Of a stretch of DNA of 33,219 bases, positions 1 to 33,219 are shown piece by piece. This stretch comes from Candidatus Polarisedimenticolaceae bacterium. GTDB lineage: Bacteria > Pseudomonadota > Gammaproteobacteria > Chromatiales > Chromatiaceae. The position numbers were made by a program, and so were the translations under genes. The DNA is taken from NCBI GenBank assembly GCA_021648685.1, contig JAKISI010000039.1, positions 1 to 33,219 of the forward strand, written 5' to 3'. The notes under the pieces are model-generated. The model had not been told where the DNA came from and made no database searches. It worked only from the letters and a program-made list of their open reading frames with translations. The number at the start of each line of letters is the position of its first letter. Positions within the stretch are counted from its first letter, which is position 1.

Positions 1-208
1 TTGCTCGCCTATTTGCAATTGTGGGTCAATTATTTTGCGCATGGAGATTTCACCGGGTGAAGATTTGTAGGTTTTGTCGTATTTTACGCATCCGAGTATT
101 ACCCTCAGGTCGGCGACTGTTGGAACAGTGCTTTAAAAACAATGGAATGTTGAGAATGATCATGGGTGTTTCTTCTGGTGTAGGAGCTGGGGCTAACTTC
201 CTGAAACC
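1..208. other. Left edge, no intact gene
   Basis: No convincing coding region is seen here. All frames that could lead into the RHS-type fragment downstream are interrupted; in the frame of that fragment there is a TAA at 194-196. The stretch probably holds decayed sequence of the same RHS locus, but no conserved RHS repeat (YD-repeat) residues can be recognised in it. That origin is inference from position only. Confidence 0.4.
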
Positions 209-574
209 ATGAATATGTATGCCTATGTGGGGGGGAATCCGATCATGGGTATTGATCCAGAAGGAACCTGGATGGTTAATGCTGTTGGTGGAATTATTGG
301 CGGCATTGCGGGCGGAATAGGTGCCTGCCTGGATGGTTGTGATTTAACGGATGTCTTAATTGGTGCTGGAACGGGCGCTATTGCTGGGGTGATTTCTCCG
401 CTAACTGCTGCTAGAACAGCTGCTGGTACAATTGTTAGGGGAGCGGGTTTAGGCGCTGCTACAAATGCAACAGCCCAGCCAATTAATATCGTTCTTGATG
501 AAAGTAAAACATTTAACAATCTTAATTACGGAGAAATTGTTGGACCAAAATTCAGTGGGGATATTGGAGTCTGA
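209..574 (+). pseudogene. RHS-repeat core C-terminal remnant
   Basis: The first 20 residues read like the end of the RHS repeat-associated core domain: a (L/M)N-x-YAYV-x-x-NP-x-x-x-x-DP-x-G pattern is visible as NMYAYVGGNPIMGIDPEG. RHS proteins are very large secreted polymorphic toxins whose C-terminal tips are exchanged by recombination. Behind the core motif come about 100 residues: a glycine/alanine-rich hydrophobic stretch (residues 28-75, possibly membrane-active) and a short tail with no toxin motif that I recognise. The large N-terminal part is missing and the frame is closed by a stop 15 nt upstream, so this is either an orphan tip or a degraded fragment. Its TGA overlaps the ATG of the next gene (TGATG at 572-576), so it could be translated together with it. 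The family call rests on one motif; the state (pseudogene or orphan cassette) is inference. Confidence 0.5.
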
Positions 575-936
575 TGGTTATGAAAAAACGCATGTCAGTA
601 TGTTATTTATTCTGCTTGAGTATGCTCATCAGTGCCGGGCAGCTGGCAGCAGAAGGGGTTGTGCATGATGTTGTAGTTCCTGATGGTAAGGATCAGTTTG
701 TGCCAGCAATTATAACCATATCGGCCGGGGAGACGGTTCGTTGGGTTAATAATGATACTCATCGGTCATCACATGATTTTGCCAGCCTTCCCGGGCCCAA
801 TCCAGAAAACAGGGAGCTGAAGGTGGTAGAGCTAAAGCCTGGTGAGGTGTTTGAACATACCTTTGAACGCCCAGGTGAATATATCTATTTCTGCTATATC
901 CACAAGGGGATGATTGGTAAAGTTGTTGTGAAATAA
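574..936 (+). CDS. Secreted blue-copper (cupredoxin) protein
   Basis: A 120-residue protein with a cleavable signal peptide (positive start, hydrophobic residues 8-21, likely cut near AEG at 26-28), followed by one plastocyanin/amicyanin-type fold. The copper ligands are readable: a histidine in the DTHRSSHDF segment (His63 or His67) and the C-terminal cluster Cys107-x2-His110-x2-Met113 (CYIHKGM). This spacing is the amicyanin-like short ligand loop. Proteins of this type shuttle single electrons in the periplasm. A GGAG at 566-569 can serve the ATG at 574 or at 580; the second gives the more usual MKK start. The gene overlaps the RHS remnant by one base. Its closeness to a large cytochrome array on the other strand makes a role as a soluble electron carrier plausible, but no partner is shown by the sequence. 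Confidence 0.85.
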   Translation: MVMKKRMSVCYLFCLSMLISAGQLAAEGVVHDVVVPDGKDQFVPAIITISAGETVRWVNNDTHRSSHDFASLPGPNPENRELKVVELKPGEVFEHTFERPGEYIYFCYIHKGMIGKVVVK

Positions 937-1088
937 GCCGGGCTGATTATTGCACCTGCTGCACGTTCAAATCTGCTTCCCCATCACTTTCTGAATCGTT
1001 ATGATGTTTGCCCGCATTGCCTCATCAATAGAAGGCGGCAATAATCGACGCTGAGCCCAGTGCAGCTGGGGAAGAAAAATTCTGCTTT
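937..1088. other. Intergenic, possible tiny gene remnant on - strand
   Basis: On the - strand an open stretch from 1086 down to a TGA at 967-969 reads as 39 residues with a protein-like composition (contains HWAQRRLLPP and DEAMRANIITIQ). It has no start codon of its own at its 5' end and a stop directly before it. It may be the C-terminal remnant of a lost gene or chance. No promoter or terminator is convincing. A GGGGAAG at 1068-1074 lies rather far (14 nt) ahead of the transporter start at 1089. Confidence 0.25.
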
Positions 1089-2537
1089 ATGACCGATATA
1101 AAAAATATTGCCAGGGTGCTTGGCCCTGTGCTTGCCATTGCTTGCCCTCTGCTGATTGATATTCCTGGCCACCCTCAAGCGGCGTTCATGTTGGGCATCG
1201 CTTTATGGATGGCGCTGTGGTGGCTAACAGAGTGTGTCCCTTTGGCGGTTACCGCCTTGATTCCTCTTATTGCTTTTCCACTGTCGGGAATTGCCACAGC
1301 CAAAGAGACGGCACCGCGTTACATGACCAGTATCATGTTTCTGTTTGTCGGTGGGTTTTTGATTGCGCAGGCACTGGAGCGTACGGGCCTGCACAAACGC
1401 CTGGCGCTGGTGGTGCTCTCCCGCTTCCATCACAGCCCGTTTCAGATTCTGGTTGGCTTTGCCTTTACTACGGCCTTTCTGTCGATGTGGGTATCCAACA
1501 CTGCGACTACCATGTTGATGGTGACCATTGCGATAGCGGTGCTCAGCCGTCTGGACAAGCTCTTTAGTTCAGCTCAAATGAGCGCTTTTGCCACAGTGCT
1601 GCTGTTGACGATTGCTTACAGCGCCAATATTGGCGGCATGGGGACGCCGGTTGGCACGGTTCCCAATCTGGTCTTTCTGGAGAATGTTCGCACCACTTCA
1701 CCTGAGCTGGTGCCCAGTTTTATGCAGTGGATGATGGTCGGTGTACCGATGGTTATTGTCGGGTTAACCGTTGTGCTTTTGCTGCTGGGGCGCAAGGTTC
1801 GCTCACTGCATTGGCAGGCAGGCTCGGTTGATCATCTGCATGCTGAACTTCACACGCTGGGGCCACTCAAGCGGGATGAGAAGTTTGTTGGCTGGGTCTT
1901 GGGGCTTACCGCTGTGGCCTGGATGACGCGCCAGGGGATCAAGGGGGATGAGTTTGCTATTCCGGGCTGGTCATCGCTGCTGCCACACCCTGGCATTGAT
2001 GACGGCACTGTTGCTATCTTTTCTGCATTGCTGCTGTTTCTGATTCCGGTTCGCCAGGGGCAGCCGATACTCAATAAAGATGCGATTGGCAAGCTGCCGT
2101 GGGATATTCTTATTCTGCTGGGTGGTGGTTTTGCGCTGGCGATGGGGATGAAAGGTTCAGGTCTCTCTCTGTGGGTGGGCGAGCAGTTGAGCTTTCTCTC
2201 TGTGGTGCCATTGCCGTTGATGCTGCTGGGCATTGCTGCGGTGATCATCTTTCTGACGGAGATCACCAGCAACACGGCCACCACTCAGGTCATGTTGCCG
2301 GTACTGGCTGGTGTTGCGATTGCCACGGAGCAGGATTTGATCGCCCTGCTGTTGACGACTACTCTAGCGGCCTCTTGTGCCTTTATGTTGCCCGTGGCCA
2401 CGCCTCCCAATGCGATTGTTTTTGGGACGCAACGCATTCAGATTCAGGATATGATCAAAGCGGGTATTCGGCTCAATCTGGTAATGTTGGTTGTCGTGGT
2501 TGTCGTGGTCTGGTTTCTGCGCCCCTTGCTGCCTTGA
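1089..2537 (+). CDS. SLC13/DASS-family sodium:anion symporter
   Basis: A 482-residue inner-membrane protein with hydrophobic segments throughout. It carries both signature motifs of the divalent anion:Na+ symporter family: Ser-Asn-Thr at residues 136-138 (SNTATTMLM) and 394-396 (SNTATTQVM), each in a re-entrant hairpin tip, plus the matching Pro-rich loops GMGTPVGT (183-190) and PVATPPNAIVFG (435-446). In the known family (VcINDY, NaDC) the two SNT motifs bind substrate carboxylates and flank the sodium sites. Substrates are usually C4-dicarboxylates or citrate; some bacterial members carry sulfate or other anions, and the sequence alone does not decide. Length is normal for the family. The gene ends 5 bp from the end of the convergent triheme cytochrome gene. 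Confidence 0.9.
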   Translation: MTDIKNIARVLGPVLAIACPLLIDIPGHPQAAFMLGIALWMALWWLTECVPLAVTALIPLIAFPLSGIATAKETAPRYMTSIMFLFVGGFLIAQALERTGLHKRLALVVLSRFHHSPFQILVGFAFTTAFLSMWVSNTATTMLMVTIAIAVLSRLDKLFSSAQMSAFATVLLLTIAYSANIGGMGTPVGTVPNLVFLENVRTTSPELVPSFMQWMMVGVPMVIVGLTVVLLLLGRKVRSLHWQAGSVDHLHAELHTLGPLKRDEKFVGWVLGLTAVAWMTRQGIKGDEFAIPGWSSLLPHPGIDDGTVAIFSALLLFLIPVRQGQPILNKDAIGKLPWDILILLGGGFALAMGMKGSGLSLWVGEQLSFLSVVPLPLMLLGIAAVIIFLTEITSNTATTQVMLPVLAGVAIATEQDLIALLLTTTLAASCAFMLPVATPPNAIVFGTQRIQIQDMIKAGIRLNLVMLVVVVVVVWFLRPLLP

Positions 2538-2542
2538 GCAGG

Positions 2543-2887
2543 CTATTTGTCCTTAGCCGTTGGTAGAACCTCGTGGCAATAATCGCACAGATAGAGTGGA
2601 AAGGCGTAGGCGCTATTATGGCAGCCGGCATAGCCGCACTGCTGCTCAGTCATGTTTTTTTGCATGTTCATATCGTTACCCCCCTTCTTGTCGATGAAGA
2701 TCTTTGGGTGGCAATCGTCGCATTCGTACAGCTGTTCATGTAGCTTGTGCGGGTATGTGACAGCGCCCAAGCCGGCCGCTTTCATGCTCTCTACTTTTGA
2801 GTCAAGGATGATGTCAACGGTGTCAATAGCGAATGCGGGTGCGGAGAGTGCGATAAGCAGGAGTGCAGAGTGTAAAACCTTGGTCAT
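2543..2887 (-). CDS. Triheme c7-type cytochrome
   Basis: A 114-residue exported protein: signal peptide of about 20 residues ending ...APAFA, then one c7-type triheme domain of the kind catalogued as nanowire_3heme (TIGR04257). Heme sites are C56-x2-C-H60 (CDDCH), C84-x4-C-H90 (CGYAGCH, the longer spacing known from cytochrome c3) and C101-x2-C-H105 (CDYCH). Extra histidines in YPHKLH (45-50) can serve as distal heme ligands. It is the last gene of the - strand array and a stand-alone version of the domain that occurs twice in each of the three hexaheme proteins upstream. A role as a small mobile electron carrier is inferred. No good ribosome binding site is seen before the ATG at 2887. It ends 5 bp from the convergent transporter gene, with no hairpin terminator between them. 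Confidence 0.88.
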   Translation of the reverse strand: MTKVLHSALLLIALSAPAFAIDTVDIILDSKVESMKAAGLGAVTYPHKLHEQLYECDDCHPKIFIDKKGGNDMNMQKNMTEQQCGYAGCHNSAYAFPLYLCDYCHEVLPTAKDK

Positions 2888-2945
2888 TATATCGGTTATC
2901 CATTACTAAATTGGTAGTCATTGTATGGGGTTTGTCACTTTTGGG

Positions 2946-3917
2946 CTAGAAAAAATCACTATCCACCGGCTCTTGCGCTGCAGGTTGTTTAATGGGGGTA
3001 GCAGGGGTCTGAGGCAGGGGGGCTTTAAGCGGGCGCACCAAGATGTTTTTGTCGATGGGTTTGCCTTTTGGATGGTTATGGCAGCGAACACAGTCGCTGA
3101 TGGGGAAGCCAATTTTATCGTGGCAGCGGGCGCACCATTTCCCTTGGCCAATGCCGATCATGGTGATGTTGTTGGCTCCCAGCTCATCAATAAACATGGG
3201 GCCGCCCTGGGTGTCATGACAGATTTTGCACTCCAACCAGTAGCTGTGGATCTCATGTGGGAAGATAACATCTGGCATGCTCTCTCCTTTGGAGATGAAC
3301 AGGATGTCGGTATCCCGCAGTTCGTGCTCTGATATATCAACCTCTGGGTCGAGGCTCCAAAGTGGCTGGACGATCTTCTTTCGCACGGCAGCGGCCCAGT
3401 CTACCAGGCCGTATTTGTCCAGTGGCAAGCCGCTTTTTGATAATGCCAAAGGGTGCCAGCCGGAGCCTATTTCCATGATTTTTGAGTAGGGCTTGGCTAT
3501 TGACCCTGTTTTCCCAAGCAAGATGTTCCGTTTTTCATCCTCTCTGACAGAGTGTTGAATGACGCCAGGGCTCCATCCCTCCTCCAGGGAGTGGCAGCGC
3601 TCACACTCCAGAGGCTCCCAGGCCACGAGGCCATCGTGGCAGGCGCCGCACTGCCTTTTCTCCTCTGTGATGGTTGACATGGAGATCTCATTTGCGCCGG
3701 CCTCTATCTTGAAGAGGCTTTCGTGGCAGACATTGCAGCGGAAACGAATGCGATGAAACCAGTGGGGAAATACGACATCATCAACCTCAGCTTCACGCAT
3801 GGCATCAGCTGTTTTATTTAAGATAACATCGCCATATTCAGCCTGGAGGTCAGCCGACAGTATGATTAGACAGCAAAACAGAAATTTTGCAGGATGTGAT
3901 ATCAAATGCCTTAACAT
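2946..3917 (-). CDS. Hexaheme cytochrome, two c7-type triheme domains
   Basis: A 323-residue exported protein with a signal peptide (residues 1-26, hydrophobic 12-22). It contains two triheme domains. Domain 1 (about 45-110) has CNVCH (61-65), CGACH (90-94) and CERCH (105-109), preceded by FPHWFHRIRFRC. Domain 2 (about 214-280) has CKICH (230-234), CARCH (262-266) and CVRCH (276-280), preceded by IFPHEIHSYWLEC. Between them lies a 100-residue linker with the motif LPLDKYGLVDW (164-174), shared with the two other hexaheme proteins of the array. The C-terminal 40 residues are proline-rich. No transmembrane helix follows the signal peptide, so it should be periplasmic or secreted. It starts 8 nt after the stop of the unknown 141-residue protein. 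Function as an electron conduit is inferred from heme content and context. Confidence 0.9.
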   Translation of the reverse strand: MLRHLISHPAKFLFCCLIILSADLQAEYGDVILNKTADAMREAEVDDVVFPHWFHRIRFRCNVCHESLFKIEAGANEISMSTITEEKRQCGACHDGLVAWEPLECERCHSLEEGWSPGVIQHSVREDEKRNILLGKTGSIAKPYSKIMEIGSGWHPLALSKSGLPLDKYGLVDWAAAVRKKIVQPLWSLDPEVDISEHELRDTDILFISKGESMPDVIFPHEIHSYWLECKICHDTQGGPMFIDELGANNITMIGIGQGKWCARCHDKIGFPISDCVRCHNHPKGKPIDKNILVRPLKAPLPQTPATPIKQPAAQEPVDSDFF

Positions 3918-3925
3918 AAAAGGAG

Positions 3926-4351
3926 TTAGCTACATTCGTTGATTTTCAGCCTATAGGTGAGCTTACCGCTTTTGGTTCCTGCTTTTGCTTCACTCTCTTC
4001 CTTAACCTCTTCGCCAGAGATGTCTCGTAGGCCATGTACCATTACACGGATATAATCCAGTTCATCCTGGTCTGTATCCTTCCATTCACCACAGTCAGCC
4101 TCAATGACTTTTAGCTCTGCCATCATCTCGTTCAGAGCCTCTTTTTCATCCAGTCGAGTCTCTTTTTGGGCCAGGAGTTTAAGAATGGTCTTTTTAAAAA
4201 TGATGTTCCTGAACAGAAAAAGTCGCTTCCGAAAAAAGCTGGCATCCTTGGCCAGGTTTTGATGGATGGAGGCGAGCTGCTGCTTGGTCAGCTGTATCAG
4301 CTTCTTATAGAGACGCAGATCTTGTGGGTGGTTGATTGTGCTGCTCATCAT
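3926..4351 (-). CDS. Unknown cytoplasmic helical protein
   Basis: I do not recognise this protein. A longer frame reaches back to 4465, but its first 38 residues overlap the poly-lysine end of the upstream cytochrome gene. A GAGGT sequence lies 4 nt before the ATG at 4351 (a second ATG follows at 4348), so the start is placed there, giving 141 residues. It has no signal peptide and no heme motif. It is rich in Lys, Glu, Leu and Ile and probably mainly alpha-helical, with basic residues in the first two thirds (RKRLFLFRNIIFKK) and an acidic stretch near the end (SGEEVKEESEAKAG). It has only two cysteines. It lies between two hexaheme cytochrome genes with short gaps (23 and 8 nt), so it belongs to the same transcription unit; a role in making or controlling the cytochrome chain is possible but unproven. 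Confidence 0.65.
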   Translation of the reverse strand: MMSSTINHPQDLRLYKKLIQLTKQQLASIHQNLAKDASFFRKRLFLFRNIIFKKTILKLLAQKETRLDEKEALNEMMAELKVIEADCGEWKDTDQDELDYIRVMVHGLRDISGEEVKEESEAKAGTKSGKLTYRLKINECS

Positions 4352-4374
4352 GGTGACCTCGGTTAAGATAAAAT

Positions 4375-5562
4375 TCAGGATTTTTTCTTTTTCTTTTTCT
4401 TCTTTGGCTTTCCTATGTGGAGCAGGGCACCATCGAACATGACGCCTTTCTCCTGTATGTGACATCGTGTGCAGTCTGCAAATGTAAAAGAGACCTTGCC
4501 GTGGCAGTGGCCGCAGTATTGCCCCTTTGACATTCTGACCATCTTTACATTGTTGGTCAGGGTTTCGCTGAATACCTCAGGGTGGCAGGATGAACATTTG
4601 ATCCAGCTGGAGTGTACGTCATGGCTGAAGAGGACGTTTTTGGCCTTGCTTTTGGATTCAAAAAGAATCATGTTGTCCCGGATCTCAGGTTTGTAGTTTT
4701 CATCCAGTGAGTGTATTGGTTCAAACACCCCGGCTTTTTTCATTGTCAGCCAATCTATAAACCCAAACCGATCCACAGGAAGGCGTCTGCCGGGCAGTCT
4801 GCTGGCATCCCATTTGGCGCCAACCTTGTCGGCAACTGCGGTGATTGCCCTGTGATCAATGCGGCTTGCATCGTGTAGTCTGTCTGCTTCTGGTTTGCCG
4901 GCAAGATGGCAGCGGTCACAGTTCTCCTTGGTGCTGAAGGCGAGCTCTCCATTGTGACATTTACCGCACTGCTGCCCGGCTTCAAATTTTTTGTGGGTGA
5001 TGTCATTGCGCCACCGCTTCATAATGAAGATCTCCTGGTGGCAGACTTTGCATTCAAACCAGATGCGGTGTACCCAATGGGGGTAGATCACAGGGGCCAG
5101 CTTTTTCTCTACCATCTCTTTTTCGTAGGTTTTCATGACGAAGTTGCCGAGAAATCGCTCTTCGTTATCCCACTTCATCAGTTCGGCGTTCTTGGCCTTC
5201 TCTTTTTCCAGCTCTGCTTTTATGAGTTTGCCAATTTTTCGAAGCAGCTTTTTTCCGCCGCCGTGGTAGTAGTTATAGCCACTGGCCATGGCATTGGCGG
5301 CATCCAGCATGAACATTCTTTGCCCCTGGCTGAGGCCTTCGGCCAGGGCATCGTTGATCAGGCTTTTGATCTCGCCCGGCATGATGGCCTTGCTCTCTTT
5401 TATGAGTTCTTCCTGTGCTTTGAACTGAAATGATTTGTAGTTTGTGACAAATTCAATACGGAAGGGGGTGTCTTCTGCGTAACTCGCGGTGGAAGGGAGG
5501 AGGGTGAGGGGCAGGGTGGCAAAAAACCACAACAGCAGATGAAGTAACTTCTGTTGCTTCAT
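4375..5562 (-). CDS. Hexaheme cytochrome with poly-lysine tail
   Basis: A 395-residue exported protein: signal peptide 1-29 (hydrophobic 7-24, ...ASYA), then a heme-free, lysine/glutamate-rich helical part (about 30-155) that the other two hexaheme paralogues lack. Triheme domain 1 follows with CKVCH (171-175), CGKCH (199-203) and CDRCH (215-219). Then comes a linker with LPVDRFGFIDW (261-271). Triheme domain 2 has CSSCH (323-327), CGHCH (350-354) and CTRCH (364-368). The C-terminus ends in eight consecutive lysines and a serine, encoded by an A-rich tract that could be slippage-prone. The tail might dock acidic partners or surfaces; this is inference. No clear ribosome binding site precedes the ATG at 5562. 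It is sixth-heme-protein-like in layout to its neighbours and is likely periplasmic or extracellular. Confidence 0.9.
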   Translation of the reverse strand: MKQQKLLHLLLWFFATLPLTLLPSTASYAEDTPFRIEFVTNYKSFQFKAQEELIKESKAIMPGEIKSLINDALAEGLSQGQRMFMLDAANAMASGYNYYHGGGKKLLRKIGKLIKAELEKEKAKNAELMKWDNEERFLGNFVMKTYEKEMVEKKLAPVIYPHWVHRIWFECKVCHQEIFIMKRWRNDITHKKFEAGQQCGKCHNGELAFSTKENCDRCHLAGKPEADRLHDASRIDHRAITAVADKVGAKWDASRLPGRRLPVDRFGFIDWLTMKKAGVFEPIHSLDENYKPEIRDNMILFESKSKAKNVLFSHDVHSSWIKCSSCHPEVFSETLTNNVKMVRMSKGQYCGHCHGKVSFTFADCTRCHIQEKGVMFDGALLHIGKPKKKKKKKKS

Positions 5563-5635
5563 CGGGTGAATTCGAGCAGTGAATCATGATTTGTCATGGC
5601 TAAATAGTCGCTCTCCAATGCTTTGTTGGTGTGAT

Positions 5636-6832
5636 TTATTCGTTGGATCTCTGCCACTCTCTTGCTGATGCAATGGATTTTTTCAGGAACTCAGTTGAAA
5701 GCTGGTAGCCTTTTGATGCCCATTTATATTGCGCTTTTGATTCAGCATCAATAGCATCGGTGCGTTCGGTTTCTGCGCGTTTAAAAAGTTCCAGAGCAAC
5801 AGTGCCACCTGCACCCTCATGAATGCCTCTCTGCTTTGCCCGTTCGAGATAGGCATCGCTGGTAATGCGTGCGCTATCCATCTCGTTCTTGTCATTTCTG
5901 GCCTCTGTCTCTTTGGCACGCGCCAGTTTCATGGCATTTTTTAATGTTTTTGCAAGTTTTTGCAGTGCCCAGTAGGCCTCTTCATACTGCTCTTCATCAA
6001 TCTTGCCTGCAATGGTGTTGATGCGTTTTTGCCCTCGGGCAAAAAGGGTTATCGCTTCACTGTTTTCGCTCTCTTTTACTTTCTGGGCGTTTTTGTCTGA
6101 CAGCAGGCGGGTATCGATATATTTGAACTGCCGGATGACGGATTTTTTCAGCTTTTTCGGGGTCATTCCTTTGGGGATGACTCTTTTCTCCTCTTTGCTG
6201 GTTTTGCTGCTGCTGTAACCCTGCCGCTTTGAGGTGGCAATGGCCTTTTTCAACAGCTCCATTGAGCTGAGATAGACAGCTGTAGCATCTTTATACTTGT
6301 TGTTTTTTTCAAGCAGGCTTGCCTCTTTGCGCTTCTCTATAGCTCGTTTGTATAGTTTGTGCGCCTCTTCACCTCCATTGCCATCATGAATGCTGCGCTG
6401 CTTGGCGCGCTCTTCGTAAGCGTCGCTCTTTATTCTTGCGCTGTCCAGATCATTCTTTATTTTTTTGGCAGAGAGCCCTTTTGCACGGACAAGTTTTGCG
6501 GCGCTTCGCAGTGAGCTGCCAAGATCTTTCAGTGCCCAATAGGCCGCTTCTATTTCGCCTTTTTCAATCTGTTTGGCAATAATATCCCGGTTTTCTTTGC
6601 TCTCATTCAGAATAGAGATGGCTTTGTTGTTGCCGCTGTTCAGAATCTGATCGGCACTTTTCCCTGCAAGAAGGCGCTTATCAATATATTTAAGCTGGCG
6701 ATGGACAGACTTTTCCAGCTTGGCTGGGGTCATTTTCTTGGGAAGGGATCTCTCCTGCGCAAAAGCAAGAGGAGCGGTACATGAGAATAAGAAGAGTGTG
6801 ATGATTAAACATCTCAACATTGTATTCATCAT
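5636..6832 (-). CDS. Secreted heme-free protein of two tandem repeats
   Basis: A 398-residue exported protein of unknown function. The start is set at 6832 because GGAG (complement of 6838-6841) lies 5 nt before this ATG; a frame from 6847 would lack such a site. A signal peptide (about residues 1-25, ending ...PLAFA) is followed by two homologous repeats of about 173 residues, 30-202 and 219-391, joined by a Ser/Lys-rich linker. Both share PK-x-MTP-x-KL, KYID-x-RLL, AYWAL, and the best-conserved block DSARI-x-SDAY-x-ERAKQR followed by IH-x-G-x-GG. The composition is charged and strongly helical, like tetratricopeptide or coiled-coil scaffolds, but no known family is recognised. There is no CxxCH. 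It lies inside the cytochrome array, 29 nt downstream of one hexaheme gene and 73 nt upstream of another, so it may be a structural partner or scaffold of the cytochromes (inference). Confidence 0.8.
   Translation of the reverse strand: MMNTMLRCLIITLFLFSCTAPLAFAQERSLPKKMTPAKLEKSVHRQLKYIDKRLLAGKSADQILNSGNNKAISILNESKENRDIIAKQIEKGEIEAAYWALKDLGSSLRSAAKLVRAKGLSAKKIKNDLDSARIKSDAYEERAKQRSIHDGNGGEEAHKLYKRAIEKRKEASLLEKNNKYKDATAVYLSSMELLKKAIATSKRQGYSSSKTSKEEKRVIPKGMTPKKLKKSVIRQFKYIDTRLLSDKNAQKVKESENSEAITLFARGQKRINTIAGKIDEEQYEEAYWALQKLAKTLKNAMKLARAKETEARNDKNEMDSARITSDAYLERAKQRGIHEGAGGTVALELFKRAETERTDAIDAESKAQYKWASKGYQLSTEFLKKSIASAREWQRSNE
5660..6178 (-). repeat. Protein-coding repeat unit 2
   Basis: Second copy of the internal duplication in the heme-free secreted protein. 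It is offset by 189 codons from unit 1 (6227-6745). Conservation is at protein level, with the block SDAY-x-ERAKQR kept exactly in both; the DNA has diverged, which points to an old duplication. Confidence 0.8.
6227..6745 (-). repeat. Protein-coding repeat unit 1
   Basis: First copy of the internal duplication in the heme-free secreted protein, beginning at LPKKMTP and ending at IATSKR. It aligns with unit 2 almost without gaps. Confidence 0.8.
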
Positions 6833-6861
6833 GCCCGCTCCAGCCATTTTACAGTGCCTGT

Positions 6862-7875
6862 TTAGTCAAACGTGCAGTCATCGCTTGCCTTGCATGCGGC
6901 AACCTTTTCTCTATTATGGCACTTTTCGCAATCCTCCAGTGGGAAGGCAACCTTGCCATGGCACTCGCCACAGTACTTGCCTTTGGCCATCTCTCTCATG
7001 GTCATGGGGGTGTCGCCCGCTGTACGCACAAAGCGGTGTGGGTGGCAGCTTTTGCAGTTCAGCCACCAGGTGTGCAGGGTATGGGGAAAGAGCACTTCAG
7101 CAATGGTTTTGCTCTTCACCTTGATCACCATATCTTCGATATCCTCATCACCATCAGGGTCAAAGGCATAGTGGACTGGTGATTCATACAGTGGATCATC
7201 AGGGTCGATTGAACCTTTCGGCAGAAGCATGCCGTTCTTTGTGATCTTGATCCAGTCTACGAGGCCGTACTTGTCCTTTGGCAGGCCCGCCATGGAGAAG
7301 GCGCGTGGCTGCCAGCCACCGCCCCATTTGAAGGCGTTGCCTGATGGTTTGCGGCGATCACCTTTACCGGCCATTTTGCCGCTGCGTCCAGCAAACAGCA
7401 GATTGGCAGGGTTGGTATCTTCGGGTGGTGGAGCGGCTTCAGCATCCAGCTGTTCCATCGGGTAGTAGTGGCAGAGCTCGCACTCAAGTGGATCCCATGC
7501 AACGGATCCATCATGGCACATGCCGCACTGTTCGCCGGCGCTGATCTGATCCATATCAACGTTGTTTTCACCTTTGTTGGTTACAAAGGTATCTTCGTGG
7601 CAGACTTTGCAGCGAAAACGAATTCGATGGAACCAGTGTGGAAATACAACGGCCTCTACTTCACCCTCTTCCATGCCTTCTCTGGTTCTGGTCATGATAA
7701 TGTCACCGTACACAAGATTTACGGCTTCATAGTCCATCACGGGATCAGCAGGGGCGGCTGCTTTGGGTGCAGGCGCAGGCGCTGCTTTTTCAGCAGAATG
7801 AACTGCACTGGTAAATAACAATAGGCCTATAGTCAGAATAACTGACAGCAACCCTGAGCTACGCATTTTCAGCAT
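6862..7875 (-). CDS. Hexaheme cytochrome, two c7-type triheme domains
   Basis: A 337-residue exported protein. Signal peptide 1-28 (hydrophobic 9-22), then an alanine/proline-rich spacer (30-46). Triheme domain 1 has CKVCH (89-93), CGMCH (117-121) and CELCH (132-136), preceded by VFPHWFHRIRFRC as in the 323-residue paralogue. Triheme domain 2 has CKSCH (274-278), CGECH (302-306) and CEKCH (316-320). The linker holds LPKDKYGLVDW (198-208), shared by all three hexaheme proteins, and an Asp-rich stretch (about 239-248). Two further cysteines near the C-terminus (328, 334) are not in a heme motif. GGGAGG lies about 9 nt before the ATG at 7875. It is the first hexaheme gene of the array and sits behind the monoheme cytochrome, from which it is separated by a strong hairpin. 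Confidence 0.9.
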   Translation of the reverse strand: MLKMRSSGLLSVILTIGLLLFTSAVHSAEKAAPAPAPKAAAPADPVMDYEAVNLVYGDIIMTRTREGMEEGEVEAVVFPHWFHRIRFRCKVCHEDTFVTNKGENNVDMDQISAGEQCGMCHDGSVAWDPLECELCHYYPMEQLDAEAAPPPEDTNPANLLFAGRSGKMAGKGDRRKPSGNAFKWGGGWQPRAFSMAGLPKDKYGLVDWIKITKNGMLLPKGSIDPDDPLYESPVHYAFDPDGDEDIEDMVIKVKSKTIAEVLFPHTLHTWWLNCKSCHPHRFVRTAGDTPMTMREMAKGKYCGECHGKVAFPLEDCEKCHNREKVAACKASDDCTFD

Positions 7876-7915
7876 TACGCTACCCTCCCGGATATATATT
7901 TATTATGGTGTAACT

Positions 7916-7945
7916 GTTCAAGGGGGCGTTGAAGCCCCCTTGAAC
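7916..7945 (-). promoter_or_regulatory. Perfect 12-bp stem-loop between cytochrome genes
   Basis: The arms 7916-7927 and 7934-7945 are exact inverted repeats (12 bp, six of them G:C in a row) around a 6-nt loop. In the - strand transcript the hairpin lies 16 nt after the stop codon of the monoheme cytochrome gene. No T-run follows it on either strand, so it is not a classical terminator. Such stem-loops inside operons often block 3' exonucleases and raise the level of the upstream message, or cause partial termination. Confidence 0.7.
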
Positions 7946-7961
7946 ATCTAAATGTAGCTAA

Positions 7962-8399
7962 TTACTTCTCAAAGCCACGGATGATGTGAACCATGATCCA
8001 GCCTTCCTCTTCGGATATCTCCTTGCCTTTCTTTGCGATACCTGCTTTCCAGCCTTTCATTTCGGTATCTTTACTGCCGTTCATGGTGAGCCAGTAAAGT
8101 TGGCCATCGGTGGCAGGTGATCCGGCTGTCCAGTCAGGCGGCGGCGGCTCCATCCCTTTGGCACCTGGCCCCTTGCCGTTGCCTTTGGAGCCATGACACT
8201 TTTTGCACTTCTTTTTGTAGGCCTTTTTCATGACCATTTTGATGGCATCTTCATCGGCTTCAACCGGATTGGTCAGGCCTACGGCATCGGCTGGTACTTT
8301 TGCCAGGGTTGCCTCGGAGGTGGCAGCAGCAAACCCGGCGGCCAGACTCATGCTCAGTGCAACGGTTGCTATGGTGATACTCTTTTTCAATCGCTTCAT
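7962..8399 (-). CDS. Monoheme cytochrome c (periplasmic)
   Basis: A 145-residue exported class I-type cytochrome c. The start is the ATG at 8399, preceded by GGAGG 6 nt upstream; a longer in-frame GTG start at 8411 would use that ribosome site as coding sequence. Signal peptide about 1-25 (hydrophobic 9-23, ...GFAAA). One heme site, CKKCHG (65-70), followed by the typical glycine-rich GNGKGPGA and PPPPDW segments; Met114 (DTEMKGW) is the likely sixth ligand. The protein is very rich in lysine. The gene stands apart from the pentaheme gene by 167 nt with two hairpins, and from the next gene by 86 nt with a third hairpin, so its expression may differ from its neighbours. It may carry electrons between the membrane complex and the multiheme proteins (inference). 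Confidence 0.88.
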   Translation of the reverse strand: MKRLKKSITIATVALSMSLAAGFAAATSEATLAKVPADAVGLTNPVEADEDAIKMVMKKAYKKKCKKCHGSKGNGKGPGAKGMEPPPPDWTAGSPATDGQLYWLTMNGSKDTEMKGWKAGIAKKGKEISEEEGWIMVHIIRGFEK

Positions 8400-8474
8400 A
8401 GTTTCCTCCACGGATACTTGATAGTTCGAAGAAATACAAGTTGATAGCGGTATTTCACCCGCTGGTTAATACTA

Positions 8475-8503
8475 TATCCAGCACAAGGTGTTTATGCTGG
8501 ATA
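8475..8503 (-). promoter_or_regulatory. 9-bp inverted repeat upstream of monoheme cytochrome
   Basis: Arms 8475-8483 (TATCCAGCA) and 8495-8503 (TGCTGGATA) are perfect inverted repeats with an 11-nt loop. It lies about 75 nt upstream of the cytochrome start in the non-coding 167-nt gap. It may be an RNA processing or pausing hairpin or an operator; no T-run follows. Confidence 0.5.
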
Positions 8504-8518
8504 GAGCTTTAGAGTCGC

Positions 8519-8550
8519 CCAGCTATAGATGAGTTCAAATCCATAGCTGG
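8519..8550 (-). promoter_or_regulatory. 8-bp inverted repeat behind pentaheme cytochrome gene
   Basis: Arms 8519-8526 (CCAGCTAT) and 8543-8550 (ATAGCTGG) are perfect inverted repeats with a 16-nt loop. In the - strand message it follows the pentaheme stop codon by 16 nt and is followed at once by the second hairpin at 8475-8503. The pair separates the membrane-complex genes from the soluble cytochrome genes. Confidence 0.5.
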
Positions 8551-8566
8551 ACCACACATTTTGCGC

Positions 8567-9232
8567 TTACTCTTCTTCCATCTCGGGCCATGCGACGTCT
8601 GCATGAACAAGGTTGTAGTGGCAGTTGATGCAGGAGAGACCTTTTTCTTCCATGGTTTTGTGTTGGCCAATATCCTGCCACCATACGCTCTCTGTTTTGT
8701 GGCATGTCAGGCACTTTTCACTCTTGTTTTCAACCATCTTCTGGCGTACTTTTGCGGCCTGCTTGGGTCGAAGTTCGTTCTCCCACATCTCTATGTCGCG
8801 CAGGCTGCTGGAGACGGCGTGGAATGGGCTCTCTCCGATGACACCCTTGTTCAGGTATATAAATTTCCAGTGCAGGATTTCGCGTACACTATGTGGGTCA
8901 TGACAGCCCACGCAGCCTGGGCGCACCTCAAGCTCGTTGTCGTAGTGAGCGGACTCGCGGTACTCCTCGTAGGGGTAGGCGTGGCACTCTGCACAGCCAG
9001 CGGTTACATCGAAGGCACCGGGTTCAAAGACCTCTTTGGGTTTGTAGTCTTCAACATCTTCACTTGCGGTTCCCATGGGCCTGTATTCGTCGAAGTCAAC
9101 GAATACCTCATGGCAGATGGTGCATGCGCTGATTCGAGTAAACCGGTCGCTGGTACAGCTCAGACCTGAAAAGAGCAGAACCAGGACGATGGCACCGATG
9201 ATGATAAGCACACCTTTGGTTGTTGTGTTCAA
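8567..9232 (-). CDS. Membrane-anchored pentaheme cytochrome c
   Basis: A 221-residue protein (from a TTG at 9232 with GGAGG 8 nt upstream; another TTG at 9262 would add ten residues but lacks a ribosome site). One N-terminal uncleaved-looking membrane segment (about 7-25) is followed by five heme motifs: CTICH (37-41), CAECH (80-84), CVGCH (107-111), CLTCH (174-178) and CINCH (201-205), the last followed by NLVHADVAWP. The anchor plus multiheme layout and the H-N-x-VH-A-DV end recall NapC/NirT-type quinol dehydrogenases and the cytochrome subunits of Qrc (QrcA) and alternative complex III (ActA). It lies 41 nt behind the molybdopterin subunit gene, so it is probably part of the same membrane complex and passes electrons between that complex or quinol and the soluble cytochromes. 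Which direction electrons run cannot be told. Confidence 0.82.
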   Translation of the reverse strand: MNTTTKGVLIIIGAIVLVLLFSGLSCTSDRFTRISACTICHEVFVDFDEYRPMGTASEDVEDYKPKEVFEPGAFDVTAGCAECHAYPYEEYRESAHYDNELEVRPGCVGCHDPHSVREILHWKFIYLNKGVIGESPFHAVSSSLRDIEMWENELRPKQAAKVRQKMVENKSEKCLTCHKTESVWWQDIGQHKTMEEKGLSCINCHYNLVHADVAWPEMEEE

Positions 9233-9273
9233 TCTTCCATCCTCCGTTATCGTATCTATCAAGAGAGCAGGGG

Positions 9274-11625
9274 TTAACCCATTTGTCTCTTATATATGGC
9301 TTCATGTTTGGCGTTATCGACTTTGATGTCGCCATATTTGTCGCCCGGTTCTGAAGGTGAAATCGTCACCACCGTATCATTCCAGGCCTGTGCTCCAGAT
9401 GCTGGATCAATGGCCAGTGGAATGATGTCGTTGGGGTTGATGCCACCATCTCTCCACCAGAGGTTGGCAGAAATATCCTCATCTATCTGTGATTCCGATG
9501 CCAGAGGTGTGGCTGCAGCTGGGTCTGCCTGGGCAACCCGGCCATAGGCGGAACGTCCAACAGAGGTAGAGAAGCCGATGACCTGAGGATGAATGCCCTG
9601 GGTTAACCAGGCCTTGGTAACTAGGTAGCCAACTTCGCTTTTGACTCTGACCAGCTCGCCGTCACCAATGCCCAGTTTTAATGCGATATCCTTGTTTATC
9701 CATAGCGGATTGGAGTGCCATAGTTCGGACAATATTTTCAGGTTGGAGGTGCGAGAGAGGCTCTGATAACTCACTTTGAAGGTGGTCAACACAAATTCGT
9801 TTGACTTGATACCAGAGAGCCGCGGGTTTTCTGTCCATGTTGGTGCAGAGACCTCAATCTTGCCAGAGGGGGTGGCAAATCCACTAGCTTCGTAGGTCTT
9901 GTATTCAACCGGGACAGGCTCACCGTTTTTGACAATCTTGCGTGTGTTGAGGTCGATCTTGCCATAGGCTGGAAAAACACCTTTCTTGAGCTTTTTATAA
10001 CCTTTTTGCTCCAGGCCGGCGGTACCTTCAACCTCTTTTTTGACCCACTCTTTGGCATTTTTAAAAGCCCAATACTGCTTCATGCCACGACTGCCGTCCG
10101 CATCAATGGTTTCGACAATCTTCTTCAGTGTTTCGCGAACATCCTGTGCCTTGCCACGGGATGGAACACCTGGAATGGTCATGGTGGCCCAGGGGAGCAG
10201 TGCGGTTGGGCTGCTGCCAACGTCGTGACGCTCGATGGATGCCACATCTGGCAGGATAATGTCTGCCAACTCAGATGTCTCACTCATAAAGGGGCTGAAA
10301 TCAACCAGGTAGGGAACCAGACTCTCATCTTTCAGCACATCACGCCAGATGCTTGCTGCTGGAGAGGAGTAAGCCGGGTTGCTCATGTGGTTGAACAGTA
10401 CGGCCACCTTGCGCTGGCCGCCCTTAACCTCGAATGGAAAGGTGTGATTCAGCTGGCGTGAGCTGCTGCCAGATGGGGCGGGTGCGGGTTGAATGGAGGC
10501 AATATCGAACTGACGTGGCAGGCAGTTACCGCCTTCAATGTCGATGTTCCCGGTTATGATAGCCAGCAGCTGGCAGGCTGCTTCGGCATCTACGCCACCC
10601 TGATGAAAGCTCAGCCCATTTTGACTGACGACAGTGGCTGGCTTGTTTTTGGCAAACTCAATGGCGATGCGTTTGATGTCATTGGCTGAAACCCCACTCG
10701 CTTTCTGCGCCTTGTCCGGTGTGTAGGCCTTCAGCTGCTGAGCCAGTTCAGCTGCAGTAGTATTGGTCCAACTGTTGATGAAGTCAACATTTGCCAGACC
10801 CCTCTCCATGATCACGTTGGCCATAGCCAGTGCGATGAGGCCGTCGCTGCCTGGGAATACTGGAAGCCACTCATCGCTTCTACCGGCGGTGTGCGACATG
10901 CGCACCTCAAAGGTGACAAGTTTAAGCCGGTTGTTGACAATGCCATCGGTCAGCCGTTGAGCCAGCGGCATGGCTGTTTCAATAATGTTGGCACCAAAGT
11001 TCAGGACATATTTGGTATTTTCAAAGTCCGGTAGTGTGCTGTCCACACCAAAGGTCTTTTTAAGTACCAGCTGCTTGGCAACACTGCTGATGGAGGGAAC
11101 CCGGCTGCGGATCACGGAGCTTGAACCCAGCGTATCCATGAAGCGGGTTGTGCCGCCATCTTTAAAGGCACCCTCATTCAGATGGATGCTGTCTGGGTTA
11201 CTGTCCAGTGCCGCTTTTACCTTTGCGGAGACCTCGGTGATCGCTTCATCCCAACTGATCTCTGTCCACTGTCCAGAGCCGCGTGGGCCGGAGCGCTTCA
11301 TGGGGGCGAGAATTCTGTCGGGATCAGAGGCGCCAAAGAAGGATGCCAGCCCTTTGGAACAGAACTTGCCGCGTGTTGCGATGTGGTCGGGGTTGCCCTC
11401 GACCTTCTCTATTTTACCAGCTTCTTCATAGCAGAACCCGCCATCGAAATAGGGACACATGGTGCAAAGATAGGTTGTCTTTTTGCGCGCATGAAAGGTC
11501 CTGATTTGATGGAAGTCGGCACCGCCCAGCTTAAGCTCCATGGCTGAACCCATGGAGGGGACTGCTACAGCAGTAGTAGCGACTGCGCCTGCTTTCAAGA
11601 AGTCTCGTCTGTTGATTTTTGACAT
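9274..11625 (-). CDS. Tat-exported molybdopterin oxidoreductase-family subunit
   Basis: A 783-residue DMSO-reductase-superfamily protein. The start is the ATG at 11625 (GGAG 8 nt upstream), giving a twin-arginine signal NRRDFLKAG (5-13) before a hydrophobic stretch. The N-terminal [4Fe-4S] motif is C54-x2-C57-x7-C65-x23-C89. The usual molybdopterin domains follow, including late dinucleotide-binding landmarks such as SELADIILPDV, ATPSGKIEV and LWHSNPLWINKD. In the place where Psr, Nap and Fdh enzymes have the Mo-binding Cys or Sec (after DTLGSSSV, residues 165-171) there are only serines (178, 180, 181) and no cysteine. It could therefore be a Ser-ligated enzyme like DmsA, or a subunit that has lost molybdenum, as reported for QrcB. 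It is translated with the NrfD and four-cluster FeS subunits (16-nt and 14-nt gaps). The substrate is not evident. Confidence 0.85.
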   Translation of the reverse strand: MSKINRRDFLKAGAVATTAVAVPSMGSAMELKLGGADFHQIRTFHARKKTTYLCTMCPYFDGGFCYEEAGKIEKVEGNPDHIATRGKFCSKGLASFFGASDPDRILAPMKRSGPRGSGQWTEISWDEAITEVSAKVKAALDSNPDSIHLNEGAFKDGGTTRFMDTLGSSSVIRSRVPSISSVAKQLVLKKTFGVDSTLPDFENTKYVLNFGANIIETAMPLAQRLTDGIVNNRLKLVTFEVRMSHTAGRSDEWLPVFPGSDGLIALAMANVIMERGLANVDFINSWTNTTAAELAQQLKAYTPDKAQKASGVSANDIKRIAIEFAKNKPATVVSQNGLSFHQGGVDAEAACQLLAIITGNIDIEGGNCLPRQFDIASIQPAPAPSGSSSRQLNHTFPFEVKGGQRKVAVLFNHMSNPAYSSPAASIWRDVLKDESLVPYLVDFSPFMSETSELADIILPDVASIERHDVGSSPTALLPWATMTIPGVPSRGKAQDVRETLKKIVETIDADGSRGMKQYWAFKNAKEWVKKEVEGTAGLEQKGYKKLKKGVFPAYGKIDLNTRKIVKNGEPVPVEYKTYEASGFATPSGKIEVSAPTWTENPRLSGIKSNEFVLTTFKVSYQSLSRTSNLKILSELWHSNPLWINKDIALKLGIGDGELVRVKSEVGYLVTKAWLTQGIHPQVIGFSTSVGRSAYGRVAQADPAAATPLASESQIDEDISANLWWRDGGINPNDIIPLAIDPASGAQAWNDTVVTISPSEPGDKYGDIKVDNAKHEAIYKRQMG

Positions 11626-11641
11626 TGTTCTATTCTCCAAA

Positions 11642-12547
11642 TCAATAGAAGGACTGTATGTATTGACCGCCCATAACCCACCAGATCCGCATGCCGTATA
11701 CACCAACGGCGACCAGGAAGGCGGCACCATACACACCAATCCGTGTGTGCTTGAGTGGTGTTACCAGCAGGATGAGTGGGATAAGCAGGCCGATAACGAC
11801 CTCCAGCCATATGTAGGGTGTGAAGAAGATCTCCATCAACACCGTACCGTGGGCGAGATATTCGCTTGCCGTGCCGTACTGAGTCTGCATGAAGTCAAGA
11901 AAGAGCAGGAAGAAGTCAAATACGATGCCGTACATCATATATTGCGCCATCTCCTCCATGAGCTCCCACTTGATCCTCTTCTCTGGCCGTGTGAACTGGT
12001 TCTGAATCCACAGCACCAGGATCATCAAACCAATACCCGATATAAATGCACCTGTAAGAAACAACAGTGGTGCGAGTGGGGTGTGGTTGAGGTAGCGGCC
12101 GGGGTTCAGCTCCATCACTACGCCGGTATACCAGTGTGTGGAGAGGGCGAGAACAATGGCTATGATGCCGACTATCTTTGCCCATTTCTGATCGTTTTTA
12201 ATGACGAAGTAGGTATAGACAAACATCGAGATCGGGTAGCTCAGAATCAGCAAAGTACCCCAGGACATGGGAGCCGTGCCGTGCCAATACCCCGGTAGCA
12301 TGAGGTAGATGAAGCGGAACGGTTTGCCCAGATCCCAGATCAGCAGAACGGGAACGATCATCAACATGACAATAGCCAGTATTGATGCGGTCAGAGCCAA
12401 TGGCTTGTAGCGTTTAATGCCGAATACCCAGCCAAAAGCGGAGAGTACAAATGAACCGGCACTGGCACCAACGAGCCAGAAGTAGACGGTGATAGGAGTC
12501 CCCCACGCAGCGTGATGGACGGCGTTATAGGTAATTATGGTTTCCAT
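11642..12547 (-). CDS. NrfD/PsrC-family quinone-interacting membrane subunit
   Basis: A 301-residue integral membrane protein with about eight hydrophobic segments, the number known for PsrC of polysulfide reductase. The N-terminal part (YNAVHHAAWGTPITVYFW and LVGASAGSFVLSAFG) and the WDLGKP (71-76) motif followed by FRFIYLML are typical of the NrfD family. These subunits anchor the Tat-exported catalytic and FeS subunits to the membrane and exchange electrons with quinone on the periplasmic side. The gene stands between the FeS gene (14 nt upstream) and the molybdopterin gene (16 nt downstream), the usual companions. The family call is firm; the complex type (Psr-like reductase, Qrc-like quinone reductase, or quinol oxidase feeding the cytochromes) is open. 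Confidence 0.9.
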   Translation of the reverse strand: METIITYNAVHHAAWGTPITVYFWLVGASAGSFVLSAFGWVFGIKRYKPLALTASILAIVMLMIVPVLLIWDLGKPFRFIYLMLPGYWHGTAPMSWGTLLILSYPISMFVYTYFVIKNDQKWAKIVGIIAIVLALSTHWYTGVVMELNPGRYLNHTPLAPLLFLTGAFISGIGLMILVLWIQNQFTRPEKRIKWELMEEMAQYMMYGIVFDFFLLFLDFMQTQYGTASEYLAHGTVLMEIFFTPYIWLEVVIGLLIPLILLVTPLKHTRIGVYGAAFLVAVGVYGMRIWWVMGGQYIQSFY

Positions 12548-12561
12548 TGCAGTCTCCCCCC

Positions 12562-13440
12562 TTATGCAAACAGCAGCTTTTTAAGCGCGGCAACCACATC
12601 GAAAAATTTATGTGGTATCGACGCCAGGAAGTCGGACATGTTTTTGCCTACATGGTACATAGTGTTCTCACCCTCAACGATATCTCCAAAAGCATCGCCG
12701 TGATGATTGCGCTTGTAGGTGTTGAACTCTTCCTTCTGCTGTGCGGTACGGTGTTTGTAGTTGTGAGGCTCATCCATGATCTCCCAATCACCACCGATGT
12801 AGTAGACAGATGGACTTGTCCCAAGCTCAGGCTTGAGTACCGTCAGCTTCTCTCTGGCGACAAGTTTTGCTACTTCGCTTTTGGGGTCGTTAACATCACC
12901 AAATATGCGTGCACCGCCTACGCAGGCCTGTACACATGCAGGCACCAGCCCCTTCTTGACCCGATGGATACAGAAGGTGCATTTATCGACAACCAGTACC
13001 GGCAGGTTGTTATTGGTGCGTTTGGCGGGGAGAAAATGTCTGGCGTTGTATGGGCATGCAACAACACAGGTTCGACACCCAATGCAGCGGTTATACCGCT
13101 GTAGCACAAAGCCCTCTTCATGTTTGAAGGTGGCTTGTGTGGGGCAGTTGCGTACGCAGATGGGGTAGTCGCAGTGGTTGCACAGGCGGGGCATGAAGAT
13201 GCGCCTGCTATTGGGATACCTTCCCTTGTCTGCAACCATAACCCAGGTTCGCCAGACACCCAGAGGGACGCCATATTCGGCTTTACAAGCTACTACACAG
13301 GACATGCAGCCAATGCATTTCCTGAGGTCGATGACCATTGAGTAACGCCTTTTGCCGGGGATACCCTTTGTTCCCGGCGTTTGAGATCCATACTCGCGTA
13401 GAGCGTGAGCAGGACTCGTTTGTTTGCTTTCTGTTGTCAT
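12562..13440 (-). CDS. Four-cluster ferredoxin-type subunit (PsrB/QrcC/DmsB-like)
   Basis: A 292-residue iron-sulfur protein. The start at 13440 is chosen because GGGAG lies 5 nt upstream; the frame extends to 13572 but that part looks non-coding. Sixteen cysteines form four [4Fe-4S] sets in the order known for this family: 42/45/48/52 (CIGCMSCVVAC), 87/90/95/99 (CNHCDYPICVRNC), 119/122/125/129 (CIGCRTCVVAC) and 154/157/169/173 (CTFC...CVQAC). It has no signal of its own, as expected for a subunit co-exported with a Tat-signal partner. The subunit relays electrons between the NrfD-type membrane subunit and the catalytic-like subunit. The C-terminal 100 residues (DWEIMDEPHNYKH onward) are longer than in simple PsrB proteins. 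It is the first gene of the 11-gene array. Confidence 0.9.
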   Translation of the reverse strand: MTTESKQTSPAHALREYGSQTPGTKGIPGKRRYSMVIDLRKCIGCMSCVVACKAEYGVPLGVWRTWVMVADKGRYPNSRRIFMPRLCNHCDYPICVRNCPTQATFKHEEGFVLQRYNRCIGCRTCVVACPYNARHFLPAKRTNNNLPVLVVDKCTFCIHRVKKGLVPACVQACVGGARIFGDVNDPKSEVAKLVAREKLTVLKPELGTSPSVYYIGGDWEIMDEPHNYKHRTAQQKEEFNTYKRNHHGDAFGDIVEGENTMYHVGKNMSDFLASIPHKFFDVVAALKKLLFA

Positions 13441-13775
13441 TGAGACTCCCGTTTGCAGTTTTGGGCACTGAAATTTGGGTGTGGTCACAATATGGATAAA
13501 CAGATGTCGTTGGCAAGGGGTATTTCTTTTGCGCCTCTCTGTAAGGGTATGATTTTTCGCAAGAAATACCACTTAGGTGATACAGGGTGGTAGCTGCGCA
13601 ACGCCTTGTAAACAAAGATGAATATATATTCACGGGCGGGGTGTTGTACGGTTGGTAAGGTTCAACTGAGCTATTTGGTGGTATCCCCTTTTTTCCGACT
13701 GAAAAAGGCAGAATATGGCGGTGGTTGCTGCTGTAAAAGGGGGCTTCAGTGAGCCATTATGCAAGGGGGTTCTCG
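13441..13775 (-). promoter_or_regulatory. Leader region of the cytochrome array
   Basis: These 335 bp separate the protease gene from the first gene of the array, both on the - strand, and probably hold the promoter of the array. No sigma-70 promoter can be picked with confidence. The clearest structure is the inverted repeat listed at 13519-13570. A weaker hairpin around 13687-13708 (CCTTTTTTC / GAAAAAGG) lies about 70 nt behind the protease stop codon and may contribute to its termination, but no T-run follows it in the - strand reading. Confidence 0.4.
13519..13570 (-). promoter_or_regulatory. Inverted repeat 80 nt ahead of FeS gene
   Basis: On the + strand GGTATTTC-TTTTGCG (13519-13533) pairs with CGC-AAGAAATACC (13558-13570), giving 13 paired bases with a two-base bulge and a 24-nt loop. 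Its place, 79 nt before the start of the 11-gene array, fits an operator for a dimeric regulator or a leader-RNA stem. No regulator gene of a known matching kind lies next to it. Confidence 0.5.
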
Positions 13776-14546
13776 TTATCTGTTCAGTAGTCGATGAACA
13801 TATTTGACAGGAATGGCATAGCTGATCCCGGTTGGATTGGTCAGCGCAGACTCCTTGGTGTTCTTTACCAGAACGCTGTTTACTACCCCCAGCACCTGGC
13901 CGGTATCTATAGAATACAGCGGGCTGCCACTGTTGCCTGGATAGGCCGTGGCATCTAATTGAAAGACATTGAACGGGTTTTTCATACGGCGAATATGTTT
14001 TACCTCCAGCTGCCGTGAATTCAGTGCGGGAATGACAATGGGGGTAATGGCAGAGACAATGCCGCGGTGAGTGACTGGATAAAGCCCCAGTACCATGCCG
14101 ATAGGAAAGCCGGTGAAAGCATACAGCTCGCCCTCGCGCACGGTTGCAGAGTCCCCCAGTTTTAGTGCCGGCAGTGGCTCTCCGGTAATGGCCAGTAGCG
14201 CAAGATCATGAACCGCATCGGTAGCTACTACAGTGGCTTTGCGCCCTTTGGCCTGTTTTCCACGGCCTTGAAATATGGCCAGTGTCTCCCGCCGGGCGTA
14301 GTCTACTATCTTCGGGATTACATGGTGGTTGGTGATGATATGGCGCCCATCCCCTACGACAAATCCAGTGCCCATGAATTGAGCTTTAGGGCTGCGGGTA
14401 GGCATGATAGTCCCGATGGCTACGATGCTTGGACGAATGGTGTCTACGGTATTGGGGAGCTCGCTTGCAGCAGCGAACAGTGGGGAAAGCAAGATCATGA
14501 GCCAGGCGATGTTGCCGTATAGCAGTGAGTCCTGCTTTTCAGTCAT
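13776..14546 (-). CDS. Exported trypsin-like serine protease (S1C type, no PDZ)
   Basis: A 256-residue protein with an N-terminal hydrophobic segment (13-27, ...FAAASEL) and one chymotrypsin-fold domain. The catalytic triad is readable: His75 in TNHHV, Asp114 in VHDLALL and Ser206 in GNSGSP, with the typical substrate-pocket segment GISYAIPV near the end. This is the DegP/HtrA-like S1C type, but the protein ends after the protease domain with no PDZ domain, unlike DegP/DegS. It should act in the periplasm. GGGG stands 8 nt before the ATG. It is upstream of and codirectional with the cytochrome array but 335 nt away, so it is probably a separate unit. It is divergent from htpG, sharing a 168-bp control region. 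A role in protein quality control is inferred from family and neighbour. Confidence 0.87.
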   Translation of the reverse strand: MTEKQDSLLYGNIAWLMILLSPLFAAASELPNTVDTIRPSIVAIGTIMPTRSPKAQFMGTGFVVGDGRHIITNHHVIPKIVDYARRETLAIFQGRGKQAKGRKATVVATDAVHDLALLAITGEPLPALKLGDSATVREGELYAFTGFPIGMVLGLYPVTHRGIVSAITPIVIPALNSRQLEVKHIRRMKNPFNVFQLDATAYPGNSGSPLYSIDTGQVLGVVNSVLVKNTKESALTNPTGISYAIPVKYVHRLLNR

Positions 14547-14612
14547 AATTATTACCCCTGAATTCAGTTTGGTGTCGGCAAGCAGTTATACCGGAAATTA
14601 TATTCTCTTTGT

Positions 14613-14641
14613 GATTGAAAATCCTGCTGTTGTCCCCATCT
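14613..14641 (+). promoter_or_regulatory. Sigma-32 heat-shock promoter of htpG
   Basis: GATTGAAA (14613-14620), a spacer of exactly 13 nt, and CCCCATCT (14634-14641) match the sigma-32 consensus (CTTGAAA - 13 to 15 nt - CCCCATnT) almost perfectly. It lies 74 nt upstream of the htpG start, with GGAGG at 14698-14702. htpG is a known sigma-32 regulon member. Confidence 0.88.
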
Positions 14642-14714
14642 ATAGGCCACTGGCAGCGTCTGCCTGAAATTTATTTACCCCATTTACCAACATATCCGGA
14701 GGATTGACACGGTC

Positions 14715-16655
14715 ATGACAGTTGAAGCACATAAGGAAACCCTGGATTTTCAGGCAGAAGTGAGTCAGGTTCTGAACCTGATGGTTCGCTCCCTATATAG
14801 TAATAAGGAGATCTTTCTGCGCGAGTTAATCTCAAATGCCTCTGATGCCGCTGAAAAGCTGCGCTTTGAAGCGCTGACAGATGAAGCGCTGTTTGAGGAT
14901 GATCCTGAGCTGAAGATTCGGGTCGAGTTCGATAAAGAGAAACGCACCGTCACCATCTCTGACAACGGTATCGGCATGAATCGTCAGGAAGTGACAGAGA
15001 CCATTGGCACCATTGCAAACTCTGGAACCCGGCAGTTTATCGAGGCGATGACGGGCGATCAATCCAAAGACAGCCAGCTCATTGGCCAGTTTGGCGTGGG
15101 TTTTTACTCCTCTTTTATCGTGGCAGACAGGGTGACGCTGATCACCCGCCGAGCCGGTCTGGGTGCTGAGCATGGCGTGCGCTGGGAGTCGGATGGCAAG
15201 GGCACCTATACCCTGGAGACGGTCGATAAACCTGGGCGTGGAACCGATGTTATCCTCCATCTGCGTGAGGATGAGAGCGAGTTTCTTGAGGGCTATCGGC
15301 TGCGCTCTGTGATCAGCAAATTCTCTGACCATGTTGCGATACCGATTGAGATGCTCAAAGAGGTCTATCCCGCACCGCCAGGTGAAGAGGGAGAGGAAGA
15401 GGAAGAAGAGAAAAAGGAAGAGGCACCTGAGTATGAGGTAGTCAATAAAGGGTCGGCGCTCTGGATGCGTCCCAAATCCGAAATCTCTGATGAGGAGTAT
15501 GCCGAGTTCTACAAGCATGTTTCGCATGATTTTGAAGAGCCGCTGGCGCATGTCCATAACCGGGTAGAGGGTACCAATGAGTACTCTTCGCTGCTCTATA
15601 TTCCAAAGCGCGCCCCCTTTGACCTGTGGGACAAGGATCAGAAGCACGGGATCAAACTCTATGTACGCCGCGTCTTCATTATGGATGAGGCAGATAAACT
15701 GATGCCTCACTACCTGCGGTTTGTGAAAGGCATTGTGGATTCAGATGACCTGCCGCTGAATGTCTCGCGTGAAATCCTCCAGCACAGCCGTAAAATCGAC
15801 ACCATTCGCACCGCCAATACCAAGCGTATCCTGGGTCTGCTGGAGAAGATGGCCAAGAATGAGGCTGAGAAATATGCAACATTCTGGGAGCAGTTCGGCC
15901 AGGTGATGAAGGAGGGGCCGGGAGAGGATCTGCCCAACAGAGAGCGCATCTCCGGCCTGTTGCGCTTTGCCAGCACCCACAATGAGGGTGATGAGCAGAA
16001 TGTCTCGCTGGATGACTATATTGAGCGCATGAAAGAGGGGCAGGAGAAGATCTACTACATCACTGCCGACAGCATGCCTGCGGCTCGTCACAGCCCGCAC
16101 CTGGAGGTGTTCCGCAAAAAGGGTATCGAGGTGTTGCTGATGATTGATCGTGTGGATGAATGGCTGGTATCGCACCTTATGGAGTACAAAGAGAAACGGT
16201 TGCAGTCGGTGGCCAAGGGCGAGCTGGATCTGGGTGAGCTGGAGGATCAGGAAGAGAAGAAGGAGCATGAAGAGGTTGCCAAGGAGCATGCCGGGCTGAT
16301 CGAGCGGCTAAAGAGTGCGCTGGGTGAGGATGTGGTGAAAGAGGTGCGGGTCAGTTCGCGCCTGACAGACTCCCCGGCCTGCCTGGTGGTTGAAGATACC
16401 GATATGAGCGCCAATCTTGAGCGGTTGCTGAAATCCGTGGGTCAAGAGGCACCTTCGACAAAGCCGATCATGGAGATCAATGTCGGCCATCCACTGATTG
16501 ACCACCTGGATAATGAACCGGATGAAGAGCGTTTTGCCGATCTGTCAAAAATCCTGTTTGATCAGGCGCTGCTGGCCGAGGGCGGGCAGCTGAAAGATCC
16601 TGCCAGCTTTGTCAGTCGTTTGAACGGGCTGATGCTACAGCTGGTAAAGCAGTAA
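14715..16655 (+). CDS. htpG: Chaperone HtpG (bacterial Hsp90)
   Basis: A 646-residue cytosolic ATP-dependent chaperone, slightly longer than the E. coli protein. The GHKL ATPase motifs are all present: [14 protein letters not shown] (37-50), DNGIGM (83-88), GTIANSGT (98-105) and [17 protein letters not shown] (124-140). A charged linker of glutamates and lysines (about 215-232) joins the ATPase to the middle domain, which holds LYVRRVFI and LPLNVSRE. As in all bacterial forms there is no C-terminal MEEVD. The gene is monocistronic: a sigma-32 promoter in front and a strong hairpin terminator directly behind. GGAGG stands 12 nt before the ATG, a little far. It helps refold or remodel clients with DnaK under heat stress. 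Confidence 0.98.
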
Positions 16656-16666
16656 CAATCTGCAAC

Positions 16667-16701
16667 AAAAAGGCGCCTCATGCTGCATGAGGCGCCTTTT
16701 T
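16667..16701 (+). terminator. Rho-independent terminator after htpG
   Basis: An 11-bp perfect, G+C-rich stem (16672-16682 with 16686-16696, GGCGCCTCATG / CATGAGGCGCC) with a 3-nt loop is flanked by five A before and five T after. It can work in both directions. It starts 11 nt behind the htpG stop codon. Confidence 0.93.
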
Positions 16702-16830
16702 GCGTTAACCTCTTGTGGGGATGTCAGGGTACCTGTAGAGCAAAGGTATCCGTCCACGCCACTGTGCCTTGCCCCCCCCCTGTCACCACAAACACACACT
16801 CTATCCCGTCCAACTGCAGATTCCAGGATT

Positions 16831-19800
16831 ATGCAACCCACATTTGTCCACCTTCGCCTCCACTCAGAGTACTCTCTGGTCGATGGGGTAGTGCGTATCA
16901 AGCCGCTGGTCAAAGCGGTGGCCGATGCGGGGATGCCCGCGGTGGCCATCACGGATCAGTGCAACCTCTTTGCCATGGTGAAGTTCTACCGGGCGGCGCT
17001 CGCTGCGGGTATCAAACCCATTGTGGGGGTGGATATCTGGCTGCGCAATGAGACCGATGCCAATAAACCTTTCCGGCTGGTTCTGCTGGTACAGAACAGC
17101 GAGGGGTATCGAAACCTGACCCGACTGGTCTCCAAAAGTTACCTTGAAGGGCAGCACCTTGGCCGTCCCATGCTGGATCGTAGCTGGCTGGAGGGCTGTT
17201 GTGATGGTTTGATCGCCCTCTCTGGCGGGCGGGATGGTGATCTGGGGCGGGCACTGCAAAATGGTGACGATGACCAGGCCAGGCGGCGGCTGGATGGCTG
17301 GTTGGCGCTGTTTGGAGATCGTTATTACCTGGAGCTCAGCCGCACCGGGCGGGATCGGGAGGAGGAGTCACTGCATGCCAGTGTCAAACTGGCCGAGGCG
17401 CATGGCGTGCCGGTGGTGGCCACCAATGATGTCCACTTTCTCCGCACAGAGGAGTTTGAGGCGCATGAGGTGCGTGCCTGCATCCACGAAGGCCGTACCC
17501 TGGATGACCCGCGCCGCCCCAAAAACTTCAGTAACCAGCAGTACCTGCGCACCCCGCAAGAGATGCAGCAGCTGTTTGCCGATATCCCTGAAGCGCTGGA
17601 GAACAGCCTGGAGATTGCCAAACGCTGCAATCTGGAGCTGACCCTGGGCCAAAGCTATCTGCCCGATTTTCCGGTACCCGAGGGGATGTCCATTGGTGAG
17701 TTTCTGGCTGCAGAGTCTGGCCGGGGGCTGGAGCAGAGGCTGGAAAAGATTCTGGACAGTGCTGCGGATGATTATGTCGAACGGCGCAAGATCTACGATG
17801 ATCGCCTCAAGATAGAGCTGGATGTGATCATTTCGATGGGGTTTCCCGGCTACTTCCTGATTGTGGCTGACTTTATCCAGTGGGCCAAGGATAACGATAT
17901 ACCGGTTGGGCCGGGCCGTGGGTCGGGTGCCGGCTCGCTGGTGGCCTATGTCCTCAAGATCACCGATCTGGATCCCATTGAACATGAGCTGCTGTTCGAG
18001 CGCTTTCTCAACCCTGAACGCATCTCCATGCCCGATTTTGATGTGGACTTCTGCATGGATGGTCGTGACCGGGTGATCGACTATGTGGCCCGCCGCTATG
18101 GCCGGGATGCCGTCTCCCAGATCATCACCTACGGCAGCATGGCGGCCAAGGCGGTGATTCGTGATGTGGGGCGGGTACTGGGACACCCCTACGGCTTTGT
18201 CGATCGTATCGCCAAGATGGTTCCGTTTGAGATCGGTATAACGCTGGAGAAGGCGCTGAAGGAGAGTGACGACCTCAGACTGGCCTATGCCGAGGAAGAG
18301 GAGGTTCAGCTGCTGATTGATATGGCCAGATCGCTGGAGGGGCTCTCCCGAAATGCTGGCAAACATGCTGGTGGCGTGGTGATTGCCCCGACCGTGCTGA
18401 CCGATTTTGCACCCCTCTACTGTGAAGCGGGGGGCGAAAACCTGGTCACCCAGTTTGACAAGGATGATGTGGAGGCAGTGGGGCTGGTCAAGTTTGACTT
18501 CCTCGGCCTGCGCACACTCACCATTGTCGACTGGGCGCTGAAGAGCATCAACCGGGAGCGGCAGGAGCGAGGGGAACCCCCCATCGACATCACCGCCATC
18601 CCGATGGATGATGAGACCGCCTTCCGACTGCTCAAATCCGCTGGCACCACAGCGGTGTTTCAGCTGGAATCGCGCGGCATGAAGGATCTGATTAAAAAAC
18701 TTCAGCCAGACTGTTTCGATGAGATCACGGCACTGGTGGCGCTGTTTCGCCCCGGCCCACTGGGTTCCGGCATGGTGGATGATTTCATCAACCGCAAACA
18801 TGGTCGCTCCAAGGTGGATTACCCCCATCCCGACCTGGAACCCATCCTGAAGCCCACCTACGGCGTCATCCTCTATCAGGAGCAGGTGATGCAGATCCCG
18901 CAGGTGCTGGCAGGTTATACCCTGGGCGGTGCTGATATCCTGCGCCGTGCGATGGGCAAGAAAAAGCCGGAGGAGATGGCCAAACAGCGCGCCGTCTTTA
19001 CCAAAGGGGCGCTGGAGCGAGGGGTTGAAGAGGAGGTTGCCACTCGCATCTTTGATCTGATGGAGTACTTCTCCGGTTACGGTTTCAACAAATCCCACTC
19101 GGCTGCCTATGCACTGGTCTCCTATCAGACCCTCTGGCTCAAGGCACACTATCCGGCGGCCTTTATGGCTGCTGTACTCTCCGCAGATATGGATCACACC
19201 GATAAGGTGGTGACCATGATCGAAGAGTGCCGGGAGATGAAACTGAAGGTGGAGTCACCCCACGTCAACTGCTCTGAATACCGGTTTACCACCAGCGGTG
19301 ATGAGACTGTGATCTATGGCCTGGGTGCCATCAAAGGGGTAGGGCAGGCCGCTATCGAAGGCATCATCGAGGCACGCAAACAGGGAGGCTGTTTCACCGA
19401 TCTGTTTGATTTTTGCAGCCGCATCGACCTGCGCAAGAGCAACCGCCGGGTGCTGGAGTCACTGATCCGCGCCGGTGCCCTGGACAAGCTGGGTGCCAAT
19501 CGAGCCACGCTGATGCTGAACCTGCCCACGGCGCTCAAGGCCGCTGAACAGCAGGTGGCCGACCAGGCCGCAGGCCAGAATGATCTCTTTGGCATGGGCG
19601 GCAGCACCCAGCAGGCCACACCGGCCAGACAGCTTCCACTGGCAGAGAGCGAAGAGTGGAGTGAAAAAGAGCAGCTCCAGGGAGAGAAAGAGACATTGGG
19701 GCTCTATCTGACGGGGCACCCTATTGGTCGCTACGAGGCTGAACTCTCCTCCATCGTTACGGCCCGCATCGGCAGCCTGGACGGGATAGCCGAGAACGCA

Positions 19801-20370
19801 AAGGGTGGCGGCCGCCGCAAAGGTGGGGTTCGTGTGGTGGTGGCAGGGCTGGTGCTGAGCATTCGCCAGATCCAGACACAGCGGGGACGCATGGCGTCGC
19901 TGCTGCTGGATGACCGCAGTGGCCGGATAGAGGTGACACTCTTTTCAGATGTATTTGAAGATAACCGGGGGCTGCTGGCCATTGATAAGGTATTGGTGGT
20001 TGCGGGTGGACTCAGTTTTGATGATTTTCGTGGCGGGCTGAATATCCGTGTGGATCAGGTTTTTGATTTTGAACAGGTGCGTGAAAGCCGTGCCCGGCAC
20101 CTGCTGCTCAAGTGTGATCACAGATTGCTTGACGAGAAGAGATTGTCATCAAATGATTTCAGCCTGAAATTAAAGCAGATTCTGGAGATTTATCGTGGCG
20201 GAAACTGCCCGGTGCGGATTGCCTACCAGTCACAAGACGCCCGAGGCAGCATTGATCTTGGAGCCGAGTGGCATATCCACCCCACAGACGAGTTGCTGTT
20301 CAGTCTGGAGCGACTGTTGGGTCGAGAAAATATTGAAGTGGTTTATGGGGCACGCCATCAAGGGATGTAG
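16831..20370 (+). CDS. dnaE: DNA polymerase III subunit alpha
   Basis: A 1179-residue replicative polymerase of the C-family, close to the 1160 residues of E. coli DnaE. The frame runs back to 16687 but the family start is the ATG at 16831 (MQPTFVHLRLHSEYS). An N-terminal PHP domain begins at HLRLHSEYSLVDG. The palm holds the catalytic aspartates in PDFDVDFC (Asp402, Asp404) and KFDFLGL (Asp556). GPGRGSGAGSLVAY and the finger segment with LFRPGPLGSGMVDDF are intact. A C-terminal OB fold (around 980-1060) and a tau-binding end follow. There is no proofreading exonuclease domain, as expected; that is DnaQ. AGGA stands very close to the start, so initiation may be modest. It is followed after 80 nt by accA, the same order as in E. 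coli. Confidence 0.98.
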   Translation: MQPTFVHLRLHSEYSLVDGVVRIKPLVKAVADAGMPAVAITDQCNLFAMVKFYRAALAAGIKPIVGVDIWLRNETDANKPFRLVLLVQNSEGYRNLTRLVSKSYLEGQHLGRPMLDRSWLEGCCDGLIALSGGRDGDLGRALQNGDDDQARRRLDGWLALFGDRYYLELSRTGRDREEESLHASVKLAEAHGVPVVATNDVHFLRTEEFEAHEVRACIHEGRTLDDPRRPKNFSNQQYLRTPQEMQQLFADIPEALENSLEIAKRCNLELTLGQSYLPDFPVPEGMSIGEFLAAESGRGLEQRLEKILDSAADDYVERRKIYDDRLKIELDVIISMGFPGYFLIVADFIQWAKDNDIPVGPGRGSGAGSLVAYVLKITDLDPIEHELLFERFLNPERISMPDFDVDFCMDGRDRVIDYVARRYGRDAVSQIITYGSMAAKAVIRDVGRVLGHPYGFVDRIAKMVPFEIGITLEKALKESDDLRLAYAEEEEVQLLIDMARSLEGLSRNAGKHAGGVVIAPTVLTDFAPLYCEAGGENLVTQFDKDDVEAVGLVKFDFLGLRTLTIVDWALKSINRERQERGEPPIDITAIPMDDETAFRLLKSAGTTAVFQLESRGMKDLIKKLQPDCFDEITALVALFRPGPLGSGMVDDFINRKHGRSKVDYPHPDLEPILKPTYGVILYQEQVMQIPQVLAGYTLGGADILRRAMGKKKPEEMAKQRAVFTKGALERGVEEEVATRIFDLMEYFSGYGFNKSHSAAYALVSYQTLWLKAHYPAAFMAAVLSADMDHTDKVVTMIEECREMKLKVESPHVNCSEYRFTTSGDETVIYGLGAIKGVGQAAIEGIIEARKQGGCFTDLFDFCSRIDLRKSNRRVLESLIRAGALDKLGANRATLMLNLPTALKAAEQQVADQAAGQNDLFGMGGSTQQATPARQLPLAESEEWSEKEQLQGEKETLGLYLTGHPIGRYEAELSSIVTARIGSLDGIAENAKGGGRRKGGVRVVVAGLVLSIRQIQTQRGRMASLLLDDRSGRIEVTLFSDVFEDNRGLLAIDKVLVVAGGLSFDDFRGGLNIRVDQVFDFEQVRESRARHLLLKCDHRLLDEKRLSSNDFSLKLKQILEIYRGGNCPVRIAYQSQDARGSIDLGAEWHIHPTDELLFSLERLLGRENIEVVYGARHQGM

Positions 20371-20450
20371 CTTCAGTGGAGCGGAAAAAACTGCTAAATA
20401 TCGCCTGATCTCCCTGTTACAACCGCTGTGAATCCGGTATATTTCCGCGC

Positions 20451-21410
20451 ATGAATCTGAATTTTCTGGAATTTGAACAACCCATCGCCGAGCTCAAGGC
20501 CAAGATCGAAGAGCTGCGCATGGTGGGTGATGACAACGAAATCAACCTTCAGGACGAGATCGACCGCCTGAAGACAAAGATGCAGGGGCTGACCGAGTCC
20601 ATCTACTCATCGCTCACCCCCTGGCAGATCGCCCAGATTGCACGCCACCCCCAGCGCCCTTACATGTTCGACTACATCGAGCGCATGTTTTATGGGTTTG
20701 AAGAACTGCATGGCGATCGCGCCTATGCGGATGACCATGCCATCGTCGGCGGGATTGCCCGCTTTAATGGCCGACCCGTGATGGTGATTGGCCACCAAAA
20801 AGGGCGCGACACCAAAGAGAACATCCACCGCAACTTTGGCATGCCGCGTCCAGAGGGATACCGCAAGGCGCTACGCCTGATGAATACGGCAGAGCGGTTC
20901 AAGATGCCGATCATGACCTTCATCGACACCCCCGGAGCCTATCCCGGAGTGGGTGCCGAGGAGCGTGGTCAAAGCGAGGCCATTGCCCGCAACCTGCTGG
21001 TGATGGCCGGGCTCAAGGTGCCGGTCATCTGCACCGTAATGGGCGAGGGTGGCTCTGGCGGCGCACTGGCTATCGGCGTGGGTGATCGGATACTGATGCT
21101 GCAATACAGCACCTACTCCGTGATCTCTCCGGAGGGGTGCGCCACCATTTTGTGGAAAAGTGCCGAAAAGGCCTCGCTGGCAGCAGAGGCCATGGGCGTC
21201 ACCTCGGATCGCCTGAAAGAGCTGGAGCTGATCGACGAGATTGTGCCTGAGCCGCTGGGCGGTGCGCACCGTGATATGGATGCCATGGCCGACACCCTGA
21301 AGCAGGTGCTGGCTGAGCAGCTTGCGCAACTGGAGGGGCTCAGCACAGAAGAGCTGCTGGAGCAGCGCTATAACCGGCTTATGAGTTACGGACACTTCAC
21401 CAGTCAATAG
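20451..21410 (+). CDS. accA: Acetyl-CoA carboxylase carboxyltransferase subunit alpha
   Basis: A 319-residue cytosolic subunit, the same length as E. coli AccA. With AccD it moves the carboxyl group from biotinyl-AccB to acetyl-CoA, the first committed step of fatty acid synthesis. The family start [19 protein letters not shown], the helical N-terminus, and the crotonase-type core motifs are visible: [33 protein letters not shown] with its oxyanion-forming glycines, and [14 protein letters not shown]. It lies 80 nt behind dnaE and 8 nt ahead of tilS and is probably cotranscribed with both. Confidence 0.98.
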
Positions 21411-21418
21411 CAACCCCT

Positions 21419-22750
21419 ATGGCCTTTACCCCGGCCCATCTCCTGCAAATCCTGAATGAATTGCCATCCCCCCGGCGTTACCTGATCGCCCTGAGCGGCG
21501 GTTGTGACTCTGTCGTGCTGCTGCACGCCATGGCGGCAATACGCGATGAACTCCCAGCAGGGTTGGTTGCCGTGCATATCAACCACGGGCTACAGCCTGA
21601 CGCGCCTGCCTGGGCTGCACATTGTACACAAATCTCTCAGCAGCTTGGTATCGAATTGATTCAAATAGCGCTGGATCTTCAAATTGCCAAAGGTGAGAGC
21701 CTGGAGGCAGCGGCTCGTGATGCACGTTACCGCGCCATCAAGGCTCATGTAGCGGCAGGTGATATGCTACTTACGGCACAACATCAGGATGACCAGGCCG
21801 AGACGCTCCTGCTGCAACTGTTACGCGGCAGCGGCCCCAGCGGGTTGGCGGCCATGCCTCGATGCGCCTCTTTTGGAGCCGCTCTTCATGCACGCCCGTT
21901 GTTGGCCTTTACCCGCAAGCAACTGCAGCAGCATGCGGTTGAGCAGGGGCTGCTCTGGATGGAAGACCAGAGCAATCAGGATCTGCGTTTTGATCGAAAT
22001 TTCCTAAGACAAGAGATCATGCCGCTGCTGGCTCAACGCTGGCCTGCCTTATCTCAAACCCTGAGCCGTAGTGCACAGCACTGTGCAGAAGCGCAACAAT
22101 TGATTGATAGCATGGCTATTGATGATCTTGAAAAAGTGGAGCAGTCAGAGGGCAGGCTATCCGTTCAGGGGCTGGTTGCGCTGCCTGCACCGCAATGCCG
22201 CGCGGTACTGCGAGCCTGGATTCAGCGGGAAGGATTCCAGCTGCCTGATACACGGCACCTGGATCGCATTCAAAAAGAGATGCTGCAAGCCGCGCCCGAC
22301 CGTAACCCGCTGGTGAGCTGGGCAGGCTGCGAACTGCGGCGCTATCGTGAGCAGCTGTATCTAATGTCTCCATTGGCACAGCATGATCCCGGTCTTGTCC
22401 TGAGCTGGGATGGAGAGACGCCCTTGCAACTTCCAGCCAATCTGGGTCTTCTTACAACCGGGGAGGGTGATCAAGGCATTGACCCGGCAACATGGCAAAA
22501 TGGCAATATTGAGATCCGTTTTCGCCAGGGGGGAGAGCGCTGCCAGCTGGCTGGACGAAACCACAGCCACAGTCTGAAAAAGCTCCTTCAGGAGAGAGGC
22601 GTGCCCCCGTGGGAAAGAGGTCGAATACCGCTGGTTTTTATCGACAACCAACTGGCTGCCATTGCTGGCCTCTGGGTCTGCAAGCCATTTATAGCCCAAA
22701 ACAACCGATCTGGAACAGTAATCCTCAAAACATTGAATAATCCAGGATAA
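21419..22750 (+). CDS. tilS: tRNA(Ile)-lysidine synthase
   Basis: A 443-residue enzyme that attaches lysine to C34 of the CAU anticodon of a minor tRNA-Ile, switching it from methionine to isoleucine decoding; it is essential in most bacteria. The N-type ATP pyrophosphatase P-loop SGGCDS is at residues 26-31. VHINHGLQPDA and the LLTAQHQDDQAETLLLQLLRGSG segment are typical. The C-terminal substrate-binding domain contains FRQGGERCQLAGR and the KKLLQERGVPPWERGRIPLV segment. The length equals the long gammaproteobacterial form. It begins 8 nt behind accA. The stop codon overlaps the base of a hairpin in front of the next gene. Confidence 0.97.
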   Translation: MAFTPAHLLQILNELPSPRRYLIALSGGCDSVVLLHAMAAIRDELPAGLVAVHINHGLQPDAPAWAAHCTQISQQLGIELIQIALDLQIAKGESLEAAARDARYRAIKAHVAAGDMLLTAQHQDDQAETLLLQLLRGSGPSGLAAMPRCASFGAALHARPLLAFTRKQLQQHAVEQGLLWMEDQSNQDLRFDRNFLRQEIMPLLAQRWPALSQTLSRSAQHCAEAQQLIDSMAIDDLEKVEQSEGRLSVQGLVALPAPQCRAVLRAWIQREGFQLPDTRHLDRIQKEMLQAAPDRNPLVSWAGCELRRYREQLYLMSPLAQHDPGLVLSWDGETPLQLPANLGLLTTGEGDQGIDPATWQNGNIEIRFRQGGERCQLAGRNHSHSLKKLLQERGVPPWERGRIPLVFIDNQLAAIAGLWVCKPFIAQNNRSGTVILKTLNNPG

Positions 22751-22787
22751 CCCCCTATAGTTCTGAAAAACAGAACGTAAAGGGGTT
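22749..22787 (+). promoter_or_regulatory. Hairpin covering the ribosome binding site of the HTH gene
   Basis: An inner perfect stem GTTCTG/CAGAAC (22760-22765 and 22771-22776, A5 loop) is enclosed by an outer stem AACCCC/GGGGTT (22749-22754 and 22782-22787). The outer stem pairs the GGGG that is the only ribosome binding site for the TTG start at 22792. It may control translation of the regulator, act as operator DNA, or weakly terminate tilS. No T-run follows. Confidence 0.5.
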
Positions 22788-22791
22788 GGTA

Positions 22792-23367
22792 TTGAATAGT
22801 ATTTTTGGTGGGTTAATCACATCCAAAACACGCATTCGGATATTGATGCGTCTCTTTCTTAACCCCAGCCAGCATGCCTACCTGCGTGAGATGGCTGGAG
22901 AGTTCAATATCTCTCCAAGTCAGGTGCGTGAAGAGCTGCAACAGCTGAACAGTGCCGGGCTGCTGGAGTGTGAAAAGTCAGGCCGCCAAATCAACTATCG
23001 GGCAAATCAAAATCACCCGCTTTTTCCTGAACTGCATTCCATGGTTCAAAAGGCACTGGGTATGGATCGAATACTCGATAGCATCATAGAGCGGCTTGGC
23101 GACCTGGAGCAGGCTCTGATCACTGGAGATTATGCGGAGGGGAAGGACTCCGGCATTATTGATTTAGTGCTGGTAGGCACCCCGGATGGTGGAAACCTGC
23201 TTGATCTTACACGCAAGACAGAGCGATATATTGGACGAAAGATACGTGTATTGGTATTGAGCACTAAGGACTATTCAGAAATGTCAGCTACAGATGCGCT
23301 TCAGCCGGGGCTGCTTCTTTGGCAGCGGAAGGATGAGATTTGTGAGCAAGGCAGATCGAATGACTGA
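22792..23367 (+). CDS. Winged-helix regulator with nucleotidyltransferase-like C-terminus
   Basis: A 191-residue protein read from a TTG at 22792, chosen because AGGGG lies 6 nt upstream (another TTG at 22786 is too close to it). Residues 1-80 are an ArsR/MarR-like winged helix (TSKTRIRILMRLFLNP, then FNISPSQVREELQQLNSAGLL). Residues 110-165 look like a decayed nucleotidyltransferase fold: GDYAEGKDSGIIDLVLVG has one of the two aspartates normally seen in G-S-x-DxD, followed by KTERYIGRKIRVLVLS. It is therefore probably a DNA-binding sensor rather than an active transferase. It overlaps the next gene by 8 nt and heads the glycan cluster, so it may regulate that cluster or its own message. The function is inferred. 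Confidence 0.72.
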   Translation: MNSIFGGLITSKTRIRILMRLFLNPSQHAYLREMAGEFNISPSQVREELQQLNSAGLLECEKSGRQINYRANQNHPLFPELHSMVQKALGMDRILDSIIERLGDLEQALITGDYAEGKDSGIIDLVLVGTPDGGNLLDLTRKTERYIGRKIRVLVLSTKDYSEMSATDALQPGLLLWQRKDEICEQGRSND

Positions 23368-24145
23368 TCAGATTCAAAAAACAATTGCAGTTACGTCATT
23401 GGGCCAGGTAGGTTTTAGACTGGTATTTGGTGATACCGTTGTCTATATCGATCCATATCTCAGTGATCATGTTGCTCAGGTAGAAGGAGGAAACATGAAG
23501 CGTATGTTTCCGGTGCCATTTACGCCTGGTAGTGTCGTTGATGCGGAGTGGGTTTTTATCAGCCATGATCATATCGATCACTGTGATCCCTTGACTATAA
23601 AGCCCCTGTCATCAGCTTCCCGGAAGTGCTGTTTTGTTTGTACTTCAAGTGTGGCTGAGAAGTTGCTGGAATGGGGGGTTTCTGGGAGCCGTATTATCTC
23701 AGCCATAGAAGGTGAGTGGGTTACCTTGTCGCCAGTGCTGCGTGTTACCACAGTCCCGGCAGCACACCCGGAAATCTGTCGTGATCGCAGTGCTCTTGCA
23801 CTATGCGTTGGCTTTATTTTTGAGTATGAAGGGCGGCGCTTATACCATGCTGGGGACACATCTATTACAGATGAATTATTGGTAATCCTCAAACAGTTTA
23901 TGCCTATTGATGTGGCTTTTCTGCCGGTTAATGAACGAAACTACTTTCGTGAACGGCAGGGAATTATAGGCAATATGACTATCCGTGAGGCCTTCGGTCT
24001 GGCAGAAGAGATAGCCGCTCGTGTTATGGTGCCAACGCATTGGGATATGTTTGCATCAAACCAAGTATATCGTGAGGAGATTGAGCTGCTCTATAAGTTG
24101 ATTAACCCAGAATTTAAACTCTCCATCCACCCGCAGACACTTTGA
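23360..24145 (+). CDS. UlaG-like metallo-beta-lactamase-fold hydrolase
   Basis: A 261-residue protein. The true start is the ATG at 23360 (AAGG about 12 nt upstream); the longer frame from 23294 only overlaps the regulator gene. The metal site HxHxDH is SHDHIDHCD (68-76), with further ligands likely in AAHPE, YHAGDTS and PTHWDMF. The start GFRLVFGDTVVYIDPYLSD is typical of the UlaG/YcbL-like branch, which includes L-ascorbate-6-phosphate lactonase and many uncharacterised hydrolases. It sits between the regulator and a glycosyltransferase (overlap with the former), suggesting action on a sugar, lactone or phosphoester of the glycan pathway. The substrate is unknown. Confidence 0.8.
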   Translation: MTDQIQKTIAVTSLGQVGFRLVFGDTVVYIDPYLSDHVAQVEGGNMKRMFPVPFTPGSVVDAEWVFISHDHIDHCDPLTIKPLSSASRKCCFVCTSSVAEKLLEWGVSGSRIISAIEGEWVTLSPVLRVTTVPAAHPEICRDRSALALCVGFIFEYEGRRLYHAGDTSITDELLVILKQFMPIDVAFLPVNERNYFRERQGIIGNMTIREAFGLAEEIAARVMVPTHWDMFASNQVYREEIELLYKLINPEFKLSIHPQTL

Positions 24146-24153
24146 TTATTGGT

Positions 24154-25035
24154 ATGGATGTAAGCATTATCATACGAACCTATAACGAGGAAAAACACCT
24201 TGGAGATCTCCTGCAGAGCATACGGGATCAAGATGGCAATGGGATTGATTATGAGGTACTGATTGTTGATTCAGGATCAACAGACCAGACGCTGGATATT
24301 GCTTATCAGTTCGAGGCCAGAATCATTCATATTTGTAAAGATGGGTTTTCATTTGGGCGGTCGCTTAATATGGGGTGTGAAGCAGCTTCTGGTGAAATTC
24401 TTGTATTTATAAGTGGTCATTGTCTCCCGGCATCCAGGAATTGGTTGCATGAACTGGTTCGCCCGCTTGGCAGTAAATCTATCGTATACACTTATGGATC
24501 TCAACAGGGTGATGGCAGCAGCAGATTTAGTGAATGCCAGTTATTTGTTAAAAATTTTGGTGCCAAGAGCCATATTCCACAGGATGGCATCTATTGCAAC
24601 AATGCCAATGCTGCATTATTAAAAAACGTATGGCATCAACACCGATTTGATGAAGAGCTAACGGGCCTGGAAGATATGCATCTCTCCAAAAGGCTGATGG
24701 AGCAGGGCTACAGGGTTGGTTATGTTGCTGAAGCACCGGTATACCATCTGCATAATGAGAGTTGGGCACAAATAAAGCGGCGTTTTGAACGTGAAGCAAT
24801 CGCTTTGCAATACATAATGCCGGAGATACAGATCTCATTTTTTGATTTCCTTCACTACTTTTTGAGCGCGATTATTCTTGATATGCGAGTTGCATTTCAG
24901 CGGCGTCTATTCAGCAAGAAGGCAAGGGAAATATTAATGTACCGGCTAATGCAGTTTTGGGGTTCTTATCGTGGAAATCACTTTCACCGAAAACTCTCAA
25001 AGCAGAGAAAAGAAGCCTATTTTTATCCCCGATGA
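24154..25035 (+). CDS. Family 2 glycosyltransferase
   Basis: A 293-residue GT-A fold enzyme. The start is the ATG at 24154 (MDVSIIIRTYNEEKHLGDLL); the frame extends 12 nt upstream through the stop of the previous gene. Motifs: IIIRTYNEE at the N-terminus, VLIVDSGSTDQTLD for nucleotide binding, and EDMHLSKRLMEQGY as acceptor-side/catalytic region. A short hydrophobic segment near 225-245 may touch the membrane. It should transfer an activated sugar during assembly of a surface glycan. Sugar and acceptor cannot be read. The gene is packed between the UlaG-like gene and the CMP-sugar synthetase. Confidence 0.85.
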   Translation: MDVSIIIRTYNEEKHLGDLLQSIRDQDGNGIDYEVLIVDSGSTDQTLDIAYQFEARIIHICKDGFSFGRSLNMGCEAASGEILVFISGHCLPASRNWLHELVRPLGSKSIVYTYGSQQGDGSSRFSECQLFVKNFGAKSHIPQDGIYCNNANAALLKNVWHQHRFDEELTGLEDMHLSKRLMEQGYRVGYVAEAPVYHLHNESWAQIKRRFEREAIALQYIMPEIQISFFDFLHYFLSAIILDMRVAFQRRLFSKKAREILMYRLMQFWGSYRGNHFHRKLSKQRKEAYFYPR

Positions 25036-25060
25036 TTGTGAACTATCACAGCAGCCAATT

Positions 25061-25768
25061 ATGACCAGTGAAGCAGAACAGATTATTGCCTTGTTGCCCA
25101 TGAAAGCCAATAGCGAGCGCATCAAAGATAAAAATTTCCGTGATTTTTGTGGCAAGCCACTTGTTTGCTGGATACTCGATACCTTATTGAAGGTTAAAGA
25201 GATTGATAAGGTTGTTATCAACACGGATGCTCGCCATATTCTTGCTGAAAAAGGGGTGGCTGAGACGGATCGAATAATGATTCGTGACCGGAAACCTGAA
25301 ATATGTGGTGACCATGTCTCAATGAATAGGATACTTGCTGATGATGTTGCCAGTGTAGATGCTGATATCTATCTTATGACCCATACCACCAACCCATTAA
25401 TGAGCGTGGATACCATTTGTGGCGCCCTGAGAGCCTTTCAAAAGGCCCGGGTCACAGGGCAGGCAGACTCTCTGTTCACGGTTGATAAAGTACAGACCCG
25501 CTTCTACCGGTCTGATGGCAGTGCCGTAAACCATGATCCAGATAATCTTATTCGCACCCAGGATATTGAGCCCTGGTTTGAGGAGAACTCCAACCTGTAT
25601 ATCTTTACCCAAGAGAGCTTCAGTGAAACCAATGCGCGTATTGGTAAACAACCAATGATGTATGAAGGGCCGCGTTTTGAATCAATTGATATTGATGACC
25701 AGGAAGACTGGAACTTTGCGATTATTGCCGCTCGCCATCTTCTTGAGCAGAGAGAGAATGGCTCATGA
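25061..25768 (+). CDS. NeuA-like CMP-sugar cytidylyltransferase
   Basis: A 235-residue protein (start at the ATG 25061; an in-frame ATG at 24971 only overlaps the glycosyltransferase). The N-terminal LLPMKANSERIKDKNFRDFCGKPL is the CTP-binding signature of acylneuraminate cytidylyltransferases, followed by VVINTDARHI and the TNPLMSVDTI region; ESIDIDDQEDWNFA at the end is the usual family ending. Such enzymes activate nonulosonic acids (sialic, legionaminic, pseudaminic) or Kdo as CMP-sugars. No NeuB-like synthase is in this window. The stop codon overlaps the start of the next gene (ATGA at 25765-25768). The precise sugar is unknown. Confidence 0.83.
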   Translation: MTSEAEQIIALLPMKANSERIKDKNFRDFCGKPLVCWILDTLLKVKEIDKVVINTDARHILAEKGVAETDRIMIRDRKPEICGDHVSMNRILADDVASVDADIYLMTHTTNPLMSVDTICGALRAFQKARVTGQADSLFTVDKVQTRFYRSDGSAVNHDPDNLIRTQDIEPWFEENSNLYIFTQESFSETNARIGKQPMMYEGPRFESIDIDDQEDWNFAIIAARHLLEQRENGS

Positions 25769-26697
25769 AAGTGCTGGTAACCTGTCCACCCATGCTAGGC
25801 ATGATCGACAACTTTCGCCCAATCTTTGAGCAGCATAGCGTTGAGCTGACCACCCCTGGAGTTGTACAGACCCTCTCTGTGGAAGAGCTTACGCGGTTGG
25901 TGCCGCAGCATGATGGCTGGATCATAGGGGATGACCCGGCAACCCATGAGGTTTTCGCTGCTGGCAAGGCTGGTCGGCTTAAAGCAGCGGTAAAGTGGGG
26001 GGTTGGTGTTGATAATGTCGATTTTGCAGCATGCAGAGCGCTTGGGATCCAGATTGCTAACACTCCCGACATGTTTGGGAATGAAGTGGCTGACATTGCT
26101 ATGGGCTATGTTATTGCTCTGGCCAGGGAGATCTTTGAAATTGACCTCGGTGTGCGGGCAGGGGAGTGGCCCAAACCCAGAGGTATCTCCCTTGCCGGCA
26201 AGGTTGTCGCCCTCGTGGGCTTTGGAGATATCGGCAAAGCCACTGCCAAACGTCTATTGGCCGCTGGCATGCGTGTTATTGTGTATGACCCTAATGTTCA
26301 AGTGAGCCCCAAGTTAGCAGTTGAGAGCGCTACTTGGCCTGAGCATGTTGAAGAGGCAGATTTTATTGTCATCACATGCTCTTTGACACCGTCCAGCCGG
26401 TATATGGTAAATACAGAGGTGCTGGAGATTGCCAAGAGAGGTGTGAGGATAGTCAATGTGGGCCGAGGCCCTGTTATTTGTGAGCCAGATCTAGTGGCAG
26501 CATTGCGGTCTGGAAAGGTCTATTCCGCAGCCCTGGATGTTTTTGAAGATGAGCCGCTCCCCCTGAACTCGCCTCTTCGGCGGCTCTCCCGCTGTCTATT
26601 TGGTTCTCATAATGCATCCAATACGGTTGATGCTGTTGAGCGTACCAGCCATATTGCCATTCAAAAGCTGTTTAATTGCCTTGGGATTCACTCATGA
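25765..26697 (+). CDS. 2-hydroxyacid dehydrogenase (SerA/D-isomer type)
   Basis: A 310-residue NAD-dependent dehydrogenase. The Rossmann motif GFGDIG is at 152-157, with Asp175 (VYDP) for the adenosine ribose. The catalytic set is Arg234 (NVGRGP), a glutamate in DVFEDEPLP (261 or 263) and His282 (GSHNAS). KWGVGVDNVD and TPDMFGNEVAD match phosphoglycerate dehydrogenase relatives. It is shorter than SerA and lacks an ACT domain, so it is not ordinary serine synthesis. It overlaps the CMP-sugar synthetase and SDR genes by 4 nt on each side, which suggests work on the same sugar acid or its precursor. The exact reaction is unknown. Confidence 0.85.
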   Translation: MKVLVTCPPMLGMIDNFRPIFEQHSVELTTPGVVQTLSVEELTRLVPQHDGWIIGDDPATHEVFAAGKAGRLKAAVKWGVGVDNVDFAACRALGIQIANTPDMFGNEVADIAMGYVIALAREIFEIDLGVRAGEWPKPRGISLAGKVVALVGFGDIGKATAKRLLAAGMRVIVYDPNVQVSPKLAVESATWPEHVEEADFIVITCSLTPSSRYMVNTEVLEIAKRGVRIVNVGRGPVICEPDLVAALRSGKVYSAALDVFEDEPLPLNSPLRRLSRCLFGSHNASNTVDAVERTSHIAIQKLFNCLGIHS

Positions 26698-27437
26698 GTC
26701 AACGTGCTGCATTTATAACAGGTGCAAATGGTGCCATTGGGCAGGCATTGTGTTCTGCTTTTTGCAATGCTGGCTGGCGAGTGATTGCCAGTGATCAAGG
26801 CAAATATGCTCTGTTTGATGTTGATGTTTATATTCCCATAGATCTTGAACAGCTTTGTTGCAATGAGACGTATCAAAATGAAGTTTTTGCTGGGTTGCGA
26901 GAGGAGCTGCATAACAGTGTTCTACACGTACTCATTAATAATGCGGCCGTTCAAATCATTGCACCCGTTGAGCAGCTGTCTGCCAATGATTGGCATAGTA
27001 CATTGGATGTTAATCTTATTGCCCCATTCTTGCTGATTAAAGCCTTTCTGCCTGAGCTGAAAAAGGCCAATGGTTCAGTTATAAATATTGCGAGTATCCA
27101 TGCGCAGCTGAGCAAACCCCACTTTGCTGCTTATGCTGCCAGCAAAGCGGCTTTAGTGGGTATGACGCGTTCACTGGCAGTTGAGTTGGGCCGTTATATC
27201 CGTGTTAATGCGATCTCTCCCGCAGCTATAGCCACTCCAATGCTTGAAGCGGGGTTTGAAGGCAATCAGCAAGGGTTTACCGAGCTTGCCAGTTGCCATC
27301 CCAGCGGCTGTGTGGGCACAACCAAGGATGTTGCAAAAGCAGCGCTGTATCTTGCTGAAGCTGAGGGAGGATTTCTTAATGGAACAGTTATCAGCCTTGA
27401 TGGTGGCATTGCTTCAAGGCTGCATGACCCAGTCTGA
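26694..27437 (+). CDS. Short-chain dehydrogenase/reductase
   Basis: A 247-residue classical SDR. The start is the ATG at 26694 (ATGA overlap with the previous stop). TGANGAIG (9-16) binds the cofactor, NNAA is at 82-85, and the catalytic Ser134, Tyr147 and Lys151 (YAASK) are present, as is the family ending LNGTVISLDGG. It resembles the oxidoreductase (PtmA-like) often found beside NeuA/PtmB-type genes in legionaminic or related acid pathways. The substrate is not shown by the sequence. Confidence 0.87.
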   Translation: MSQRAAFITGANGAIGQALCSAFCNAGWRVIASDQGKYALFDVDVYIPIDLEQLCCNETYQNEVFAGLREELHNSVLHVLINNAAVQIIAPVEQLSANDWHSTLDVNLIAPFLLIKAFLPELKKANGSVINIASIHAQLSKPHFAAYAASKAALVGMTRSLAVELGRYIRVNAISPAAIATPMLEAGFEGNQQGFTELASCHPSGCVGTTKDVAKAALYLAEAEGGFLNGTVISLDGGIASRLHDPV

Positions 27438-27465
27438 TCAGTAACAGATTAGGCCGATATTTCCA

Positions 27466-28872
27466 TTGACTAATACCCCTCAAAAAATCTGGCACTCCCC
27501 AACTCTGATGACCTGGGGAAACCTGGGTTCCAGAGTTCTTGGTTTTGCAGTCTTATTGCCCCTGGCTCTTAGCCAGCTAACGGTTGAAGAAGCCAGTCTT
27601 TGGCTTTTGTTTCAGGCGCTACTAGCTCTTCAGGGCATGGCTGATTTTGGGTTTACGCCCACCTTTATTCGTATCATTTCGTATGCCAGGTCAGAAAAAA
27701 ATTCTTCAAAAGTAAAACCAGATGCAATTCATTTGCTCAGTATTAATGACGTTTTAATGGATCGTGTTATAGGTACTATGCGTTGTGTCTATAATCGATT
27801 GAGCTGGGTGGTTTTTCTGCTAATGGCCGTGCTGGGCTCCTTGATGGTGATGAAGCCAATATCACTGCTTGAAGATATTACAATTGGTTGGTTCGCCTGG
27901 GCTGTGATAGTGGTTAGCAGTGTCCTGATATTTCGGGGTGGAATGTTTGGAGCCTACATGCAAGGTGTTGATCAGATAGCACTGTACCAGCGCTGGCAAA
28001 TTGTCACAGGCATGATATCGATCATCGGAGGAGTTATTGTTCTTCTTATGGGTAGTGGTCTTTTCCCCTTGGTGGTGGTTATGCAGGCGGGTGGAGTTGC
28101 CGGTTTTTTTATAACACGCAAATTGGCTGCTCAGCATGCACCTAAAGCATCATGGTCTGGTTCTGCAATAAAAGACCAGGAGGTTATGCAAACTATATGG
28201 CCGGCTGCATGGCGGAGTGGGCTAGGTGTTGTTGTAACCTATGGCACCATACAGGGAACAGGAGTGATTTATGCTCAAGTTGCACCTGCAGCAGATGCCG
28301 CTGCGTTCCTGTTAGCTCAGCGTGTGGTGCGGACTCTAAGTTCATTTGCAAATGCACCATTCTATACATGCATTCCTTATATGTCGCGAATGTATGCTGA
28401 AGGAAGGTTGGCAGAATTAGTTGAAAGCGCAAGAACTGGCATGCTGCAAGCTAACTGGATACTAATTGGCGGCATCATAATGGTTGGTTTTACAGCAGAG
28501 CCGTTGCTAACATTCATTGGCAGTCAGACTCCGTTTGTATCAACAGGTGTCTGGTGGGTGTTAGGGCTGGCAACACTTATTGAGCGGATTGGTGCGATGC
28601 ATTTGCAATTATATAGTACAACCAATCATATTGTTTGGCATATTGTCGCCAGCATTACGGGTGGTATAATGCTATTCACTATTCCTGTGTTATTTCAATG
28701 GCTAGGTGTTATAGGGCTTCCCCTTGGGATTCTAATGGCTTATACGATGTTTTTCACCCCCTATAATCTCAGTCGTAGCTACTCCGCCTTTCATATGAAT
28801 CCTGCGCATATGGATGGGTTTGCAAGCATGATACCAATAGCATTGGTACTCATAATACTTATATTTATATGA
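27466..28872 (+). CDS. Wzx-like polysaccharide flippase
   Basis: A 468-residue polytopic membrane protein with about twelve hydrophobic segments, consistent with the MOP (Wzx/MurJ) exporter superfamily that flips undecaprenyl-linked oligosaccharides across the inner membrane. The early segment NLGSRVLGFAVLLPLALSQL and the ADFGFTPTFIR motif are typical. It starts with TTG at 27466 (AGG about 13 nt upstream); an ATG at 27508 is a shorter alternative. It lies 28 nt behind the SDR gene and ends the tight run of seven genes. The family is known for very low conservation, so the call rests on topology and context. Confidence 0.72.
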   Translation: MTNTPQKIWHSPTLMTWGNLGSRVLGFAVLLPLALSQLTVEEASLWLLFQALLALQGMADFGFTPTFIRIISYARSEKNSSKVKPDAIHLLSINDVLMDRVIGTMRCVYNRLSWVVFLLMAVLGSLMVMKPISLLEDITIGWFAWAVIVVSSVLIFRGGMFGAYMQGVDQIALYQRWQIVTGMISIIGGVIVLLMGSGLFPLVVVMQAGGVAGFFITRKLAAQHAPKASWSGSAIKDQEVMQTIWPAAWRSGLGVVVTYGTIQGTGVIYAQVAPAADAAAFLLAQRVVRTLSSFANAPFYTCIPYMSRMYAEGRLAELVESARTGMLQANWILIGGIIMVGFTAEPLLTFIGSQTPFVSTGVWWVLGLATLIERIGAMHLQLYSTTNHIVWHIVASITGGIMLFTIPVLFQWLGVIGLPLGILMAYTMFFTPYNLSRSYSAFHMNPAHMDGFASMIPIALVLIILIFI

Positions 28873-29021
28873 GTTGTTGGACATGCTTCTTGGGTTTGTT
28901 TATGGATGACAGGGCGGAAATTTGCGGCTTTTTTATTGTTCCAATCGCTAGTCAGAACTATGCGATTTAGTGCACCAAAAGCAGGCGCTCTAGGCGAGAC
29001 TTTAGTTGCTACACATCTTAA

Positions 29022-29090
29022 TTTGACACATAGGTCACAGAGATATAATACATTTATAAGTTATTTTCACTCTGTGACCTCTGTGTCAAA
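29022..29090. repeat. 21-bp inverted repeat of CTCTGTG type
   Basis: The arms 29022-29042 and 29070-29090 pair over 21 bp with one mismatch around a 27-nt A+T-rich loop. The arms are built of (A)GGTCACAGAG / CTCTGTGACCTCTGTGTC, a kind of CTCTGTG tract met in many bacterial genomes as dispersed repeats (from memory, unverified). It is palindromic enough to fold as DNA cruciform or RNA hairpin. Confidence 0.65.
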
Positions 29091-29153
29091 AAAGAAAAAG
29101 GATTTGTGTTGATAGTAGGATTATGTACTATAAAAACATCGAAACTATTCTGA

Positions 29154-29202
29154 AGCGACTTTCAGTCGCTCTTAAATCAACCTATGGACTTTCAGTCCAT
29201 AG
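29154..29202. repeat. Two tandem mini-hairpins with a shared core
   Basis: AGCGACT-TTC-AGTCGCT (29154-29170, 7-bp stem) and CTATGGACT-TTC-AGTCCATAG (29182-29202, 9-bp stem) share the core GACTTTCAGTC and the 3-nt loop but have different outer bases. The second contains the first possible ATG (29184) of the FkbM frame. Confidence 0.6.
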
Positions 29203-29279
29203 TTGTTGAGTTTCTAAAAGTTCTGGTTTCAACCGAAAAAAACTGCAATGTGTTGTGGTATCTGAGGTTAATAAAGATA

Positions 29280-30071
29280 ATGAATTTTATTTATCTGTTA
29301 AGAGTTTGGAAGAATCTTGGCTTGTTCACATTTTTGAGTGTCATACATGGCATGGTAAGAAATCTACCCGTTCGCACGCCATTAGGTGACAGGAAATATT
29401 TGGTTAACCCAGAGCAAGCAACAACTTACCATCTGGCAAATTCTCTTTCTAAACTGACTAAGCTTGTCCAAGCAGTTCCAAATGTTGAGTCGCCTGTGAT
29501 TCTAGATGTTGGTGCAAATTGTGGTTTGTTTAGCGCTTTAGCAGCCCAGCGTTTTCCATCGGCTAGAATATACGCATTTGAGCCAGCACCAGACTTGTCT
29601 CTATTAGCTAAAGAGAACCTGAAGGATCATGGTTGCACTGTAGTTCAAAAAGCGGTGGCCGATAAATCTGGAAAAGCCACCTTGTTCATTAATAAGAAAA
29701 GCCAACAAACTAACTCTATCATTCATGATGCAGTGGCGGCTGTTGGGGAAGTGTCCGGTGAATATGAAGTAGAGACCATTTCTTTGGATGACTTTATAAG
29801 AGCTGAAGGAATAGATAAAGTTGACGTGTTAAAAATAGATGTTCAGGGTGCAGAATCAGCAGTGCTTGCAGGAGCGGTTGAAACTTTGAGCAAAACTCGT
29901 GCACTTATTATTGAGGTCACTTTTTTAGATCCTGGGGCACAAGAAATAATGCAATTGCTGACCAAGCATTTTCCGATATGGCGCCCTATAGCCCCAGTTT
30001 TATTTGGCGCAGATATTTTGTTATTACGCGATTATGAAGATAAAAATGTACATACACCAAAACCAGTATAG
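29280..30071 (+). CDS. FkbM-family methyltransferase
   Basis: A 263-residue protein from the ATG at 29280. The frame is open from an ATG at 29184, but that codon lies inside a hairpin repeat, has no ribosome site, and the first 32 residues do not look like the family; GAGG lies 12 nt ahead of 29280. The SAM-binding motif ILDVGANCGLFSALAA is followed by YAFEPAP, and later by VDVLKIDVQGAE and the IIEVTF segment, all hallmarks of FkbM-type O-methyltransferases. An N-terminal hydrophobic stretch may be membrane-near. Such enzymes methylate hydroxyls on glycans or antibiotics; here a sugar of the surface polysaccharide is likely. Confidence 0.85.
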   Translation: MNFIYLLRVWKNLGLFTFLSVIHGMVRNLPVRTPLGDRKYLVNPEQATTYHLANSLSKLTKLVQAVPNVESPVILDVGANCGLFSALAAQRFPSARIYAFEPAPDLSLLAKENLKDHGCTVVQKAVADKSGKATLFINKKSQQTNSIIHDAVAAVGEVSGEYEVETISLDDFIRAEGIDKVDVLKIDVQGAESAVLAGAVETLSKTRALIIEVTFLDPGAQEIMQLLTKHFPIWRPIAPVLFGADILLLRDYEDKNVHTPKPV

Positions 30072-30134
30072 AAATGTGATTGTCCATATAGAACAGCCAG
30101 GCACTTCTGACTTGATTTCAGGTAAGGTAAAATA

Positions 30135-31052
30135 ATGCAATATGCATTTTTAAATCCGGAAAGGTTGATAAATAGTTCGCAGTTTGAATTTATTACAGAT
30201 TTTATTAATAGCACAAGTAGAACTCAGCTTGGATGGCATTATGCGATAGATTTGACCTGGATTTATTCCCAGGTAAAAAACTGGCCAGTTGGCTATAGAG
30301 TTCTTGATGCTGGTGGAGGGAGTGGGCCAACGCAATTTCTTTTGGCAGAGCTTGGTTTTAATGTTACCAACCTGGATCTTTTTTTGAATCAGCCAGCTCA
30401 TCGTCTCAGAAACAGATATCAAATGAAATTTAAAGTAGCTGATAGTTATGAGAAAACAACTTACGTTGAGCACCTTGAAAGAAGTTCCACTAAGCATCAG
30501 GTGTTTAAAATTATAAAACAAATCATTACTGATTCAGGACTTTACCAATATGCATCAACAAGAAAACACCAGCGGCTCCATGATCAATGGCGCTCTGATA
30601 ATAAGATAATCAATGATGTTGGGTGCTTGACATGGATGCGAGCTAATTTGTGCAATGTCCCAGAAATTGATTCGAACACTTTTGATGCTGTTGTCTCACT
30701 GTCTGCAATTGAACATATCCCGCTTGATATGCTGCCGATGGCCTGGGCAGAGATTTTGCGGATTTGCAAGCCAGATGTAAAGATTGCCATAACAACTTCG
30801 GCCACAGAGCAGAAAGCAACGTGGTTTCATCAGCCATCACAAGGTCATTGCTTTTCAGAATATGATCTAAAAACATTGTTTGATGCACAAGCAGTTAAAA
30901 GTAACTTGCCAGCAAGTGATATGCTAAGGGTATATCGGTCTTGCCATTATCTTAAAAATAACCTGGCTAGTTTCTATAGTAAATCAGGAGACAATGGTAT
31001 GCCGTGGGGCAAGTGGAACCCAAAGTATTTTCCAGTGGGACTGTTTCAGTAG
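30135..31052 (+). CDS. Class I SAM-dependent methyltransferase
   Basis: A 305-residue protein with AAGG about 9 nt before the ATG. Motif I is VLDAGGGSGPTQF (56-68), with acidic Asp81 at the end of strand 2 (TNLDL) and the post-I segment FDAVVSLSAIEHIPLDML, as in type 11 methyltransferases. A 90-residue insertion between motif I and motif II makes it longer than most. It follows the FkbM gene by 63 nt. It probably modifies a sugar or lipid carrier of the glycan pathway; the acceptor is unknown. Confidence 0.8.
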   Translation: MQYAFLNPERLINSSQFEFITDFINSTSRTQLGWHYAIDLTWIYSQVKNWPVGYRVLDAGGGSGPTQFLLAELGFNVTNLDLFLNQPAHRLRNRYQMKFKVADSYEKTTYVEHLERSSTKHQVFKIIKQIITDSGLYQYASTRKHQRLHDQWRSDNKIINDVGCLTWMRANLCNVPEIDSNTFDAVVSLSAIEHIPLDMLPMAWAEILRICKPDVKIAITTSATEQKATWFHQPSQGHCFSEYDLKTLFDAQAVKSNLPASDMLRVYRSCHYLKNNLASFYSKSGDNGMPWGKWNPKYFPVGLFQ

Positions 31053-31153
31053 CATAAGAACCGTAACAGATTGAAAAAGTTGGTTTATTGCCTCGATGTG
31101 TTCATAAAAACAGATGTTTTAGCACGAGGAGTTTTTTATCTAGAGTCTAAGTT

Positions 31154-31216
31154 CTAGGAGCCTGTCCGAAATGGCTTTTTCGTAGTAGGTTTTTCTATTC
31201 TTGGGCAGGCTCCTAG
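31154..31216. mobile_element. MITE-like 63-bp inverted-repeat element
   Basis: CTAGGAGCCTGTCC (31154-31167) and GGGCAGGCTCCTAG (31203-31216) are 14-bp inverted repeats with one T:G pair. If the outer CTAG on both sides is a target duplication, the element is 55 bp with terminal repeats GAGCCTGTCC / GGGCAGGCTC. Ends of this kind and CTAG duplications occur in parts of the IS5 superfamily (family knowledge, not checked). No coding capacity. It lies in the 191-nt gap ahead of the DUF115-like gene and could also act as a transcript hairpin. Confidence 0.5.
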
Positions 31217-31243
31217 CTACATAATCATTTTGCAGGTAGCGAT

Positions 31244-32056
31244 ATGGATCTTGAAGACCCTCTTGTAAAAAGAAGAGAAACCTTAAACCCATACCTTTAT
31301 AACGGGCATGCAATTGCAAAGCGCTTACTATGGGATTTTAACCCTCTATCATGGATGTCGCGTAGAACACTGGGTAAGTGGAAAAATAAATATGAGGGAG
31401 AAAAAGCCGTCATATTATGCAATGGCCCATCGCTAAATAAAGTGGATTTTAATTTGGTTAGCGAGAAGGACTGTTTTGTATTTGGACTCAATAAGATAAA
31501 TCTATTATTTGATAGATCAGATTTTCGTCCAAATTGTATTGTGGCTGTAAACCCATTTGTAATAGAGCAAAATAAAGAGTTCTACAGACAGACTGAAATT
31601 CAGCTGTTTCTTGATGCTTTTAGTGCCTGGAAAATGTGGATGCCACCTCACTCTAATGTCTGCTTTTTGCATAGTGGCGGCCCATCGCATGGCTTTGCAA
31701 AAGATTGCTCAATAAGTGTCAATCAAGGCCCTACAGTAACCTATGTGGCGCTGCAGCTTGCGTTTCATATGGGGTTTAAATATGTGGCACTTGTAGGTGC
31801 TGATCATGATTTTGCAGCAAAGGGAGCGGCTAACAAAACAGTGAAGGGTAAAAATAGAGATGAGTCACACTTTGATCCCAGGTACTTTGCCAACGTAAAA
31901 TGGCAGCTTCCCGATCTGTTTGAGAGCGAGGTAGCTTATACTCGCGCAAATATTGTATATAACGCACATGATAGAGAAATCTTTAACTGCACAGTCGGTG
32001 GAGAGTTAGATGTTTTTAACAGAATAAGTCTGGATGAGTTTTTGTGTGGGAAGTAG
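31244..32056 (+). CDS. DUF115/GT42-like Rossmann protein
   Basis: A 270-residue protein with AGG 8 nt before the ATG. Two segments stand out: AVILCNGPSLNKVDF (about 54-68), close to the G-NGPSL-x-x-x-D signature of DUF115/MptE-like and GT42 sialyltransferase-like proteins, and QGPTVTYVALQLAFHMGFKY then VALVGADHDF (around 165-190), which matches the DUF115 pattern. Relatives act in glycan or flagellin glycosylation, and some GT42 members use CMP-sialic acid. A glycosyltransferase using the CMP-sugar made by the NeuA-like enzyme is thus an attractive guess. The family call is from remembered motifs. Confidence 0.6.
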   Translation: MDLEDPLVKRRETLNPYLYNGHAIAKRLLWDFNPLSWMSRRTLGKWKNKYEGEKAVILCNGPSLNKVDFNLVSEKDCFVFGLNKINLLFDRSDFRPNCIVAVNPFVIEQNKEFYRQTEIQLFLDAFSAWKMWMPPHSNVCFLHSGGPSHGFAKDCSISVNQGPTVTYVALQLAFHMGFKYVALVGADHDFAAKGAANKTVKGKNRDESHFDPRYFANVKWQLPDLFESEVAYTRANIVYNAHDREIFNCTVGGELDVFNRISLDEFLCGK

Positions 32057-32141
32057 CGCAGAATTCAGAAAAATCACCCCTGCAGACAGCGTCATGAACT
32101 CAGTACGCTAATGCCAAAACTGGTTGTTGGAATTATTCAAA

Positions 32142-32978
32142 ATGATATCTAAACCTTTTTTGTTGACACATCTACCATATAAGAATGGAGTTGAGCCGCA
32201 AATTAAAAGGTGTACCAATGGCAGCAATGGTTTTCCGCGTATAAGTATAGTTACAATTGTTTATAATGCAGAGGCCTTTCTTGAGCAGACAATAGAGAGT
32301 GTTGTTAACCAAACCTATAGCCATATTGAGTACATTATTATTGATGGGGGATCAAATGATGACTCGGTTAAAATTATAAAACGCTATGGTGATTTAGTAG
32401 ATTACTGGGTATCTGAACCAGACAGAGGCATTGCGCATGCAATGAATAAAGGGATACAGGTATCAACGGGTGACTATATTTTATTTTTGCATGCAGATGA
32501 CTATTTTTTGGATGAACAGGTTGTACAGACTGCAGTCTCTAAAATAGATGATGGGTGCGATATTGCTGCATTCAATATTATTTTCCAAAATGCAGGTGGG
32601 TCAATTGAATATCCCTCAAGAGATTTTAATTATTGGTTGAATTTTAAAACCAGCCTGCGTCATCAGGCTGTCCTTTGCTCTGGAGGGCTGTTTAAAAGGC
32701 TTGGCGGGTTTGATGAAAGCTATAATATTGCAATGGATTATGAATTTTGGTTGCGCGCGTATAGAGAGGGTATCAAACCAAATATATTTAATTATGCACT
32801 GACCTGTATGCGTGATACAGGTATAAGCTCACGGAGTGATTGGTCTTCTATGAAGCAACGTTTTCTTGAAGAGCGACGCATACATTACCAGCATCTACCA
32901 AATTTCAGTATGCGTGTGATCTATAAAATATATTGGGCTTTTTATCTGCCTTACCGCTATGTTAAAAGCAAGTGGTAA
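32142..32978 (+). CDS. Family 2 glycosyltransferase
   Basis: A 278-residue GT-A enzyme. The frame opens at a TTG (32124) but the ATG at 32142 is preferred (GGA about 10 nt upstream). The core reads ISIVTIVYNAEAFLEQTIES, IIIDGGSNDDSV, VSEPDRGIAHAMNKGI, and LHADDYF as the metal-binding D-x-D-like site; the later FDESYNIAMDYEFWLRAYREG is the usual GT2 acceptor region. It is like WcaA/colanic-type enzymes adding a sugar to a lipid-linked glycan. It is the last complete gene of the window. Confidence 0.88.
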   Translation: MISKPFLLTHLPYKNGVEPQIKRCTNGSNGFPRISIVTIVYNAEAFLEQTIESVVNQTYSHIEYIIIDGGSNDDSVKIIKRYGDLVDYWVSEPDRGIAHAMNKGIQVSTGDYILFLHADDYFLDEQVVQTAVSKIDDGCDIAAFNIIFQNAGGSIEYPSRDFNYWLNFKTSLRHQAVLCSGGLFKRLGGFDESYNIAMDYEFWLRAYREGIKPNIFNYALTCMRDTGISSRSDWSSMKQRFLEERRIHYQHLPNFSMRVIYKIYWAFYLPYRYVKSKW

Positions 32979-32993
32979 ATGACCCATATCCTT

Positions 32994-33041
32994 CCCGGAG
33001 TTCCGGGGACAGTATACTTAACCACAATCGAGTCTGACCCC
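32994..33041. repeat. Transposon-flank type repeat (GGGGACAGTATACTTAA)
   Basis: CCCGGAGTTCCGGG is a small palindrome followed by GGGGACAGTATACTTAA; 10 nt on, TCGAGTCTGACCCC appears. Both words are often met beside IS200/REP-associated transposase genes in Gammaproteobacteria (from memory). Here no such transposase is in view, so it is probably a leftover flank. Confidence 0.4.
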
Positions 33042-33075
33042 AATACCGCTACCCGTCACGTAAAGTGCTGATAAA

Positions 33076-33219
33076 TCATGCGGTTATATATTCATCCCGT
33101 GGTTTCTTCATCAGCGGATAAGGTTTTGGCCTTCGCTTGACAACCCTGGGCTGGTTCTTTCGTTTCCGATTACCAATCATCGTGTAGGCAATGGCATTTA
33201 GCAATGGCTCTAATAGTTC
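33076..33219 (-). pseudogene. C-terminal end of IS4-type transposase (runs off the window)
   Basis: On the - strand an open frame enters from beyond the window and ends at TGA (33076-33078). Its last 47 residues include AIAYTMIGNRKRKNQPR and VVKRRPKPYPLMKKPRDEY; the KRRPK-PYP-L-x-KPR ending is the hallmark C-terminus of IS4-family DDE transposases. The rest of the gene lies outside the window, so it cannot be said whether it is intact. The product would cut and join insertion sequence ends. Confidence 0.75.

What the first reader, a model, noticed from the sequence alone, without database searches (positions are those of the whole stretch)
2543..13440. Eleven-gene array joining a quinone-linked FeS/molybdopterin complex to 27 c-type hemes
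Seen: on one strand, in order, FeS subunit (16 Cys), NrfD-type membrane subunit, Tat-signal molybdopterin subunit, anchored pentaheme, monoheme, three hexahemes and a triheme cytochrome, interleaved with two proteins of unknown function. Known: Psr, Qrc and alternative complex III contain the first four subunit types; c7-type triheme domains occur in proteins thought to carry electrons over long distance. Inference: one system moving electrons between the quinone pool and a chain of triheme-domain proteins in the periplasm or outside. No outer-membrane porin of the MtrB type is in the window, so an exit route, if any, is elsewhere or unconventional.
Basis: partly seen in the sequence, partly recalled or inferred. 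Interest (0 to 1): 0.85.

Follow-up and report, generated by a model that had tools for sequence, protein, structure and literature searches.

The report
Quinone complex wired to heme chain
A block of eleven bacterial genes, kept in the same order in eight related genomes, appears to link the membrane's electron pool to a chain of 21 periplasmic hemes through a complex built around a molybdenum-enzyme relative that has lost its metal-binding cysteine.

Summary
In detail: eleven genes, one strand, window 13440-2543, 27 c-heme sites (26 CXXCH plus one CX4CH). The order is kept in all eight genomes of the taxonomic order that carry the core (three genera), with differing flanks. Two modules can be told apart. 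(1) A core (FeS, NrfD, molybdopterin-like, pentaheme, monoheme) also occurs in seven genomes outside the clade, with no hexaheme in the stretches read; in six of them it adjoins a cd1 nitrite-reductase (NirS-type) gene. Its molybdopterin subunit lacks Cys at the Mo-ligand column in 15 of 15 sequences; six of six fetched catalytic relatives keep that Cys and a TorD-type chaperone gene, which 17 core stretches lack. The parts match alternative complex III or Qrc in kind, not in sequence or subunit plan. (2) An array of seven triheme c7 domains (21 hemes), with a helical two-repeat periplasmic protein, is confined to the window's family in our samples. Best reading: a non-catalytic quinone:cytochrome c conduit, elsewhere tied to nitrite reduction, here plugged into a periplasmic c7 relay or store. 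Direction is inferred. No MtrB-type porin was found in six array-bearing genomes searched, so an extracellular exit has no support. New variant of a known kind.

The parts
12562..13440 (-). FeS subunit, 16 Cys (room for four 4Fe-4S clusters)
   Evidence: PF13247 E 3.1e-21; 16 Cys; all 16 fall in conserved positions or motifs of the family alignment A13 as read there
11642..12547 (-). NrfD-type quinone-linked membrane subunit
   Evidence: PF03916 E 8e-35; family profile matches ActC 6f0k_C at 3.1e-4
9274..11625 (-). molybdopterin-oxidoreductase-like subunit with Tat signal; Cys absent at the Mo-ligand column
   Evidence: PF00384, TAT_signal; alignments A5 and A10 and L130
8567..9262 (-). membrane-anchored NapC/NirT-like pentaheme cytochrome
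   Evidence: PF03264 E 3.4e-24; 5 CXXCH; hydrophobic stretch 18-36
7962..8411 (-). monoheme cytochrome c
   Evidence: PF00034 E 6.9e-6, 1 CXXCH
6862..7875 (-). hexaheme A, two c7 triheme domains
   Evidence: TIGR04257 E 5.6e-38; two domains over cut-off
5636..6847 (-). unknown A: probably secreted (N-terminal hydrophobic stretch), all-helical by prediction, two tandem repeats of about 177 residues
   Evidence: no family; repeats score 398 against at most 75 in 200 shuffles; model pLDDT 88, pTM 0.40
4375..5562 (-). hexaheme B, two c7 triheme domains and an N-terminal extension
   Evidence: TIGR04257 E 6.2e-38; alignment A7
3926..4348 (-). unknown B: 140 aa, no hydrophobic stretch found; goes with the core (relatives at L030, L033)
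   Evidence: no Pfam; hydropathy; profile hits L030 1.1e-56 (in the profile) and L033 3.3e-15
2946..3917 (-). hexaheme C, two c7 triheme domains
   Evidence: TIGR04257 E 1.5e-29
2543..2887 (-). triheme c7 cytochrome (2 CXXCH, 1 CX4CH)
   Evidence: PF14522 E 6.9e-10; TIGR04257 55.5 bits
574..936 (+). cupredoxin beside the array; possible small redox partner, membership uncertain
   Evidence: PF00127 E 2.1e-11; beside the array also in L019 and L021; cupredoxins near the core in L029, L034, L036

Best explanation
The core (FeS, NrfD, molybdopterin-like, pentaheme, monoheme) is a membrane-anchored, periplasm-facing, non-catalytic electron conduit between quinone and c-type cytochromes. It works like alternative complex III or Qrc but is put together from parts of its own. 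Proposed path: quinol at NrfD -> FeS clusters -> pentaheme -> monoheme, with the large subunit as scaffold. In other lineages the sink is probably the neighbouring cd1 nitrite reductase; in this clade it is an array of seven triheme c7 domains (21 hemes) that relays or stores electrons in the periplasm, with unknown A perhaps a helical scaffold. Shown: gene content, synteny, missing Mo-ligand Cys and missing chaperone gene, NirS neighbourhood. Inferred: that the proteins form one complex, the electron path, the direction, and the roles of the array and of the two unknowns.
For: Same order in 8 of 8 core-bearing genomes of the order. No Cys at the Mo-ligand column in 15 of 15 core-family sequences, against Cys in 6 of 6 siblings fetched out of 15, and in L038 and L039. 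TorD-type gene at 6 of 6 siblings and 0 of 17 core stretches (PF02613 in the 4 sibling ORFs rightly picked). NirS-type cd1 gene beside the core in 6 of 7 genomes outside the clade; the L030 one matches P. aeruginosa NirS at 1.7e-155. Cupredoxins near the core in three of these and in the window. ACIII has the same kinds of parts: pentaheme with one N-terminal helix, monoheme, Tat-exported Mo-like domain without prosthetic group, FeS part, NrfD-like ActC, and in R. marinus an all-helical periplasmic subunit (PMC5928083, passages). QrcB is described as without redox cofactors (PMC13059093, passages). The c7 domains match 3ov0 at 1e-39 (that this is GSU1996 is recalled); GSU1996 is described as periplasmic and most likely an electron store (PMC10138318, passages).
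Against: The Ser reported in all quinone-interacting NrfD-like subunits (PMC8076601, sections 7 and 8 read) aligns with Ala or Gly in 13 of 13 core-family rows, in a weak alignment to ActC (first piece 6.0 bits); sibling L024 has Ser. Four FS0 ligand positions are kept, so the large subunit may still hold a cluster, unlike QrcB and ActB. Ser is at a nearby column (S178) in 14 of 15, and L031 has a Cys one residue after the ligand column. Free-standing c7 hemes are usually of low potential (recalled), which suits quinol oxidation poorly. No cd1 gene in the clade's own stretches (0 of 8). L035 lacks cd1 in the 8 kb read upstream. No expression or biochemical data.
Confidence: 0.58

Rival explanations
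1. Same complex, opposite direction: a Qrc-like entry. Low-potential c7 proteins collect electrons from periplasmic or surface donors and the complex reduces quinone, conserving energy through NrfD.
For: Qrc is a cytochrome c3:menaquinone oxidoreductase with a cofactor-free Mo-like subunit and is electrogenic (PMC13059093, abstract and passages). c7 and c3 hemes are usually of low potential (recalled).
Against: Outside the clade the core lies with NirS-type genes, monoheme c and cupredoxin, which points outward. No donor enzyme was seen beside the array in the window.
Confidence: 0.22
2. The large subunit is an active molybdo- or tungsto-enzyme (for example of a sulfur compound) that gives or takes electrons through the hemes, with another residue as metal ligand or none.
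For: Nearest families are PhsA and PsrA. FS0 positions are kept. Ser at S178 in 14 of 15 could be a ligand if the alignment to formate dehydrogenase 9vap is right; alignments to 9vap, ArrA and PsrA place the ligand at S178, P177 and S180 respectively. L031 has a Cys one residue on.
Against: The column that holds Cys in the six siblings and the two outgroups is Ser, Asn or Gly here. No TorD-type gene in 17 core stretches against 6 of 6 siblings. PhsA score 256.5 against a cut-off of 694.
Confidence: 0.11
3. An extracellular electron-transfer wire: the c7 array hands electrons across the outer membrane to minerals, electrodes or partner cells.
For: The c7 domains are named 'nanowire_3heme'. Predicted periplasmic triheme cytochromes are part of the Uet pathway (PMC10734462, passages). 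A second c7 cluster with a b561 protein is in the genome (L009).
Against: No MtrB/PioB match in the 6 array-bearing genomes searched (no control over the cut-off). No porin or surface cytochrome seen in the window. The closest solved relative is described as a periplasmic store. Uet-type and other porins were not searched for.
Confidence: 0.07

Closest known systems
Alternative complex III (ActABCDEF)
   Same: Kinds of parts: N-terminally anchored pentaheme, monoheme, Tat-exported Mo-like part without prosthetic group, FeS part, NrfD-like ActC; six hemes in ActA plus ActE (PMC5928083, passages)
   Different: FeS and Mo-like parts are separate genes here, one NrfD-type gene, no second NrfD-type gene in the array; the pentaheme is NapC/NirT-like and its profile finds no ActA chain in the PDB; FS0 ligand positions are kept in the Mo-like part
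Qrc (QrcABCD)
   Same: Mo-like subunit related to CISM catalytic subunits, FeS subunit, NrfD-type subunit and a multiheme c partner (PMC13059093, passages)
   Different: Below the curated cut-offs of QrcB (158.3 of 440) and QrcC (125.9 of 400); hexaheme C scores 30.2 of 180 with QrcA; pentaheme instead of QrcA next to the core
PsrABC/PhsABC-type molybdoenzymes, and the L024-type siblings of the same taxonomic family
   Same: Homologous FeS, NrfD and large subunits: L024 shares 60.7%, 30.8% and 42.2% identity with the window proteins
   Different: Siblings keep the Mo-ligand Cys and a TorD-type gene and have no multiheme gene in the stretches read; the core family is the reverse
GSU1996-type c7 'nanowire' cytochromes of Geobacter
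   Same: Same triheme domain (3ov0, E 1e-39; name recalled)
   Different: Here 2+2+2+1 domains on four proteins, the pair in each hexaheme separated by a long linker, and encoded with a quinone complex; GSU1996 has four domains with short linkers in one chain (PMC10138318, passages)

Membership tests
Alternative complex III | Fused ActB and two NrfD-like subunits (ActC, ActF) | tested here: not met
   FeS and Mo-like genes are separate and one NrfD gene is in the array; definition from PMC5928083 passages
Alternative complex III | Anchored pentaheme plus monoheme cytochrome | tested here: met
   homology to ActA not detected
Alternative complex III | Mo-like part without prosthetic groups | tested here: inconclusive
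   Mo-ligand Cys absent, but three FS0 Cys invariant in A5, so a cluster may remain
Qrc | Curated QrcA, QrcB, QrcC models | tested here: not met
   30.2 of 180, 158.3 of 440, 125.9 of 400
Qrc | Cytochrome c to quinone electron transfer, electrogenic | not testable with these tools
   Needs purified complex
PhsA/PsrA molybdoenzyme | Cys ligand to Mo | tested here: not met
   15 of 15 core-family sequences lack Cys at the column where 6 of 6 siblings have it; L031 has a Cys one residue on
PhsA/PsrA molybdoenzyme | TorD-type chaperone gene alongside (as in the siblings) | tested here: not met
   0 of 17 core stretches, 6 of 6 siblings; several core stretches are cut by contig ends
NrfD family, quinone-interacting | NrfD fold family membership | tested here: met
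   PF03916, E 8e-35
NrfD family, quinone-interacting | Conserved Ser near the quinone pocket (Ser164 of ActC) | tested here: inconclusive
   Aligns to Ala or Gly in 13 of 13, but the alignment piece scores only 6.0 bits; D72 and R287, which align to the other two positions named in PMC8076601, are kept
DsrMKJOP (DsrO) | DsrO and DsrP models with DsrMKJ alongside | tested here: not met
   DsrO 204.9 against 200 passes narrowly; DsrP 70.9 against 350; no DsrMKJ in the window
c7 triheme ('nanowire_3heme') domain proteins | TIGR04257 domain over the curated cut-off | tested here: met
   7 of 7 domains of the array
Mtr-type extracellular conduit | MtrB/PioB outer-membrane porin | tested here: not met
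   No match in the 6 array-bearing genomes searched, nor in G003; 2 of the 13 genomes in that call, both outside the clade, had weak matches; no control genome rang over the cut-off

The most novel reading that the evidence does not exclude
A further, independent turning of a Psr-like molybdoenzyme into a dead scaffold made a minimal complex-III equivalent. It served cd1 nitrite reductase as a private quinol-to-NirS line, and in one gammaproteobacterial family it was re-plugged into a 21-heme c7 array that, held by the repeat-helical unknown A, forms a periplasm-wide electron bus shared with a second, b561-linked entry (the C60 cluster).
Probability: 0.33. Interest if true: 0.82.

Novelty: new variant of a known kind. 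Interest (0 to 1): 0.6.

Why it matters
The NrfD review names about a dozen complexes in its abstract, and this combination is not among them nor in the parts of its Table 1 that I saw (PMC8076601). If right, it adds a case in which a molybdoenzyme lost its metal site and became wiring, offers NirS-type denitrifiers a possible bc1-independent quinol route, and shows one core with two different sinks (NirS in one set of genomes, a c7 array in another). That natural swap makes it testable what sets the partner and the direction of such a complex.

Tried and rejected
Rejected: membership of DsrMKJOP, although the FeS protein passes the DsrO cut-off by 5 bits (204.9 against 200): NrfD scores 70.9 against the DsrP cut-off of 350, no DsrMKJ is in the window, and the FeS protein of the Mo-enzyme sibling L024 reaches the same cut-off (200.1 against 200). 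In the own genome the window gene is the only one of two DsrO matches over the cut-off. Not decided: methanotroph context (PF02461 silent in the own genome, but nothing rang in the controls either).

Led nowhere: a fold match for unknown A. Foldseek best E 0.65; VIA-align best Z 10.7 to an 81-residue chain, within what that tool warns of for helical bundles. Unknown B: model pLDDT 50, not searched. Pentaheme against the PDB: nothing at 0.001, profile best E 0.17. Promoter and terminator scan: 14 and 19 found against shuffle means 11.9 (sd 3.6) and 14.7 (sd 4.2), no clear excess.

Paper searches (an open-access library only; I read listings and, where said, passages). No title or abstract start in these listings describes this core or array; papers behind the listings were mostly not opened.

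Limits: the class sample gave the core in 3 of 369 genomes, own included; the phylum sample gave hexahemes in 1 of 398, the own. Of the 20 loci, L025-L028 and L032 are contigs with the same lengths as those of G002, G001, G005, G017 and G004 and were counted once; L036 and L037 are one MAG; L030 is G127/G575; L034 and L117 belong to one genome (G578). L038-L044 (22-40% identity) were not counted as core; L038 and L039 served as outgroups, L040-L044 were dropped. L029, L034 and L035 end close to the core on one side. The short Mo piece of L037 was left out of the ligand count. In one search one sibling ORF (L131 2604-3494) was the wrong strand and matched nothing; the right one was found by profile.
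Full report
Observation. The eleven genes are present on the minus strand between 13440 and 2543 in the stated order. Heme sites are 5, 1, 6, 6, 6 and 3, in all 27, one of them CX4CH. Pfam and NCBIfam support the FeS, NrfD, molybdopterin (with Tat signal), NapC/NirT-like pentaheme, monoheme and c7 identities. Gaps between neighbouring genes are 8-26 bases at six of ten junctions and 58, 73, 86 and 155 at the others. Substitutions against L022 are strongly biased to synonymous sites in all eleven genes.

Synteny. The profile A5 of the large subunit finds 23 of 210 genomes of the order, in two groups: 8 at more than 1400 bits and 15 at 565-631 bits. The 8 are the window's genome, G001, G002, G004 and G005 of the same genus, G017, and G423 and G424 of a third genus. 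In all 8 the array follows the core in the same order: six arrays are whole on one contig, the window included (L019, L021, L022, L023; L066; unknown B is broken in L021), one is cut in hexaheme C by a contig end (L020), and one is split inside hexaheme A over two contigs (L067 and L130). Flanks differ between genera and partly within the genus. Unknown A is about half as long in G423 and G424 (207 aa) as in the others (about 400 aa).

Modularity. The hexaheme profile A7 finds 11 of 210 genomes of the order and only the own genome among 398 of a phylum sample at 1e-40. Three of the 11 (G003, G549, G550) lack the core. The window's genome has a second c7 cluster with a b561-type protein, one hexaheme, three triheme proteins and two more heme proteins (L009); the spacing of matches in G003, G549 and G550 suggests the same there, but I did not read those stretches. 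Conversely, seven genomes found with A1 hold the core with no hexaheme in the stretches read: L029, L030, L036/L037 (Gammaproteobacteria records), L031 (Rhodospirillaceae), L033 (Arenicellales), L034 (Halieaceae) and L035 (Magnetococcales). Apart from the pentaheme, the only ORF there with two or more CXXCH is a three-heme one in L030 beside DsrO- and DsrP-like genes.

What the core sits with elsewhere. In 6 of these 7 genomes a cd1-type gene adjoins the core: on the 3' side in L029 and L030, on the 5' side in L031, L033 and L036/L037, and in the genome of L034 on a contig that carries cd1, monoheme, FeS and the start of NrfD in a row (L117). L035 has none in the 8 kb read upstream, and its locus ends about 450 bases after the pentaheme. 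The L030 protein matches P. aeruginosa NirS over c and d1 domains at 1.7e-155. L031 continues with a uroporphyrinogen methyltransferase, a second d1-domain protein (NirF-like is my label), a siroheme-decarboxylase-like protein (121.5 bits, under its cut-off of 140), and NirJ (over its cut-off). In the clade no cd1 gene is in the stretches read (0 of 8 genomes), but the own genome has four PF02239 matches elsewhere: two about 41% identical to the L030 protein, one 27%, and one NirF-like.

The large subunit. In alignment with L024, L038 and L039, the column of the Mo-ligating Cys holds Ser, Asn or Gly in the core family, which also has two extra residues just before it; 15 of 15 core-family sequences lack Cys there. 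Caveats: L031 has a Cys one residue on, a nearby column (S178) is Ser in 14 of 15, and pairwise placements against PsrA, ArrA and a formate dehydrogenase differ by up to three residues. Six siblings of the same taxonomic family, of 15, were fetched (L024, L131-L135): all have the Cys and a TorD-type gene, found with a profile built from four of them (PF02613 in 4). None of 17 core stretches (15 genomes) has one. FS0 Cys 54, 57 and 89 are invariant in A5; the fourth position is Asp in 13 of 13 of A5 and 6 of 6 siblings but Cys in L066 and L130, so the Asp does not go with the loss. On a tree of 23 rows the core family is set off from the siblings (100/99), and the eight array-bearing rows form one group with 89/92, short of the tool's threshold; forks within the core family are mostly open and the outgroup branch is long, so which sink came first is not shown.

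Comparison with known complexes. By kinds of parts the core resembles ACIII (PMC5928083, passages) and Qrc (PMC13059093, passages). It is a member of neither by the tests above: no fused ActB, one NrfD gene, Qrc models far under their cut-offs. Works like them, most likely; is not one of them.

Against the reading. The Ser held to be conserved in quinone-interacting NrfD-like subunits (PMC8076601, sections 7 and 8 read) aligns with Ala or Gly in 13 of 13 rows, though in a weak alignment; L024 has Ser. D72 and R287, at the other two positions discussed there, are kept in every row that covers them. Either the quinone site is altered or the NapC-like pentaheme meets the quinone (recalled for NapC/NrfH). 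Direction is open: neighbours outside the clade point outward, the usual low potential of c7 hemes (recalled) points inward.

The array. Seven c7 domains, nearest solved relative 3ov0 (GSU1996 by recall), which its students describe as periplasmic and most likely a store (PMC10138318, passages). No MtrB/PioB match in the 6 array-bearing genomes searched (limited by the lack of a ringing control). Unknown A is predicted all-helical with good local confidence but pTM 0.40, without an informative fold match; one short relative lies next to a Rieske, cytochrome b and octaheme set (L070). A scaffold role is a guess, helped only by the all-helical ActH of R. marinus ACIII. Unknown B has relatives next to the core in L030 and L033, so it belongs with the core rather than the array.

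Verdict. A real, conserved, two-module system; a new variant of a known kind; interest 0.6.

Noticed in passing
L009 9361-15862 (own genome, contig C60): A second c7 cluster: hexaheme, three triheme-domain proteins, a seven-heme and a three-heme protein around a b561-type membrane protein; matches spaced alike in G003, G549, G550, which lack the core.
   Followed up: partly
L070 4093-7765 (G005, contig C161): A Rieske-like and cytochrome b set with an eight-heme cytochrome c (PF13447) followed by a short relative of unknown A (the Rieske label is mine).
   Followed up: partly
L116 5848-10524 and L118 11576-16241: A cd1-type gene next to a 943/926-aa protein with six heme motifs; the L116 one joins a NapC/NirT domain to an ethylbenzene-dehydrogenase heme domain.
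   Followed up: partly
L030 19992-22376: DsrP-, DsrO- and three-heme (DsrJ-like, my label) genes lie 4 kb from the core and cd1 gene, on the other strand.
   Followed up: no
L010 206-1390; L019 1146-2453; L021 1902-3086: Close paralogues of hexaheme B (66-68% identity); in L019 and L021 they lie beside the array, in the window's genome on another contig.
   Followed up: no
L021 5512-5933; L036 7528-9137: Genes in two reading frames: unknown B in L021 and the cd1 gene in L036/L037; real decay or assembly error not told apart.
   Followed up: no
window 1089-2537 and 13776-14546: The array is flanked by a sodium:sulfate-symporter-family gene and a trypsin-like protease gene in the window and partly in its nearest relatives, not in other genera.
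   Followed up: no
window 22786-32978: A run of glycosyltransferase, cytidylyltransferase, dehydrogenase, methyltransferase and MptE-like genes, with a 468-aa protein (27466-28872) without a Pfam match: perhaps a surface-glycan cluster.
   Followed up: no
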